Positions 1 to 64,000 of a stretch of 64,000 nucleotides of DNA are shown here, piece by piece; the stretch's first letter is position 1; the number at the start of each line of letters is the position of its first letter. The notes beneath the pieces were generated by a model, which saw nothing but the letters and a program-made list of their open reading frames with translations, had not been told where the DNA came from and did not search any database. The DNA comes from Porphyromonas sp. (GTDB lineage: Bacteria > Bacteroidota > Bacteroidia > Bacteroidales > Porphyromonadaceae), in assembly GCA_022772085.1 (NCBI GenBank), contig JALFBN010000003.1:186001-250000 (forward strand). Direction: 5' to 3'. The translations under genes were made by a program, and so were the position numbers.

Positions 1-1047
1 CTTAATGGCAAAAAAGATCTCACGGAAGCAGAAGCCGTTGCAGATATTATTGTAGCAGAGAGTGCCGTCCAACATCGTATTGCTCTACAACAAATACAAG
101 GAAGACTTCGCACAGAACTAGAGGGATTGCACAGTGCTCTCCTCAAATTTGCGTCTCTCATGGAGTTGGAATTGGACTTCAGTGAGGAAGATGTCGAGTT
201 TGCCAACAGGGAGCAATTGCACACCTTAGCCGTCTCAATCGGTCAGCGTATTGACCAACTTATTGCTAGTTTTAATCAGGGAAAAAGTTTGCATGATGGT
301 ATTCCCATCGCGATTATAGGTGAACCGAATACAGGTAAGAGTACGCTACTCAACGCTTTGTTACAAGAGGAGCGAGCCATTGTAAGTGATATTGCGGGCA
401 CAACTCGAGATACTATTGAAGAACGTTTGATTATCGAGGGGGTCCTTTTTAGGATCATTGACACAGCAGGACTAAGAGAGACAAGCGATCCCATCGAACG
501 TATTGGTATTGATCGCACCTATCAAAAGGCAGAGAAAGCCACAATTATTTTGGTACTTCTCGATGCCGTAAAAGTCTTACAAAGAGGGATAGATTCGCTT
601 CTTGCACAGCTAGAACCCATAAAATCAGAGTCGAAGCAACAGATTATCTTGATCAATAAGATGGATCTGATCCCTGATAGCAAGGATCAAGAGCAGGCCC
701 TTTCTTTGGTCACTTCTCATTTCCCTGAAAATTGCATCATACCATTATCGGCCAAAGAGGGACTTGGCATAAAGTCCCTTCAGGAGGCGATGCTCACTAC
801 AAGTGGTGCATTACAAATCGGAGAAGAGGATATCTTTATCACGAACGAACGCCACCTAAAAGCACTTCAAGAGGCAAGAGAATACTTACTTCGGGTCCTT
901 GACGCATTGGATACAGGGGTTTCTGCGGATCTAATTGTTCATGATCTACGATTTGTACTGAATGCTCTCGGTGAAATTACAGGAGACACCATCTCTGGAG
1001 AAGATATCCTTCACTCCATTTTTACTCACTTTTGCATCGGCAAGTAG
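1..1047 (+). CDS. mnmE: tRNA modification GTPase MnmE (TrmE), 5'-truncated by window edge
   Basis: MnmE, with MnmG, modifies the wobble uridine (cmnm5U) of certain tRNAs in the cytoplasm. The reading frame is open from base 1, where the translation (LNGKKDLTEAEAVADIIVAES) matches the helical domain upstream of the G domain, so the track start at 127 is an internal TTG and the true start lies outside the window. G-domain motifs are clear: GEPNTGKS (G1), GTTRDT (G2), DTAGLRE (G3) and NKMD (G4). The protein ends in FCIGK, the conserved C-terminus carrying the catalytic Cys, so the 3' end is complete. An integrative element lies directly downstream, and its insertion has not damaged the gene. Confidence 0.97.
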   Translation, partial: LNGKKDLTEAEAVADIIVAESAVQHRIALQQIQGRLRTELEGLHSALLKFASLMELELDFSEEDVEFANREQLHTLAVSIGQRIDQLIASFNQGKSLHDGIPIAIIGEPNTGKSTLLNALLQEERAIVSDIAGTTRDTIEERLIIEGVLFRIIDTAGLRETSDPIERIGIDRTYQKAEKATIILVLLDAVKVLQRGIDSLLAQLEPIKSESKQQIILINKMDLIPDSKDQEQALSLVTSHFPENCIIPLSAKEGLGIKSLQEAMLTTSGALQIGEEDIFITNERHLKALQEAREYLLRVLDALDTGVSADLIVHDLRFVLNALGEITGDTISGEDILHSIFTHFCIGK

Positions 1048-1088
1048 TCGCTGATTACCAACGATAACGAAGCATCACCAAATATCAC

Positions 1089-1113
1089 AAAGGCACTCAT
1101 TATGAGTGCCTTT
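1089..1113 (+). terminator. Intrinsic terminator of mnmE
   Basis: AAAGGCACTCAT, one T, then ATGAGTGCCTTT forms a perfect 12-bp inverted repeat followed by a T/C-rich tract, 42 nt after the mnmE stop. It marks the last recognisably chromosomal feature before the mobile element. Confidence 0.8.
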
Positions 1114-1170
1114 CCTTTTGCCTTTTCTGTTCGTTAGGCATCGTTCGACGCTGTTCTTTCGCACATTTCT

Positions 1171-1285
1171 GTACCTCATTTGTACCGCAGGCTCCTCACC
1201 CGCCCGACAGCCCCTCGCGTATATACCGAGATGCCGGACAAAGTTGACAATGGCTGACAATAATTGACGATAGTAGACAAATAAT
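1171..1285. repeat. Iteron-like direct repeats at the left end of the mobile element
   Basis: Two sets of short repeats sit between mnmE and the first element gene. First, TGTACCTCA and TGTACCGCA are spaced 11 bp apart (about 1170-1189). Second, roughly 11-bp copies of a TTGACAAT-like unit follow (GTTGACAATGG, CTGACAATAA, TTGACGATAG, TAGACAAATAATGG; about 1240-1285). Arrays like this next to an integrase commonly bind integrase or excisionase arms. That role is inference. The last unit shares GACAAATAAT with sites upstream of the integrase and, in variant form, of the second HTH gene. Confidence 0.45.
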
Positions 1286-1291
1286 GGCGAA

Positions 1292-2206
1292 ATGATAAGT
1301 GATATGGCAGGAAGCAAAATACCCATCAAGAAAATATGCGAGTATTGTAATTCAGAGTTTTACGCTCACAAGGGAAGTACAAGATATTGTTCGCACACTT
1401 GCAATAGTAGAGCCTATAAACAAATGAAGCGAGAGGCGAAAACACGTACTATTGAAACAGCAGAACAAGAGAAAAAAGTCAAGGATATTATATCTCGTCC
1501 TTACCTCAAAATCTCAGAAGCTGGAAGGTTGCTCGGAGTCGCTCGACAGACTATATATGAGCACATTTATGCTGGTCGCCTCAGAGCCTCCAAGATAACA
1601 AGCCGTCTTTCTGTTGTCAGGCGTGAAGACATTGAGCTGATGTTAGCGGAGCGGCCTTATGAGAAGCGACAACCAAGAGATACAATCGTAATCACTGATC
1701 TATATACGACAGACGAGGTCTGCGAGACCTACACTATTGCTCGTTCTACACTCTTTGCGATAGCCAAACGTGAGCATATTCCTCGCACTCATAACCGAGG
1801 TAAGACCTATTGGAGTAAACGACACATTGATGCCTACTTTGCGAAGAAAGCCCCCGATGCTTCGATTACAGAATGGTGTACAGCCGAAGATATATCGTCT
1901 CGCTTTGGCATGACTACTACAGCGGTCTACAACTTCGTCTTTGACCACAATATTCCCAAGAAGAAGGTCAAAGGGAAAAGTTATTACTCTACACAGCACG
2001 TGGAAGAAGCCAAAGGAATAATCGAAGCCACAGCACCAAGTTACTACACGGTCAAAGAAGCGATGGCTAAGTATGGTCTTACTCGTGACCAACTCTACCA
2101 CTATACCAAGAAACATAACATACCGAAGGTGAAGCAAGGGCGTAATATCCTCATCTCCCAACGTGAACTTGATGAAGCATTACAACCACCAAGCATCATT
2201 CGATAG
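1292..2206 (+). CDS. Zinc-finger plus four tandem helix-turn-helix domains, mobile-element regulator
   Basis: 304 aa. An N-terminal Cys cluster (CEYC followed by YCSHTC) resembles a small zinc finger. It is followed by an excisionase/MerR-like HTH (ISEAGRLLGVARQTIYEHI) and three further HTH-like units of about 50 residues, beginning YTTDEV, CTAEDI and YYTVKEA, each with a basic wing ending in Y/I-x-S and a short helix. No enzyme motif is visible. Similar multi-HTH proteins precede the integrase in Bacteroidetes mobilizable elements. The likely role is binding the end repeats or controlling excision (inference). Translation could start at 1292 or at the in-frame ATG at 1304. The integrase follows 45-87 nt downstream. 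Confidence 0.75.
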   Translation: MISDMAGSKIPIKKICEYCNSEFYAHKGSTRYCSHTCNSRAYKQMKREAKTRTIETAEQEKKVKDIISRPYLKISEAGRLLGVARQTIYEHIYAGRLRASKITSRLSVVRREDIELMLAERPYEKRQPRDTIVITDLYTTDEVCETYTIARSTLFAIAKREHIPRTHNRGKTYWSKRHIDAYFAKKAPDASITEWCTAEDISSRFGMTTTAVYNFVFDHNIPKKKVKGKSYYSTQHVEEAKGIIEATAPSYYTVKEAMAKYGLTRDQLYHYTKKHNIPKVKQGRNILISQRELDEALQPPSIIR

Positions 2207-2228
2207 GTTATTTCTCGGTGCTTTATCC

Positions 2229-2266
2229 CACCGAAAGAACACTGATTTCCTTTGCTGACAAATAAT
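2229..2266. promoter_or_regulatory. 38-bp regulatory repeat, copy 1 (upstream of integrase)
   Basis: CACCGAAAGAACACTGATTTCC continues to CAAATAAT. It matches 4234-4271 at 34 of 38 positions. Each copy lies just upstream of an element gene, so a shared operator for an element-encoded HTH protein is the simplest reading (inference). Confidence 0.5.
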
Positions 2267-2293
2267 AAGTATCACCCACTAATCAATAGAAGT

Positions 2294-3397
2294 ATGAGAC
2301 ATACATGTACTAAAGTGACATTGAGACAGAGATTGTATGACAGCGGACGGATTTCGCTTTATTTGGACTACTATCCTGCTATCCGCAATCCCGAGACAAT
2401 GCAGATGACAAGGCGAGAGTATCTGGGCATCTATCTATACGCCCAGCCCAAGAATGAGATGGAGCGTTCGTTCAACAATGATATGCTGAACAAAGCTGAG
2501 GCTATCCGCTGTATTCGTGTTCAGTCGCTCATCAATGAACAGTTTGGCTTCCTTGATAGAACCAAGATGAAAACCGACTTCCTTGCCTACTTCCTGAAGA
2601 TGTGCCGAAAGAAAGACCAAAAGTGGCGCATCGTCTACCAACACTTCTACAACTATGTGCAAGGACATTGCACCTTTGGAGATGTGACCATAGAGCTCTG
2701 CCAAGGCTTTAGAGAGTACCTCCTTGATGCCAAGCAACTCAAGCGAACAGGGAAGGTGTCCGTTAATTCGGCAGCGGGATATTTCTCCACCTTTCGGGGA
2801 TTGCTGAAGATAGCCTACCGAGACAAATGGTTGAGAGAGAATATCAATGATTTCTTAGACAAGATAGAGGCCAAGGAAGTCAAGAAGGAGTATCTAACCC
2901 TTGATGAGGTAAAGCTGTTGGCACAAACACCTTGTGAGCACGAGGTCCTTAAACGAGCCTCCCTCTTCTCCTGCCTTACCGGATTACGTATCAGTGATAT
3001 TCTGAACCTCTGCTGGGAAGACTTTGAACTTGCACCAGACCAAGGGTATTGCATTCGTATCAAGACACAGAAAACTTCGACCGAAGCCACTCTCCCTATC
3101 AGCTACGAAGCCTATAAATTGTGTGGCGAACCGACTTCGGGCAAAGTCTTTAGAGGTTTACAACGAAGTATGATAAACTATCCGCTGAAGAAATGGATCA
3201 AGCAAGCAGGTATCACGAAGCATATTACCTTTCACTGCTTCCGCCATTCTTATGCTGTGATACAAATTTCATTAGGTACAGACATCTACACGGTATCCAA
3301 GATGCTAACGCACAAGAACGTCTCCACGACACAAATCTATGCTGACCTTGTGAACTCGAAAAAGCGAGAAACAGCTGAGAAGATTTCTCTAAAGTGA
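2294..3397 (+). CDS. Tyrosine recombinase / site-specific integrase
   Basis: Catalyses integration and excision of the element. The N-terminal part carries the core-binding SAM-like domain of Bacteroidetes integrases (RISLYLDYYPAIRNPET, then a helical region around residues 100-180). The catalytic domain shows TGLRISD (first Arg), FHCFRHSYA (His-x-x-Arg), a later His in THKN, and the nucleophile Tyr in TTQIYADL. The ORF is open from 2252, but the ATG at 2294 (MRHTCTKVTLRQR) fits the family N-terminus better, so I use it. Length (367 aa) is normal and the gene appears intact. It lies between two HTH genes and downstream of regulatory repeat copy 1. Confidence 0.9.
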   Translation: MRHTCTKVTLRQRLYDSGRISLYLDYYPAIRNPETMQMTRREYLGIYLYAQPKNEMERSFNNDMLNKAEAIRCIRVQSLINEQFGFLDRTKMKTDFLAYFLKMCRKKDQKWRIVYQHFYNYVQGHCTFGDVTIELCQGFREYLLDAKQLKRTGKVSVNSAAGYFSTFRGLLKIAYRDKWLRENINDFLDKIEAKEVKKEYLTLDEVKLLAQTPCEHEVLKRASLFSCLTGLRISDILNLCWEDFELAPDQGYCIRIKTQKTSTEATLPISYEAYKLCGEPTSGKVFRGLQRSMINYPLKKWIKQAGITKHITFHCFRHSYAVIQISLGTDIYTVSKMLTHKNVSTTQIYADLVNSKKRETAEKISLK

Positions 3398-3461
3398 AAC
3401 TTGTATTTACTTCCTTTTCCCTATGCTTCCCACTATTTCCCTAAGTAATGAATGGTGATGA

Positions 3462-3497
3462 ATACTTGTCTATGTTTGCACCAAAGCATAGATAAGT
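3462..3497. promoter_or_regulatory. 13-bp inverted repeat abutting a start codon
   Basis: ATACTTGTCTATG and CATAGATAAGTAT form a 12-of-13 inverted repeat around TTTGCACCAAAG, whose TTTG and CAAA can also pair. The right arm ends at the base before the ATG at 3498. The centre contains TATGTTTG, a match to the Bacteroidetes -7 box TAnnTTTG. It may be an operator over a promoter, a hairpin that masks the start, or a terminator of the integrase (no T-run follows). Confidence 0.5.
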
Positions 3498-4220
3498 ATG
3501 AAGCCATCAAGCACTAACGATAACTATATTCCTCAAACAATCACCCTCGGGTGTATTGTCCTATTTTCCCTTGCCGTTCGTTCTACTACTTTGAGTTGTG
3601 GAGCGGACGGCTTTACTGCGTTCTGCGTTTTTCTTATTTGTTCCGTCGTCTTCTTTTTGCTCTTTCTAGCGGTGCAATCATTACTCGAAGAATTCTTCGG
3701 GCATATCTTTAGATCTCAGGAGAGAGAGGTCATCGAACCTCCGAAGACAATTTTCCCAACACCATCGCCATCAAACTATGAGCAGTTTCGTCAAGAGGCT
3801 TTTCAAGTAAAGGCAAGAGAAGAGCAAAAGAAAATGGAAGTCGTCACCTCCTACACCCAAAGGACACTTGCGGCCTATATGAGAGAGGAAGAGCTGACAA
3901 AACTTTACGAACAGATTACCCGCTATCTGTCCTCTGAATGGAGTATTGAGAATAGCCAAGATATCAAAATCTCCTCCCAACTCAAGAGCATTGATCTAAT
4001 GCACTTTGGATGGAACATATCTCGCCCTTTCGGGAAGAAAAGAGAAGATATAGCCTTTTTTCTCAAACACACTTTTGCCCATACCTTGAGAGATGTAGAG
4101 GTAAGTTCTATCCAACGAAAGCTCACCAATACAGAGGGGAAATACCTTATCCCTCTCTGTAAAGACCTTGTCATTGATGAGCATTCAACCCCATTTGAAA
4201 GTTATCCAAAAGTTACTTGA
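3498..4220 (+). CDS. Two-helix membrane protein of mobilizable element, function unknown
   Basis: 240 aa. Two hydrophobic helices lie near the N-terminus (about residues 13-32 and 40-65), followed by a charged cytoplasmic region rich in Glu, Gln and Lys that probably forms helices, and a C-terminal segment with no motif I recognise. It lies between the integrase and the second HTH gene on the same strand. The start codon sits directly behind a strong inverted repeat. I do not recognise the family. Position and topology would fit an accessory or exclusion-type protein, but nothing in the sequence proves this. Confidence 0.6.
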   Translation: MKPSSTNDNYIPQTITLGCIVLFSLAVRSTTLSCGADGFTAFCVFLICSVVFFLLFLAVQSLLEEFFGHIFRSQEREVIEPPKTIFPTPSPSNYEQFRQEAFQVKAREEQKKMEVVTSYTQRTLAAYMREEELTKLYEQITRYLSSEWSIENSQDIKISSQLKSIDLMHFGWNISRPFGKKREDIAFFLKHTFAHTLRDVEVSSIQRKLTNTEGKYLIPLCKDLVIDEHSTPFESYPKVT

Positions 4221-4233
4221 AGGTGTTGTAGCG

Positions 4234-4271
4234 CACCGAGAGAACACCGATTTCCTTTGCTCGCAAATAAT
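4234..4271. promoter_or_regulatory. 38-bp regulatory repeat, copy 2 (upstream of excisionase-like gene)
   Basis: CACCGAGAGAACACCGATTTCC continues to CAAATAAT, with only four differences from 2229-2266. Its end overlaps TCGCAAATAA (4261-4270), which forms a perfect 10-bp inverted repeat with TTATTTGCGA (4301-4310) just before the ATG at 4313. Confidence 0.5.
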
Positions 4272-4312
4272 CAGAAACCCGCAGGGCAACCTGCACAAAT
4301 TTATTTGCGAAC

Positions 4313-4675
4313 ATGGACAAAGAAATTACATTCGACAAGTTACCTGAAGCGGTAACGTATCTGACCGAACAGGTCTCTGCCATCAAAGAGATGGTTTCGG
4401 TACTGCGTCCTCCTATACCTGAAGAGAAGTCTCTCATTGGTATAGATGAAGCGTGCAAAGTCATTCAAAAAGCAAAACCTACCATCTATGCTCTCGTCCG
4501 TAAGGGGATTATCCCAGCTTACAAACGGGGCAAGAAGCTCTATTTCTATAAAGAAGAGCTACTGCAATGGGTAGAAAGCGGACGTAAAGGTATCCTTTAT
4601 GCGCCCTCCTCAGAGGAACAATTATCCTCCATAAGAGCAGGCATCCGACACAAGCCTAAATCATTCAAAGGATAA
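4313..4675 (+). CDS. Excisionase-like helix-turn-helix protein (HTH_17)
   Basis: 120 aa. The central region (IGIDEACKVIQKAKPTIYAL, then VRKGIIPAYKRGKKLYFYKEELLQW) is the classic winged helix of the excisionase/HTH_17 family seen in Bacteroides mobile elements. It is preceded by an N-terminal segment predicted to be helical. Such proteins bind DNA at element ends or act as transcription factors for the mobilization genes. It lies 6 nt upstream of the DUF3987 gene, so the two are likely cotranscribed. An inverted repeat in its own leader suggests autoregulation (inference). Confidence 0.8.
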   Translation: MDKEITFDKLPEAVTYLTEQVSAIKEMVSVLRPPIPEEKSLIGIDEACKVIQKAKPTIYALVRKGIIPAYKRGKKLYFYKEELLQWVESGRKGILYAPSSEEQLSSIRAGIRHKPKSFKG

Positions 4676-4681
4676 TGGGCT

Positions 4682-6058
4682 ATGGGAGAACAAACAATCG
4701 TGCCAGAAGTCCTGCTGGATAAAGCCATCGAATTGGGATTGTCATTCTCAGACTCTGCTTTTCCCATTGGTATCTTTCCCTCTGAGATACGAAATATCAT
4801 TGCTGAAGTCCACGAGTGTCAAGGTTTTCCTATCGACTATATCGCATCGGCAATGCTGGTGGCTATCGCTGTTGGCATAGGGAATACGCATCTTGTCCAA
4901 CTCAAACGAGGGTGGCAAGAAAGTGCAATGCTTTACGTGGCATTAGTCGGACGCCCTGGCACGAACAAAAGTCATCCGCTTAGTTTTGCGATGAAACCTT
5001 TTCTTGACTTTGACTATCAGGAGAATAAGCTCTACGAACAAGCCTTCACTGAGTATGACAATATTGCACGGATGAGCCGTAAGGAGCGTATAGAGGCTGG
5101 TCACTCAGAGCAACCGACAGAGCCTATACGAAGAAGATTTATCGTCTCTGACATCACGCCCGAAGGTTTGAGTTTTATCCATGCTCAGAATAAGCGAGGT
5201 CTTTGTTTGTGGACGGATGAATTATCGGCTTGGTTCAAGAACTTCAATCGCTACAACAGCGGTTCCGAGGAGCAGTTTTGGCTCTCTGTGTTTAGTGCTA
5301 AAGCGACCATCAGTGATCGTAAGGGAAATCGAAGTTCCATCTTTATCAAGCGTCCCTATATCTCTGTTGTAGGCACCATCCAAAAGAAGATACTCGGAGA
5401 GCTATCCAAGGGGGAACGCTCCAGTAATGGTTTTATAGACCGTATCCTTTTTGTGATGCCCAATCTACAGCAGAAAGCACGATGGAGCAGATCAGAACTT
5501 CCCGAAAGCACCGAAGGACGATGGTCAAGTATCATTCAGCAACTTATTGAGATACCTTGCTCCAAAGACGAAGAAGGCGAACTACATCCTGAGATTATCC
5601 CCTTTGCCGAGGATGCCAAGGCTCGACTTTATATGTGGCAAGAGGAGCATGCCAAACTCTGCGATACCGAATCCAACGAAACTCTCGTCGGGGTCTACTG
5701 TAAGTTGGAAGTGTATGTCATTCGCTTTTGTCTCATCATCCAAATGGCTCGTTGGGCGTGTTCCGAGGGAGATAAGACCGAGATTGACCTTGTTTCTGTG
5801 GAACGAGCCATCACTCTTACCGAGTATTTTCGCCACTCGGCACAACAAGTGCACTCAGAGATTGCAGGTGTTCATCTCACTCAGCAACAGCAGCAACTCC
5901 TTGCCGAACTGCCAGCATCTTTTCAGACTGCCGAAGCCCTGAGTATTGCCGAACGATTGGGGATGAAAGAGAGGGCTTTTAAGGATTTTCTCAGTCGCAA
6001 TATCGGACATCTCTTTACTAAGGAGCGACACGGACTTTACCATAAACTCAATGTTTAA
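4682..6058 (+). CDS. DUF3987-family ATPase of mobilizable element
   Basis: 458 aa. DUF3987 proteins are primase/helicase-like P-loop proteins found in phages and integrative elements. The visible P-loop is GRPGTNKS (about residue 92-99), followed by segments typical of the family (ISVVGTIQKKIL and a GERSSNGFIDRILF region). A helical C-terminal domain follows. It probably supports element replication or processing after transfer (inference from family). It lies between an excisionase-like gene and a zinc-finger/Toprim-like protein, the usual order in these Bacteroidetes elements. No truncation is seen. Confidence 0.8.
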   Translation: MGEQTIVPEVLLDKAIELGLSFSDSAFPIGIFPSEIRNIIAEVHECQGFPIDYIASAMLVAIAVGIGNTHLVQLKRGWQESAMLYVALVGRPGTNKSHPLSFAMKPFLDFDYQENKLYEQAFTEYDNIARMSRKERIEAGHSEQPTEPIRRRFIVSDITPEGLSFIHAQNKRGLCLWTDELSAWFKNFNRYNSGSEEQFWLSVFSAKATISDRKGNRSSIFIKRPYISVVGTIQKKILGELSKGERSSNGFIDRILFVMPNLQQKARWSRSELPESTEGRWSSIIQQLIEIPCSKDEEGELHPEIIPFAEDAKARLYMWQEEHAKLCDTESNETLVGVYCKLEVYVIRFCLIIQMARWACSEGDKTEIDLVSVERAITLTEYFRHSAQQVHSEIAGVHLTQQQQQLLAELPASFQTAEALSIAERLGMKERAFKDFLSRNIGHLFTKERHGLYHKLNV

Positions 6059-6155
6059 CCCAGCGCATTTTCTGCATTATCAGCATTTCCCTATTCCTTA
6101 TTAACTCGAAAGTGTACAAAGTGCAGATAGTGTGCTATTCAAATCAAATTTATCA

Positions 6156-7217
6156 ATGAGCAATTATAGATTCAAATTAGAACCATATAAAGGTGTGCGC
6201 ACACGCCATACCTGCCCAGCGTGCGAACGCCCCAGATGTTTCGCTCGCTACATAGACACAGAGGGAAAAATAGAGTTCCCTGATAACGTTGGACGTTGCG
6301 ATCACGAACAGCGTTGTGGCTACCACTTTACACCCAAAGATTACTTTGCCGAGCATCCATTAGCAAAAGAAGAGTTGTATTCGTCTGATAGTACCGACTA
6401 CAAACCGACACCAATCATTCTACCGCCATCTTTCATAGAGAAAGCAACGATGGAGCAGACCTTGAGAGGATATAAGCATAACAACCTCTATTGCTTTCTT
6501 TCCGAACAACTTGGAGAGGACGAAGCACTCCAATTGGTACATCGTTATCACGTTGGCACATCTAAACATTGGGAAGGAGCAACCGTATTCTGGCAGATAG
6601 ACACTATCGGAAGAGTCAGAACAGGCAAGATTATGCTCTACAATCCTGAGACTGGCAAGCGAGTAAAGCAACCATTCAATCATATCACATGGGTACATAG
6701 TTTGCTCAAACGCCCAAACTACAACCTTAGTCAATGCTTTTTCGGTGAGCATCTTCTTGACGCCGACAAGCAGAAACCAATCGCTTTGGTTGAGAGCGAA
6801 AAGACGGCACTCATTGCCTCTCATTATCTACCTCAATATCTGTGGTTGGCAACTGGCGGAAAGCACGGATGTTTCAAAAGCAGCAATCTTGTTCCCCTCT
6901 TCGGGCGTCAGGTAGTTCTCTTTCCCGACCTCGGGGCAACAGACTATTGGCAGGAGAAACTAAAGATGATGCAGAACCTCGGAATGGAGGTGCAGCTCTT
7001 TGACTATTTGGAGAAACATGCCTCCCTCCAAGACCGGCAAGCAGGTTACGATATTGCCGATTACCTCCTCCAAATCAAGACGCAAAGTAGTGTATTGAAA
7101 GACCTCATTCGGCAAAATCCCAACCTCCAACTTTTGGTCGATAAACTCGGACTTCAAGTCGTGAAAGAGCAAAGATTGGCACAACCTCTTCCACAGAAGA
7201 GAAGACTGCATAGGTAG
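6156..7217 (+). CDS. CHC2-like zinc-finger / Toprim-like primase-related protein
   Basis: 353 aa from the ATG at 6156 (MSNYRFKLEPYKG); the upstream codons in the track are unlikely to be translated. The N-terminus holds a zinc-ribbon of primase type: CPAC near the start, then CDHEQRCGYH. The central part contains LVESEKTALIASHYLP and later LFPDLGATDYW, resembling the Glu and Asp motifs of a Toprim fold. Known relatives are annotated as DUF6371 or CHC2-domain mobilization proteins. It probably works with the DUF3987 protein in DNA synthesis of the transferred strand (inference). The mob genes follow. Confidence 0.75.
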   Translation: MSNYRFKLEPYKGVRTRHTCPACERPRCFARYIDTEGKIEFPDNVGRCDHEQRCGYHFTPKDYFAEHPLAKEELYSSDSTDYKPTPIILPPSFIEKATMEQTLRGYKHNNLYCFLSEQLGEDEALQLVHRYHVGTSKHWEGATVFWQIDTIGRVRTGKIMLYNPETGKRVKQPFNHITWVHSLLKRPNYNLSQCFFGEHLLDADKQKPIALVESEKTALIASHYLPQYLWLATGGKHGCFKSSNLVPLFGRQVVLFPDLGATDYWQEKLKMMQNLGMEVQLFDYLEKHASLQDRQAGYDIADYLLQIKTQSSVLKDLIRQNPNLQLLVDKLGLQVVKEQRLAQPLPQKRRLHR

Positions 7218-7231
7218 AGAAGCAAGTTTGT

Positions 7232-7275
7232 GTTTTGGGTTACCCAAAACCTCCTTGACGCCCATCAAACAGGGC
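7232..7275. other. Candidate origin of transfer (oriT)
   Basis: GTTTTGGGT-T-ACCCAAAAC is a perfect 9-bp inverted repeat (7232-7250), followed 9 nt later by the small hairpin GCCC-ATCAAACA-GGGC (7260-7275). The pair sits in the about 100-bp gap directly upstream of mobC and the relaxase, where oriT is found in related mobilizable elements. The nick site cannot be assigned from sequence alone. Confidence 0.5.
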
Positions 7276-7316
7276 GAAATAATCCCGATGGTCTCATCAA
7301 TAAAACGAAAGAAACA

Positions 7317-7670
7317 ATGACAACAGAAGACAAAAAGAAAGGGGGACGCCCCACTAAAAAACTATCCGAGAAGAGAAGCTACTCCGTCCTACTCAAACTG
7401 AATACGATGGAGTACTTCACCCTCAAAAGTAAAGCCTCAGAGGCAGGTATCAATAAAAATGAATTTCTGAGAATGCTCATCTCTGAGAGTTTCATCAAGC
7501 CAAGAGTTACGCCTGAGCAGATGCGAGAGATACGCCAGCTCTCGGGCATAGCAAACAACATCAACCAAATTGCTCATCGCCTTCACACTTTTGGTATCTC
7601 TACCATGCCAACCGAGCTACGAATGCTCAAACTTTTAGTCGAAGAACAACTCAAAGCTCTGAAATCATGA
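7317..7670 (+). CDS. mobC: MobC-like relaxosome accessory protein
   Basis: 117 aa from the ATG at 7317 (MTTEDKKKGGRP). The N-terminal half is a ribbon-helix-helix type DNA-binding segment (SEKRSYSVLLKLNTMEYF, then KASEAGINKNEFLRMLI). The C-terminal half carries the MobC signature region (IRQLSGIANNINQIAHRLH). MobC proteins bind near oriT and help the relaxase open and nick the strand. The stop overlaps the start of the relaxase gene by 4 nt (ATGA), typical of translational coupling. The track ORF from 7230 would run through the candidate oriT and is less likely. Confidence 0.88.
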   Translation: MTTEDKKKGGRPTKKLSEKRSYSVLLKLNTMEYFTLKSKASEAGINKNEFLRMLISESFIKPRVTPEQMREIRQLSGIANNINQIAHRLHTFGISTMPTELRMLKLLVEEQLKALKS

Positions 7671-8593
7671 TAGCCAAGATAATCAAAGGAACATCCTTTT
7701 CTGGAGTGCTTGCCTATCTCCTCGGGAAGCAAGAGGGAAAAGCCAGAGTTCTCTATGCAGAAGGAGTTAGGAGGGATGCTTCGTCTCACGAGATAGCCAA
7801 CGACTTTGCACTACAAGCCTCAATGCGTCCTAATGTGAAGAAGCCTGTCTATCATACTATCTTGAGCTTTTCGGCAGAAGATGCTGAGCGACTGGACGAT
7901 AAGACGATGAATAACTTGGCACTACAATACTTGCAGAAGATGGGCTACGGAGATACGCAATACCTCATAGTACGCCATCTCGACAGAGAGCATCCCCACG
8001 TACACATCTGTATCAATCGTATAGACAACAACGGAAAAACTATTTCTGACAGCAACGAAAAGTACCGCTCAACAAAGGTCTGCAAAGAACTCACTGAAGC
8101 TAACCAACTAAAGTGGGGCGAAGGGAAAGAGGCTGTAAAACGTCATAGGCTTCGAGGGAATGACCGACTTCGATATGAAATCTTCGATACCATCAAAGCC
8201 GTATTACCTCGATGTCAGAATTGGGACGAACTCTCTTCCGCTCTGAAACGCCAAGGGATAGACATACAATTCAGGACAAAAGGAAAGAGCGATCAGGTAG
8301 AGGGCGTACTCTTCAGCAAAGATGGCGTAAGTTTTAGTGGTTCACACATCGACCGCTCATGTAGCTACTCCAAACTCACCTTTGCTTTAGAACAGAATGC
8401 AAAGCAAGCTCTTTCACCACCTCTTCTCTCTTCTGAAACAGAAAGTTTTATCGGAGAGCTGGGCGAAGCCATAGAAGATCTTGGCGAGGGGCTATTCGAT
8501 AGCAATGCGCCTGCCGTAGATGTCGCAGAACTCGTATTCCAACGTAAACTAAGAAATCAAGCTAATAAGAAACTAAAACGTAGAAGATTATGA
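7667..8593 (+). CDS. Relaxase / mobilization nuclease (MobA-like)
   Basis: 308 aa. The relaxase domain (PF03432 type) fills the first half. It opens with IIKGTSFSGVLAYLL, contains the HxH metal-binding motif in DREHPHVHICINRID and a further upstream His (VYHTILSF), as expected of the three-His relaxases. The nucleophile Tyr is probably near the N-terminus (Y17 or Y26). It nicks oriT and leads the strand into a recipient, using conjugation machinery from another element because none is encoded here. It overlaps mobC by 4 nt and the next gene by 4 nt, so the three form one operon. Confidence 0.92.
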   Translation: MIAKIIKGTSFSGVLAYLLGKQEGKARVLYAEGVRRDASSHEIANDFALQASMRPNVKKPVYHTILSFSAEDAERLDDKTMNNLALQYLQKMGYGDTQYLIVRHLDREHPHVHICINRIDNNGKTISDSNEKYRSTKVCKELTEANQLKWGEGKEAVKRHRLRGNDRLRYEIFDTIKAVLPRCQNWDELSSALKRQGIDIQFRTKGKSDQVEGVLFSKDGVSFSGSHIDRSCSYSKLTFALEQNAKQALSPPLLSSETESFIGELGEAIEDLGEGLFDSNAPAVDVAELVFQRKLRNQANKKLKRRRL

Positions 8594-9270
8594 ACGAACA
8601 AATGAACATTCTCCTCGAAGTACTCGAGGAAATCAAGCAACAGAACAGAGAACTCAAAGCGAGCGTCTCCAACCTCGCATCTCAACCAATCTCAACAACT
8701 ACATCATCAGAAGAGGATGGCATCTCTCTTACGGATGTAGCACGCCTTATTGGGCAAAAGATTGAGATAGATGGCAAATTCAAGAGTGAACTAACAGATG
8801 TCGCTATCGTCCTTGGCAAACGAATCCGAGAAATCAAAGATGGCGTCACAAAGGCCCAAGAGAAGCAAGCCGAGAACCTTGCCTCTCTATCCGAGAAAAT
8901 CCAAGAAACTCAATCTCCTCCAGAGATCAAGAAGTACTACCTCTTTGATGTCAAACGCTGGGTGGAGTGGCTCATCTGGGGTATATCTCTTGTACTCCTC
9001 GCCTGTACTATTGGCTGGGCAGTATATCTCCGTAATGCCAATCAGACCCTCGAAAGCTACGCCCTTCGCTACCGCATCCTACGTATGGAGCAAGGTTACA
9101 ATAGTCCCACTATCGCCCATCTCGACAGTCTATTCTCCTCCGACTCCATTCGCCAACTACGCCACCAAGTCATCAACTATGAACTCGCAGTCCAACGCCA
9201 AGCCGAACTCGCCATCCAGCAGCAACGAATCACGGAGGAGCAAGCTATTATCTTTCAAAAACTAAAATGA
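8590..9270 (+). CDS. Coiled-coil, single-pass membrane protein of mob operon
   Basis: 226 aa. The N-terminal half (residues about 1-115) is rich in Glu, Lys and Gln with heptad-like spacing, suggesting a coiled coil. One transmembrane segment follows (WVEWLIWGISLVLLACTIGWAVYL, about 117-140), then a C-terminal region with helices rich in Gln and Arg. It starts 4 nt inside the relaxase gene. Proteins of this shape end the mob operon of Bacteroidetes elements and may link the relaxosome to a coupling protein or membrane (inference). No catalytic motif is visible. Confidence 0.7.
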   Translation: MNEQMNILLEVLEEIKQQNRELKASVSNLASQPISTTTSSEEDGISLTDVARLIGQKIEIDGKFKSELTDVAIVLGKRIREIKDGVTKAQEKQAENLASLSEKIQETQSPPEIKKYYLFDVKRWVEWLIWGISLVLLACTIGWAVYLRNANQTLESYALRYRILRMEQGYNSPTIAHLDSLFSSDSIRQLRHQVINYELAVQRQAELAIQQQRITEEQAIIFQKLK

Positions 9271-9356
9271 TAATTAACAACCTAGTAAAAGCATCCCTAT
9301 AAGAAAGCGTATAGGTCTAAAATAATTACCCAAAGATAGAGGACATATAAATCCAC

Positions 9357-9388
9357 AAAAGGACTTGTTTCGCGAAACAAGTCCTTTT
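9357..9388. terminator. Perfect palindromic bidirectional terminator
   Basis: AAAAGGACTTGTTTCG and its exact complement form a 32-nt palindrome with A- and T-runs at the two ends, so it can stop transcription from both sides. It separates the plus-strand mob operon from the minus-strand defence operon. Confidence 0.85.
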
Positions 9389-9427
9389 GTCATAAGTATA
9401 ATAATTTCCCAATAATAACTCCTTGTT

Positions 9428-12400
9428 CTATTCTTTCTTTGTTATTTCAGAATCCTCTCCTAGCTCCTTTAGCCATTCTGATATGTTAACGCTTTCATTT
9501 TTGCTGAGAATACCTGAGCCGAAATTTCTTGTATGTATATCATCCATACCATAGTATAGTTTTATTTTCTTGTTTTTGGGTAACCAAACAAGATGATGCT
9601 GGTGAAGCCAAAGTAACATAGCAGAGATTTTCTTACTGAACAGTTTCTTAATACTTGAATATCTTCGAACAAAGTCTGAAGGTTCATAATTCCTGATTTT
9701 CTGATGTATAAAACCTTTATTATCCATATAAGCATAACCGCCGTTCTGAGCATGATTGGCTCCTATATCTTTTGGATAACGAATCATTCTCTCTGTTAGG
9801 ATAGGCCAAAACATAGTCTTTCCGTTAGTTTTTAGATACTCGAGAAGAAAATCTTTACGAACGAATAATGCGCTATGACCACTTGAGTACATATAGTTAT
9901 CCAATACAACAATCTCGTTTTTACCATTTACCCATACTCCAGTATCATTAGAGAATCTCAACTGGAGTCCTTTAAATAACCACTCATTAGGCATCAGCAA
10001 ATTCACTGAGTCTTCGGATGAAATATCATCATCGGTTGAAAGCGTGTATTGTAAATAAGCAGGCTCAATGATAATACCATCGAAAATCTTGTGTCCAACA
10101 GAGAATGGTATCTTTTTGTGATACTCATCACTTACAACTTGCATATAAATTGAGGACCAATAAAACTCTCGAGTAAATATGTTATAAATATCAGAGTTCT
10201 CATGAAAGGAACGTCCTTCGATTCCTACATTGTATAAATTGTCACATACTGTACTCAAATCCTCCTTATTGACAATATATGCTTGGATAAAAGTCCATAA
10301 ATCTCTTATAGGAGACTTATCGTCATTTGGTTCATGCACAAACTTGCTGTACGAAAATAAATTTACCCATTCAATTCCATTTTCATCAGTAATAAGAACA
10401 TACTCCCTAATCCTTGGCATATTCTTCCATGCTTTCAACCATTTAACATCACTCTTTGGTCTTGATATATCAAAATTAGGAAGTTTATATTTGCTCTGAT
10501 GATGTAATGACTTGCGTCTAGGATATATCGTAGGATCGATAGTTCTAGCTCTTTGTACAGGAACAGACCATTCATTACTCCAATCTTTTTCTGGGTATTT
10601 ATCCATCATTCGAGCCATAATACGATACATAGCTATCCATTGATATTTCTTTCCTATGCGTTCAATTTTACTATGAGATCGGTTATAGCTAGCATTATTC
10701 TTATCAAAATGAACAAAAACACTAGGATCATATCCATACTCTTCAAATATCATATGTATTGCCCAATTCGACAACATCTCAATATTCTCGCCAAAGGCAC
10801 CAAGATTAGACTCAAATACATATCTCCCAAAATCTCCATAACTTCTCACTCCATGGTTAGGAGCCATAGATGACAAGATCGAATGCTGAGCTCTATATAC
10901 GTCTCGTTCATTTTCTGGAATTGTTTTCCAATCTCTATCATACTTTGCGGTTATCTCATCATTTGAAGGGATTTCTGGTAAAGAACCATCCGTAAATGGT
11001 ACATGTATAGATTTCTTATCTATAGCTACGTCTAAGCCATAGCTAAGACCAAGCTCTACAATATTACAAGCATAGTCACGAACTAAAACATGTTCAGGAA
11101 CGCACTTCTGAATAAACACATTGTCGTATACCCACTTTGCTGTGGTACAACAACTTTCTCTATCTTGCATTAGGAGTAATACCCCATAAATCGCACACCA
11201 AAGACGTTCTTGAATGTAAGGGTCATTAACGAAACTATATTTCTCCAGCAATGGCAAAAGAAGATTCTTATGCTGAGTTAAGATATTCACAATAGCATGA
11301 GTGATGTAATCTCTCAGTTCTCTCCAAGTAGTGGCTAATCCCCAAATTAGAGTCTCAAGACATGCTTTAGCAATCTGATTATCTATTGATTTAAGAGTGT
11401 CGACCGAAGCCTCACACCCCCATCGAGCCAAATCCATGAGTTGTTTGCCATGTGCCCATGGATCAGAAATAAAAACAGTCCATATTTCGTCTCTTTGCAC
11501 CATGCTTAAATTCCACAGCACATCATAAAGAGTAAATCCATTTGAAGTTTCATCTGTTCTGTAAGGACACGATAAGATAATTTCAAACAACAAACTATAT
11601 TCTTTTGTATCCTTAATCCCATGTATTAGCTCCTGACCTTTCTTTGTAAAAATATCTCTCCACACCGAACTATTAATAAATGCTTGAAACGCCTTATCCT
11701 TATCCTTTTTCTCAACAAGTTCTATCAGTTCTGTATCTTTAGTCATTGGAATAAGAATAGCTAAAGGTTCAGCAAGATTACCCCAATGATAATCTAACCA
11801 TTGCGATGCTGGAAGTTTAGAAATCATATATTCAGCAATGAAATAATCACCTAGTCTCTCAAAACCAAAGTTCACATAAGTAGTACCATTGTAGAGCTCC
11901 GTTCTTAATAACCCCTCATCAATTAGCAATTCAAAGAATTCATTGGGAGCCTTAGTGTATTGAGCATCCTGAGCCAACCGCATCATTACGACTTGGTATT
12001 CGAGATTCCAACGACTACCAGCAGTAACCATTAACTCTGCTACTGAACGCAGTGCTTTAATTACAAGATTTTGAGCTTCGTTATATTTAAAATCTATCGC
12101 TATTTCATGATTGGTATCATCACAGTACTCTAGAAGGGTTGTCCAGAAATTTGTAAACACCAATGGACGATGACTTCTTTCATGATTGCGACAGTACTTG
12201 ATTAAGAAAAGAGGATTTGAAAATTCCTCTCCATATATAGGCCAAGTCGGTTGCTCTATACCGAAAGATGAGAACATGTACTCACAAGCTTCACGCTCAT
12301 ATCCTTTGAACCCATGGTGCTGATATACTGCGTATGCTGGATTGTGGGCAATATCATAAAACCAATTTTTACGATCAGATATGCGGAAACTTATAACAAG

Positions 12401-13615
12401 GCGCAGGTACTCACATGACTCTATTTCTTGCAAAAAGGCCAACAGAAATTTGCTCCATAACTCCTCGCCAGCTCCTTCATTAATAGCATCAATAAATATT
12501 ACCACAGGTTCTCCTATTCTCCTGCCATAATTATTGAGTTGCGTCAATAATTTCTCCTTCTTGCACTTGATATCCAATAACTCTCGAATTTGGGAGAGAG
12601 GATCAGATGATAGTGTGAAATGTTGCCCCAAAAGTAATATGGATGGCTCGTGAATACGTTTTCGTTGAGTTACCATATCTCCTATGAGATGGGATTTTCC
12701 CGTACCAGCAACACCTGTAACTATAATTGTATGACATTTCTTAAACTCAATCCAACTATTAGAAAGTACTTTCTGTAAGGCATATCCATCATCACGAATA
12801 GAATCTCCTTTTATTCGAATGCCATTTTTATCCTCATGGCTATAATAAAAATCCTTAAATACAAGTAAGAACTCACTTACCAAATCTTTTAATTCAAGAT
12901 AAGAAGTTACAGTTCCACTTAAGCTGTCTATCTTTTCTGCAAGAAGTCTACATTGAACTGAAATTTCAGAGTAAGAAGAATCTTTATCTGTATTTCTAAT
13001 AAACACCCTCAATGTATCCCTAAATCGCCCTATTTCCTCTTTTAGTAAAGGCTTGAACTTATCAGTAATGTGCAATGAAGCCAATGCGAAATCCATATTT
13101 TCAAATGGAAAATTTCGTTCTTCGGAATAACGTTTGTCTAGATTCTTTATTTGCTTAGAATTTTGTTCTTCAAACCATTTCTGAGAAGGAGTGAAGTTAA
13201 ATTCCTCATCAATCAGACTACATGCTTCAACTAGTTTTCGCAACTCTTCAGGTTTTCTCTTATTCGAGTTCCAAAGATAAAGATAATAGCCGACTGCAAT
13301 TAACATGGCTATTCCAAAACTCAACCATTCAGAATTTTGGGACAGATACCCCCAAAAGGTTATTTCTTTATCTGCGGAATGAATAGAAATGTAAACTCCT
13401 AGGAGTTGAGGTATAATACCAGCAAGAGCGGCCTCTGTTGCCATAAAAGTGTAGAACACTTTACGCTCAGCACGCTTCTTCAGAAATCCTACAATTATAT
13501 TAATCCATTCCTTCCAATTTGCCCTACGCACCTCTTTTATAACAAGAGCAATAGAAGTAATTCTGGCAACAACCCACAGGAACAAGGCAAAGAATATAGT
13601 AAATACAATAATCAT
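9428..13615 (-). CDS. Membrane-anchored STAND-like NTPase, candidate anti-phage sensor
   Basis: 1395 aa, the largest protein in the window. Three hydrophobic helices lie near the N-terminus (about residues 3-26, 54-78 and 97-115). A helical linker and a P-loop NTPase domain follow: Walker A GVAGTGKS at 301-308 and Walker B VVIFIDAINEG at 371-381. The acidic Asp-Ala-x-Asn-Glu form is typical of STAND ATPases such as the Avs family. The remaining 900 residues show no catalytic motif and may be a helical or repeat-type sensor region. It is the last gene of the minus-strand run after hsdR. By analogy with Avs proteins the N-terminal module would be the effector, here membrane helices rather than a nuclease (inference). 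An alternative is a general NACHT-like regulator unrelated to defence. Confidence 0.7.
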   Translation of the reverse strand: MIIVFTIFFALFLWVVARITSIALVIKEVRRANWKEWINIIVGFLKKRAERKVFYTFMATEAALAGIIPQLLGVYISIHSADKEITFWGYLSQNSEWLSFGIAMLIAVGYYLYLWNSNKRKPEELRKLVEACSLIDEEFNFTPSQKWFEEQNSKQIKNLDKRYSEERNFPFENMDFALASLHITDKFKPLLKEEIGRFRDTLRVFIRNTDKDSSYSEISVQCRLLAEKIDSLSGTVTSYLELKDLVSEFLLVFKDFYYSHEDKNGIRIKGDSIRDDGYALQKVLSNSWIEFKKCHTIIVTGVAGTGKSHLIGDMVTQRKRIHEPSILLLGQHFTLSSDPLSQIRELLDIKCKKEKLLTQLNNYGRRIGEPVVIFIDAINEGAGEELWSKFLLAFLQEIESCEYLRLVISFRISDRKNWFYDIAHNPAYAVYQHHGFKGYEREACEYMFSSFGIEQPTWPIYGEEFSNPLFLIKYCRNHERSHRPLVFTNFWTTLLEYCDDTNHEIAIDFKYNEAQNLVIKALRSVAELMVTAGSRWNLEYQVVMMRLAQDAQYTKAPNEFFELLIDEGLLRTELYNGTTYVNFGFERLGDYFIAEYMISKLPASQWLDYHWGNLAEPLAILIPMTKDTELIELVEKKDKDKAFQAFINSSVWRDIFTKKGQELIHGIKDTKEYSLLFEIILSCPYRTDETSNGFTLYDVLWNLSMVQRDEIWTVFISDPWAHGKQLMDLARWGCEASVDTLKSIDNQIAKACLETLIWGLATTWRELRDYITHAIVNILTQHKNLLLPLLEKYSFVNDPYIQERLWCAIYGVLLLMQDRESCCTTAKWVYDNVFIQKCVPEHVLVRDYACNIVELGLSYGLDVAIDKKSIHVPFTDGSLPEIPSNDEITAKYDRDWKTIPENERDVYRAQHSILSSMAPNHGVRSYGDFGRYVFESNLGAFGENIEMLSNWAIHMIFEEYGYDPSVFVHFDKNNASYNRSHSKIERIGKKYQWIAMYRIMARMMDKYPEKDWSNEWSVPVQRARTIDPTIYPRRKSLHHQSKYKLPNFDISRPKSDVKWLKAWKNMPRIREYVLITDENGIEWVNLFSYSKFVHEPNDDKSPIRDLWTFIQAYIVNKEDLSTVCDNLYNVGIEGRSFHENSDIYNIFTREFYWSSIYMQVVSDEYHKKIPFSVGHKIFDGIIIEPAYLQYTLSTDDDISSEDSVNLLMPNEWLFKGLQLRFSNDTGVWVNGKNEIVVLDNYMYSSGHSALFVRKDFLLEYLKTNGKTMFWPILTERMIRYPKDIGANHAQNGGYAYMDNKGFIHQKIRNYEPSDFVRRYSSIKKLFSKKISAMLLWLHQHHLVWLPKNKKIKLYYGMDDIHTRNFGSGILSKNESVNISEWLKELGEDSEITKKE

Positions 13616-13643
13616 TTAGTCGGTGTGTTTATACTCAATAAGT

Positions 13644-13733
13644 TTAGTTATTATAGTTATTTTCGATAGCATCTATGAAAGAATCTGGTTCAATAATTAA
13701 TGATTCTATACATTGGTCTTCTTGCATTATCAT
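13644..13733 (-). CDS. Small acidic ORF between hsdR and the NTPase gene (29 aa)
   Basis: Too short for the supplied track. Reading on the minus strand, AGGAAG precedes an ATG and a 29-codon frame begins MIMQEDQCIESL and ends ENNYNN, rich in Asp, Glu and Asn. It starts 18 nt after the hsdR stop and ends 28 nt before the NTPase start, so it would fit a cotranscribed microprotein. It may equally be chance or a relic. No homology is claimed. Confidence 0.3.
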   Translation of the reverse strand: MIMQEDQCIESLIIEPDSFIDAIENNYNN

Positions 13734-13751
13734 TGCTACTTCCTATTAACA

Positions 13752-16700
13752 CTACCCTTCTTGGTGATTTCCCTTGAAGTGCTCCACCTGCTCCATCACT
13801 TGGTCGATAACCTCATCATTGTACTGAGGGGGATAGCCATTTTGGTGGAGACAAATGAATATCTTGTTGTTGAGGTCTGCACGGATATTACTATTATTGA
13901 GCCAGTCAGTGAAAGAAGACTGGATGTCTATCAGCTCCTTAATCTTCTTCGCCAATATCTTACACTTGTCATTGAAGATAAAACCATTCTCCTCTTTATC
14001 CTCTCCATACTCGAAGTTGTACTTATCTCGTAAGTGCATTAAAATATCATAGAATGCCTTTTCCTCAAAGGTCAGACCCAGATGTCGAAAACTCTCTCGA
14101 TCCTTGCCGAGTTGTTTCAGCAAATCCAGAGCCTGTTTCGTTGCCTCTTCCATAATCTCAGAAACTGCTGTCGCTTGTGTATGCGAGGCTTCTTCTGCCG
14201 AAAGAACAGATCGACGTTCGTGATACTTGTCCAATGTTTCCTTTAGCAACTCCTCATACTTCTCTGCTGCGATTTTATTGGTATTCTTATACTCTCTAAT
14301 GGCTTTGCGGATCATCTTTACCAATACTTCCAACTTAGTTGCGGGTAGTTTGATACCCTCGAGTTGTGCTACAAACTCAGGACTAAAAATCTGTTCCTCC
14401 ACATCGGTATCAAGAATACTGACCACAGAGTTACACACCAGTGCTTCCCTCACCATCTTCTCCACGGCTCTATTCATACTCTCAGCATCGTGCTTGTCAC
14501 CAGAAGTCTTACGAATATAAGAAGCTACCGCCATAAAGCATTGCGAGAGCGAAAGCAATTCGTGGTTAAGGACAGCAGATGGCTGACAGATATCATACGC
14601 CACTCGAAGGCGTTTGATATGAGCGAAGAAATAACTTTGAGCGCTGACGGCTTTTGGAGGACGATTGCCTTGGTCTTTGTTCCATCCAGACGTTTGCGAC
14701 TGGATATAATTGGCAGCTTCGGAAAGGCATTCCAATCGCTCCAATGGCTTTGTATTCTTGTCGATGAAAGGAGTGAGGTCAAAGCCCACAAAGAGCTTTT
14801 TGATGAGGTCAATCTCTACGATGAGAGCTTCCAATGCCTGCTGTACATCATCCTCACTTGGTCCAAAATCCTCTCCGCCAAATCGACTCATTGCCTCCAT
14901 CATATTCTTTCGGATACCGATATAGTCTATGACATACCCAAACTCCTTGCCTGCAAATTTACGGTTCACACGACTAATGGTCTGTATGAGCGTTTGTTTC
15001 TGCAATGGCTTATCGTTGTATAGATAAGTTAGGCAGGGGACATCGAAGCCTGTAATCCACATATCGACAACTATGACAATACGGAAGTTGGACTGCTCCA
15101 TCTTGAATGCATCGTCGAGCAACTTTGTCCGACTTCTATCCCCCAGATAGTCATACATCTCTTTCGGGTCATCCTTTCCACGTGTTGCCACCATAGCAAT
15201 GGTAGGCATTGAGGGTAGACTTCGTAACTCATCATCACTCAGTAACGTATCATCAGGAGACTTTCGCTCAACGAACCAGTCTGGATATAAGGACTCAAAC
15301 TTCTTCAACAGGTTGTATGCAATCGATCTTTTGCTACACACAATCATAGCCTTTTGGGGTACATCTGCCTTGTTGTTACAAGCCTGAGTATAGTGCTCTG
15401 CTATATCTCTGGCGAGTCGCTCCAGTCGCTCATCATCCCCCAAGATAACCTCCATAGCACTCATTGCCTTCTTGCTGGTCGCAATATCAGCCTCTGTCGC
15501 TCCCTCCTCTGCACACTGATTGTAGTAGCGGTCTATTTCTTCGACTTTAGCCGTATCGAGGGTAACCTTGGCGATGCGTGGGATATACTTCAAGTCTACA
15601 GTGATGCCATCATCTACAGCCTGCTTCATTGTATAGCTATCGACAATACCACCAAAGACCTGTATCGTCTCATCTATCGGAGTACCCGTAAAACCTACGA
15701 AAGTAGCGTTGGGGAAGGCCGTACGCAAGTGCTCGGCATAAGGCTTCGTGACAAAAGCTCCAATTTGCTCAGACTCTTTGGTTGAAACTCCCTCCTTGAC
15801 TGTATGCCGAACCTTGAGTTGAGTGTTGAGCCGTACTTGGCTGCGATGAGCTTCGTCGGAAAAGCAAATAATGTTGTGTCGTGTATTGAGCAACCCTATC
15901 TCCTCACAAAACTTCTGGATGGTACAGATAAAGAAGCCTCCCGACTGCCGAAGAGACATCTCAGTTTTTAGGCTCTCTCGGTCAGCGATGATCTTGGCTG
16001 CACCTATCGAAAGAAAATCTTCAGAGCGTAAAAATAGTTTGCCCGCTTGGGACTGCAAATCCTCACGGTCTACTATCATCACAATGGTAGGAGAACCAAG
16101 TTCGGGACAACGCAAGGAGAGTTGGCGAGCCAAAAACATCATCGTATAAGTCTTGCCACACCCCGTAGCCCCAAAGTAAGTACCTCCCTTGTTATCTTGT
16201 CTCTCAAATGCTTGGACTACACTCTCTCGGAGCATACGAGTCGCAAAGAATTGAGGGTAGCGACAGACAACTTCTTCCTGTTTAGGATACACCTCGTCTG
16301 GAAAGTAGATATAATCACGCACGATCTCCAGAAAACGCATAGGGGCATACACACCCGATACGATTGTACGCACTTGGTCCAAACCTTTCTCTGCTGCCTT
16401 GTCTTCGTTATTGACTTTCTTCCAAGCATAATAATGCTCATAGGGCGTATAGGTCGTACCCAGTTTGGTATTGTTGGCAGTCGCATCGCTGATACAGGAG
16501 AGCGGACAGTAGCGCAGTAGATGCGGTATATCCCTCATGTAGCGAGTATGGATTTGCTGATAGGCATCTGCTATGGTTGCCGTGGCATCCGTAGGATTCT
16601 TTAGCTCAAAGATGCAGAGGGGGATACCATTGACGAAGAGTAGCACATCAGGGATACGCCTATCCCCTTGTATCCCATAGCCCACTTCGTATTGATTGAC

Positions 16701-17054
16701 ACAACGGAAGCGATTGTCCGATGGGGTATCGAAATCGAGATACTCTATATCGAAAATCTCACCATCGGAGTGACGAGTATAGCGATAGCCGTCTCGCAGT
16801 AGACGATACGTATTGCGGAGTATATCAAAATGAGTCTGTCCCCCAGTATGTTGTAGGTGGCTGACAATTTCGTCCAGGTCATTAGCCTCCAATGCAGGAT
16901 AGCGCTCTTGGAGGTACTGGCGTAGGTCTCTGGAGATGAGAATATCTCTATTGTTACGTCTTATATCCCCTCCGTGTGTGTACTCCCATCCTTCCTGCTG
17001 TAGCAAGTCTATAAGGGCTTCCTCATATTCACTTTCATAAAACTTCATCTTCAT
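13752..17054 (-). CDS. hsdR: Type I restriction enzyme, R (motor/endonuclease) subunit
   Basis: 1100 aa, normal length for HsdR. The N-terminal nuclease domain has the PD-(D/E)xK pattern in RRIPDVLLFVNG and IFELKNP. The SF2 helicase motor shows Walker A FGATGCGKTYTMMF, the DEAH box FSDEAHRSQ, motif III-like GFTGTPID, and the motif VI region QTISRVNRKF. A C-terminal helical domain for docking to HsdM/HsdS follows. It translocates DNA from an unmodified site and cleaves at a distance. It begins 8 nt after hsdS on the same strand. All key motifs are present, so restriction should be active. Confidence 0.95.
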   Translation of the reverse strand: MKMKFYESEYEEALIDLLQQEGWEYTHGGDIRRNNRDILISRDLRQYLQERYPALEANDLDEIVSHLQHTGGQTHFDILRNTYRLLRDGYRYTRHSDGEIFDIEYLDFDTPSDNRFRCVNQYEVGYGIQGDRRIPDVLLFVNGIPLCIFELKNPTDATATIADAYQQIHTRYMRDIPHLLRYCPLSCISDATANNTKLGTTYTPYEHYYAWKKVNNEDKAAEKGLDQVRTIVSGVYAPMRFLEIVRDYIYFPDEVYPKQEEVVCRYPQFFATRMLRESVVQAFERQDNKGGTYFGATGCGKTYTMMFLARQLSLRCPELGSPTIVMIVDREDLQSQAGKLFLRSEDFLSIGAAKIIADRESLKTEMSLRQSGGFFICTIQKFCEEIGLLNTRHNIICFSDEAHRSQVRLNTQLKVRHTVKEGVSTKESEQIGAFVTKPYAEHLRTAFPNATFVGFTGTPIDETIQVFGGIVDSYTMKQAVDDGITVDLKYIPRIAKVTLDTAKVEEIDRYYNQCAEEGATEADIATSKKAMSAMEVILGDDERLERLARDIAEHYTQACNNKADVPQKAMIVCSKRSIAYNLLKKFESLYPDWFVERKSPDDTLLSDDELRSLPSMPTIAMVATRGKDDPKEMYDYLGDRSRTKLLDDAFKMEQSNFRIVIVVDMWITGFDVPCLTYLYNDKPLQKQTLIQTISRVNRKFAGKEFGYVIDYIGIRKNMMEAMSRFGGEDFGPSEDDVQQALEALIVEIDLIKKLFVGFDLTPFIDKNTKPLERLECLSEAANYIQSQTSGWNKDQGNRPPKAVSAQSYFFAHIKRLRVAYDICQPSAVLNHELLSLSQCFMAVASYIRKTSGDKHDAESMNRAVEKMVREALVCNSVVSILDTDVEEQIFSPEFVAQLEGIKLPATKLEVLVKMIRKAIREYKNTNKIAAEKYEELLKETLDKYHERRSVLSAEEASHTQATAVSEIMEEATKQALDLLKQLGKDRESFRHLGLTFEEKAFYDILMHLRDKYNFEYGEDKEENGFIFNDKCKILAKKIKELIDIQSSFTDWLNNSNIRADLNNKIFICLHQNGYPPQYNDEVIDQVMEQVEHFKGNHQEG

Positions 17055-17062
17055 CCCTTTCT

Positions 17063-18187
17063 TTAGTTATGTTCGGCGTACTGTATCAGTGCCGGGCATA
17101 GGGTTTGTAATTGCACTCGAGCTTCGCTGGCAATCTTTTTTGCCTCCTCAATACAGTGATAGAGATTAACTATTGACTGTTGAACCTCTGGGGGAGGGAG
17201 AGGCACTTGAATATTGGTAAATCTTTCCCAATCAAGATTGGAGCGAACGCTACTATCACTGAGATACCATCCATACCGATCCATCTCACTCCTCTTGAAT
17301 TGCAAGAATAAATACTCGGAAAGTAGCTTAGGAGATTTGATCTTGAAGGTGGTATATGCAGGAGAAACGAGAGCTGGCTTATCTTTGTCGTAAAGAGCAA
17401 TCCTAATGCAAATATCTCTACCTGTTTGCATGCCACTAAACGCAAATATCCCCTTACTAACAATCTTGTATTTAGTATTATCCAACTCATTAGTATTAGC
17501 GTGGGTTGGCATAAATGTTTTATCTTTATTAATTCCCAAAAATGAATAACTCCTTCCTTCTGTGTTACGTTCGTCGCATTCCTCGATGTACTTACCGAGT
17601 TCAACTGATGGGTATTTCTTTTGGCAATCTACGATAAACGCTTGGCAGGCTTTGGACAATGGGGCTATTAAGGCCTCATTCTCTTCGGCTAAACGCTGTA
17701 GTCCAGTGTAAGTATTGACTAACTCTTGTTGTACTTCAATTGATGGCAAGGGGATACGAATATCACAAAATCGATCCCAATCAAGATTAGAACGAATACT
17801 TCCATCACTAAGAAATGCGCCATACCGATCCATTTCCTTGCGCTTAAAGAATATAAATAGATATTCAGGAAGCAACTTACTCTCATCCTTCATTCTGAAA
17901 GTTGTATATGCTGGCGATATTAACACTGGATTTTTGTCTTCTCTCAGAGCCAAGCGGATACATTGATCTCGTCCAGTTTGCATTCCACTAAAAACAAATA
18001 CCCCCTGACCTACAACTTTGTACTTGGAATTGTCTAATTGGTTCGTATCAGCAACAGTTGGCATAAACGTCTTTTCCTTATTAATTCCATAAAAAGGAAG
18101 TGGTAGTCCTTCGAGATTACGTTCGTCGCACTCTTCGATATAGTCACCGAGCCTGATCCACGGAGTTGTTTTATTCTTCGCAGTCAT
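17063..18187 (-). CDS. hsdS: Type I restriction enzyme, S (specificity) subunit with two near-twin target domains
   Basis: 374 aa with the usual two target-recognition domains, each followed by a conserved helical spacer. The halves are unusually alike: both carry YIEECDERN, a GINK-KTFMPT stretch, FSGMQTGRD, SPAYTTF, EMDRYG, SNLDW-RF and PLP-EVQQ in the same order. Natural HsdS proteins normally have two unrelated domains reading a split asymmetric site, so this one probably reads a symmetric or nearly symmetric split site (inference). The start overlaps hsdM by 17 nt. Confidence 0.93.
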   Translation of the reverse strand: MTAKNKTTPWIRLGDYIEECDERNLEGLPLPFYGINKEKTFMPTVADTNQLDNSKYKVVGQGVFVFSGMQTGRDQCIRLALREDKNPVLISPAYTTFRMKDESKLLPEYLFIFFKRKEMDRYGAFLSDGSIRSNLDWDRFCDIRIPLPSIEVQQELVNTYTGLQRLAEENEALIAPLSKACQAFIVDCQKKYPSVELGKYIEECDERNTEGRSYSFLGINKDKTFMPTHANTNELDNTKYKIVSKGIFAFSGMQTGRDICIRIALYDKDKPALVSPAYTTFKIKSPKLLSEYLFLQFKRSEMDRYGWYLSDSSVRSNLDWERFTNIQVPLPPPEVQQSIVNLYHCIEEAKKIASEARVQLQTLCPALIQYAEHN

Positions 18188-19763
18188 AGCCTAATTGTTT
18201 AAGTGCTTGGCGCAACATCTTGTCATTCTCTGTTTGTCGCTTGAGTAAATCTGACACAGTGTTAGCTGTTGCAGTGAGTACTTGGTGGTAATCAATCTGG
18301 CTATCCCTATCTATAAACTCGATATAACGACTGGGAACCAGCGTGAAGTCATTGACTCTCAGTTCGTCTATACCTACAGACCGATAGAGTTCGGGCTCAG
18401 CATATTGCGTACCGTCCGTGCCCTCTCTCTGCCAACGAAAATAGATGTCAGATGCTCGTCGTACTTGGTCTGAGTGTAACTCTACTTTCTTCTTTTGCTC
18501 GCCTTTGACGGCATTGGTTGTCCATTGACGCAAGTCCATGAATAGGATTTCGCCCGAGCGATTGCGTAACCTGCGACCATGATGGGTGCCACCTCTCTTG
18601 TTTTGGTTGAGTATCCAGAGGGTAACAGATATATCTGTAGCGTAGAATAGTTCTCGGGGAAGTACGATGATGGCTTCCACTTTGTCCCCTTCGATAAGTT
18701 TGCGACGTATCTCACTGGCATCACTGTCCCCCAGTGCGCCATTGGCAAGGAGGAAGCCTGCGACGCCACGCCCCGCTTTGAGCTTCGAGAGGATATGCAG
18801 TATCCACGCATAGTTGGCATTGCTCTCTGGTGGCACACCATAGTCTGCCCAGCGAGGGTCGGTGCTGAGTGCCGTGTCGTACCACCGCTTGAGATTAAAG
18901 GGAGGATTAGCCATAATGTAATCAAAGGTGAGTCCTTTGTGTAGGTCGTTGGTGAAGGAGGAGGCATTCCGCTCGCCTAAGTGGTGCGAAATACCTCGCA
19001 CCGCTAAGTTCATCTTAGCCAAACGATAGGTCGCAGGGTCATTCTCTTGACCATATACATTGATTTGAGCGATGTCGCCATCCTTTTCCTCTACATACTT
19101 GGCACACTGCACAAACATACCACCCGAGCCACAGCAGGGGTCGTAGAGTGTACCATCATAAGGCTCTATAAAGGCAGCTATCAGCTCTACAATATCGTGA
19201 GGAGTATAGAACTCGCCCTCCTCTTTAGAGGCATTGACAGCAAAAGACTTGAGGAAGTATTCATAGACTCGTCCAATGAGATCCTTCTGCTCACCAAAGA
19301 CCTTGTGCGAAATCTTATTGACCTCATCCACCACCTTTTTGATGACACTTTTCTCCAGATTTATAGCAGTAAATAGACCTAAGCGCACACACCCTTTGAG
19401 AGTATCGCCACTTTCCTCCAGACATTGGAGTGCATCGTCCAGTGTACTATTTAACTTTTCACTCGGAGTCTCCAAGAATAGACTCCATCGAGCCTTCTCA
19501 GGAACAAATGCAGTTCCTCCGTATGCTCGAGGGTTATTGAGGCGCATTGAGATGATAGCTTCGTCAGTGATTCCACTCTCGATGAAACTCTGGCGCAATG
19601 TCTCCTGAGCATCCTCAAACTTCTCCCCGATGAAGCGGAGGAATACCAGAGTCAAAAGTAAATCTCTCTTGTCATTGAGGGTTGCATTACTACGGAGGTA
19701 GTCTCGACAGTTGAATAGTATAGTTTCGAGATTTAATGTCTCTTCCTTTTTCTTTTTAGCCAT
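18171..19763 (-). CDS. hsdM: Type I restriction enzyme, M (adenine methyltransferase) subunit
   Basis: 530 aa. An N-terminal helical HsdM domain (LETILFNCRDYLRSN onwards) precedes the N6-adenine methyltransferase fold: SAM-binding motif YDPCCGSGGMFV, catalytic NPPF in IMANPPFN, and a downstream IIVLPRELFYATD segment. It methylates the HsdS target and forms M2S with HsdS. It starts 4 nt after the hipT-like gene, an unusually close link between a toxin and a modification enzyme, and overlaps hsdS by 17 nt. Start MAKKKKEETLN matches the family. Confidence 0.96.
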   Translation of the reverse strand: MAKKKKEETLNLETILFNCRDYLRSNATLNDKRDLLLTLVFLRFIGEKFEDAQETLRQSFIESGITDEAIISMRLNNPRAYGGTAFVPEKARWSLFLETPSEKLNSTLDDALQCLEESGDTLKGCVRLGLFTAINLEKSVIKKVVDEVNKISHKVFGEQKDLIGRVYEYFLKSFAVNASKEEGEFYTPHDIVELIAAFIEPYDGTLYDPCCGSGGMFVQCAKYVEEKDGDIAQINVYGQENDPATYRLAKMNLAVRGISHHLGERNASSFTNDLHKGLTFDYIMANPPFNLKRWYDTALSTDPRWADYGVPPESNANYAWILHILSKLKAGRGVAGFLLANGALGDSDASEIRRKLIEGDKVEAIIVLPRELFYATDISVTLWILNQNKRGGTHHGRRLRNRSGEILFMDLRQWTTNAVKGEQKKKVELHSDQVRRASDIYFRWQREGTDGTQYAEPELYRSVGIDELRVNDFTLVPSRYIEFIDRDSQIDYHQVLTATANTVSDLLKRQTENDKMLRQALKQLGYDCEE

Positions 19764-19767
19764 TCTA

Positions 19768-20718
19768 TTATATGCTTAGATTGAATGTTTCAAATCTATA
19801 TTTCATTAATGCAACATACTGTTCCTGCATCCCCTTTGGTAAGAAGCTCTGGTGGATGCAGGCTTCCCATTCGGGGAGGAGGCGCTCAAAGCGAGCGAAG
19901 ATGTTGTCGCACACTTTCTCATCTAGTCCTGAGGCTGTCATAGCTTCGAGGAAGTGTTGGCGAGTGAGTTTGCGCTTTTTGCCACAGAGCGTCAGTGCAA
20001 GTTCTTCCGTATCCTCAGGAATAGCAAGTGCCGTAGACAGCAGATCATAGGCGGGTGTTAGTTGGTATTCGTTGCCTATTGGCGCATAGAGCGAGTAATT
20101 CTTGAGGTGCATATCCGCATTACCTATCAGCCACGAAAAGAGTACCTGCTCCCAATACTTGACAAGATCAAGCTTCGGCACAGAACTATACTTGGTGATG
20201 AGCTTGGCCATCTGCTCGTGTGAGCCTTTGTACTTATACTCGGTCAGACGCTCTGAAAGCTGACACATATCTTCCATTGGGAGTTTTTCGCCCAGCTCTG
20301 TTCGGTCTATGCGACGAGTGATATAGCATAGCTCGCCATCGCTAAATCGCATCAGTCCATGAGGAACTGTTTCAATCTTGGCAATCTCGGCAAGGTGCAT
20401 CGACACATCTTCCAACTCGGGGAGATGCGGATAACGCTCTGTTTGAGGTTTAAGAATAAACCGACCCCACAAACCCACAATGGTAAATCGCTTGGGAGAA
20501 TTGCTCATCTGATCAAAGTCGAGAGACAGCTTGGGTTGTACTCCTGTCACTGTGGTTTGAGAACGAACAACCTCGTCAGCCAACGCTCGTACTTCGTTAC
20601 TTCTATAGGGCAATATCGGTGCTTGGGGCATCCCAAACAATTTGCGGCAACACTTGGCATGGTAATCCACCTCTCCATCAACCAAAGGTTCGTAGCAATA
20701 TAGGCATCTATTCGTCAT
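19768..20718 (-). CDS. hipT: HipT-like serine/threonine kinase toxin (HipA C-terminal type)
   Basis: 316 aa, the kinase part of a split HipA. The N-terminus has a short Cys-rich piece (CLYC, then CC). The P-loop-like region reads TTVTGVQPKLSL, where TVTG occupies the place of the autophosphorylated Ser-x-Ser of HipT. The catalytic loop is GNADMHLKNYSL, and the metal-binding Asp is in AYDLLSTA. In E. coli O127 HipBST, HipT phosphorylates tryptophanyl-tRNA synthetase and HipS is the antitoxin. The target here is unknown. It overlaps hipS by 11 nt and lies 4 nt before hsdM. Confidence 0.87.
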   Translation of the reverse strand: MTNRCLYCYEPLVDGEVDYHAKCCRKLFGMPQAPILPYRSNEVRALADEVVRSQTTVTGVQPKLSLDFDQMSNSPKRFTIVGLWGRFILKPQTERYPHLPELEDVSMHLAEIAKIETVPHGLMRFSDGELCYITRRIDRTELGEKLPMEDMCQLSERLTEYKYKGSHEQMAKLITKYSSVPKLDLVKYWEQVLFSWLIGNADMHLKNYSLYAPIGNEYQLTPAYDLLSTALAIPEDTEELALTLCGKKRKLTRQHFLEAMTASGLDEKVCDNIFARFERLLPEWEACIHQSFLPKGMQEQYVALMKYRFETFNLSI

Positions 20719-21043
20719 CTTCAGTCGTATTTAGAGGTTTAATACTTACCGCCCCAATACAGTCTCGGCAACAAGCCAACAATAACGCCATGCGATCCCT
20801 TGCATCTATTTTCCAATTCTTCTGAGCAATATCTAATAGCCATCCCTCAGGAATAAGTCCGTCAAAGAAAGGATGAAGCGTATTACTTTGGAAAGGTTCT
20901 TCTCGCAAAGGCATCGTTAGGCTTATTCCTTGAGCTTCGGGCATAGTCAGATAGTCCTTGTCGTAAGCAAAGGAATAGCCCTCATCACTTTCTGTGAGAA
21001 TACCTGCCTTGAGCCTCTTCCAATAAACAATTGCCTGCTTCAT
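20708..21043 (-). CDS. hipS: HipS-like protein (HipA N-terminal subdomain), putative antitoxin
   Basis: 111 aa, matching the N-terminal subdomain 1 of HipA as a separate protein (VYWKRLKAGILTE, SFAYDKDYL, then HPFFDGLIPEGWLL). In HipBST modules this small protein, not HipB, neutralises the kinase. It overlaps hipB by 4 nt at its start and hipT by 11 nt at its end, so stoichiometry is probably set by translational coupling. A second, frameshifted copy lies at 21718-22038. Confidence 0.87.
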   Translation of the reverse strand: MKQAIVYWKRLKAGILTESDEGYSFAYDKDYLTMPEAQGISLTMPLREEPFQSNTLHPFFDGLIPEGWLLDIAQKNWKIDARDRMALLLACCRDCIGAVSIKPLNTTEDDE

Positions 21044-21264
21044 ACTTCATCTCCTTCTCGTTTCATTGGCACAGGACCGCACTCCGAACCGAAGAGTTCA
21101 AAAACTTTATTGACCTTATCGAGGCGGAGCGTGGTCTTGCCTTGCTCTAGTTCACGCACAAAGCGTAGCCCCACTCCTGCTTTCTCAGAGAGGTCTACTT
21201 GTGTCAGTTTATATTTCTTGCGCATCTCCTTCACATACTGCGCTATGATTGTCCTCGCTACCAT
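21040..21264 (-). CDS. hipB: HipB-like Xre-family DNA-binding protein
   Basis: 74 aa with a complete Xre HTH (YKLTQVDLSEKAGVGLRFVR, then ELEQGKTTLRLDKVNKVFELF). HipB binds the operon promoter, and in HipBST it boosts the antitoxin HipS. Upstream on the minus strand are TACATTTG (a -7-type box, 21353-21360) and an inverted repeat at 21378-21397 at the distance of the -33 element, which is consistent with autorepression. It is the first gene of the hipBST-hsdMSR run. Confidence 0.87.
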   Translation of the reverse strand: MVARTIIAQYVKEMRKKYKLTQVDLSEKAGVGLRFVRELEQGKTTLRLDKVNKVFELFGSECGPVPMKREGDEV

Positions 21265-21352
21265 CTTACATCAATTGCTTGAAGTTCCACACTCAAGGCA
21301 TATCATTGTGCACTGCACACTCCGCTCAAGCCATTATATACCTTATCAGTGG

Positions 21353-21397
21353 CAAATGTAAGAAATATAAATCGATTATACCCCTTTTCGGGGGTAT
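21353..21397 (-). promoter_or_regulatory. Promoter and putative HipB operator of the hipBST-hsdMSR operon
   Basis: On the minus strand TACATTTG fits the TAnnTTTG -7 box. About 17 nt upstream is ATACCCC-CGAAAA-GGGGTAT (21378-21397), an inverted repeat, with a further half-like ATACCC-AATAGGG near 21421. The decayed copy has the equivalent sequence at 22309-22331 with paired changes in both arms. Operator role is inferred. Confidence 0.5.
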
Positions 21398-21443
21398 TAT
21401 TTCCAGTAAAAGGAGGAATTATACCCAATAGGGAGTGCTCTGA

Positions 21444-21723
21444 TATTTTCCTTTCATCATCTTGCTTTGATATGCTCCGAAATAGGTACTTTTGTAGAGA
21501 GCAAGCGTGCTACAAACAAATGGGAGGTATTGTAATCAGTTGATTTATAGACAATACCATCAGAAATAAGATTGACAGACTGAGAACTAAGCCTTGCGGT
21601 ACAAGCTCATAACCCCCTAAGTAAGAGCAAGATGAAACTGATTTTTCATTTGTTTAGAGGTCTCTTGTACCGATTAAATGGCTAATCGCCTAAGTGATAG
21701 AAAGGTAATGATGCTGCATCGTA
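21444..21723. repeat. Direct repeat A (about 280 bp) bordering the hip/Mrr block
   Basis: From TATTTTCC to GATGCTGCATCGTA this stretch aligns with 23991-24260 in the same orientation, with many identical runs (CGTGCTACAAACAAATGG, ACTGAGAACTAAGCCTTGCG, GAAACTGATTTTTCATTTG). It carries a promoter-like TTTG-17-TACTTTTG (21466-21494), a hairpin GGTATTGT/ACAATACC (21526-21558) and a CGGTACAAG/CTTGTACCG inverted repeat (21597-21672). It has no coding frame of note, and is perhaps a relic of a small mobile or noncoding element. Confidence 0.7.
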
Positions 21724-22038
21724 TTTAGGGGTTCGATACTTATCGCTCCAATGCAGTCTCGGCAACAAGCCAACAGCAAAGCCATTCGATCCCTTGCTTC
21801 TATCTTCCAATTCTTCTGAGCAATATCTAACAGCCATCCCTCAGGGATAAGTCCGTCAAAGAATGGATGAAGCGTATTGCTTTGGAACGGTTCTTCTCGC
21901 AAAGGCATTGTTAGGCTTATGCTTTGAAACTTCGGGCATAGTCAAATAGTCCTTGTCATAAGCAAAGGAATAGCCCTCATCACTTTCTGTGAGAATGCCT
22001 GCTTTGAGAGTCTTCCAATAAACAACTGCCTGTTTCAT
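21718..22038 (-). pseudogene. hipS remnant (second copy, frameshifted)
   Basis: Close nucleotide copy of 20720-21043. The reading frame is intact at both ends (MKQAVVYWKTLKAGILTESD; then MPLREEPFQSNTLHPFFDG) but one extra base (GAAAC where the intact copy has GAGC, near 21928) shifts the frame after YLTMPE. The track therefore shows two overlapping pieces. No hipT follows. The 3' end runs into direct repeat A. Confidence 0.8.
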
Positions 22039-22260
22039 ACGTCATCTCCTTCTCGTTTCATCGGCACAGGACCACACTCCGAACCAAAGAGTTCGAAGAC
22101 TTTATTGACCTTATCAAGACGAAGCGTAGTCTTGCCTTGCTCCAGTTCACGCACGAAGCGTAGCTCCACGCCTACTTTCTCAGAGAGGTCTACCTGCGTC
22201 AGCTTACACTTCTTGCACATCTCTTTCTCACACTACGCTATGATTGTCCCTGCCTCCATA
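22035..22260 (-). pseudogene. hipB remnant (second copy, early stop)
   Basis: Copy of the hipB gene at 21040-21264. Reading from ATG near 22260, the frame starts MEAGTIIA and then meets TAG where the intact gene has CAG (Gln9). The track ORF (61 aa from an internal ATG) lacks the first helix. Its C-terminal sequence is nearly identical to the intact gene, so the duplication is recent relative to the decay. Confidence 0.75.
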
Positions 22261-22520
22261 TAAAAAAATCACACCTCATAAACGAGAATATAAGAAATAT
22301 AAACCTATTATACTCCTTTTCGAGGGGATAGTTTCCAATAAAAGGAGAAATCGTACCCAATAGGGACGGGATATTCCACATGTACGATTTCGTGATCTAT
22401 AGATCAAAAATCTTAGTGGAATAGACCTCAATCCGAATTATATAGAGAGGTCAGGAAGGTTGAAAGTTTTTTTGGAGTAATTGTTGTTAGATAATGAGTT
22501 GCTTTGTTTTGATCAGGATA
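22261..22520. other. Non-coding stretch with decayed hip promoter/operator
   Basis: Contains the second copy of the hipB upstream region (TAAGAAATATAAACC, then ATACTCCTTTTCGAGGGGAT at 22310-22329 and CGTACCCAATAGGGA), followed by AT-rich sequence before the Mrr stop. No gene is seen. Confidence 0.55.
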
Positions 22521-23456
22521 TCATTGAGCATTATCCATTGCGTCCCAGTAGTCCATATCCATCTTCATAACTTTAAGAACTTTCTCTGTTTGTAATCCCA
22601 AAGCATAATCATAAATGTATTCTGTCAATTGCTGACCATTTATCAGAATAATAGTTGGTGAGCCATTAAGACTTTCCACATAGTTCATTGCACCTTTGGT
22701 ATAATCTGAGGTAGTGATGAATACTCCTTTTTTGGATGGTGTCCCAGCAACAGCCCCTACAAAACTTTGAACCTCGCGTCGTTGAACATTATTACCAATG
22801 GAATATCGTTTTGCCTGTATGGATATATGATTGAAGCCTAAAATATCTTCTTTGATAATGCCATCTATACCGCCATCATTAGAAAGTTTCGTAACGATAC
22901 CGGAGTTTTTGACCTCGCCACCATAGCCCATCGCCTGAAGTAACTTCACGACTAATCGTTCAAATTCTTGTGGTTGTTTACTTAGTATAGTAGTCAGAAT
23001 TTGAGATTGTACATTCTGCTTTATCCGATTGTAGGAATCCTCTAATTCTTCTTCCGGTGTACGCTCATCATCATTTCCCTCATGGGAAGAGATATTCTTG
23101 GCATTCTTGTTTTTAGAACCCCTCTTTGGAGCTTTCGCATTCACCGTCTCCTTGACGAATTTATTAATTTGCTCCTCTGTATACGAAGACAGCATAGATA
23201 AGCCTTTTTCGCTGATTTTGTAATCACCTCTTTGAACTTTTTCTACAAGTCCTGCAATAAAAAGATACGATAAAGCCCACGAAATACGATTTAAGAATAT
23301 TTCTCCATTTCCAGAAGGATACCGAGCACACATTTCCTCCTCTGTCAATTGAAAATGTTTAGCCAAGGGAATACGTAAATCCTTAGCTCTCATTACAACT
23401 CCTGTTTTTAGCTCTTTCAGTGCTTGTATCCGTATTTCATCAAATTGAGGTATCAT
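22521..23456 (-). CDS. mrr: Mrr-type (type IV) restriction endonuclease
   Basis: 311 aa. The N-terminal winged-helix domain (about 1-95, Mrr_N type) is followed by a low-complexity basic/acidic linker. The C-terminal Mrr_cat nuclease domain (about 155-290) has FERLVVKLLQAMGYGG, the catalytic Asp in NDGGIDGII and the Gln-x-Lys form in SIQAKRY. Mrr enzymes cleave modified (methylated) DNA, so it complements the type I system by attacking modified invaders. It ends the block on the minus strand and lies immediately after a truncated hipA, suggesting insertion there. Start MIPQFDEIR is the first ATG. Confidence 0.9.
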   Translation of the reverse strand: MIPQFDEIRIQALKELKTGVVMRAKDLRIPLAKHFQLTEEEMCARYPSGNGEIFLNRISWALSYLFIAGLVEKVQRGDYKISEKGLSMLSSYTEEQINKFVKETVNAKAPKRGSKNKNAKNISSHEGNDDERTPEEELEDSYNRIKQNVQSQILTTILSKQPQEFERLVVKLLQAMGYGGEVKNSGIVTKLSNDGGIDGIIKEDILGFNHISIQAKRYSIGNNVQRREVQSFVGAVAGTPSKKGVFITTSDYTKGAMNYVESLNGSPTIILINGQQLTEYIYDYALGLQTEKVLKVMKMDMDYWDAMDNAQ

Positions 23457-23496
23457 AATAGGAAATTAAATATTACAACATTGACAACTATTGGCA

Positions 23497-23583
23497 TTAT
23501 TTCTTACAAAAACAGCTCAACTCTACAACAAGTGTTGGCTCTTTCAGCCAATCAAAGTCAGCATATCCCAGTAAATTCTGCAT
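23497..23583 (-). pseudogene. hipA remnant (28 codons)
   Basis: Directly after the HTH gene a frame starts MQNLLGYADFDWLKEPTLVVEL and stops after 28 codons. The start strongly resembles the N-terminus of HipA kinases of the type that follows this HTH family (YADFDWLKEP). The rest of hipA is missing and the Mrr gene begins about 40 nt further on, so the toxin was deleted or replaced. Confidence 0.6.
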
Positions 23584-23586
23584 AGT

Positions 23587-23907
23587 TTACTCCTTCTTAG
23601 AGGCACGGCGGCGATTGATGAGAGAAAGGTCTTGGAGACGCCGCCCCAGTTCATCGTCTTTGGCAAGGTGGAGAATGTCGTCCTCAAGTTGAAGGGCATA
23701 GAGCACTCGCAAGTAAATCCCGATTGACACAGTAGGAGATCCTTTCTCAATACGAGAGACGGTCAAAGGGGAGCAAGTGGCACGCTCTGCAATCTGTGCC
23801 ACGCTAAGGTTACGACGCAGGCGAGCGAGCTTGATTTGCTCTCCCACAATCTGCATCTTCTGCTCCAACTTTCGAGGCAACTTTGTCCCCATTGTATTCT
23901 TTGCCAT
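23587..23907 (-). CDS. HipB-like Xre transcription regulator, orphan antitoxin
   Basis: 106 aa. The HTH (GEQIKLARLRRNLSVAQIAE, then TVSRIEKGSPTVSIGIYLRV) and the C-terminal ELGRRLQDLSLINRRRA match the regulator that accompanies HipA in many bacteria. Its partner is reduced to the 28-codon remnant at 23497-23583, so it is probably an orphan, although it could still regulate the downstream mrr gene. It differs clearly from the 74-aa HipB at 21040, so it came from a second, unrelated hip locus. Confidence 0.85.
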   Translation of the reverse strand: MAKNTMGTKLPRKLEQKMQIVGEQIKLARLRRNLSVAQIAERATCSPLTVSRIEKGSPTVSIGIYLRVLYALQLEDDILHLAKDDELGRRLQDLSLINRRRASKKE

Positions 23908-23990
23908 ATCTTCAAATAATCATATAGTATGCAAATATACATCTTTAATTACACTATTACGATTGTTAGAAGAAAAATAACTATATCGAG

Positions 23991-24260
23991 TATTTTCCCT
24001 ACACTGCATTGCTTCTGTATGCCCTGAAATAGGAACTTTTGCAAAGAGTAGTCGTGCTACAAACAAATGGAAAATATTGTAATCGACTGATTTATAGATA
24101 ATACCACCAGGAATAAGATTGAAAGACTGAGAACTAAGCCTTGCGGTACAAGCCCATAAGCCACTAAGAAAGAGCAAGATGAAACTGATTTTTCATTTGT
24201 TTAGGAGTGATTAAACGCTTAATTGCCTTAGCGAGAGAGGGGTAAAGATGCTGCATCGTA
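23991..24260. repeat. Direct repeat B (about 270 bp) bordering the hip/Mrr block
   Basis: Same-orientation partner of 21444-21723. The promoter-like box has weakened to AACTTTTG and the GGTATTGT hairpin arm has changed without compensation, so copy A looks the better preserved one. Confidence 0.7.
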
Positions 24261-24652
24261 TACAGCATCCCGTCTTCTTGCACCCTTGAGAAGCGCTCTC
24301 TCGATCTGTACAAATCTCCACAGTCTCACAGAGTACACAAACGCCACCACAGATTTGTGTAAATTAGCGGCTAGCCTGCATTAATGATGATTAAACGAAA
24401 TCACCAAAGACTCGCTTGAAATCTTTGACAGAAAATCAGTTTGATGGTAAGATCACAATCCTACCTACTTTGTATTGCACAAGATATGCGTTGTCGAGGA
24501 TGAAAGAAAAAGCTCTCACCTTTCTCCACTATCCAATACCTAGACCCTCAGAAGTATTTGGGCAGAGATATTTTAACCTAATAGGCGAGAATGTTAGGCT
24601 ACTCAGCATTAAAATATTCTCTCTAAAAACCAGACATTTGAAAAGAATGTAC

Positions 24653-24660
24653 TATCTTTG
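24653..24660 (+). promoter_or_regulatory. Putative -7 box for the cas operon
   Basis: TATCTTTG fits TAnnTTTG. The nearest TTTG (24637-24640) is only 12 nt upstream, so the -33 element is unclear. It is placed 45-51 nt before the cas12a start. Confidence 0.4.
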
Positions 24661-24705
24661 CCTCGAACGAATGAATACATCATTCTATTAATCTTGTGAT
24701 AAAGT

Positions 24706-27700
24706 ATGATTATGAACCAGAAAGATTTTACGAATTTGTACTCACTGAGTAAGACGTTGCGTTTTGAACTACGCCCTATCGGAAAGACCCTAAATAACAT
24801 CAAATCTACCGGGATCTTAGCTGAAGACAACCACCGAGCCGAGAGCTACAAAAAGGTCAAGATAATCATAGATAAGTATCATAAAAATATCATCGAACGT
24901 GTGCTATCAACCCTCTCACTAGTACTTGAAAATCATAATAAACAAGACTCTCTTCAAGAATTTCATTGCTATTATGAGTTGAAATCCAAAGATGAGAAAC
25001 AACTCAAAAAATTCGAAAAGATTCAATCAAATCTTCGGAAACAGATTGCCAATGCGTTCAAGGAGGATTCGAAATTCAAAGGAATCGACAAAGAAGACCT
25101 AATAAAAAAAGAGCTACTCGACTTTGTAACAACGGACGAAGATCGAGCTCTCGTTACAGAATTCAAAAACTTCACGACCTATTTCAAAGGATTCCACGAA
25201 AATCGAATGAATATGTATTCGGATGAGGCAAAGGCTTCTGCAATTGCCTATCGTCTGATCCATGAAAATCTCCCCAAGTTCATTGACAACATACATTCTT
25301 TCCAAAAGATTGCCAGTAGTCCCATTGCTGATAAATTAGCTCCCATTTACAATCAGTATGCGAAGGAAGGGTATATGAATGCTAATAACTTGAGTGAAAT
25401 GTTTGATCTCAAGTACTATAACATGGTACTCACTCAAGCTCAGATAGAGATCTACAATACTGTCATTGGAGGAAAAACTGAGAAAGATGGTTCTAAAACA
25501 CAAGGACTTAACGAGTACATCAACCTCTATAATCAGCAGCAAAAGAATAAAGAAGATCGCCTTCCCAAGCTAAAAATACTCTTCAAACAAATACTCAGCG
25601 ACCGAGAACAAGTATCCTGGCTACAAGAAGAATTTTCAACAGACCAGCAAATGCTCTCCTCAATCAACGGCTTTTATCAAAGTCTTGTAATAGCAGATAC
25701 TACGCAAAATAGATCTGTAACGGAGGAGAGTACTTTGGGAAGAATAAAGCTCTTACTCCAATCCATTGCAGACTATGACTTAAACAAGATCTATCTAGAT
25801 AGCAAGCAACTGAGTCACATATCACAACAGATGTTTGGTGATTGGAATATGATCCAAAGAGCCATTGAACAAGAATATGATTCTAATCAACTCAATAGTA
25901 AAAACAGGAAAAAGGATGAAAAACGAAAAGAAAAACACATCAAATCACTCAAAAGTGTCAGTATTGGCTTCTTAAACCAAAGCTTAAGTTTCCTAGAATT
26001 TGGTAGCAACAAAACCATTGAAAGTTACATTGCTTCACTAAGCACAAAAAAGAAAGAGGGAGATGAGGGGGCTATAAATCTACTTGATCAAATAGTCACC
26101 TCCTATGAGGCAATTAAATCCATACTCACAGAAGAATGGCCCGAGGAGAGAAACATAGCTCAAGAGAAAGAACAGGTCGCCCTGATCAAAACCTTTTTAG
26201 ACAGCATCAAAGAGCTCCAACATTTCATCAAACCGCTACTTGGCAATGGAGATGAACCCGATAAAGACGATCGATTCTATGGAGAGTTTATCCCCCTTTG
26301 GGAACAGATAAACAAGATTACGCCTCTCTATAACAAGGTTCGTAACCGCATAACTCGTAAACCCTACTCTACCCAAAAGATTAAGCTAAACTTCCAAAAT
26401 ACACAATTACTACACGGTTGGGATATCAACAAAGAGGTAGATAATACGAGTGTCATACTACGTAAAGATGGCTTGTACTATCTTGCGATCATGAATAAGA
26501 AGAGTAATAAAGTATTTAACAAAGACTTGCCCTCTGATGGAGAATGCTACGAAAAGATGGACTACAAACTACTTCCTGGTGCTAATAAGATGCTTCCCAA
26601 AGTATTCTTCTCAAAATCTCGCATTGATGAGTTTGCTCCAAGTGATGAGATACTGGCAAAATATGAGCAAGGGACACACAAAAAAGGAGACTATTTTTCA
26701 CTTCAAGACTGCCACAACTTGATAGACTTCTTCAAAGCATCAATTGAAAAACATCATGATTGGAGAAATTTTGAGTTCCAATTTTCTAGCACTAATACAT
26801 ATAAAGATTTGAGCGATTTTTATCGAGAAGTTGAGAATCAAGGTTATAAGGTTTCATTCCGTAATGTATCTGTTGATTACATCAATACGCTTGTAAATGA
26901 AGGCAAACTTTATCTCTTTCAGATTTACAACAAAGATTTCTCTCCCCACAGCAAAGGGACTCCCAACATGCACACACTTTACTGGAAGATGCTCTTTGAT
27001 GAACGTAACCTCGCCGATGTTGTTTACAAACTAAATGGAGAGGCGGAAGTATTTTTCCGCAAAGCATCTCTGGAGAAGAAAATCACGCACCCTGCTCATC
27101 AACCCATTAAGAATAAAAATCCGGAGAATCCAAAGAAAGAGAAGACTTTCGAGTACGATCTCATCAAGGATAAGAGGTACACCGAAGATAAGTTTCAGCT
27201 CCATGTACCTATTACTATGAACTTCAAAAGCTCCAATTCCGGGAATATAAATGCTCTTGTAAATAATTACATCAGATCGACTAAGGATCTCCATTTCATC
27301 GGTATCGACAGAGGAGAACGACACCTCCTATACATTTGCATAATTGACTCTAAAGGCAATATCAAAGACCGGCAACAATTCTCTCTCAACGAGCTTGCTG
27401 ATGAAAGCTATAAAAATGCTTACCCAACCAATTATCATGCTTTACTTACTCAACGGGAGAAGGAGCGAGAGAAAGAACGACAAAGCTGGAAGACGATCGA
27501 AAAAATCAAAGATCTAAAACAGGGCTATCTCAGCCAAGTAGTTCACAAAGTATCAGAACTGATAATTAAATACAACGCTATTGTTGTACTCGAAGATCTA
27601 AACATGGGATTCAAGCGCGGCAGGCAAAAGATTGAGAGTTCTGTTTACCAACAGTTTGAAAAAAGCCTTATAGACAAACTAAACTACTTAGTTGACAAGA

Positions 27701-28491
27701 AGCTACCAGCTGATGCTGATGGAGGTGTACTCCACGCTTATCAATTGACAAACAAATTCGAAAGTTTCCAAAAAATGGGCAAGCAAAATGGATTTCTTTT
27801 TTACATACCGGCTTGGAATACGAGTAAAATGGATCCCGTAACCGGCTTCGTTAACCTGTTTGACACTCGCTACGAAAATATCGCAAAAGCTCAAAAGTTT
27901 TTTAGGAAGTTTGATAGTATCAGATATAATCAAAAGAAGGATTGGTTTGAACTGGAGTTCGACTACAATAGCTTTACCACAAAAGCCGAAGGCTCTCGAA
28001 CAAAATGGACTCTATGTACTTGGGGGCATCGTATTAAGAACTTCCGCAATACCGAAAGAAATGCTTCATGGGATTACAAAGAGGTCAATCTCACAGAAGA
28101 ATACAAGGCTCTCTTTGAACAATTCTCTATCGACTATAAAAACGATATCAAAGAGGAGATCTTAAAACAAAATTCGAAAGAATTCTTTGAAAATCTACTC
28201 GCCCTACTCCGTCTTACTCTACAAATGCGAAACAGTATTCCCAACTCAACTACTGACTATCTTATATCGCCAGTAGCTGATGCAGATGGGCATTTTTATT
28301 GGAGCGAAGAGTGTGGAGAGAATCTCCCCAAGAATGCTGATGCTAATGGTGCTTACAACATTGCTCGTAAGGGTTTATGGATGGCAAGGCAGATACAACA
28401 TTCTGATGAAGGTGATAAGATCAATCTAACGATATCAAATAAAGAGTGGCTCAAATTTGCTCAAGAGAAACCCTATCTTAAGGATGAGTAA
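24706..28491 (+). CDS. cas12a: Cas12a (Cpf1), type V-A CRISPR effector nuclease
   Basis: 1261 aa by the track start; the ATG at 24712 (MNQKDFTNLYSLSKTLRFEL) matches known relatives better and would give 1259 aa. A single protein that processes its own crRNA and cuts DNA next to a T-rich PAM. RuvC residues are intact: Asp in IGIDRGER (about 868), Glu in VVLEDLNMGF (about 963) and Asp in NADANGAYN (about 1212). The processing region HTLYWKMLFDERNLADV and the Nuc-side WTLCTWGHRIKNFR are also present. No tracrRNA is needed. The sequence is close to the Porphyromonas crevioricanis enzyme as I recall it. The stop shares one base with the cas4 start (TAATG). Confidence 0.98.
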   Translation: MIMNQKDFTNLYSLSKTLRFELRPIGKTLNNIKSTGILAEDNHRAESYKKVKIIIDKYHKNIIERVLSTLSLVLENHNKQDSLQEFHCYYELKSKDEKQLKKFEKIQSNLRKQIANAFKEDSKFKGIDKEDLIKKELLDFVTTDEDRALVTEFKNFTTYFKGFHENRMNMYSDEAKASAIAYRLIHENLPKFIDNIHSFQKIASSPIADKLAPIYNQYAKEGYMNANNLSEMFDLKYYNMVLTQAQIEIYNTVIGGKTEKDGSKTQGLNEYINLYNQQQKNKEDRLPKLKILFKQILSDREQVSWLQEEFSTDQQMLSSINGFYQSLVIADTTQNRSVTEESTLGRIKLLLQSIADYDLNKIYLDSKQLSHISQQMFGDWNMIQRAIEQEYDSNQLNSKNRKKDEKRKEKHIKSLKSVSIGFLNQSLSFLEFGSNKTIESYIASLSTKKKEGDEGAINLLDQIVTSYEAIKSILTEEWPEERNIAQEKEQVALIKTFLDSIKELQHFIKPLLGNGDEPDKDDRFYGEFIPLWEQINKITPLYNKVRNRITRKPYSTQKIKLNFQNTQLLHGWDINKEVDNTSVILRKDGLYYLAIMNKKSNKVFNKDLPSDGECYEKMDYKLLPGANKMLPKVFFSKSRIDEFAPSDEILAKYEQGTHKKGDYFSLQDCHNLIDFFKASIEKHHDWRNFEFQFSSTNTYKDLSDFYREVENQGYKVSFRNVSVDYINTLVNEGKLYLFQIYNKDFSPHSKGTPNMHTLYWKMLFDERNLADVVYKLNGEAEVFFRKASLEKKITHPAHQPIKNKNPENPKKEKTFEYDLIKDKRYTEDKFQLHVPITMNFKSSNSGNINALVNNYIRSTKDLHFIGIDRGERHLLYICIIDSKGNIKDRQQFSLNELADESYKNAYPTNYHALLTQREKEREKERQSWKTIEKIKDLKQGYLSQVVHKVSELIIKYNAIVVLEDLNMGFKRGRQKIESSVYQQFEKSLIDKLNYLVDKKLPADADGGVLHAYQLTNKFESFQKMGKQNGFLFYIPAWNTSKMDPVTGFVNLFDTRYENIAKAQKFFRKFDSIRYNQKKDWFELEFDYNSFTTKAEGSRTKWTLCTWGHRIKNFRNTERNASWDYKEVNLTEEYKALFEQFSIDYKNDIKEEILKQNSKEFFENLLALLRLTLQMRNSIPNSTTDYLISPVADADGHFYWSEECGENLPKNADANGAYNIARKGLWMARQIQHSDEGDKINLTISNKEWLKFAQEKPYLKDE

Positions 28492-29057
28492 TGCAAGATT
28501 ACATTCTGATCTCGACTCTTAATGATTTCATATTTTGTCCGTATTCCATATATCTGCATAACATTTATATGGATACGGACGAATCAATGTACCATGCTAC
28601 ACCTCAAACTAAAGGAAAAATGGCACACGAGGCAACAGATCTCAAAAGATCTAGTAATCGGTCTGATGAGATCTTGGCCTTACCAGTCTACTCCGAGCGC
28701 TTACATCTCATGGGACGGATTGATGTATATCGACGAAAAGAACAAAAGTTAATTGAGAGAAAGTACAACCTAAAGCAGATATATCAGGGACAGATATACC
28801 AGTTATGGGCACAAATGTTCTGCTTACAAGAGATGGGTTACGACGTTCAACACATGGCATTCTATGAAATCTCAACAAATAAGATGATACCAATAGAGAT
28901 GCCGACTCCCGCTGAAGAAATAGAATTTGAAGCGTTCATCAATCAGTATCTCACCTACGATCCATCTCAACCAATCAGTGTGAATCAAAATAAATGCACA
29001 CACTGTATCTACTGTAATCTTTGTGATAAGACTGACTTAGAAAATGTTTACACATAA
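28491..29057 (+). CDS. cas4: Cas4, adaptation exonuclease
   Basis: 188 aa, full length. The RecB-like PD-(D/E)xK core shows GRIDVY and IERKYN followed by QGQIYQLWAQ. The Fe-S cluster is held by an N-terminal Cys (FIFCPYS) and a C-terminal triad (CTHCIYCNLC). Cas4 trims prespacers so that new spacers are taken next to a correct PAM. It starts within the cas12a stop and ends 14 nt inside cas1, so translation is probably coupled. Confidence 0.95.
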   Translation: MQDYILISTLNDFIFCPYSIYLHNIYMDTDESMYHATPQTKGKMAHEATDLKRSSNRSDEILALPVYSERLHLMGRIDVYRRKEQKLIERKYNLKQIYQGQIYQLWAQMFCLQEMGYDVQHMAFYEISTNKMIPIEMPTPAEEIEFEAFINQYLTYDPSQPISVNQNKCTHCIYCNLCDKTDLENVYT

Positions 29058-30024
29058 GGATATAGAATACCGCACCATATTTGTCGTTAACTGCATCAAG
29101 GAACGCTCTTTACGAGTAAGTAATGGAGAGTTTTTGCTCGAGGAACAGGTTGAGAACTCTGACAAAATGAAGACATTGACTAAACTGCCCTTTCAGAAAA
29201 TCCTTGCTTTATTCGTCATAGGGCACATCAAGATAACCACACCCTTAATTGAGAAATGCCAAAAGCACGGTGTTGCCCTTATCGTAGTTAAGTCAAACTT
29301 CAGACCTGTATTCTTTTGGTCTAATAGTGCAGAGGCCAATTACCTTTTACACCAGCGCCAATACCAACTAGAGAAGGAGGATATCCGTATTGCACGAATA
29401 ATCGTATCAAACAAAATCCAAAATCAGATCAAGCTACTCCAAAATACAAGACGAAAAAGTGGAGCAACTGAATTTGCTAAGAGCATCTGCATAAAATGCA
29501 AGGAAAAAGTAGTCTCTATTTCAGAGCACACGCAACTTATGGGAATTGAGGGACTCGCTTCTAAAGCCTTTTTCTCTGCATATTTTCAAGATTACAATTG
29601 GACAGCTCGATGTCCCCGAACTAAATGCGATGCCTTGAATGCAACCCTAGACATTGGTTATACGATACTGTTCAATTACATAGAATGCTTCTTGAGGATG
29701 TTTGGTTTTGATTTGTATGTAGGAGTGTTCCACCGCTTATGGTTTAAACGAAAGTCTTTGGTCTGTGATATAATGGAACCTTTTCGATGTATTATAGAAA
29801 AGACCGTACGTACAGCGTATAATCGCAATCTATTTTCTCCAAAGGACTTTGAGATTCGCAAAGGCGAATATATGCTAAAGCATGGAAAAAATCAAGATTA
29901 TTGCAAAGTCTTCTTCAATGCTCTAATCCCCTATAAAACAGAAGTTTTCAGGTATATTCAACAGTACTATCGATGCTTCATGAAACAAAAATCTACGTCT
30001 CAATATCCACAATTCTTAATCTGA
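29044..30024 (+). CDS. cas1: Cas1, spacer integrase
   Basis: 326 aa. Catalytic residues appear intact: Glu in LMGIEGLASKAFF, His in GVFHRLWFKRKSLVCD and the acidic residue in DIMEPFR. The N-terminal beta domain and C-terminal helical domain are in normal order. Cas1 forms the integrase complex with Cas2. It overlaps cas4 by 14 nt and lies 8 nt before cas2. Confidence 0.95.
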   Translation: MFTHKDIEYRTIFVVNCIKERSLRVSNGEFLLEEQVENSDKMKTLTKLPFQKILALFVIGHIKITTPLIEKCQKHGVALIVVKSNFRPVFFWSNSAEANYLLHQRQYQLEKEDIRIARIIVSNKIQNQIKLLQNTRRKSGATEFAKSICIKCKEKVVSISEHTQLMGIEGLASKAFFSAYFQDYNWTARCPRTKCDALNATLDIGYTILFNYIECFLRMFGFDLYVGVFHRLWFKRKSLVCDIMEPFRCIIEKTVRTAYNRNLFSPKDFEIRKGEYMLKHGKNQDYCKVFFNALIPYKTEVFRYIQQYYRCFMKQKSTSQYPQFLI

Positions 30025-30032
30025 TACTCATT

Positions 30033-30305
30033 ATGTTGGTGATTAGTTATGACATTAAAGATGACAAGTTGCGAATCCGATTTTCCAAGATGCTTACTAG
30101 GAATGGTGCTATTCGCCTTCAATATTCGGTTTACGAGGTGAACAATACTCATAGGCATTTGGACAACTTGATCGTAAAGATAGAGGGCGAGTATGCAAAG
30201 TTATTTGGTGGAGGTGATAGTATTATTATCTTTGACGTCTCTGATGTAAAACTAATAAAGTACGGTAATGCTATCCATCGAGATGTTGATATTGTCTATT
30301 TCTGA
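30033..30305 (+). CDS. cas2: Cas2, adaptation complex subunit
   Basis: 90 aa from the ATG at 30033 (MLVISYDIKDDKLRIRF). The track start at 29973 overlaps cas1 and gives an unsupported hydrophobic N-terminus, so it is rejected. The ferredoxin-like fold begins with the beta strand carrying the conserved Asp (SYDI), then RLQYSVYEV. Last gene before the CRISPR leader. Confidence 0.95.
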   Translation: MLVISYDIKDDKLRIRFSKMLTRNGAIRLQYSVYEVNNTHRHLDNLIVKIEGEYAKLFGGGDSIIIFDVSDVKLIKYGNAIHRDVDIVYF

Positions 30306-30439
30306 AATGCAGATCAGAGTCTATACATTTCCATCACATACCTCAAAACATCCTAATTATCAATCAATTATGGCATTTTATACAGTTATAAAAATCCGAG
30401 GTGGGGTAAACATATCTAATTAAGAGAAAACATAAATAC

Positions 30440-30470
30440 TTGGTATTTAGGAAGAAAGATGCTATCTTTG
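30440..30470 (+). promoter_or_regulatory. Promoter of the CRISPR array
   Basis: TTG (30440-30442), 20 nt, then TATCTTTG (30463-30470): a close match to the Bacteroidetes -33/-7 consensus. Transcription would begin about 30477, a few bases before the first repeat, and run through the array. It lies in the 175-nt AT-rich leader between cas2 and the array. Confidence 0.75.
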
Positions 30471-30480
30471 TGGCTGTAGA

Positions 30481-31842
30481 GTCTGCGGGACTATTTAATT
30501 TCTACTATTAGTAGATGTTTGTCAACGATCTGCAGCTCTTTGTCGTCTGCGGGACTATTTAATTTCTACTATTAGTAGATTCATATCCCCCTCTCCTAAC
30601 AAGACCCAGTCTGCGGGACTATTTAATTTCTACTATTAGTAGATTTTGCATACAACCTTGATACGTTGAAGGAGTCTGCGGGACTATTTAATTTCTACTA
30701 TTAGTAGATTGCTACCTTTGCGCTAAGAAGTAGAGTGTCTGCGGGACTATTTAATTTCTACTATTAGTAGATTTGATCTGATACTGTACCCACGATCTGG
30801 GTCTGCGGGACTATTTAATTTCTACTATTAGTAGATGTTACCACCTCTTCTCCATTTTTCGCCCGTCTGCGGGACTATTTAATTTCTACTATTAGTAGAT
30901 TGGGAGTGCATCAGTGAGCTTGTCCCGTCTGCGGGACTATTTAATTTCTACTATTAGTAGATATAAAACACCATTTTAATAATGTAACAAGTCTGCGGGA
31001 CTATTTAATTTCTACTATTAGTAGATCGTGAATCGGTATTGCAATGGATTGAATCGTCTGCGGGACTATTTAATTTCTACTATTAGTAGATCTATACCAG
31101 CTGATTTGTAAACATTAGTGGTCTGCGGGACTATTTAATTTCTACTATTAGTAGATTATGGAATTACGTAGGCAAACCCGAGATGTCTGCGGGACTATTT
31201 AATTTCTACTATTAGTAGATTACGCTGGTGGTCGTGGTCTTGGGTGGTGTCTGCGGGACTATTTAATTTCTGCTATTAGTAGATAGATACGTGATTCATT
31301 AGAGGAACTTATCTGTCTGCGGGACTATTTAATTTCTACTATTAGTAGATTCGAACAAGAAGGATTATCAATAAATGCGTCTGCGGGACTATTTAATTTC
31401 TACTATTAGTAGATCGAGCGTTGGGGCATAGCCGTATCCTCGTCTGCGGGACTATTTAATTTCTACTATTAGTAGATGTAACTGTAAGGGAACTTAATAT
31501 TTCCCGGTCTGCGGGACTATTTAATTTCTACTATTAGTAGATAAAACTTTGACACGATTTTGCGAATGAAGGTCTGCGGGACTATTTAATTTCTACTATT
31601 AGTAGATAATACGACCTTTCGTGTTGATAGCCAAGTCTGCGGGACTATTTAATTTCTACTATTAGTAGATAAGGAACTCAAGTCTGTAGCCAAGTCGGGG
31701 TCTGCAGGACTATTTAATTTCTACTATTAGTAGATAGGCTGGGAAGGGGCTATAAAAGAAGAAGGTCTGCAGGACTATTTAATTTCTACTATTAGTAGAT
31801 AAAGTCGAGCTTGCCGAGGAGGGAAAACGTCTGCAGGACTAT
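30481..31842 (+). CRISPR. Type V-A CRISPR array: 21 full repeats, 21 spacers, truncated terminal repeat
   Basis: 36-nt repeats begin GTCTGCGGGACTATTTAA and end TTTCTACTATTAGTAGAT, which forms the Cas12a hairpin TCTAC-TATTA-GTAGA. Full repeats start at 30481, 30545, 30609, 30674, 30737, 30801, 30865, 30927, 30991, 31056, 31121, 31185, 31249, 31315, 31379, 31442, 31507, 31572, 31635, 31700 and 31765. Spacers are 26-30 nt, mostly 28-29. Repeat 13 (31249) has TCTGC for TCTAC. Repeats 20, 21 and the truncated one at 31829 have GTCTGCAGG. Decay at the far end and the promoter next to cas2 agree that new spacers enter at the cas2 side. Confidence 0.99.
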
Positions 31843-31926
31843 ATCCTAATGCAAGAGGGCACAGAGCTAAGATTACAATAGCTCATATTTCCCCTCTACA
31901 TTGTTAGAGATCTTATTATATCACAC

Positions 31927-31967
31927 AGCCCCCTGTCACACACTCCGATGACAGGGGGCTTTTTTTA
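31927..31967 (+). terminator. Intrinsic terminator after the CRISPR array
   Basis: AGCCCCCTGTC and GACAGGGGGCT form an 11-bp perfect stem followed by seven T. It lies 85 nt after the truncated last repeat and should end the array transcript. Confidence 0.85.
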
Positions 31968-32065
31968 TCGAGATACAAAGCTAAGCATCATCTGTACCTC
32001 AATATGAACTCTACATGGAAAACTTCCTAAATTGTGTCCATATATAAGTTTCACTTCTATAGAGA

Positions 32066-33619
32066 TTAGGATCTCTTGTCAATCAATTTTGATTGTCCTG
32101 CCACACATAAAACATATTTTCCATCAGGCAGATAGCGAATATCTATCGAGACAAGCCCATTTCCTAATTGACGTAAAGGCAAATTCTTGAGTAGGTCTCC
32201 GTGTATCGAGAATAGGCGAATCACCTGCTCCGGAGATTCGTTACCCGAAAGCGTCACGTAAATATAGTCCGTAGTCGGATTGGGATAAACAGAGATTTCT
32301 TTGAACGGAACTTTTGCCACACCATTGTCTGATTTCCCTTCATAAGCAATACCAGGATGATCCACTTCATTATTCAGATGGTCAAATACCCCCCAATTCT
32401 TCCCTTTAGCAACGGCGACAGATTGCTTTGTACATTCATTTTGTTCCTTTTCGTCTTTAGTATCTATCAGTATAATGTACGCTTCATCGCTCTTTTGTCT
32501 TGCGGGTAATGTATTAACAAGCTCTGCCATTCTCTCCTGAGCAATTCGGTTGGAGTAACACTCAATAGCAAAGATTGCCGGACAATGCGAGAGGTCTATT
32601 TTCTCAATCACATTCTTCTGAACCCATAGATACTCCATTGAAGCGTTATTACTAAGATCTAAAGAACTCAAATTATTCGTATGACAAGACAATGTATTAA
32701 GAGCCAGGCATTTGGACAAATCCAAAGTAGACAATTGATTGCCATAGCATGCCAATAGCTCCAAGTTTGGAGTGTTCAGGATCAATTCGGTCAACTTATT
32801 TTCCGTGATAAAGAATTCCTTTAGCGAATTAGAATTGACCTCAAATCGCTCCATTGGATTCTGAGCACATTGCAACTTTTCCAAGGCAGGAAGTTCGTCC
32901 ACTTTGAGTGACGTGAGTTTATTTATGTCACAGTATAAAACCTTGAGATACTTAAGATGCCCCACCTCCAGCGTTTGCAGCTGATTATTACTGCAAATTA
33001 GTTCTTCCAAAAGAGTTTGAGTCGATAGATCAAGTGACCGGAGCTTATTACCCAAGCATAGCAACGTTTTCAACGAAGTATTATGCGATAGATTGAGTTG
33101 TGATAGGCTGTTAGTACTACAATTGAGGATTTCCAAGTTTCGGTTATTCGAAAGATCTAGGCTCTCCAATGCCCCCTCCATGCAATGGAGCTCTTTCAAT
33201 TCAGGATTGTTTGAAGTATTCAATGTCATGAATTGATTGGCATTACAACTAAGGACTTGCAGAGAAGGGGCTTTCGAAAGATCCAAGGAAGTTAGATCAA
33301 AGTAGTTGCAATGTAGAGATATAACATCTCCCTTTATTTTGATATCCGGCTGAAGGACTTTATAGAGGTGAAAGATCTCGCCATACACCTCCTTAGTTTC
33401 CAGGAATTGTAGCCCTTCCACGGTAAAATCACCTCGGGCTTTAACCTCCAATCGGACAGTTTCATTTGGTTCAAGAGTTGTCACCATACTAATCCAGCGA
33501 TCGGAAGTTACGGGATCTGACTGAGGGGTTTGATACCTGTTGATTGCGAATGTAGTCCAATGGGTAAGACTGCAAACAAGCATCACTACAAAAGTGGTAA
33601 TTCTTACGTTCTTCATCAA
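32066..33619 (-). CDS. Leucine-rich-repeat surface protein with T9SS C-terminal sorting domain
   Basis: 517 aa. An N-terminal signal peptide (MKNVRITTFVVMLVCSLT) is followed by roughly a dozen LRR units of 20-21 residues (LDLSNNRNLEILNCSTNSL and the like; about residues 100-360). The C-terminus (KEISVYPNPTTDYIYVTL, ending LPDGKYVLCVAGQSKLI) is a type A sorting domain of the type IX secretion system, so the protein is probably exported across the outer membrane. The LRR form resembles internalin-like proteins and may bind host or bacterial surfaces (inference). A -33/-7 promoter lies about 250 nt upstream. Confidence 0.88.
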   Translation of the reverse strand: MMKNVRITTFVVMLVCSLTHWTTFAINRYQTPQSDPVTSDRWISMVTTLEPNETVRLEVKARGDFTVEGLQFLETKEVYGEIFHLYKVLQPDIKIKGDVISLHCNYFDLTSLDLSKAPSLQVLSCNANQFMTLNTSNNPELKELHCMEGALESLDLSNNRNLEILNCSTNSLSQLNLSHNTSLKTLLCLGNKLRSLDLSTQTLLEELICSNNQLQTLEVGHLKYLKVLYCDINKLTSLKVDELPALEKLQCAQNPMERFEVNSNSLKEFFITENKLTELILNTPNLELLACYGNQLSTLDLSKCLALNTLSCHTNNLSSLDLSNNASMEYLWVQKNVIEKIDLSHCPAIFAIECYSNRIAQERMAELVNTLPARQKSDEAYIILIDTKDEKEQNECTKQSVAVAKGKNWGVFDHLNNEVDHPGIAYEGKSDNGVAKVPFKEISVYPNPTTDYIYVTLSGNESPEQVIRLFSIHGDLLKNLPLRQLGNGLVSIDIRYLPDGKYVLCVAGQSKLIDKRS

Positions 33620-33873
33620 ATATCTCTATGAGTCCCTGTGAATTTACCTATGCCACAAGACCGGGACTCATTACCCTTATGGCAGGCGTTATGATAGATG
33701 TCCGTAAATGCAATATCGTAGATCAATTCTTATGTAAATCACTCCAGCCCATTTCTCCGAAGATTTAGCTACACCTCCTCTTGGTCTCTTTCTAAAGAGT
33801 CAGAAGCCAACAGCGCACCACTTGAAAATCCTCTCTCATGGCAATCTTTTTCTGTAAATGTAGCGATACACCG

Positions 33874-33903
33874 CAAATATAATAAGTAATTTATAATTAG
33901 CAA
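33874..33903 (-). promoter_or_regulatory. Putative promoter of the LRR gene
   Basis: On the minus strand TTG (33903-33901), 19 nt, TATATTTG (33881-33874) matches the Bacteroidetes consensus. The 5' leader would be about 250 nt. Confidence 0.5.
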
Positions 33904-34018
33904 TACTATTGCAATGAATCAAAGCATATCATACTGCAACTTATCTATGATCATCATGAAAGAAGAATAATATGATATCATCACAAATATCAGTGAGCAT
34001 ATTTTGATTGTATGGCAA

Positions 34019-34053
34019 GAAAAAAGGCTACCCTCGTGTACCGAGAGTAGCCT
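34019..34053 (-). terminator. Intrinsic terminator of the porin-cdd operon
   Basis: On the minus strand AGGCTACTCTCGG, a short loop, and CGAGGGTAGCCT pair over about 11 bp and are followed by a T-run. It lies 55 nt after the cdd stop. Confidence 0.8.
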
Positions 34054-34107
34054 CACCATGAAGAGAAAAACAAAAATGCGTCTAATCTATCATATATCTA
34101 CGGTAGT

Positions 34108-34590
34108 TCAGAGATTAGGGAGATCACTACCGTCGAATGAAAACGGCAGAAGATAACGGTTGTCCTCTAGAGCCAATGCTCCACTCTTCCCTATCATAAT
34201 CACTTTGAAAGGATGGTTGTGCCGAGCACTCATCTCCAGCAATACTTGACGACAAGCTCCACAAGGTGTGATACTTTCAACACGATCATCTCCTGCAAAA
34301 GCCACAAGCACCAACACCTCTACGGGCTCATGGGGATACTGAGCCCCTGCCGAAAAGAGAGCCGTACGCTCCGCACATAGTCCGGAGGGATAGGCAGCAT
34401 TTTCTTGATTGCTCCCCGTTACAATGACATCGTTTGCCAGCAATAACGCAACACCAACCCGAAAGTGACTATAAGGAGCGTAAGCATCTAGAGCCGCCTT
34501 GATGGCAGCTTTTTCGAGTCGAAGTAAAGTGGCATCAAAGTCCAATCGATCAATCCGGGAATAAGGTATGGATAAAGTACTCATCATCAA
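34108..34590 (-). CDS. cdd: Cytidine deaminase
   Basis: 160 aa. Deaminates cytidine and deoxycytidine for pyrimidine salvage. The zinc site is clear: CAER (Cys plus catalytic Glu) in SGLCAERTALF and PCGACRQ for the other two Cys ligands. The substrate loop YSHFRVGVAL and the NQENAAYP stretch are typical. It follows the outer-membrane protein gene by 6 nt on the same strand. The first three codons are ATG, so the exact start is uncertain by two residues. Confidence 0.95.
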   Translation of the reverse strand: MMMSTLSIPYSRIDRLDFDATLLRLEKAAIKAALDAYAPYSHFRVGVALLLANDVIVTGSNQENAAYPSGLCAERTALFSAGAQYPHEPVEVLVLVAFAGDDRVESITPCGACRQVLLEMSARHNHPFKVIMIGKSGALALEDNRYLLPFSFDGSDLPNL

Positions 34591-34596
34591 TCGTTA

Positions 34597-36285
34597 TTAG
34601 AACTTATACCCAAAAGTTATAGTAGCGTAGATATTGCTATTAGAGAGTTTGATCGCCTCTGGTGTGGCGAAATAATCCTGAGAAAGGACTTTTCCATTGC
34701 GGTCAGACAGGGCAGGGAAAGCATAGAGAAAGGAATCATTCTGCTCTCTCTGCACGGAGGCATCGAGGTAAAAACTCTTTGATATACGATATCCAAGACC
34801 TCCTGAGATCATCCATTGAGCCTTCTGAATGGTGTAATGAGGAAGCGTTCCCGAGACAAGTATCGGGGTTTGACTACTACCTTGAAATTCGGTAAGACCA
34901 TTCCCTTCTTTCATAGGAGTCGTTGAATAAGCACCTCCTACTCTCAAACTCAAAGATGGAAGCACTCGCACCTCTCCTCCCATACGCATCGTATGTTGCA
35001 ATGCATAGTGACTCTGAATAGCCTTATTATCCAGCTTGGCTGAATGCGCAGGGAACTTTAGGCGCATCGAACTATAAGGCACCAAATCATAGTCAAAGCT
35101 AATCAGAGCACGGCTGCCAAACGTATAGGCAAGACCGAAGACAAAACGGCTCGGAGTAACCAGAGAATAAGATGTACTTCCAGCAGGAGTACGTCCCGAG
35201 AAATTGTACTTTGTCAGCGTGCCATCTTTCAAAGAAACTGCTCTGTAAAGACTCTCTGCCTGAGCTTGATAACGGTCTGTTAGTTCCATCCACGTGGGAG
35301 AATGATAAGCCACCCCCAATCGGAGTCCGTCAATAGGACGTAGGATAGCTCCAATACTAAGCCCAAAGCCACTGCCTTGGGTAGACAGCTGGTTATCAAG
35401 TTTCAAGTAGTCGGTAAAATCACTGTAACGAAAATCTTCTCCATATCGAGTAAAAAGAGTTTTGCTTATGGAAGCATACTTCAGAGAAGCTCCGATATAG
35501 TACTTATCACCATGATTGTAAGAGAAATTAAAATCATACACATCAACAGAGCCTCGCTCTTGATATTCCATTACGGCTCGTGATGGGCCCCAAATTTTCA
35601 TTTCTCCGTCAGAAGGATACCGGAAACCTGACACGTAGGGTCCGGCACTGCCGTCGGGGTCAATAGGCTTGATTAGTCCTGCCTCATACCCCAAGATAGT
35701 GAGCCAAGACGCATCTACATCTGCATTATAAACTCCTTTTTTATTACTACTGAAAATACGCTTATGGGGAAGATCTTCCGGAGTAATATATGCAATATAA
35801 TCAGCCAGGGAGAAAGGCAATCCCGTGCCATTCAGATCTGTTCCCGGCTCATTGGTTTGTGCATCGAAAGAACGATCGAAACGCACGACATTATTTCGAT
35901 TGATCGCAAATGAAAAGCCATTGCCTGATCGCGCATTGTAATAAGAGGAAACAAAGCCGATCTGAGGCATATTGGCATTAAAGGCGGAGGCTTTTGACTG
36001 ATCTCCATACCAAGAGGCCGTAGTAGCCCGACTGCCGAGGTCAACAGAAAATGCGATCTCCGATTTATGAAAAACAGCTCCTCCTGCCGGATTTTGGGTT
36101 ATGGCGGAGAGGTCTCCACCAAGCGCAGCAAAAGCACCGCCCAACGCCCGATAGCGTGCTGTACCTTTTATATCAGTGCGACTCAATGAAAACACATCCG
36201 TTTCGGTCTGCGCACTCAAAACACTGCAGGATAGGGCTGACAGGGCGACCAGCCCTAATCCAAATTTAAATATCTTGTTCATCAT
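34597..36285 (-). CDS. OmpP1/FadL/TodX-family outer-membrane transport protein
   Basis: 562 aa with an N-terminal signal peptide (KFGLGLVALSALSCSVLSAQ). The early segment RYRALGGAFAALGGDLSAIT, then QNPAGGAV, is the typical N-terminus of this barrel family. The rest alternates polar and aromatic residues, ends in a beta-strand (YATITFGYKF) with terminal Phe, and should form a 14-strand barrel that passes hydrophobic molecules. It lies 30 nt after the Tyr/Gly-rich protein gene and 6 nt before cdd, so probably an operon. Confidence 0.88.
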   Translation of the reverse strand: MMNKIFKFGLGLVALSALSCSVLSAQTETDVFSLSRTDIKGTARYRALGGAFAALGGDLSAITQNPAGGAVFHKSEIAFSVDLGSRATTASWYGDQSKASAFNANMPQIGFVSSYYNARSGNGFSFAINRNNVVRFDRSFDAQTNEPGTDLNGTGLPFSLADYIAYITPEDLPHKRIFSSNKKGVYNADVDASWLTILGYEAGLIKPIDPDGSAGPYVSGFRYPSDGEMKIWGPSRAVMEYQERGSVDVYDFNFSYNHGDKYYIGASLKYASISKTLFTRYGEDFRYSDFTDYLKLDNQLSTQGSGFGLSIGAILRPIDGLRLGVAYHSPTWMELTDRYQAQAESLYRAVSLKDGTLTKYNFSGRTPAGSTSYSLVTPSRFVFGLAYTFGSRALISFDYDLVPYSSMRLKFPAHSAKLDNKAIQSHYALQHTMRMGGEVRVLPSLSLRVGGAYSTTPMKEGNGLTEFQGSSQTPILVSGTLPHYTIQKAQWMISGGLGYRISKSFYLDASVQREQNDSFLYAFPALSDRNGKVLSQDYFATPEAIKLSNSNIYATITFGYKF

Positions 36286-36315
36286 CTCAATAATCTAATC
36301 TTACAGAATACCACC

Positions 36316-37908
36316 TTAGCGACGACCTCTTGATACCGTACCACTCGAAGAGGATGAACCTCCTCCACCGTAGTTTCCACGAGAAGAACTTGAACTTTCG
36401 TAGCTACCTCTATTGCTATTGTATTGAGACTGGGAAGAGCTGTTGGACTCATAAGATCTTCTATCTACTTTACGCTCATATTGCGAAGAAGATCTATCAT
36501 AAGAACCTCTCCGTTGAGGTTGTGACGACTCGTAACTACCTCTTTGCTGACGCGAAGTATTGTCTACTCGCTCAATACGTTGCTGGCGAACAGGGTTATC
36601 GATACGTTCGATACGTTGCTGACGTTGGTTGCCTTGATCATAAATCCCTCTGCGTGCGGAGCGATCAGTCTGAGATTCCAAACGACGACTCTGTACGGCA
36701 CTTTCCGAAGAGACTCTAGTTCCTCTAGAAGAGGCTTCTGCCGAGTTATAAGCACCTCTCTCCCCACGACTCGCACGAGAAGGACGGTATTCACGAGGAT
36801 TGAACACCGTATTGTCGGTTGCCCTATTGGTATTGTCAGACCAATAGTTCCCCCGGGCTTGATTTACGGCCTCCATGCGTCTTGCATCACGAGCGGAATA
36901 CGTCTGATTTGAAGACGAGGTCGAAGAGGCTACTGAAGAGCTATTGTTGCGAGAGGAGTTAGAAGATCCTCCATAATAGTCATGACTGCGACGTCCATTC
37001 GGAGTCCGATTATTCGAGCGATAATAAGAACCGATATAGGGATCGTATCTGTAATTATTATAGTATCCACCACTATAATATCCGTCTATGAATCCCTGAT
37101 AGTATCCGTCCATCCAAGTGTTATAGGGATTGTTGTAGTAGTCCCAAGCGGACCCCCAGCCCCAGCCCCAAGAGCCATACCCTCTTCTACCGAAACTCCA
37201 TCGCCAATGATGATAGCGAGGGTGATACCACATGGATGACCAATAAAAATCGTTATACCACGGAGAATACCAAGGGTAGTACGAAGAGTAGTATCCCGAA
37301 TAGTAGTTAGAATAACCACCGTAGCAACCATAACCGCTATTGATATAGATGTTTACAGAACCATCGGAATAGTAATCCTGATCATAGCCATAATAGTCAT
37401 CATCCGTGTATATAACAATGCCATTATTACCCTGTACTATGATCGTGGCAGGATCATGAAATCGTGCAATGCGATTGGTGTAATAACCTCTCCGACGCGG
37501 GGTGCGAAATGATTCGCTCTTTCCACGGCTAGAGTCATATTGCTTAGAAGTATTGCCTTTGCCACGATACGACCGCTCGCCTTTGCCCCTACGGTTATAG
37601 GCATCTATATCTTGATCAGAAGGATCGTAGTACTCATCTTCGTCATCATAATACTCCAAATCCTCATCTTGGTACACATAGCGAGAGTTTTCTCGATTCG
37701 CCTGCTCCCACTCAGCCTGTCTCTTACGGCGTTCTGCCTCAATACGCTCACGTTCTGCCTTTTCGCGTGCTGCGATTTTCTTACGCTGTTGCTCGATCTG
37801 CTGTTGATTGCTATAAATGTCATCAAAATCCCAATCATTCTGTGCAGAAACCGTAGTCAGAGTTAAGAATGCGATCCCTAAAAGGGAGAACCATTTTTTC
37901 TTTTTCAT
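36316..37908 (-). CDS. Secreted Tyr/Gly/Ser/Arg-rich low-complexity protein
   Basis: 530 aa from the ATG at 37908 (MKKKKWFSLLGIAFLTL), which gives a clean signal peptide; the track start at 38016 adds 36 residues with no support. The mature part has an early charged coiled-coil-like region (QQQIEQQRKKIAAREKAERE), an acidic Tyr/Asp stretch, a central Tyr/Gly/Trp-rich block (YYSGYYSSYYPWYSPWYND) and a Ser/Arg/Gln-rich tail with RQQRIER repeats. It is probably disordered or a surface/matrix protein. The function is unknown. Confidence 0.7.
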   Translation of the reverse strand: MKKKKWFSLLGIAFLTLTTVSAQNDWDFDDIYSNQQQIEQQRKKIAAREKAERERIEAERRKRQAEWEQANRENSRYVYQDEDLEYYDDEDEYYDPSDQDIDAYNRRGKGERSYRGKGNTSKQYDSSRGKSESFRTPRRRGYYTNRIARFHDPATIIVQGNNGIVIYTDDDYYGYDQDYYSDGSVNIYINSGYGCYGGYSNYYSGYYSSYYPWYSPWYNDFYWSSMWYHPRYHHWRWSFGRRGYGSWGWGWGSAWDYYNNPYNTWMDGYYQGFIDGYYSGGYYNNYRYDPYIGSYYRSNNRTPNGRRSHDYYGGSSNSSRNNSSSVASSTSSSNQTYSARDARRMEAVNQARGNYWSDNTNRATDNTVFNPREYRPSRASRGERGAYNSAEASSRGTRVSSESAVQSRRLESQTDRSARRGIYDQGNQRQQRIERIDNPVRQQRIERVDNTSRQQRGSYESSQPQRRGSYDRSSSQYERKVDRRSYESNSSSQSQYNSNRGSYESSSSSRGNYGGGGSSSSSGTVSRGRR

Positions 37909-38287
37909 AGCCTTCTTATCCTTAAAGTGTTGATGTTTCCTTTCTTTCCATGATCTTATAATCTCCAATACATTTGTGGGATACAGCCTTCCACGAGAGG
38001 GAGACGCAACTCGCACTCTCTACGGCTCTCCTATCCTTTTTAGATGGGCAAAGCCCAAAGACGTTTAAGCCTATCGGCAACTATCCACGAGCGAAGATAC
38101 AACTTTCTGATATAATCTCATCAAGAATCCTCGTTTTTAGCACTCTACGCATTTGAGATTCAGCAATAAGAGACCCTAATAGGTCAAAAAAAGAGCCTTA
38201 TCGCTCCTCAAAAGAATACCAAGCCCGGGAACACATCAAATTCTCAACAACATCATCTTCAAAAATTACTGCCTAAAAAAAATCCAT

Positions 38288-38329
38288 CTCTTGGGCAAAA
38301 GATCAAAAAGCACTGCCCAAGAGTTTTTT
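38288..38329 (+). terminator. Orphan intrinsic terminator
   Basis: CTCTTGGGCA, a 16-nt loop, TGCCCAAGAG, then TTTTTT: a perfect 10-bp stem with T-run on the plus strand. The nearest plus-strand gene begins downstream, so it may end an unannotated small RNA or antisense transcript. Confidence 0.65.
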
Positions 38330-38436
38330 CGCTTTCTGCCTAAAAAAAGTAGATCTCACAGCAAGCCCCACACTGAATGGGAATTTGAAATAATCTCAAA
38401 CCACAACTGATTCACTTTTTGAAACAAAAAAAAACA

Positions 38437-38444
38437 TACCTTTG
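38437..38444 (+). promoter_or_regulatory. -7 box of the DUF4190 gene
   Basis: TACCTTTG matches TAnnTTTG, with TTTTTG (38416-38421) about 15 nt upstream, a slightly short spacing. It precedes the ATG at 38484 by 39 nt. Confidence 0.55.
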
Positions 38445-38483
38445 CATGCAAAAAGAACTATCACGATAAACTATGTATAGCGT

Positions 38484-38828
38484 ATGAAAAGCAATGTATC
38501 TCAACAGAACGAAGAGACTGGCGTAAGTAAGACGATTATTCCCTCCATGCACGGATCGTCTCAACAGACAATTATCATTCAACAAGAACAAAAGAAAGGG
38601 AATGGACTCGGTACAGCCGGTTTTGTTTTATCTCTAATCGGCCTTATTTTTTGCTGGGTTCCCGTGGTGAACTTCATTCTTTGGATTTTAGGACTCATAC
38701 TATCTGCTGTAGGGGTATTCAGGAAACCCAAGGGATTAGCTATTGCCGGCTTATGTATATCCTTCATTGACATTATCATCTTAATTTCCCTTATTGGTTT
38801 ATTTGCTGCAGCCGTTGCAGCCTCATAA
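38484..38828 (+). CDS. DUF4190-type small membrane protein
   Basis: 114 aa. A polar N-terminus (about 45 residues) is followed by two or three hydrophobic helices in the DUF4190 pattern: LGTAGFVLSLIGLIFCWV, FILWILGLILSAVGVFRKPK, GLAIAGLCISFIDIIILI. The family has no established function. It lies 11 nt upstream of a putative lipoprotein gene on the same strand. Confidence 0.85.
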   Translation: MKSNVSQQNEETGVSKTIIPSMHGSSQQTIIIQQEQKKGNGLGTAGFVLSLIGLIFCWVPVVNFILWILGLILSAVGVFRKPKGLAIAGLCISFIDIIILISLIGLFAAAVAAS

Positions 38829-38839
38829 TTTGTCACAAT

Positions 38840-40000
38840 ATGAACAGGAACAAACATATAATGGGAAACCTATCTTTGGGCTTCCTATGGCTTGTACTCA
38901 CACTATGCTCTTGCAAAACATCTCACGATCCCTATGTCTCTTTGGCTGAGCTCCAAGATAGCCTAAAGCAAGGGGGCGATAGCATTTCATTCTATTGCAT
39001 CAAGGAGAAATATGCCGTATGGATACACGATGAGGAGGAGATAGACGATACTTTTGGACTTCCCCTACAATCATTATACTACTACGACTTAGGGACCAAA
39101 GTGCGAACGAAGCTATTCACAACGCAAAGGGATTCAGTCTATTTACTCCCCAACAAAAGCAAATCTCTCATGATGTGGGGGATTGGTGCTATTGCCTCAT
39201 CCAACGACAGCTTAGCACTACTAATTAACGACTTCGAGGGAGATATTCTGATGATTCCTACTCGTAAAATAGACTCGGTATCCGTATTGGTCTTGGGTAA
39301 TCACATTATAGATTTACCAGAAAATGATGATATTCCACTAGAAGATCTTCAAGCGTACACCTTCTCATCCTATGAAGCCTCTGAGGGGGAATACTATGCA
39401 ATGGAATATGTCGAGATACCTCAGACCAATCAACAGGGATATGACACCTCTTGGAAAGTACAAAAGAAACTCATCTATACAACAACGGGAGAATACGTCC
39501 GAACCCATCCCCAGGCAACCATCTATCTAGGCAATGGAAAAGAACCATTTGAGATTCCGGTGGAGATGCTAGACGATCAAGCGGAGGTCAAAAAAGAAAT
39601 CATTGTACACCTCGCCTATCACATCAATGACCTGTACACCTTGGCTAACAATGCCATCCAATTCGAGGAGACCTTCAACAATTCTTATACCCCGGACAAA
39701 CTGCACTACTTCGCTCTCAGGGTTAATGCCATACAAGAGATCCCCGACATGGATAATCGTGACTCTAATGGCAATTATGGGAAACGACTGCGAGTGGATG
39801 GCGAAGACTTCTCTATTTATACAACCGATAGAAGTTTTGCAAACCTATCCTACCCTTGTCAAATTATCATTCAAGCAAAAGTCCATGATCTGGAAAAACG
39901 CATGAATGGATTCTTTGGACTGTTCGGAGGAGGACTCGGTCTCAATACCGATGCTCGGTTCTCTTTCACAGAAGCGCAACTATTGTATAGTGCTCAGTAA
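38840..40000 (+). CDS. Putative lipoprotein, function unknown
   Basis: 386 aa. The N-terminus (GNLSLGFLWLVLTLCSC, then KTS) is a lipoprotein-type signal with a Cys in a lipobox-like context. The rest is soluble, with no motif I recognise, and includes a Gly-rich hydrophobic stretch near the end (FFGLFGGGLGLN). It is probably cotranscribed with the DUF4190 gene. An alternative start is the ATG at 38861. Confidence 0.6.
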   Translation: MNRNKHIMGNLSLGFLWLVLTLCSCKTSHDPYVSLAELQDSLKQGGDSISFYCIKEKYAVWIHDEEEIDDTFGLPLQSLYYYDLGTKVRTKLFTTQRDSVYLLPNKSKSLMMWGIGAIASSNDSLALLINDFEGDILMIPTRKIDSVSVLVLGNHIIDLPENDDIPLEDLQAYTFSSYEASEGEYYAMEYVEIPQTNQQGYDTSWKVQKKLIYTTTGEYVRTHPQATIYLGNGKEPFEIPVEMLDDQAEVKKEIIVHLAYHINDLYTLANNAIQFEETFNNSYTPDKLHYFALRVNAIQEIPDMDNRDSNGNYGKRLRVDGEDFSIYTTDRSFANLSYPCQIIIQAKVHDLEKRMNGFFGLFGGGLGLNTDARFSFTEAQLLYSAQ

Positions 40001-40088
40001 TAACTATAAAAACATATTGTATATCAAATGAAAGTGTTCAGGCTAATCGTGCCCCTCTCCTCTCCCTATGAATAAGAGGATAAACAAT

Positions 40089-40127
40089 AAGGGACTGAAT
40101 TCCCATTTACGAGGAATTCAGTCCCTT
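40089..40127. terminator. Bidirectional terminator between convergent genes
   Basis: AAGGGACTGAATTC and GAATTCAGTCCCTT form a perfect 14-bp stem around an 11-nt loop. It sits between the plus-strand lipoprotein gene and the minus-strand fimbrillin-like gene. Confidence 0.85.
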
Positions 40128-40153
40128 TATAAATCCTTGTAGAGATTGTAACT

Positions 40154-41611
40154 CTATTCGAGATCGACCTCCATGAGACGATTCGTAAGTGCCTTAATGG
40201 TAAGAGAAAAAGATATGGGAGTTTTTTCCATGATCGGATTGAGGTTCCATTCACTCGGGAAGGTGTTGCGACCAAAGCCCATAATGGACTTTACAAGGAC
40301 GGTATATTGATTATTTCGAACCACTCCATACCTCCCAAAAGAGTTCCACTGAGGGGCCTCTCCATCATCAAAATGGCGAATAGGAAGCAGATAGTAGTTA
40401 TAAGACTGATGATAGAATTGTATCCCATTGACCGTAAAGGAAGTATCGCATTGAGTCATCACTGCCTTGTGTCGATTATCCTTTAATCCCTCCTTCAAAA
40501 CAGTCAAAAAGGAAGAATGCATGTCTGCTACCGGAGTATTATAGGCATCGATATTTTTACTGATCTCCTGAACAAGTGCTTTATAGGCGTGTTCAGTCAT
40601 ATAAGACCCCTTATAACCAATCCACCCTTCATTAGCAGTCAATTTATCCTTTAGCCCCTTAGGGACAATCTTTGCGCGTATGACAACATGAGGAACAAGC
40701 GAAACTAAATAATGCTCCGAAGGACAGGTCGTCTCCTTAACATACAAAATCTTTCTAGTGAGATCGCTCGAAGCAACATCTTTTGCCAGAGGCGTGTATC
40801 CCAATCCTGACCGAGGAAAAACCCGATGGGTTTGGGCAACATCATTCGTAATAGCCTCTCTAGACATACTTTTTATCTGTTCATAACCAGGACTATAAGC
40901 ATATTTCTCTGACAAAGGACTGCTCTCACCCTCCAACTTTATGTGGCGTTGCAGATAAAAAGACTTAGAAAAATAAATCGTTCGAAAGCCAACATTCTCC
41001 TCGAGAAAAGCAATTTGGTCATTCGTTAGCGTTGGAGTACCATAGGCAATGACTCGAGCCAGCATCGGTTCCAACTCTATTTGGCAAACCTTGCCACCAA
41101 GTTCCTCATTTGTCTCTCTAAAAAGGTCTAATGTAATATGGGTTAGATCGCCGGAAGAAGACATCGTTACGCTTCGCATGGTCGTATTCTCATTCGTGAT
41201 ATTTGCGATCCATGAAATATCTCCATTCAATGCTTCTGAAAATTCTTCCAATCGGGTGTATGTCCGGAGTTGAGCCTCTAATTTTTCATTGAGATTAGCC
41301 AATGCAAGCAGATAGCATTCACATCTCTGCATTTTTATGCTGATGGATGAGGAGGTTACCTGAGCAATCTGGCGAATATCAAGTACCCTACTACTAGGCT
41401 GATTTCCATCAAAAACAAACAGAGTTAAATTCTCTAGGCGAGCTATAGGATCCTCCTTACCATCTCTCAATCCGCTTATTGGATGATTTAGAGATAGGGT
41501 TATATAAGCAGAATCCGTTGTAGATCTTTCCTCTATTACCTGCCTTGTTTGAGGATTACATGCCGAAAGCAAAGAGAATAACAAGGCAATACAAACAACT
41601 ATCTTTTCCAT
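40154..41611 (-). CDS. FimA/Mfa1-like fimbrial lipoprotein
   Basis: 485 aa. The signal peptide ends in a lipobox (VVCIALLFSLLSAC). The following domain (ARLENLTLFVFDGNQ, then MQRCECYLLALANL) has the pattern of the N-terminal domain of type V (FimA/Mfa1) fimbrillins, which are made as lipoproteins, cut by a gingipain-like protease and polymerised by strand exchange. It could be a minor or anchor subunit; no other pilus genes lie nearby. It is followed on the minus strand by the bidirectional terminator and preceded by the V-ATPase terminator. Confidence 0.65.
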   Translation of the reverse strand: MEKIVVCIALLFSLLSACNPQTRQVIEERSTTDSAYITLSLNHPISGLRDGKEDPIARLENLTLFVFDGNQPSSRVLDIRQIAQVTSSSISIKMQRCECYLLALANLNEKLEAQLRTYTRLEEFSEALNGDISWIANITNENTTMRSVTMSSSGDLTHITLDLFRETNEELGGKVCQIELEPMLARVIAYGTPTLTNDQIAFLEENVGFRTIYFSKSFYLQRHIKLEGESSPLSEKYAYSPGYEQIKSMSREAITNDVAQTHRVFPRSGLGYTPLAKDVASSDLTRKILYVKETTCPSEHYLVSLVPHVVIRAKIVPKGLKDKLTANEGWIGYKGSYMTEHAYKALVQEISKNIDAYNTPVADMHSSFLTVLKEGLKDNRHKAVMTQCDTSFTVNGIQFYHQSYNYYLLPIRHFDDGEAPQWNSFGRYGVVRNNQYTVLVKSIMGFGRNTFPSEWNLNPIMEKTPISFSLTIKALTNRLMEVDLE

Positions 41612-41621
41612 GTTCGATCAT

Positions 41622-41653
41622 AAAAAGGGGTGTGTCAATAAATTGGCACACCC
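41622..41653 (-). terminator. Terminator of the V-type ATPase operon
   Basis: On the minus strand GGGTGTG, a loop of about 12 nt, CACACCC, then CTTTTT. A second hairpin TCACTCC/GGAGTGA (about 41672-41693) lies nearer the ntpK stop. Confidence 0.7.
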
Positions 41654-41711
41654 TGTTATTCATGAGTCATCAATCACTCCTTTTTCGGAGTGACAACTAA
41701 AAAGTTACAGA

Positions 41712-42215
<504 letters not shown>

Positions 42216-42238
42216 TTATTTGATTTTTCTATTGTTGA

Positions 42239-44065
42239 TTACTTGAAAGGATTGTACTGACGACCACCACCTTCGAATTCCGCATTCTTATAGAACTCAA
42301 CGAAGGTAAGACGCAAGGGGTGAACTAAAGAGCTAATCATACAGAGCCCAAAGTTCAAACCATGACCAAATAGCAAAATAACTGCCATTACCACAAAATT
42401 GAGACCGACAGGGAGACCTCCGCCTACTTGCACCGCAAGGTTATTGAATACCCCTCCCAAAATACCGCCAGTCAAACCAATGGCGAACAAACGGATGTAA
42501 GAGAGTGTATCTCCAAGCAGACCCGAAGCATTATTGTATGTAGCCCAGAGACCTGAACCAAAATTAAGGAATATATTCTTACCGGGAGTGTTATAGAAGA
42601 GTGCAATCACGAAAGCTAAAGCAGCAATACCAAGAAGCACCTTCGATGCCATTCCAAGTATTGCATTGCCATTGCCAAACATCATAGCAACGAGACCAAG
42701 TCCACCAAAAAGGATCAGGACAGCCCAACAATAGGTCGCCAAACCGTACTTGAATCCCCGCTGAACTTGTGTCTTATACCCGGCGACAAATTTACCAAAG
42801 ACGATCTGGATAAGCCCAAGAACGATGGATAAGTACATCATCGTACTCTGATTGAGGATGTAGGTATCGGGTACAGATCCGAGTATTTCTCCTCCGGTCC
42901 AAGGCATCACCATTCCGAATACGGTTCCCATAAGAGAGCCGACAATAGCGGTGGTGCCACCAAGCCACATGAGCATACTACAAACGGACTTTATCGCATC
43001 ATCTTTAGCTTTCATCTTAGCAATGGTAGCTCCGATTAACAGAAGCAATCCATAGCCGCCATCTCCAAAACATAAAGCAAAAAAGAGCATAAAGAACGGA
43101 GCAAACAGCGCCGTAATATCAAGCTCCCCATAATTGGGCAAAGAATACATCTTCGTGATCATCTCAAAAAGACGAGCATAACGATTGTTCTTCAGCTTCA
43201 CGGGGACATTATCACCTTCTTGGATCGCAACTTGCTCATAGTAACAAGGAACTCTATCCAAGGCAGGAGCGACTTTGGAAGCCATCTTCTCTGGCACCCA
43301 TCCTTCTAATACCATCAAGGTATCATTGGCCTCAGGTTCCGCTTGGATAAGGGCATTCGAGAAGTCAAAATCCCGTTCGATAAATAAATCATACCCATCA
43401 AGCTCCCCTATACGGGTATCTGCAAACTCAACGATCTTATTGTGTGTCTCTTCAGCTTCTTGTTCTAAGGCTTCCAACTTCTTCCGCATATCTTCAATCG
43501 AAGCTGTAGGAGCCTTTACCTCTTCAGCCTCAGGACGGCGATCTCCATCCTGACCAAGGGTTACAAAATAGGCTTGTGCGCGGAAATCATTGATCTTGAT
43601 CGCACGAAACTCTTCGATCCACTGCTCCTGAAATTGCTGTGAAGCCACTGTGTAAAAGTGCAATTTATATCCTGCCCTTTCAAGATTCTGCATCTGATGG
43701 AGATCATATTCTCCCCAGATATTCCAGTAGTCAATCTCTCTTTTTTGAGAAGAGATTTGAGTAGCCAAATCACGTTCCCATTCGAGAAGTTTTTCTATTT
43801 CTGTACGCACAGCCACCCCTTGCTCTTCTGTCTGAGGAACTAACACAGAGACCTCGGGTGCATCTTTAGAACGTAACGACTTCACGCGACGACGAAGATC
43901 CGCAAGATCACGACGCTTTGCAAGAAGACTTTGTAGATTATCGAACTGCTTCGAACTCTTCGTCTCTTTGATATGTACCACACCAAGATCTCTAAGGCTT
44001 TGCAAAAAGCCTTCATACTCTCTGTGATATATCAAAAAAAGGTACTTCTGCATTCTTTCAATCAT
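42239..44065 (-). CDS. ntpI: V-type ATP synthase subunit I (stator a-subunit)
   Basis: 608 aa. An N-terminal cytoplasmic half with long coiled coils (EALEQEAEETHNKIVEF) is followed by a membrane half with about seven to eight helices. The family region LSYIRLFAIGLTGGILGGVFNN holds the conserved Arg facing the rotor. It carries the ion half-channels. It starts 4 nt inside the subunit D gene. Confidence 0.95.
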   Translation of the reverse strand: MIERMQKYLFLIYHREYEGFLQSLRDLGVVHIKETKSSKQFDNLQSLLAKRRDLADLRRRVKSLRSKDAPEVSVLVPQTEEQGVAVRTEIEKLLEWERDLATQISSQKREIDYWNIWGEYDLHQMQNLERAGYKLHFYTVASQQFQEQWIEEFRAIKINDFRAQAYFVTLGQDGDRRPEAEEVKAPTASIEDMRKKLEALEQEAEETHNKIVEFADTRIGELDGYDLFIERDFDFSNALIQAEPEANDTLMVLEGWVPEKMASKVAPALDRVPCYYEQVAIQEGDNVPVKLKNNRYARLFEMITKMYSLPNYGELDITALFAPFFMLFFALCFGDGGYGLLLLIGATIAKMKAKDDAIKSVCSMLMWLGGTTAIVGSLMGTVFGMVMPWTGGEILGSVPDTYILNQSTMMYLSIVLGLIQIVFGKFVAGYKTQVQRGFKYGLATYCWAVLILFGGLGLVAMMFGNGNAILGMASKVLLGIAALAFVIALFYNTPGKNIFLNFGSGLWATYNNASGLLGDTLSYIRLFAIGLTGGILGGVFNNLAVQVGGGLPVGLNFVVMAVILLFGHGLNFGLCMISSLVHPLRLTFVEFYKNAEFEGGGRQYNPFK

Positions 44066-44679
44066 AGCTGTGCCTCCTTTTCCTTACGTTCACGTTCTTC
44101 TATATTGGCACGCATGATCTTCTGGGAAGACTTAGAGAGACTCTCCTCATCCTCAAGATAACGTTTGATCTTGCGAATTGCATCTCGATACCCAGGGATC
44201 TGTACTTTCTCAAAAAGATTCACTTTTTGAGTCGTTTTCTTACGCGCATACTCTAGGAATTCTAGTTTAAGACCTAAGAACTCAGCCTCGATACCGGTAG
44301 TAGCGAGGACCTTGAGTAACTCTAATCCTTCTGAAAACCACGAAGGGGAATTGAACAAACTAAATGGCTTCACCTCAAAGTCTATCTGATCCAAAACGGG
44401 AACAATAACCCCTGCAATCTTCTTGGTCGATAGTTTGACATCCTTAACGGATATAAGCTCTGGATTAAACTCATTCCAAAGCCCTACCATATGCTGGTAG
44501 CTGGAGATACCATCTTCTAGCTTCTGTTCCAATTTCACCACTTCGTCCTTCGTCTTCTTCACTTCAAGGCGCAGCGCACTCTCCTTACTTTTGATTGTAG
44601 GAAGGGTACGCACTCGCATCTTGAGCTGCTTCTCCTGCTGATGGAGCGAAGTTTTATTGTATTGAAACTTTATAGCCAT
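44062..44679 (-). CDS. ntpD: V-type ATP synthase subunit D (central stalk)
   Basis: 205 aa, almost entirely helical and rich in Lys, Glu and Leu, as expected for the rotating shaft (QYNKTSLHQQEKQLKMRVRT at the N-terminus, LEYARKKTTQKVNLFE near the C-terminus). It couples hydrolysis in A3B3 to the K ring. It lies 13 nt after subunit B and overlaps subunit I by 4 nt. Confidence 0.93.
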   Translation of the reverse strand: MAIKFQYNKTSLHQQEKQLKMRVRTLPTIKSKESALRLEVKKTKDEVVKLEQKLEDGISSYQHMVGLWNEFNPELISVKDVKLSTKKIAGVIVPVLDQIDFEVKPFSLFNSPSWFSEGLELLKVLATTGIEAEFLGLKLEFLEYARKKTTQKVNLFEKVQIPGYRDAIRKIKRYLEDEESLSKSSQKIMRANIEERERKEKEAQL

Positions 44680-44692
44680 GACTATCTAATTA

Positions 44693-46024
44693 TCAGGCAT
44701 TTTTGTTACCAACCCAATACTTCTCAACGAGAGACTGTTTGATATTTACCTCCGTCTGAGTAAAGTGCTTCCCGAAAAGATTCCAAGCAATATCAAGCAT
44801 TTCTGTTGTATCAACATTAACGTCAATAGCAAGGAGTTGGCGAGAATAGTCATCAGCAAAGGCAAGGGAACGGTTGTCATAATCTGTAAGATCAAAACCA
44901 TTTTCCATCTTGGTCTGAGCATTAGCCGCATCCGAAAATAGTCGTACCGCAGCATTCATTACCTGAGGGTGGTCTTCTCGAGTTTTCTTACCGATAACCA
45001 ATTGTTTCAAACGAGAGAGTGAACGGAATGGGTCAATGATCACCTTACCTACGTTGCTATCTCGACGAAGGTACAACTGACCCTCCGTAATATACCCTGT
45101 ATTATCAGGAACGGCATGAGTAATATCACCGCCACTCAACGTCGTCACAGCAATAATCGTGATAGAACCTCCATCGGGGAATTGTACAGCCTTCTCATAG
45201 ATCTTTGCTAGATCTGAGTAAATCGAACCTGGCATAGAGTCCTTTGAAGGAATCTGATCCATACGGTTAGACACAATTGCCAAAGCATCGGCGTAGTTGG
45301 TCATGTCGGTGAGGAGGACAAGCACCTTTTCGTTTTTCTCTACCGCGAAGTACTCTGCAGCCGTTAGAGCCATATCTGGGATCAGAAGACGCTCTACGGA
45401 TGGGTCTTCGGTCGTATTGATAAAACTTACAATACGATCCAATGCTCCGGCATTACTAAATGTGTTCTTAAAGAACAAATAGTCATCGTTAGTCATACCC
45501 ATACCTCCAAGAATGATCTTATCACTCTTAGCGCGCATGGCCACCATAGCCATTACCTCATTAAAGGGTTGGTCAGGGTCTGTGAAAAATGGGATCTTTT
45601 GTCCTGTCACCAAGGTATTGTTAAGGTCAATACCAGCAATACCCGTGGCAATAAGTTCTGAAGGTTGCTTACGACGCACGGGATTCACCGAAGGACCACC
45701 GATCTCGACTTCGCGACCTTCGGGTTGAGCCCCACCATCGATGGGAAGACCATAAGCGTTAAAGAAGCGTCCTGCAAGCTGTTCGCTCACCTTGAGTGTT
45801 GGAGCTTTACCGAGGAATACAACCTCCGCATTCGTAGGAATACCTTCAGTCCCCTCAAATACCTGCAAAGTAACTTCATCGCCAATTATCTTTACAACCT
45901 GAGCCATACGCCCATGTATTGTAGCCAACTCGTCATTACCAACACCTGTCGCATTGAGCATACAGGTCGCCTTGGTAACATTCGAAATTTTCGTATATAT
46001 CTTTTTGAAAGCCTGTGTTGCCAT
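44693..46024 (-). CDS. ntpB: V-type ATP synthase subunit B (non-catalytic)
   Basis: 443 aa. Alternates with subunit A in the A3B3 hexamer. Features: an N-terminal beta barrel, LIATGIAGIDLNNTLVTGQK where A has its P-loop (the site is degenerate as normal for B), LLTDMTNYADALAIVSNRMD, and the conserved GSITIIAVTTLSGGDITH region. The order A then B is standard. Confidence 0.96.
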   Translation of the reverse strand: MATQAFKKIYTKISNVTKATCMLNATGVGNDELATIHGRMAQVVKIIGDEVTLQVFEGTEGIPTNAEVVFLGKAPTLKVSEQLAGRFFNAYGLPIDGGAQPEGREVEIGGPSVNPVRRKQPSELIATGIAGIDLNNTLVTGQKIPFFTDPDQPFNEVMAMVAMRAKSDKIILGGMGMTNDDYLFFKNTFSNAGALDRIVSFINTTEDPSVERLLIPDMALTAAEYFAVEKNEKVLVLLTDMTNYADALAIVSNRMDQIPSKDSMPGSIYSDLAKIYEKAVQFPDGGSITIIAVTTLSGGDITHAVPDNTGYITEGQLYLRRDSNVGKVIIDPFRSLSRLKQLVIGKKTREDHPQVMNAAVRLFSDAANAQTKMENGFDLTDYDNRSLAFADDYSRQLLAIDVNVDTTEMLDIAWNLFGKHFTQTEVNIKQSLVEKYWVGNKNA

Positions 46025-46068
46025 ACTTTTATTATCTCTCTACAAGTTCTTTTTTACAACCACTAAAA

Positions 46069-47820
46069 TTACTTGCCTTCTTTGACGATCATTTCTTCAC
46101 ATTGTGCCTGATACTTCTTGAAGTCCTCACTCTCAAACTCGGAATAGTTCATCTGCTTGAGCACATTGATGAGGTTCTTAAAGAAGACGGTTACTTGATT
46201 GAAGTCGTCAAAATCAAACTCTGTATGACAAATCTTCGTTACAAGATCGAGCATATACTTCTGACGTACAAGAGGAGAGTTACAGTCAATATCATCGAAT
46301 GCGTCTTGCTGAAGGATCACAAAGTCTATCAGCTCAGCTTTCCAGAAAATCACATGATACACCACAGGCACTCCGTCATCACCAAGAATATTGATCTGTT
46401 CGGAAATTTCCTTTCCTCGTTGCAAACGCATCTTGACCTCATTAACCTTTTCAAGCCAATCAGGTGCAATGTGTTGAGATATATACTCTTGGAACTCGGG
46501 ATATTCGAGATATTTAGAGTAACTATCAATAGGATTCACAGCCGGGTAACGCTTACGGTCAGCACGTTCCTGCTCGAGGGCATAGAAACAGCGAGCCACC
46601 TTCTTTGTATTTTCAGTTACAGGTTCTTTAAGGTTACCCCCTGCAGGGGACACGGTACCTATAAATGTTACAGACCCCGTCTTGCCATTTTTGAGGTAAA
46701 CGAATCCCGAGCGAGCATAAAAGTTTGCAACAATTGCTGAAAGCTCCATAGGGAATGCATCGGGTCCAGGCAACTCTTCAAGGCGGTTCGACATTTCACG
46801 AAGAGCTTGAGCCCAACGAGAGGTGGAGTCTGCCATCAGTAGTACACGAAGACCCATCGTACGGTAATACTCTGCAATAGTCATTGCCGTATACACAGAT
46901 GCTTCACGAGCAGCAACAGGCATGTTAGAGGTATTAGCGATAATAATTGTACGCTCCATCAGTTTACGTCCCGTGTGAGCATCTACGAGTTCAGGGAACT
47001 CTGCAAATATTTCCACAACCTCATTAGCACGCTCACCACAAGCAGCCATGATCACGATATCAGCTTCGGCTTGCTTAGAAATAGCGTGCTGCAAAACAGT
47101 CTTACCCGTACCGAAAGGTCCAGGAATAAACCCCGTACCACCCTCTACAATGGGGTTCAAGGTATCAAGAGTACGTACCCCTGTTTCTAGGAGTTTGAAT
47201 GGACGTGGTTTCTCTGCATAACAAGGGATAGCCTTTTTTACAGGCCACTTCTGAATCATCGTCACAGAGTGTTTTTCCCCATTCTTATCTTCCAAAACAG
47301 CCATCTCCTCATCTGCACGATATTTACCTGCAGACTTTAGGCTGACTATCTTATACTGACCTTCAAAAACAAAGGGTACCATGATCTTGTGAGGTTGATA
47401 GTTTTCATCAACTTCCCCAAGCCAATCTCCGGCTTCTACAATATCGCCAACCTTTGCTAAGGGCTTGTAATCCCAAAGTTTATCCTGTTCAAGAGGATAG
47501 GTATAGGTTCCTCGTTGGAGGAAAATCCCATCCATTTTGTCGAGGTCATTTTGCAGACCATCAAAGTTTTTGGAAAGAAGACCAGGACCCAATGTTACCT
47601 CAAGCATATGCCCTGCAAACTCAGCAACATCACCAACCTTCATTCCACGAGTACTCTCAAACACCTGCACAAACACCTTTGCACCGATGATCTTGATTAC
47701 CTCACTCATCAGGTGAGTTTCACCCACCGTGATAAAGCAAATTTCGTTTTGAGAAACAGGTCCATCTACCTCCACTGTTACAAGGTTGGACACAATCCCC
47801 TTAACAATTCCTTTTGTCAT
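46069..47820 (-). CDS. ntpA: V-type ATP synthase subunit A (catalytic)
   Basis: 583 aa from the ATG at 47820 (MTKGIVKGIVSNLVTVEVDG); the track start 12 codons upstream has no match. The P-loop is GPFGTGKTVLQ and the later motif LMADSTSRWAQALREMSNRL is diagnostic. The A-type bulge domain is present around residues 110-200. It hydrolyses or makes ATP with the interface of subunit B. Confidence 0.97.
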   Translation of the reverse strand: MTKGIVKGIVSNLVTVEVDGPVSQNEICFITVGETHLMSEVIKIIGAKVFVQVFESTRGMKVGDVAEFAGHMLEVTLGPGLLSKNFDGLQNDLDKMDGIFLQRGTYTYPLEQDKLWDYKPLAKVGDIVEAGDWLGEVDENYQPHKIMVPFVFEGQYKIVSLKSAGKYRADEEMAVLEDKNGEKHSVTMIQKWPVKKAIPCYAEKPRPFKLLETGVRTLDTLNPIVEGGTGFIPGPFGTGKTVLQHAISKQAEADIVIMAACGERANEVVEIFAEFPELVDAHTGRKLMERTIIIANTSNMPVAAREASVYTAMTIAEYYRTMGLRVLLMADSTSRWAQALREMSNRLEELPGPDAFPMELSAIVANFYARSGFVYLKNGKTGSVTFIGTVSPAGGNLKEPVTENTKKVARCFYALEQERADRKRYPAVNPIDSYSKYLEYPEFQEYISQHIAPDWLEKVNEVKMRLQRGKEISEQINILGDDGVPVVYHVIFWKAELIDFVILQQDAFDDIDCNSPLVRQKYMLDLVTKICHTEFDFDDFNQVTVFFKNLINVLKQMNYSEFESEDFKKYQAQCEEMIVKEGK

Positions 47821-47827
47821 GGATATA

Positions 47828-48742
47828 TTATTTCTTTTGATTTCTCTTAAACTCATTCAGAGAGTTATTACTCTCTTTTTTGAGCGTTGCTACAATGGAT
47901 CGGAAGGTCTCCTCTCCTGTTTTTTCATTAAGTTCTGTCCAGCGTTCTATAATGCGGAGTTGCAAGTAATAAGCCAGGATAGACTCTACATTAAAAGTAC
48001 GATCAAGCACTCGATCCTCTAACCAATTCCATTTAAGAACATCAAGCATCCGTTCTCTTCGAGTAATATCCGTTTCATTTTGCACAGAAGTCAAAGCGGA
48101 AATATAGGGCATCTCCTCTTCCGATATACCAAAATGAGTTGTAGTAGCCCCGGAAGTACGAAGCTTTTCCTCAACCTCAGAGGCTCCAACAATATACTCT
48201 TCAGGATTCCAACCAAAATTGCGACTGGTGAAAGCGGCAAATACATTTTTCACATCTAGATTGAGTCGAGACCACTCTGCCACAAACTTATTTTTAGAGG
48301 CAAGAGCAAACTCCGAGTAGTAGAAATCTGCTAACTTATCTTCTAGATGAACAGGCCAAGTGCGTTTCTCTTGATCATCATTATCGTCATCCTCCTCTTG
48401 CTTCTCTACGACAAAAGTCTCTAGAAAGGAAACCATATATTGGGGAAGACCATGCTTGGGGACTCTCGTTCCTTTTTTGAGTGCAGAAAGTACACTCTCA
48501 ACATCCCCATAGGAGAACATTTGAGGCTGTACAGCATCTTCTAAAGCTCTTTCAGCATCCTCTAGATACTTGATGAGGAATCTATTTTCCTCTTCCCATC
48601 GGAGGATTTCCAGTAACCTCCAATCGCCCGAGGTCAGGACTTCTCGGAGTTCCTCTATGAAAGACTGGGAAGAGAATGGAAGTTTTCTATCATCTACACC
48701 AATATTGGGTAACCCCGATATTGTGGCGTAATATTTTGCCAT
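47828..48742 (-). CDS. DUF2764 family protein of V-type ATPase operon
   Basis: 304 aa, mostly helical, with the family N-terminus KYYATISGLPNIGVDDRKL. The gene is always found between subunits E and A in Bacteroidetes V-ATPase operons. Subunit C (d) normally occupies this kind of place, and no separate C gene is seen, so a C-like role is a fair guess. It lies 7 nt before the chosen subunit A start and 5 nt after subunit E. Confidence 0.87.
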   Translation of the reverse strand: MAKYYATISGLPNIGVDDRKLPFSSQSFIEELREVLTSGDWRLLEILRWEEENRFLIKYLEDAERALEDAVQPQMFSYGDVESVLSALKKGTRVPKHGLPQYMVSFLETFVVEKQEEDDDNDDQEKRTWPVHLEDKLADFYYSEFALASKNKFVAEWSRLNLDVKNVFAAFTSRNFGWNPEEYIVGASEVEEKLRTSGATTTHFGISEEEMPYISALTSVQNETDITRRERMLDVLKWNWLEDRVLDRTFNVESILAYYLQLRIIERWTELNEKTGEETFRSIVATLKKESNNSLNEFKRNQKK

Positions 48743-48747
48743 AACAA

Positions 48748-49341
48748 TTATTGGAATAGCAATTCTACAAGACGAGGACGCAAGAACCCTTGGAAGAACA
48801 CCTTAAGATCTTCTTCTCCAAATTGAATCTTATAAGAGCCATCTGCGGGTTTCAGTACGAAGTTCGTAGCCAAACCGGCGACTTCTTTGATTTCGATACC
48901 ACCGTCAAGAAGGTTCTTAGCATTAGCCGTAAAATACTCTTCCAAACTTCTGGCATCGGCAGTCTCTATTACAACATCTGATCCGGGAGTCCAATTTTCT
49001 ACAACTCTTCGGATTACCTCACGCATAAAGTTAGGATCCTCTACGGTGGCCTTCACATTATTCTGGACAACTTTGTCCGTAATGCAATTAGTCACGGCAC
49101 CTTTCAATGCCTCCAGCGTTTGGGCTGCATAAAGTTTGAGTTCAGACTCTGTGTTTTTCTTAAGCTCCCCTGCTCTTTTTTCAGCATCTTGAATGATCCG
49201 TTCTGCTTCCAACTTGGCTTGACTGATCATTTCATCACTTCTAGATTGAGCATCGGCAACGAGTCTGTCAGCTTCTAGCTTACCTTTTTCAACTCCTTCA
49301 TTGAAAATCTTATCGGTTAGTTCCCGAATCTTAGCATCCAT
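48748..49341 (-). CDS. ntpE: V-type ATP synthase subunit E (peripheral stalk)
   Basis: 197 aa. A long charged N-terminal helix (DADRLVADAQSRSDEMI-like heptads; AQSRSDEMISQAKLEAERII) is followed by a globular C-terminal domain. It anchors the catalytic head to subunit I. First gene of the operon, with a promoter-like site upstream at 49444-49471. Confidence 0.93.
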   Translation of the reverse strand: MDAKIRELTDKIFNEGVEKGKLEADRLVADAQSRSDEMISQAKLEAERIIQDAEKRAGELKKNTESELKLYAAQTLEALKGAVTNCITDKVVQNNVKATVEDPNFMREVIRRVVENWTPGSDVVIETADARSLEEYFTANAKNLLDGGIEIKEVAGLATNFVLKPADGSYKIQFGEEDLKVFFQGFLRPRLVELLFQ

Positions 49342-49443
49342 ATTTTATCTATGTTATAATTTGTATTCCCTTTTACAATTAAAATGACCAGCCCCCATCC
49401 TTCTTGAAAGGAGGTACAGGAGATATAATTACCAAGTCCCGGG

Positions 49444-49471
49444 CAAAGGTACAATAAAACCTTGATTCAAA
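49444..49471 (-). promoter_or_regulatory. Putative promoter of the V-type ATPase operon
   Basis: On the minus strand TTTG (49471-49468), 16 nt, TACCTTTG (49451-49444). The -7 box is a perfect match; the spacing is a few bases short. The leader would be about 100 nt. Confidence 0.5.
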
Positions 49472-49540
49472 AGCTTATTTCGCAGTAATCGGATCATGAA
49501 TAAAACCTATTCTTATTTAACAAAAAAGAAGTAATACAAC

Positions 49541-50524
49541 TTATTTCACGTACTTAATGTAATCCCCATAGCCACTTTCTTCCATTTTAGCCAATGGAAT
49601 AAAGCGAATTGCTGAACTATTGATACAGTAGCGCTCGCCACCCAACTCCTTCGGACCATCTTCAAATACGTGTCCGAGGTGGCTGTCCGAGGACTTACTG
49701 CGAACCTCGACACGAACCATCCCATGTGAACGATCTGTACGCTCTACCACTAAATTTTCAGATATGGGACGAGCGAAAGCAGGCCACCCACAAGCACTCT
49801 CAAACTTATCTGAAGACACAAACAAAGGGGTACCGTCCACGACATCCACATAAATTCCCTTCTCAAAATGATTGAAATAAGCATTTTGGAATGGAGGCTC
49901 TGTACCATTTTCTTGCGTTACGAAAAACTGCATGGGAGTTAAAGTCTTCCGCAAGGCATCCTTATCCACATACCGTTTAGCATGAGCTTGCACGATCTTA
50001 TGCTTCCCAATGTGGCAGTACCCCGCTGGATTTTTACGCAAGTAGTTTTGGTGATAGGGCTCTGCTGGATAAAAGTTTTCCAGCGGAATACACTCTACGG
50101 CAATAGGTTTATCATACTGATGCGACAACGAATCAAGCATCTCTTTCGCTACCAATTCATCCTCTATCGTTGTATAATAGATCCCCGTTCTGTATTGCCG
50201 CCCTACATCGTGACCTTGACGATTTACAGAGGTCGGATCGATAACCTCAAAATAAAGTTGTAAAATAAATTTGAGCGGAGACTTCGTAGCATCGTATTGA
50301 ATGCGAATAGTCTCGGCATAATCTGTATCGGTATCCTCATAACGAGGGTTGGGACGCATACTATTGGCATACCCAACCTCTGTTTCTTGTACACCATAGA
50401 CTCCCTCAAAATAACTCTGCATACCCCAAAAGCATCCTCCTGCAAGATAAATGGTCTTGATAGAATCTTGGGATGGGGTAACTTGGTGCATATCGGCTGT
50501 TAAGGTTTGATTTACGATCATCAT
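49541..50524 (-). CDS. msrAB: Bifunctional peptide methionine sulfoxide reductase MsrA/MsrB
   Basis: 327 aa. The N-terminal MsrA domain carries the active-site GGCFWGMQSYFEG (reduces S-sulfoxides). The C-terminal MsrB domain (about residues 185-327) has SACGWPAFARP and the catalytic Cys in GERYCINSSAIRF (reduces R-sulfoxides). No signal peptide is obvious, so cytoplasmic. It repairs oxidised proteins, as expected in an anaerobe exposed to air. Either of two adjacent ATG codons may be the start. Confidence 0.96.
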   Translation of the reverse strand: MMIVNQTLTADMHQVTPSQDSIKTIYLAGGCFWGMQSYFEGVYGVQETEVGYANSMRPNPRYEDTDTDYAETIRIQYDATKSPLKFILQLYFEVIDPTSVNRQGHDVGRQYRTGIYYTTIEDELVAKEMLDSLSHQYDKPIAVECIPLENFYPAEPYHQNYLRKNPAGYCHIGKHKIVQAHAKRYVDKDALRKTLTPMQFFVTQENGTEPPFQNAYFNHFEKGIYVDVVDGTPLFVSSDKFESACGWPAFARPISENLVVERTDRSHGMVRVEVRSKSSDSHLGHVFEDGPKELGGERYCINSSAIRFIPLAKMEESGYGDYIKYVK

Positions 50525-50548
50525 AGCAATATTTGTTAATGTGAAAAT

Positions 50549-51823
50549 TTAGTGAGGTAGTATTGAATAAATGGATTCGAACCAAAACCCAGGATAACTC
50601 TTGGTTACCACAGAAGAATCAGTATATTCCATAGAGGGGAAATAAATACTTGCAATAGACCAAGCCATAGCTATACGATGATCTTCTGCTGTATCTACGA
50701 GAATTTTCTTTTGTGGATCTATCGGATGATAAACGCCATTCCACGATAGGCGATTCTCCTCTTCATGAAGATGAAAACCGAGGAGTGCAGCCGTCTTAAC
50801 CATCTGTTTGATCCGATTGGATTCCTTTGCTCTTAGCCCTGCAATACCTTTCATAACAAACGGTTGTCTACGCATAAGTGCCGTTACGACCAGGGTTGGT
50901 ATCAGATCTGGTGTTTCGGCCAAGTGTTCTGGAGTATAACAAACCAAACGTTGTACTTCGAGAGGCATCAGTTCGAGACCTCCTCCCTCCAAAAATCGAG
51001 TTTTAACACCAAGCGGTCTCATGAGTCCGACAATAGCACGATCCCCTTGCTTATCAGAGGCTTTTAGGTGAGGGATAATAATCGGCTTCCGAGCAACGGA
51101 ACACCAACCAAAAGCGTACGACGCGGCACTCCAGTCATACTCCAGATCGTGAGCCATAGCCATGATCGCTTCAGGGCTGTAAGGAATAGGCTTCACAACC
51201 ACACCCTCCTGAGTGTTAAACCATTGGGATCCAGCCTCTCTCATCATGGAAAGCGTTAAGTCTATATAGGGTCGACTATTGCGATCTTGTGGCAAGAGAG
51301 GAATTCCGAAAGAGGTCGAAAAGTAGGGAGCTATCATCAAAAGAGCACTAATATATTGGCTACTTTCAGCCTCAAAATCTTCGGATAAAATACCTCCCTG
51401 CAATTTTTTTTGGGGAGGATAGATCGTTAAAGGGGTATGTTCATTCTTAGGGGTCCACTCTCCATCTATATGAGCACCTAACAATCTCAACTGCTCAATC
51501 AATGGGAGCAGAGGTCTATTTTTTAGGCGTTCGGTTCCCGTTATTTGCAATGGTTTACTCGTCAGTACCGATGCCAATGCCGTAACAAAGCGCAAGACAG
51601 TACCTGCAGCGCCCACATTGACAATGGGAAGGGCATCACACAAGGGAGCTTGAATCTCCTGAAGGACTTGATGCATGATGTGTATATCATCTGCACAATC
51701 TTCCCAATTGTATCGTTGGATTATAATCTGACTAACTTGGGGTAAAACTCCAGCTAGGGATGCCATAATCAACAAGCGGTTGGCATTACTCTTCGCTATA
51801 GGTAAATGCTTTAGCTGTTCCAT
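50549..51823 (-). CDS. aroA: 3-phosphoshikimate 1-carboxyvinyltransferase (EPSP synthase)
   Basis: 424 aa. Sixth step of the shikimate pathway (shikimate-3-phosphate plus PEP). Family motifs: VGAAGTVLRFVTAL, KNRPLLPLIEQLRLLGA, ESSQYISALLMIAP, the catalytic Asp in DYDWSAASYAFGW-like YDWSAASYAF, and LRAKESNRIKQM. It lies 24 nt upstream of the msrAB start and 42 nt after the ABC exporter. Confidence 0.93.
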   Translation of the reverse strand: MEQLKHLPIAKSNANRLLIMASLAGVLPQVSQIIIQRYNWEDCADDIHIMHQVLQEIQAPLCDALPIVNVGAAGTVLRFVTALASVLTSKPLQITGTERLKNRPLLPLIEQLRLLGAHIDGEWTPKNEHTPLTIYPPQKKLQGGILSEDFEAESSQYISALLMIAPYFSTSFGIPLLPQDRNSRPYIDLTLSMMREAGSQWFNTQEGVVVKPIPYSPEAIMAMAHDLEYDWSAASYAFGWCSVARKPIIIPHLKASDKQGDRAIVGLMRPLGVKTRFLEGGGLELMPLEVQRLVCYTPEHLAETPDLIPTLVVTALMRRQPFVMKGIAGLRAKESNRIKQMVKTAALLGFHLHEEENRLSWNGVYHPIDPQKKILVDTAEDHRIAMAWSIASIYFPSMEYTDSSVVTKSYPGFWFESIYSILPH

Positions 51824-51865
51824 AAAGAATCATTCAAATTAAAGTTAAGGTATATGGGGTATTTG

Positions 51866-53722
51866 TTAGGGGGCTATCTGTAATCTATATAATCGGGCAT
51901 AAGCCCCATTTTGAGCCAAAAGATCTTCATGGGTTCCTTGCTCTACAATCGTACCCTGATCCAATACGCAGATAAGATCTGCATGCACGATGGTCGAAAG
52001 GCGATGCGCAATAACGATGGTTGTACGATCTTGTAACAGATGCTCTATGGCCTCCTGTACCAGTCGTTCGCTCTCATTATCTAGAGCTGAGGTCGCTTCA
52101 TCAAAGATCAATATCTGAGGATTTTTGAGGATGGCTCGAGCAATGCTGAGACGCTGCCTCTCACCTCCACTTAATTTGTTACCTCGATCCCCAATATTTG
52201 TGTTATAGCCATCAGGGAGTCGTTCGATAAAGTGATGCGCATTAGCGATAGAGGCTGCATCATACACCTCTTGAGAATCTACCGAAGAAGGGGTAAAAGC
52301 GATGTTATTGTAAACAGTATCGTTAAAAAGGATCGGTTCTTGATTGACATATCCGATCAAACGCCTCAAATCTAGAAGTGCCACTTCGCGAATATCAATA
52401 CCATCGATCAGGATACGTCCCTCTGTTACATCCCAATAACGAGCAACAAGATCAACAAGAGTACTCTTGCCCGACCCGGAGCTACCGACAAGAGCAACAG
52501 TCTGCCCCTTTTGGATCTTGAGATTTAGATGATGAAGTATAGTCTTATCCTCTCTGTACCCAAACGAGACATTTTCCAAACAGATTGACTCCTTAAAATG
52601 CAATGGTTTGCATTCCTTGGGATCCCTTATAGGATTCTCTACATTCAAGATCCGCTCAATTCGTTCCACGGAAGCAAGCCCCTTTTGAACTGAGTAGACT
52701 GCCCGACTCAAATCTTTGGCCGGATTGATAATATTGTAAAATATGATCAGATAGTAGATGAATACGGGAGCTGTAATAACACTACTCCCATCCAAGATCA
52801 AGCTCCCTCCATACCACAATATAATTGCAATTGTAAGAGTGCCCAGCAGTTCACTTACAGGATGTGCTAACTGCTGACGACGATAAACGTGCGAAACTAG
52901 TTTTCGATACTCCTCATTGGACTTGTGAAAACGTGTTTTTATCTTATCCTCAGCAAGAAAGGCCTTGATCACTCGAAGACCTCCGAGAGTCTCTTCCACT
53001 TGCGACATGAGCCCGCCCCAAAGATTTTGACTCTCCAAACTCTGTCTTTTAAGCTTTTTCCCAATAAATCCCATGATATACCCCGCAGGAGGCAATACAA
53101 TCAAGACGAATAGGGTGAGCTGCCAACTCAAAAGCAACAGTGCCGTGAGATATATCATGATCAGGATGGGATTCTTGATGATCACCTCTAAAGAATCAAC
53201 AATCGTCGCCTCCACATCTGTTACGTCTCCCGATATACGAGCCAAAATATCCCCTTTGTGCTCTTCACTCATGAAAGAAAGAGGGAGCTCTGTAATCTTA
53301 TCATTCAGAAGATTGCGTACATCACGTACGACACCCGTTCGAACGGGGATTAAAAGCCATAACCCCAAGTAGTTTATGGACACTCTGGCAAGAGTCATTC
53401 CGACAAGGTAAAGGCAGAGTACTAACAGCGTAACACTAGCCCCATAAGAGGAGATCAATTGCTCTACATAAAAACTAAAGTTATTCATCAGAGCTGCTCC
53501 CCAATCCTCAAGGGAGGAGAATCCCTGAAAAGAAATCTCACTGAGGGGCTTATAAGTGTGTTGCCCCTCCTCCATTCCAAACAAGATGCGCAAAATCGGC
53601 ATGATGAATGAAAAAGAAAGAAGATTGAGCACCGTAGCTATTACATTAGCCCCGATACTCAATCCTAAATAGTGTTTATAAGGAGCTATATACCTCCTAA
53701 TTACTGATCGGTAAGATGCCAT
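51866..53722 (-). CDS. MsbA-like ABC exporter, half-transporter
   Basis: 618 aa. Six transmembrane helices (residues about 20-330) are fused to an ATPase domain: Walker A VGSSGSGKSTL, signature LSGGERQRLSIARAI, Walker B ILIFDEATSALD and the switch His in VIAHRLSTI. It forms a homodimer, most likely moving lipid or lipid A precursor as MsbA does, though substrate cannot be told from sequence. It follows cdsA, a phospholipid gene, which supports a lipid role. Confidence 0.9.
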   Translation of the reverse strand: MASYRSVIRRYIAPYKHYLGLSIGANVIATVLNLLSFSFIMPILRILFGMEEGQHTYKPLSEISFQGFSSLEDWGAALMNNFSFYVEQLISSYGASVTLLVLCLYLVGMTLARVSINYLGLWLLIPVRTGVVRDVRNLLNDKITELPLSFMSEEHKGDILARISGDVTDVEATIVDSLEVIIKNPILIMIYLTALLLLSWQLTLFVLIVLPPAGYIMGFIGKKLKRQSLESQNLWGGLMSQVEETLGGLRVIKAFLAEDKIKTRFHKSNEEYRKLVSHVYRRQQLAHPVSELLGTLTIAIILWYGGSLILDGSSVITAPVFIYYLIIFYNIINPAKDLSRAVYSVQKGLASVERIERILNVENPIRDPKECKPLHFKESICLENVSFGYREDKTILHHLNLKIQKGQTVALVGSSGSGKSTLVDLVARYWDVTEGRILIDGIDIREVALLDLRRLIGYVNQEPILFNDTVYNNIAFTPSSVDSQEVYDAASIANAHHFIERLPDGYNTNIGDRGNKLSGGERQRLSIARAILKNPQILIFDEATSALDNESERLVQEAIEHLLQDRTTIVIAHRLSTIVHADLICVLDQGTIVEQGTHEDLLAQNGAYARLYRLQIAP

Positions 53723-53735
53723 TCAGATATTTACT

Positions 53736-54608
53736 TCAACACAAAAGTAGGAATACGAGAGCGTAAACAGCGAAAAGAAAACTATCAAGCCGATCCAATA
53801 CACCACCATGACCGGGAATGAGATGACCGGAATCTTTGACTTTAGCCTGACGCTTTAACACAGACTCAAAAAGGTCTCCCAATGACCCTAAAACAGCGAT
53901 CGCTAGCGCAAGGATGGCCATGAATAGGGATTGGCCTACTCGCGTATTTTCAAGATTCATTAAGTAAGCACTCCCGATCTCCTGTGCATAGTAACCCATA
54001 AGACCTCCTATCACAACGGACAAGAGCAAGCCTCCAATAAGCCCCTCCACACTCTTTTTGGGAGAGACGGCAGGATATAGTTTGTGTCTTCCCAAAAGAG
54101 AACCAACAAGGTACGCACTCGTATCATTAACCCAGAGGATGATAAAGATAAAGAGCACGAAAAAAGCTCCTACATGTTGAATATAGAATAGAGAGAGGAC
54201 AACGGGCAATGTTATGTACAACTGCCCTAACAAAACACTCCCGATAGAGCGAACGGCACTTGCATTGATATCAGAGAATATCGTGCGAACAATGACATAG
54301 AAGAGGTAAAAGAGATAAAAAATGATCAAACTAAAGCCGATCCTTTGGTTGTTTTCATCTCCGCTATAGAAAAAGAAAAATGCCCACACCATCCCTACGG
54401 AAGCCAAAACATCCAAAGTGGTACGAAAAGGGGTTGTTCGATTCTCCTTCGTCAAGAGATTGTACTCTATGATCATCACTCCGGTAAAGAATGAGAAAAG
54501 CAGTGTGTAATAAAGTGGATTCTTGCATACCAGCGTGAATACAATCAAGGCCACATAGAGTATCCCCGAGGTTGCTCTCAATATCAAGTTTTTCGCATCT
54601 AAGCCCAT
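53736..54608 (-). CDS. cdsA: Phosphatidate cytidylyltransferase
   Basis: 290 aa, integral membrane with about eight helices. Makes CDP-diacylglycerol, the branch point of phospholipid synthesis. The family signature is complete: KRQAKVKDSGHLIPGHGGVLDR, then LDSFLFAV. It lies between ftsH and the ABC exporter, a 33-nt gap after ftsH. Confidence 0.95.
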   Translation of the reverse strand: MGLDAKNLILRATSGILYVALIVFTLVCKNPLYYTLLFSFFTGVMIIEYNLLTKENRTTPFRTTLDVLASVGMVWAFFFFYSGDENNQRIGFSLIIFYLFYLFYVIVRTIFSDINASAVRSIGSVLLGQLYITLPVVLSLFYIQHVGAFFVLFIFIILWVNDTSAYLVGSLLGRHKLYPAVSPKKSVEGLIGGLLLSVVIGGLMGYYAQEIGSAYLMNLENTRVGQSLFMAILALAIAVLGSLGDLFESVLKRQAKVKDSGHLIPGHGGVLDRLDSFLFAVYALVFLLLC

Positions 54609-54641
54609 ATAAGATTTTATATCATTAGCAATCTATCTCCA

Positions 54642-56684
54642 TCAAGCATTGAATGGTGGAGGTGTCGCCTCACTACCCTTTTCTCCACGAACATTCTCTT
54701 GATCCTCTTCTTGATTTGTTGTAGCCTCATTATGCTCGGAAAGGAGCAACTCATCTGTACGAGAGATCCAGGGACGTTTGCCAAAGATGGACTCCACATC
54801 TTCGGTATAAATAACTTCTCGCTCCAATAGGAGTTCATAGAGTGCATGATGCCCCTCTCTTCTTTCAAGGAGTAACGCTTTAGCTCTCTCATACTGCTCT
54901 GCGATAATGCGAGCTACCTCCTGATCTATGATTTGTGCCGTCTCGTCACTGTATGGTTTTTGGAATGAGTAGTCTCCACCTTGCTCGTGATAATTCACGT
55001 TAGGAAGTTTGTCACTCATACCATAGTAAACAACCATGGCATAGGCTATCTTAGTAACTCTTTCAAGGTCATTGGCAGCACCGGTGGAGATTCTGTTTAA
55101 GAAAAGTTCTTCGGCAGCACGTCCACCAAGGAGACTGCAAAGCTCATCAAGCAACACCTGTGTATGGGTTATTTGTCGCTCCTCGGGCATATACCAGGCT
55201 GCACCCAAAGCCTTTCCTCGAGGCACGATAGTGACCTTTACAAGCGGATTGCCATATTGCAGATGCCAGCTGATAGTAGCATGCCCTGCCTCATGTATAG
55301 CAATACTCTTGCGTTCCTCTTCAGTAACAATCCGATTCTTTTTCTCCAAGCCCCCAATGATGCGATCTACAGCATTCATGAAGTCATCTCTCGTAATAAC
55401 GCTCTTCTCATTGCGAGCAGCGATCAAAGCAGCTTCATTACACACGTTGGCAATATCCGCTCCCGAGAATCCGGGTGTTTGTCGCGCCAGTTGCTCAATA
55501 TCGCAATTATCAGCTAAACGAAGCGAACGCATATGGACAGCAAAAATCTCTTTGCGATCATTGATATCAGGTAGATCCACAGCAATTTGTCTGTCAAACC
55601 GACCGGCTCGCAACAAAGCACTATCCAAAACATCGACCCTATTGGTAGCAGCCAAGACAATTACACCACTATTGGATCCAAATCCATCCATTTCTGTGAG
55701 CAATTGATTGAGCGTACTCTCCCGCTCGTCGTTGCCACCCATATTGGTATTGCGACCACGGGCACGCCCTACGGCATCGATCTCATCAATAAAGACGATA
55801 CAGGGGGCTTTGCTCTTGGCTTGTGCAAAAAGATCTCGTACACGACTAGCACCTACCCCCACGAACATCTCAACAAAGTCAGACCCTGACATCGAAAAAA
55901 AGGGCACATGAGCCTCGCCTGCAACGGCCTTAGCAAGCAGAGTTTTTCCCGTTCCCGGAGGGCCTACGAGTAATGCCCCTTTGGGGATTTTTCCCCCTAG
56001 AGCCGTGTATTTGCTCGGATCCTTGAGGAAGTGAACAATCTCCTCAATCTCTTGCTTTGCCTCATGCAATCCTGCAACATCTTTGAATGTCACGTCTATA
56101 TTGGTCTTGTCATAAAGTTGCGCTTTTGCTTTACCAACGCTGAAGATCCCACCTCCGGGAGCGTTTTTGCCACCTCCATTCATGCGCCTCATGATATAAA
56201 TCCAAAAAACGATGATCAGGATCATCGGGAGCCAATTGATCAAGAAATAGGAGAGAGAGAACCCCTTATTAACATAGGTTACCTCTGTTTTGAGATCCAC
56301 TCGCTCACAATAGTCTGCAAACTTATCCACCGAGGGGATATGCGTTATAACAACATACTTCGTGCGTGAAGAGAGCATCGAAAAGTTCGGTTGTTGCATA
56401 GAACGAAGCTCCTGTTTGGTAAAAACACGAGACAAACGATCCTCTTTTACAACAGCCTCTGCCTTATTACCATCCCGATGTACGGTAATAGACTCAAAAA
56501 CCTCTTCCTGAGCAATTCGCTGAAATTCGTTCCAACTCAACTCCTTGTTACCGGTATCGGAAGAACGCATGAAGAATATACCCAAGAGTGATAACGCTAC
56601 AAGGAGATATATCCAAAGGGGATTGAATCCCATTTTCCGTTTATTTCCACCCGAAGGAGTGGATCCATTGGGGTATTTTGCCAT
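54642..56684 (-). CDS. ftsH: ATP-dependent zinc metalloprotease FtsH
   Basis: 680 aa. Two N-terminal membrane helices (about 18-40 and 146-168) are followed by the AAA+ domain, Walker [15 protein letters not shown], Walker [13 protein letters not shown], the second region of homology, and the zinc site HEAGH in [12 protein letters not shown]. The third ligand is in a DLERV-type stretch ([14 protein letters not shown]). It degrades membrane and regulatory proteins. The C-terminal acidic tail is typical. Confidence 0.97.
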
Positions 56685-56734
56685 TATTTCCTTTTTCTGT
56701 TTATAATCTTATCCTCATAAAAGGATAACAAATA

Positions 56735-58543
56735 TCATGCCAATTTGTTTCGAACTTGCCTAAGGATCCTTAGGAAGTTTCCTCCCAATATGGCCCTAAG
56801 ATCCGCTTTGTCATAACCTCTACGAAGCAATTCGATCGTAATATTGATCAGATCGTGACTACCTTGACAACCGATAAGTTTGCCATCTCCATCGAAATCA
56901 GAACCAATGCCAACGGATTCGACTCCTGCGATCTTTATGATGTGTTCTATGTGATCAACGGCCCGTTGTACCGTAGCCTCATTCTCATCCTCTGCAATAA
57001 ATCCGGCATAGAGACATACCTGTATCACACCACCTTTAGAGGCAATAGCCTTAATATGTTCGTCACTCAAATTACGAGGATGGGGGCATAGGGCATAGCA
57101 CGAAGAATGACTGGCTATAACAGGCTGTGTAGATAACTCCAGCACCTCATCCACAGTAGAGGGAGCAGCATGGGATACATCAATTAAGATCCCGAGGCGG
57201 TTCATCTCCTGTACAACCTCCCGCCCAAATGGGCTGAGACCTTGATGGCGGTTTTCGCTGCACCGTGCAGAATCACAAATATCGTTATCGCCATTATGAC
57301 ACAATGTGATATAGACCACACCCAAATCGTAATAACGCTTCAGCAAACTCTTATCCAATCCAATGGCATACCCGTTTTCTATGGCAGGAACGATGCAGAG
57401 CAACCCTTGCCGAAAGCACTGCTCAATCTCTGTTGCCGAACGAGCGATTGCAGCCTCTTTAGGGTTCTTTGCCACCTGTCTATGGATCTCCTCGAGTTTG
57501 TCTAGGGCATACTGCTGCGCAAAAGCACGTTCTTCATCGCTGCAAACGCCTTGAGGGAGATAGGCAGCCATCACTGTAGAGGCAACACCTCCCAACTCCA
57601 TTTTTTTTAGATCTACCAAAGTATCACCCCAGACAGAGAGGTCTGTATCTGCAGTAAATGTCATAGGGGTATCCGTGTGTGAATCAAGCACAAGGATCTG
57701 GTGATGGTACTCCCGTGCCTTGGCGTATAATGTAGCCTCTTGCACAAGAAAGCGGAAGAGCCCCATCATACATTCGCCCTCTTCTTGCCGAACAAGATGC
57801 TCGGGATGCCATTGTACTCCTAAAAAACATTTGTGTGGCAGAGCCGTAGCCGCTTCAATAATCCCATCGGAAGATCGAGCTAAGACACTCATTCCCACAG
57901 CCAAAGAGCCTATCGCTTGATGATGCAGACTATTGACAAAGAAAGAATCACCCTCGGATAAACCAAGAAGTGTCGCAAGAATGTTTCCACCGGACTCCAA
58001 AGTAACGGTATGGCACCCCAACTCCTTATCCATACGAGGGGAATGCTCCAAACAAACATCGGCACACTCCATTGCGATGTCCTGAATCAGCGTTCCACCC
58101 ATAGCCACGTTGTAGATCTGCAACCCTCTACAGATGCCCAATAGAGGGATATTTCTTTTTGAAGCCTCTAGTACTAAGGCTATTTCGTAACGATCCCTCC
58201 AAGGATCTATATGCCCCACTTGGGGAGAAATCTCCTTACCCATCAAGGGAGAAAATAGATCTCCACCTCCCGTAAGCAATAGGCCATCCAAGCGATCAAG
58301 GAGCCTACCAAGACCATCAAATGTGCGCAATGTGGGGAGTAAGACAGGAAGCCCTCCCGCTGCCAATATGGCTTGGGAGTAGGCTTCGTTTACGGTATCC
58401 TTAGAATCTATTGTGTGACATGTCAAGCCGATCAAAGGCTTGCGTCCACCTCCCGATATGTCTTGAGGGAGACGCTCATATAAGGAACGGAGAGTCGGAG
58501 ATAAGCTCGTCCAATCCGCAGGACTAAGCGTCGATGCGAGCAT
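56735..58543 (-). CDS. Fusion of class I glutamine amidotransferase-like (C26) and M19 dipeptidase
   Basis: 602 aa. The N-terminal part (about residues 35-260) is a gamma-glutamyl-GABA hydrolase-type C26 domain: LLLTGGGDLF, nucleophile Cys in LLGICRGLQIYNVA and GVQWHPEH. The C-terminal part (about 275-600) is a membrane dipeptidase (M19) with the zinc-site start LDSHTDTPM and IDVSHA. The fusion would join cleavage of gamma-glutamyl bonds and of dipeptides. The track start at 58585 overlaps gyrB by 62 nt; I prefer the ATG at 58543 (20-nt overlap). Confidence 0.85.
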   Translation of the reverse strand: MLASTLSPADWTSLSPTLRSLYERLPQDISGGGRKPLIGLTCHTIDSKDTVNEAYSQAILAAGGLPVLLPTLRTFDGLGRLLDRLDGLLLTGGGDLFSPLMGKEISPQVGHIDPWRDRYEIALVLEASKRNIPLLGICRGLQIYNVAMGGTLIQDIAMECADVCLEHSPRMDKELGCHTVTLESGGNILATLLGLSEGDSFFVNSLHHQAIGSLAVGMSVLARSSDGIIEAATALPHKCFLGVQWHPEHLVRQEEGECMMGLFRFLVQEATLYAKAREYHHQILVLDSHTDTPMTFTADTDLSVWGDTLVDLKKMELGGVASTVMAAYLPQGVCSDEERAFAQQYALDKLEEIHRQVAKNPKEAAIARSATEIEQCFRQGLLCIVPAIENGYAIGLDKSLLKRYYDLGVVYITLCHNGDNDICDSARCSENRHQGLSPFGREVVQEMNRLGILIDVSHAAPSTVDEVLELSTQPVIASHSSCYALCPHPRNLSDEHIKAIASKGGVIQVCLYAGFIAEDENEATVQRAVDHIEHIIKIAGVESVGIGSDFDGDGKLIGCQGSHDLINITIELLRRGYDKADLRAILGGNFLRILRQVRNKLA

Positions 58544-60485
58544 ACGTTGCGTTATCCTCGATAAATTCGCGACGAGGGGGTACATCCTCTCCCATCAGCA
58601 TAGAGAACGTTCTATCGGCACTCGCAGCACTCTCTATGGTAATCTGCTTCAGTATGCGATTGTCTGGATTCATCGTCGTATCCCATAACTGCTCTTCCAT
58701 CATCTCCCCAAGACCTTTGTAGCGTTGGACATGTACCCGATTTTCATTTCCATCAGCATACTTATCAATGAATGCACGACGTTGCTGTTCCGTCCAGCAA
58801 TAGGCCTGTTCCTTTCCCTTACGGCAGAGGTAAAGAGGGGGAGTTGCCAAATAGACATACCCGTTATCAATGAGAGCACGCATGTTGCGGAAGAAAAATG
58901 TGAGGATCAACGTTGCAATATGGCTGCCATCCACATCGGCATCGGTCATGATAATAATTTTGTGATACCTCAGTTTTGACAAATTCAATGCCTTGCTATC
59001 TTCTTCAGTCCCAATGGTCACTCCCAAAGCCGTATAGATATTGCGGATTTCTTGGCTATCAAGCACCTTGTGTTGCATAGCCTTCTCCACATTGAGGATT
59101 TTACCACGAAGCGGAAGGATTGCTTGATACATACGATCACGCCCCTGTTTAGCCGTACCGCCTGCCGAGTCCCCTTCGACCAAAAAGAGTTCGCACTTGG
59201 CAGGATCTTTGCTCGTACAGTCCGCAAGCTTGCCGGGCAATCCACCTGCAGAGAGAGGACTCTTACGAAGCACCAACTTACGGGCATTAGCGGCGGCATG
59301 GCGTGCTTGAGCAGCAAGAACAACTTTATCAACGATTGCCTTTGCCTGCTGAGGATGCTCCTCCAAATAGGTTGCCAAAGCCTCACTTACAGCACTTTCC
59401 ACAAAACCTATCACCTCACTGTTACCGAGTTTTGTCTTGGTCTGCCCTTCAAATTGGGGCTCGGCAACCTTAATGCTGATCACAGCGGTAAGACCTTCAC
59501 GAAAGTCATCGCCCTCCACATTAACCTTTACCTTGTCCAGGAGCTTAGACTCTGTGGCATATTGTTTGAGTGTACGCGTCAAGGCTCTGCGGAAGCCCGT
59601 CAAATGTGTTCCGCCCTCTATCGTATTGATATCATTTACGTACGAATAGACGTTTTCTTGGTAATCCTGATTGTAGGTCATCGCAACCTCAATGGGAACC
59701 TCGCCCTTATCGTTTTTTATATGGATCACATCATCCAAGAGATTGACTTTACTCTGGTCAATAAAGTGGACGAACTCTTTAAGCCCCTCTTCGGAATAGA
59801 AGACCTCGCTCAGAGGATTACCCTCCTCATCCAAAGCCCTCATATCTGTCAGTGATAAGCGTAACCCTGCATTAAGGAAAGCCAACTCACGCAAACGATG
59901 AGCCAAGATCTTAAACTGGTAAGTCGTAACCGTAAAGACCGAATCGTCAGGTGTAAACGTAACGGTAGTACCCGTACGATCGCTCTCACCAATTTCTTTT
60001 ACAGAGTACAGTGGAACTCCTTTAGAGAACTCTTGCACATAGTGCTTACCACCACGGTACACATCGGCTCTCAGATGGGTCGAAAGGGCATTGACACAAG
60101 AAACCCCTACCCCATGTAATCCCCCGGATACTTTGTAAGAGCCTTTGTCAAACTTTCCTCCTGCGTGTAGCACAGTCATAACCACCTCCAAGGCACTGCG
60201 TTTTTCCTTAGGGTGCATATCTACGGGGATTCCTCGCCCATTATCTTCCACGGAGATCGAATTGTCGACTCCAATAGTCACTTTTACTTCTGTACAATAT
60301 CCGGCTAACGCCTCGTCAATAGAGTTATCAACAACCTCATAAACCAAGTGGTGAAGACCCTTTTCACTGATATCACCAATATACATTGCAGGACGCTTAC
60401 GTACTGCCTCCAGACCTTCTAAGACCTGAATACTACCCGCCGAATACTCTTGTGGATTCGGTATTTTATTTACTTCGTCACTCAT
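58524..60485 (-). CDS. gyrB: DNA gyrase subunit B
   Basis: 653 aa. ATPase domain with EVVDNSIDEALAGYC and VEDNGRGIPVDMH, GGLHGVGVSCVNALS, then the Toprim domain with FLVEGDSAGGTAKQGRDR and ADVDGSHI, and the C-terminal QRYKGLGEM. Introduces negative supercoils with GyrA. First gene of the minus-strand run gyrB-dipeptidase-ftsH; a -7-like TATCTTTG lies upstream on the minus strand (60575-60568). Confidence 0.97.
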   Translation of the reverse strand: MSDEVNKIPNPQEYSAGSIQVLEGLEAVRKRPAMYIGDISEKGLHHLVYEVVDNSIDEALAGYCTEVKVTIGVDNSISVEDNGRGIPVDMHPKEKRSALEVVMTVLHAGGKFDKGSYKVSGGLHGVGVSCVNALSTHLRADVYRGGKHYVQEFSKGVPLYSVKEIGESDRTGTTVTFTPDDSVFTVTTYQFKILAHRLRELAFLNAGLRLSLTDMRALDEEGNPLSEVFYSEEGLKEFVHFIDQSKVNLLDDVIHIKNDKGEVPIEVAMTYNQDYQENVYSYVNDINTIEGGTHLTGFRRALTRTLKQYATESKLLDKVKVNVEGDDFREGLTAVISIKVAEPQFEGQTKTKLGNSEVIGFVESAVSEALATYLEEHPQQAKAIVDKVVLAAQARHAAANARKLVLRKSPLSAGGLPGKLADCTSKDPAKCELFLVEGDSAGGTAKQGRDRMYQAILPLRGKILNVEKAMQHKVLDSQEIRNIYTALGVTIGTEEDSKALNLSKLRYHKIIIMTDADVDGSHIATLILTFFFRNMRALIDNGYVYLATPPLYLCRKGKEQAYCWTEQQRRAFIDKYADGNENRVHVQRYKGLGEMMEEQLWDTTMNPDNRILKQITIESAASADRTFSMLMGEDVPPRREFIEDNATYARIDA

Positions 60486-60913
60486 CGGTAACTCTTATTT
60501 TTCATTTTGAAATCAACCACACTTCCTAATGACAAAGGAGGTAGCGTTTCGTCATTCCATTCCGTCACAAAGATAGCAAGAAAACTTGACATTGCCCCGT
60601 CCATATCAATCCTCTACAGTCTCTAAGAAAAAGACGCTGCTATTGAAAACGAAATGAATCATAGGTAAAACCATTTTGACTCCTGCCTGTGAAACAAAAA
60701 AGTTTTAGGCAAGACTTCAAAAAGTTGAGGGCAGAGTTTTTTTTACGTTTCACGGAATAACTTCACATCCATTCTCACCTGAAGAACTCGTTTTCACACC
60801 TCTCTTTCCTCATCGGTACGTGTCTCAAAATCAGATTCCGGTAGATCAGCCCCCTCCCCCAAAAAAAGTAGTACATCCTCAAACACCAAAGCATACCTCA
60901 CTGCCTATAAAAG

Positions 60914-60944
60914 TTTGGCATTCCAATACTTTATTGTACCTTTG
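60914..60944 (+). promoter_or_regulatory. Promoter of the rimP-nusA-infB operon
   Basis: TTTG (60914-60917), exactly 19 nt, TACCTTTG (60937-60944): an ideal Bacteroidetes vegetative promoter. Start expected near 60951. Confidence 0.75.
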
Positions 60945-60952
60945 CAGTAGGA

Positions 60953-61027
60953 ACCGGTAGAATGATTCATTTTACATCCGGTACGTAGGTGGAGGAAACC
61001 ATGCGTAACAGCGGTTCCCTCCTTTTT
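60953..61027 (+). promoter_or_regulatory. Leader with hairpin and intrinsic terminator (candidate attenuator)
   Basis: Downstream of the promoter the RNA can fold ACCGGTAGAATG/CATTTTACATCCGGT (60953-60982). Directly after this, GGAGGAAACC and GGTTCCCTCC pair over a 12-nt loop and are followed by five T (60991-61027), an intrinsic terminator placed before rimP. Such a layout fits regulation by early termination, as known for nusA-type operons in other bacteria, but the mechanism here is inferred. Confidence 0.6.
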
Positions 61028-61109
61028 GTCTTTATAGGGATCGTAGCAGATAATGAAGCCAAGACGAATAAGAGGGAGCAGAAATTGAATAGAATTGTCC
61101 TAACTCAAA

Positions 61110-61583
61110 ATGAAGAGTACAATAAGAGAGATCGTACAAACCAAACTCGAAGAGATACTAGATCCTCAGGAGGAATTTGTTGTAACCCTTAGCATAAGTG
61201 CCCAAAACGACATCATCCTCGTTATAGATAGTCTATCCGGAGTGAGCATTGATCGTTGCATTGCCATCAGCAAAGCCATCGAAAGCGCACTCGATCGAGA
61301 CAAGGAAGATTTTTCCATTGAAGTGGGATCAGCGAGTCTATCCGAGCCATTCTCTCATAGGCTTCAGTACACCAAACACCTGGGACATCCTATTGTGGTG
61401 TTCTTCTCCGATGGAGCTAAGCAAAAAGGAGTGCTCAGTGCTTCGGACGAAGAGGGATTCATACTCCAATACGAAGAGCTTATCCCCTCCTCCGACGGGC
61501 GACACAGTAAACGTCGTTACGAGCAACGAGAGCGCAAGATACTCTACTCCGAAACGAAAAAGGTGACCTACGACTTCGAATAA
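61110..61583 (+). CDS. rimP: Ribosome maturation factor RimP
   Basis: 157 aa. Needed for 30S subunit maturation. N-terminal alpha/beta domain with VVTLSISAQNDIILVIDS and GVSIDRCIAISKAIES, then VEVGSASLSEPF-like EVGSASLSEPF, and a C-terminal SH3-like barrel. The operon rimP-nusA-infB is conserved in bacteria, which supports the call despite weak conservation of the protein. It starts about 83 nt after the leader terminator. Confidence 0.9.
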   Translation: MKSTIREIVQTKLEEILDPQEEFVVTLSISAQNDIILVIDSLSGVSIDRCIAISKAIESALDRDKEDFSIEVGSASLSEPFSHRLQYTKHLGHPIVVFFSDGAKQKGVLSASDEEGFILQYEELIPSSDGRHSKRRYEQRERKILYSETKKVTYDFE

Positions 61584-61630
61584 AGTATTTCAAACTTAAA
61601 ACAAAAGATCAGATCAATCAAATATAAACT

Positions 61631-62989
61631 ATGGCTCAAAAACAAGCACACACGAGCATGACCGAAACTCTCGCGGAGTTTAAGGAACTAAAAAATATCG
61701 ACAAGGAGACCCTTGTACAGGTCCTAACCGACGCTTTTTTGAGTGTTTTGGCAAAAATGTTTGGAACATCCGAAAACCTCAATGTTATTGTCAGCCCCGA
61801 AACGGGAGAGTTGGAAATATTGCGGACCCGCAAGGTGGTAGAGGATGACAGTATACAAAACGAAAATACCGAAATCGGATTGCACGAGGCTTTAGAACAC
61901 GACTCCCTCGCAGAGATCGGAGGAGAGTATGCAGACTACCTCGACTTCGCCTCTTTCGGTAGGCGTGCCATCCTCAACCTCCGTCAAGCTCTTCAGGGTA
62001 AAGTGCTGGAGCTGCAAAAGACTAGCCTAAGCCAAAAGTTCAAAGAAAAGATTGGACAATTGGTATCGGCAGAGGTATATCAAGTGTGGAAACGTGAGGC
62101 ACTACTCGTGGACGATGAGGGAAATGAGCTACTTCTCCCCAAATCAGAGCAGATCCCTGGAGATTATTTCCGTAAGGGAGAGAGTGTGCATGCCGTGATT
62201 GATCACGTAGACGACGAAAACAACAATATAAAAATATACATCTCTCGTACAAGCCCGGAGTTCCTCAAACGACTATTCGAACTCAATGTACCCGAGATCG
62301 GAGATGGCCTGATTACCATTAAGAGGGTGGCTCGTATCCCTGGGGAACGAGCTAAGATGGCCGTAGAGTCATACGACGATCGTATTGACCCCGTAGGTGC
62401 TTGCGTGGGAATGAACGGGAGTCGTATTCGCAGTATTGTGCGTGAGCTCAAGGGCGAAAACATTGATGTTATGTCCTACACGACTAACTCAAGTCTCTTC
62501 GTACAACGGGCCCTAAGTCCTGCCAAGATCACCTCCATCGAGATCCTTCCTGAGGATCTGAAGGCGGAGGTTTATCTAGATCCCGAAGAGGTGCCTATGG
62601 CGATCGGGAAAAATGCCTCTAACATAAAATTGGCATCTGCCCTTACAGGGTACAAGATTGAGGTATTCCGCAATATCGAAGAGAGTGATGAGGAGGATAT
62701 CTTCCTCAACGAATTTAGCGACGAAATCGAAACTTGGATACTCGAAGAGCTCAAAAACATAGGATGCAACACGGCCTTGAGCGTACTCCGTATTCCTCGT
62801 GCAGAGCTCTTAACCAAGTCGGACCTCGAAGAAAGTACGATCGACAATGTACTCGAAATCTTGTCATCGGAATTCGATGCCGAAGAATTGGCTCGTATCG
62901 GATTCTCTGCCCACAACAATGAGACAGAAAACGAAGAAACTCCAGCAGAATCGCTTCCTTCCGAAACAACAGCTACCGAAGAGGAATAA
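61631..62989 (+). CDS. nusA: Transcription termination/antitermination factor NusA
   Basis: 452 aa. N-terminal RNA polymerase-binding domain (residues 1-130), S1 domain, and two KH domains containing VGACVGMNGSRIRSIVRELKGE and MAIGKNASNIKLASALTGY. An acidic C-terminal tail ends in EE-rich sequence, without the long repeats found in E. coli. It controls pausing and termination and could feed back on its own leader. It is in the conserved place between rimP and infB. Confidence 0.97.
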   Translation: MAQKQAHTSMTETLAEFKELKNIDKETLVQVLTDAFLSVLAKMFGTSENLNVIVSPETGELEILRTRKVVEDDSIQNENTEIGLHEALEHDSLAEIGGEYADYLDFASFGRRAILNLRQALQGKVLELQKTSLSQKFKEKIGQLVSAEVYQVWKREALLVDDEGNELLLPKSEQIPGDYFRKGESVHAVIDHVDDENNNIKIYISRTSPEFLKRLFELNVPEIGDGLITIKRVARIPGERAKMAVESYDDRIDPVGACVGMNGSRIRSIVRELKGENIDVMSYTTNSSLFVQRALSPAKITSIEILPEDLKAEVYLDPEEVPMAIGKNASNIKLASALTGYKIEVFRNIEESDEEDIFLNEFSDEIETWILEELKNIGCNTALSVLRIPRAELLTKSDLEESTIDNVLEILSSEFDAEELARIGFSAHNNETENEETPAESLPSETTATEEE

Positions 62990-63054
62990 GCGTCTACGCT
63001 AAAACGATAGATTATATTTGAGATTACACACAGAGGATAGAGGAGACAATTAGG

Positions 63055-64000
63055 ATGGAGATTAAACTTTTAGAAGTACAAAAGAAACTGAACATAGGAA
63101 TGGGTTCTATTAGAACATTCCTCGAAGAGAAAGGGATTGCAAAAAATGCAACCCCCAACACCCCCATTGACAGAAAGACCGCGCTATCTATCATCAACGA
63201 GTTTCGTTCCAAAATAGATAAAGAACAAGGAGAGAAACTTCTCGCCCTCTTCGAGACGGAAAGCGGGAAGGGAAGTTCAACGGCTCCCGCGACTGTCGAT
63301 GCCAAAGAAAAGCTTAGCGCCAAGCAAGATATAGTAGAACCCTACTCTCCATCCAACGTTACCGATCAAACTCCTACTCTAAAAGTATTAGGACACATCG
63401 ACGAAAGCGGTAAAGCTATCATGAATCAAACTCCTATCGAAATAGGAGTAGAACCCAACACAGCCTCTCCGGAAACTCCTAAAAAGAAGGCGACTACACA
63501 CGCAACAAAAAGTAGCAATACTCCTCAAGAGAAACCCGCCACAAAAGAAGTGAAAGGTGAATCCTCATCCGCAAAGAAGGCTCAACAAAAAGAAGAAGAT
63601 CCTAAGAAGGAAGCCTTCAAGCCTCAAGAAGAGACTAAGGAGCTCTCGAAAAAAGTGGATCATCCAAAGGAAAAAGAGACTGTTGCCCCCTCTAGGGAAG
63701 TAAAGGAGACATCAAAAGCAGAGGTACTACCCGAGAAAGAACCCCAAGAACAACCCAAGGAGACTGACAACGAACCCACCACTACTGCACCGGAAGTGGC
63801 TGATGCGCTCAGTGGCGATAATTCTGAAATCTATCGTCCCTCCAAGCGGAAAGAGATGGGAGTTACCGTTGTGGGCAAGATTGACCTCAGCACGATCAAC
63901 CCTCCGAAGAAAACGGAAAAGGGTGATCGCAACAAGGGACGACGCAAACGCATTGGATCTCAGGCTGTTGATGTCAAGAGCGAAGCAGCCAAAGGAATTG
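63055..64000 (+). CDS. infB: Translation initiation factor IF-2, 5' part only
   Basis: The ATG at 63055 (MEIKLLEVQKKLNIGMGSIR) opens a frame that runs off the window end. The first domain (IF2_N, about residues 1-60) is followed by a long Lys/Glu/Pro/Thr-rich linker, then PSKRKEMGVTVVGKIDLSTI near the end. The GTPase domain lies beyond the window. The track shows only a minus-strand shadow here because the ORF is incomplete. It follows nusA by 65 nt. Confidence 0.93.
   Translation, partial: MEIKLLEVQKKLNIGMGSIRTFLEEKGIAKNATPNTPIDRKTALSIINEFRSKIDKEQGEKLLALFETESGKGSSTAPATVDAKEKLSAKQDIVEPYSPSNVTDQTPTLKVLGHIDESGKAIMNQTPIEIGVEPNTASPETPKKKATTHATKSSNTPQEKPATKEVKGESSSAKKAQQKEEDPKKEAFKPQEETKELSKKVDHPKEKETVAPSREVKETSKAEVLPEKEPQEQPKETDNEPTTTAPEVADALSGDNSEIYRPSKRKEMGVTVVGKIDLSTINPPKKTEKGDRNKGRRKRIGSQAVDVKSEAAKGI

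Follow-up and report, generated by a model that had tools for sequence, protein, structure and literature searches.

How an anti-phage sensor of the Avs type might act when predicted membrane helices occupy the place where its relatives carry a nuclease is the question raised by a large gene of Porphyromonas sp., referred to here as TM-Avs2. This gene is found on the minus strand at 9428-13615 of the window (the whole stretch of 64,000 nucleotides that was analysed), an interval that includes the stop codon, and it encodes a protein of 1395 amino acids, as indicated by its translation, a PADLOC assignment to Avs2, and a profile match to PDB 9o4e, an Avs2 of solved structure. The open reading frame noticed in a preliminary description of this DNA is therefore real, while its strand, left unstated there, is the minus strand; a plus-strand reading of 9428-13615 was discarded as non-coding, because it is full of stops. 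Translation starts at the ATG at 13615, and this start codon is kept, given that the homologues of P. gingivicanis and of two Prevotella open with the same MII. At the other end of the gene, a probable intrinsic terminator with a 16-bp stem (9355-9390, minus strand) lies 3' of the coding sequence.

The motifs on which a STAND-like NTPase had been proposed are present in translation and alignment. Walker A (GVAGTGKS) corresponds to residues 301-308 (12692-12715, minus strand) and Walker B (VVIFIDAINE) to residues 371-380 (12476-12505, minus strand), and the residues G301, G304, G306, K307, D376, A377, N379, and E380 are invariant in an alignment of 14 diverse homologues. The protein is almost certainly a member of Avs2, and a variant of it by its predicted effector, according to several profile and sequence searches. 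All six PADLOC Avs2 models match it (best E=2.9e-210), and one of them spans residues 144-1308. The NCBIfam Avs2 model scores the protein at 638.8 bits, short of its equivalog cut-off (1000), so that a divergent member is indicated. In a phmmer search the one relevant solved chain was 9o4e (E=2.8e-92 over residues 283-895), and a profile built from 14 homologues, with the query included, matches this chain with 1293 bits at profile positions 142-1396, almost to its end, which shows that the C-terminal Avs sensor region is present. Pfam returned for the whole protein only AAA and nSTAND6, both sub-threshold. A hit to a housekeeping ATPase family, named beforehand as a ground for abandoning the proposal, was looked for with Pfam and NCBIfam profiles, and none appeared above a curated cut-off. 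No second Avs2 was found in the source genome of TM-Avs2.

The predicted structure is in agreement with this assignment. An AlphaFold2 model of residues 1-760, computed with nine relatives (mean pLDDT 73.7, pTM 0.69), contains an alpha/beta NTPase and a helical subdomain, followed by helices and a beta-hairpin at 570-583 which are read as a putative winged helix. The P-loop and the helical and winged-helix subdomains of a STAND protein, whose absence had been the other ground for abandoning the proposal, can thus all be located in the model. Among the folds matched by this model are Cdc6/ORC, NOD2 (E=6.6e-6), and an Avs4-portal complex (E=2.4e-3). For residues 640-1395 the prediction is weak (pLDDT 61.5, pTM 0.50) and exhibits an alpha-solenoid and then an alpha/beta part; in the PDB, these ~750 residues have significant matches only to Avs3 in complex with terminase (two chains, E=3e-7). 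The TM-scores of the fold matches are low (0.20-0.27), so they back the family and the topology rather than atomic detail.

From these data the following layout can be drawn, with all coordinates on the minus strand. A helical linker (residues 144-290; 12746-13186), seen as helices in the model and containing the point at which Avs2 homology begins in the alignment, leads to the alpha/beta core of the STAND NTPase (residues 291-435; 12311-12745), modelled with a pLDDT mostly of 68-92 and one block of 56, to which the Cdc6/ORC, NOD2, and Avs4 folds correspond. The helical and winged-helix subdomains, placed by the secondary structure of the model and the strands of the wing hairpin, occupy residues 436-600 (11816-12310), and the alpha-solenoid and C-terminal alpha/beta sensor region, delimited by the model, the Avs3-terminase fold, and the 9o4e profile, residues 601-1300 (9716-11815). 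The nearly 900 residues that the preliminary description had left without a recognisable motif are recognised as Avs2 by the profile searches, and its suggestion that they could be the sensor holds, because both the C-terminal fold and the profile matches are those of Avs. Alignments delimit in addition a C-terminal extension (residues 1301-1395; 9431-9715), which is common to the TM-Avs2 subclade, partly present in a Phocaeicola copy, and missing from most other Avs2.

The novel point of this protein, as judged from the alignments, is its N-terminus, where a predicted membrane module replaces the nuclease or other N-terminus of Avs2. Homology with other Avs2 opens at W147, within the conserved pattern WF...I.NL..RY..E.NF. 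Upstream of this residue, most relatives (e.g., L042, L044, and L087-L089) show an Mrr-like PD-(D/E)xK N-terminus (FEELVCQLAR...GVE...GWQAK), which by its sequence motif is a predicted nuclease; three others (L051, L062, and L065) possess a soluble N-terminus of another kind ('MEPIS'), and another three (L043, L091, and L092) a trypsin-like one. Residues 1-143 of TM-Avs2 contain no PD-(D/E)xK nuclease motif according to alignment and hydropathy, and the protein does not belong to the nuclease type of Avs2. Direct alignment hence bears out the earlier remark that the place of the nuclease in relatives is taken here by membrane helices.

The membrane module itself (residues 1-143; 13187-13615, minus strand), defined by hydropathy and alignment, was analysed with a Kyte-Doolittle window of 19 residues. 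Predicted helix 1 (about residues 1-24; 13544-13615, minus strand) reaches 2.57 at residues 1-19 and is conserved in the homologues L007-L010. Helix 2 (about residues 54-80; 13376-13456, minus strand) is weaker, with 1.42 at residues 62-80 and a GES peak of 1.23, and helix 3 (residues 97-115; 13271-13327, minus strand) shows values of 1.55 and 1.82, respectively. The maximum of the Kyte-Doolittle profile outside the module is 1.13. When the whole protein was shuffled 1000 times, 15 of the shuffled sequences also reached 2.57, and hydropathy by itself is only suggestive of membrane segments; the pattern is convincing because it is kept in the homologues. Hydropathy therefore predicts at least two membrane helices, two of them clear and the middle one marginal, and the count of three given in the preliminary description obeys the positive-inside rule. 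Residues 25-53 contain nine Lys or Arg versus three Asp or Glu, and residues 79-96 a single Lys or Arg. This distribution fits a predicted topology of three helices in which the N-terminus is external and the STAND part cytoplasmic; a two-helix topology is disfavoured because the basic stretch 25-53 would then be outside. In the structural model, residues 1-139 have a pLDDT below 50 almost throughout, and the second membrane segment is partly drawn as strands. For the module alone, Pfam gave no match above cut-off, searches of plasmids and of viral contigs returned nothing convincing, and no PHROGs family matched better than E=0.0096. A match of the module to LPG_synthase_TM (E=0.03) was taken as chance.

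Proteins of the membrane form make up a rare subclade within Bacteroidales, with two members in Porphyromonas, three in Prevotella, and one divergent copy on a Phocaeicola plasmid. Over the full length, the P. gingivicanis copy is 93% identical to the query (L007), those of Prevotella disiens and Prevotella sp. HJM029 are both 77% identical (L008 and L009). That of Prevotella RGIG4051 (L010, 7998-13395) is 64% identical and broken by a DDE transposase gene. Directly upstream of this last copy there is an AbiL-like pair. The copy on the plasmid of Phocaeicola massiliensis (L071) shares 29% identity and has an N-terminal Kyte-Doolittle peak of 2.42. In a tree of 27 cores it groups with the membrane subclade with a support of 94/95 on a long branch, so its placement is moderately firm. 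No TM-Avs2 beyond these members was found in 393 Bacteroidales genomes and 249 genomes of the genus of P. disiens, viral contigs yielded no close relatives, and phage records gave two weak and partial Avs-like matches. In the comparison with Prevotella, dN/dS is 0.24 for the module, 0.09 for the NTPase, and 0.18 for the whole gene, which indicates that the module is kept by purifying selection, although more loosely than the core. The value for the module versus P. gingivicanis is 0.55, based on few changes, and whole-gene values range between 0.18 and 0.26 across comparisons.

TM-Avs2 is located between the genes of a mobilizable element on the plus strand and a type I restriction-modification system on the minus strand. 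The former (1292-9270) comprises, by profile matches, genes for an HTH/excisionase-like protein, a tyrosine recombinase, a DUF3987 protein, and MobA-like and MobB-like relaxases, in an order that is the same in L058 and L059 and partly so in L057. The latter, identified by PADLOC upstream of TM-Avs2 (13752-19763), consists of hsdR (13752-17054), hsdS (17063-18187), and hsdM (18171-19763). P. gingivicanis (L059) has the same arrangement as the window. In genome G003 (L058) the backbone is mostly 87-99% identical, and hsdR 98%, while the slot between them holds a SIR2-HerA system (10564-14147); in G014 (L057), a different SIR2-HerA pair (10384-13646) adjoins the same mobilization genes. The mobilization genes of these SIR2-HerA sister elements are mostly 84-99% identical to those of the window. 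A cargo slot in which whole defence systems are swapped is good evidence for a defence role of TM-Avs2. In two Prevotella genomes the gene has no hsd genes nearby, and the element on which it resides there is another one, with distant mob genes; the intact copies are found on two or more kinds of mobilizable element. When att repeats of the element were looked for in positions 1-35000, no direct repeat of at least 16 nt was found to link the mnmE end to any other site.

Several other loci of this region were also observed. The hsdS genes of sister elements are only 48-54% identical, versus ~98% for hsdR, that is, the specificity subunit has changed while the backbone is constant. Further along the window are a split HipA-like pair (19768-22366), formed by HipA_C (19768-20718) and Couple_hipA (20708-21043), the latter in a region with stretches repeated ~995 bp away at 90% identity; a gene for an Mrr-type restriction endonuclease with Mrr_N and Mrr_cat (22521-23456); and a type V-A CRISPR locus (24706-31842) encoding Cas12a (1261 aa), Cas4, Cas1, and a probable Cas2 (ORF 29973-30305), with an array of ~22 repeats spaced near 64 nt.

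Taking these data together, we favour, with a probability of roughly 0.6, the reading that TM-Avs2, cargo of a mobilizable element, is an anti-phage sensor of the Avs2 family with a membrane effector, in which helices clustered by a tetramer would depolarise the membrane. For published Avs2 it has been described that the C-terminus senses the large terminase subunit (and in one case also Ksap1), and that the N-terminal effector is activated by ATP-dependent oligomerisation, given as trimerisation (PMC12724215); the 9o4e entry consists of four chains. According to this mechanism, residues 1-143 would be inserted in the inner membrane, the N-terminus facing out and the STAND and sensor parts remaining cytoplasmic. 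The C-terminal region would be bound by a conserved phage protein, for which the precedent of the family points to the large subunit of terminase or to a protein like Ksap1, and the ATP-bound subunits would then assemble as a tetramer, as in other Avs. Packing of the four membrane modules would open a pore or produce a lesion, the membrane would be depolarised, and infection would be aborted without DNA cutting. With a membrane module in the place of the effector, the most economical interpretation is that assembly brings the helices together and breaches the membrane barrier, as has been proposed for the tetrameric Cam1 pore (PMC10808066). Membrane damage, already suggested in the preliminary description, is a plausible effector action.

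A doubtful alternative, although the one to be taken most seriously, is that the module is only an anchor, which would tether an Avs2 sensor to the inner membrane, close to where DNA enters or is packaged, while arrest is brought about by the ATPase, the oligomer, or a partner. The small size of the module and its lack of a match to any known effector family in Pfam or PHROGs would suit such a function, as would the report that Avs5, irrespective of the activity of its effector, gathers at sites associated with the membrane (PMC12931631). However, in the alignment the module sits exactly at the effector position of intact relatives, and no partner gene is conserved, given that the Porphyromonas copies adjoin hsdR but the Prevotella copies do not. 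This same neighbourhood bears on the idea, which we consider very improbable, that TM-Avs2 is an accessory of the adjacent restriction-modification system instead of an independent one. The gene follows hsdR after 136 bp, both being on the minus strand, and it adjoins hsdR in P. gingivicanis too; nevertheless, a sister element has SIR2-HerA beside the same hsdR neighbour, two Prevotella elements carry the gene in the absence of nearby hsd genes, and Avs2 has been described as a single-module system (PMC12724215). An equally slim chance is given to the membrane form being a decayed or domesticated STAND protein that has lost its role in defence. The transposase insertion in the RGIG4051 copy would speak for decay, but the other copies are intact, retain all the Walker residues, show the low whole-gene dN/dS mentioned above, and have spread on more than one kind of element.

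The favoured reading, that of a membrane effector, can be placed among known systems. TM-Avs2 resembles Avs2 9o4e (1484 aa) in the STAND NTPase core and the sensor, aligned over the profile positions given above at ~25% identity, but differs from it in 95 additional C-terminal residues and in the first ~143 residues, which are predicted membrane segments instead of the soluble MEPIS N-terminus seen in members of the same length (L062). Avs3 and Avs4 (PDB 8dgc and 8dgf) match in fold, Avs3 in the C-terminal part and Avs4 in the core; on the other hand, they show no significant sequence match to TM-Avs2, and their effectors are nucleases (PMC12931631). In the literature consulted, the effectors of Avs1-Avs4 are nucleases and that of Avs5 is Sir2 (PMC12931631). 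As an analogue of the action we suggest Cam1, which also combines a small N-terminal membrane part with an oligomeric cytoplasmic sensor, and for which a tetrameric pore that depolarises cells has been both predicted and supported (PMC10808066). Cam1 is nonetheless an unrelated CRISPR effector with a CARF sensor of cA4 and a single membrane helix, and it is not a STAND protein (PMC10808066).

Both versions of Avs2 exist in the genus Porphyromonas. The nuclease-type Bacteroidota Avs2 L042 and the gene of the window have a common core, alignable from W147, and differ in the Mrr-like N-terminus of the former, and they would represent a clean natural nuclease/membrane pair built on one receptor in one genus, which suits domain-swap experiments. 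More tentatively, this may be an Avs lineage that kills via a STAND-assembled pore within the receptor itself, in the manner of a resistosome, and that mobilizable elements have spread through Bacteroidales of mouth and gut. If the proposed mechanism is true, one and the same sensor of phage proteins can also be coupled to membrane collapse, for which plant resistosomes provide a parallel.
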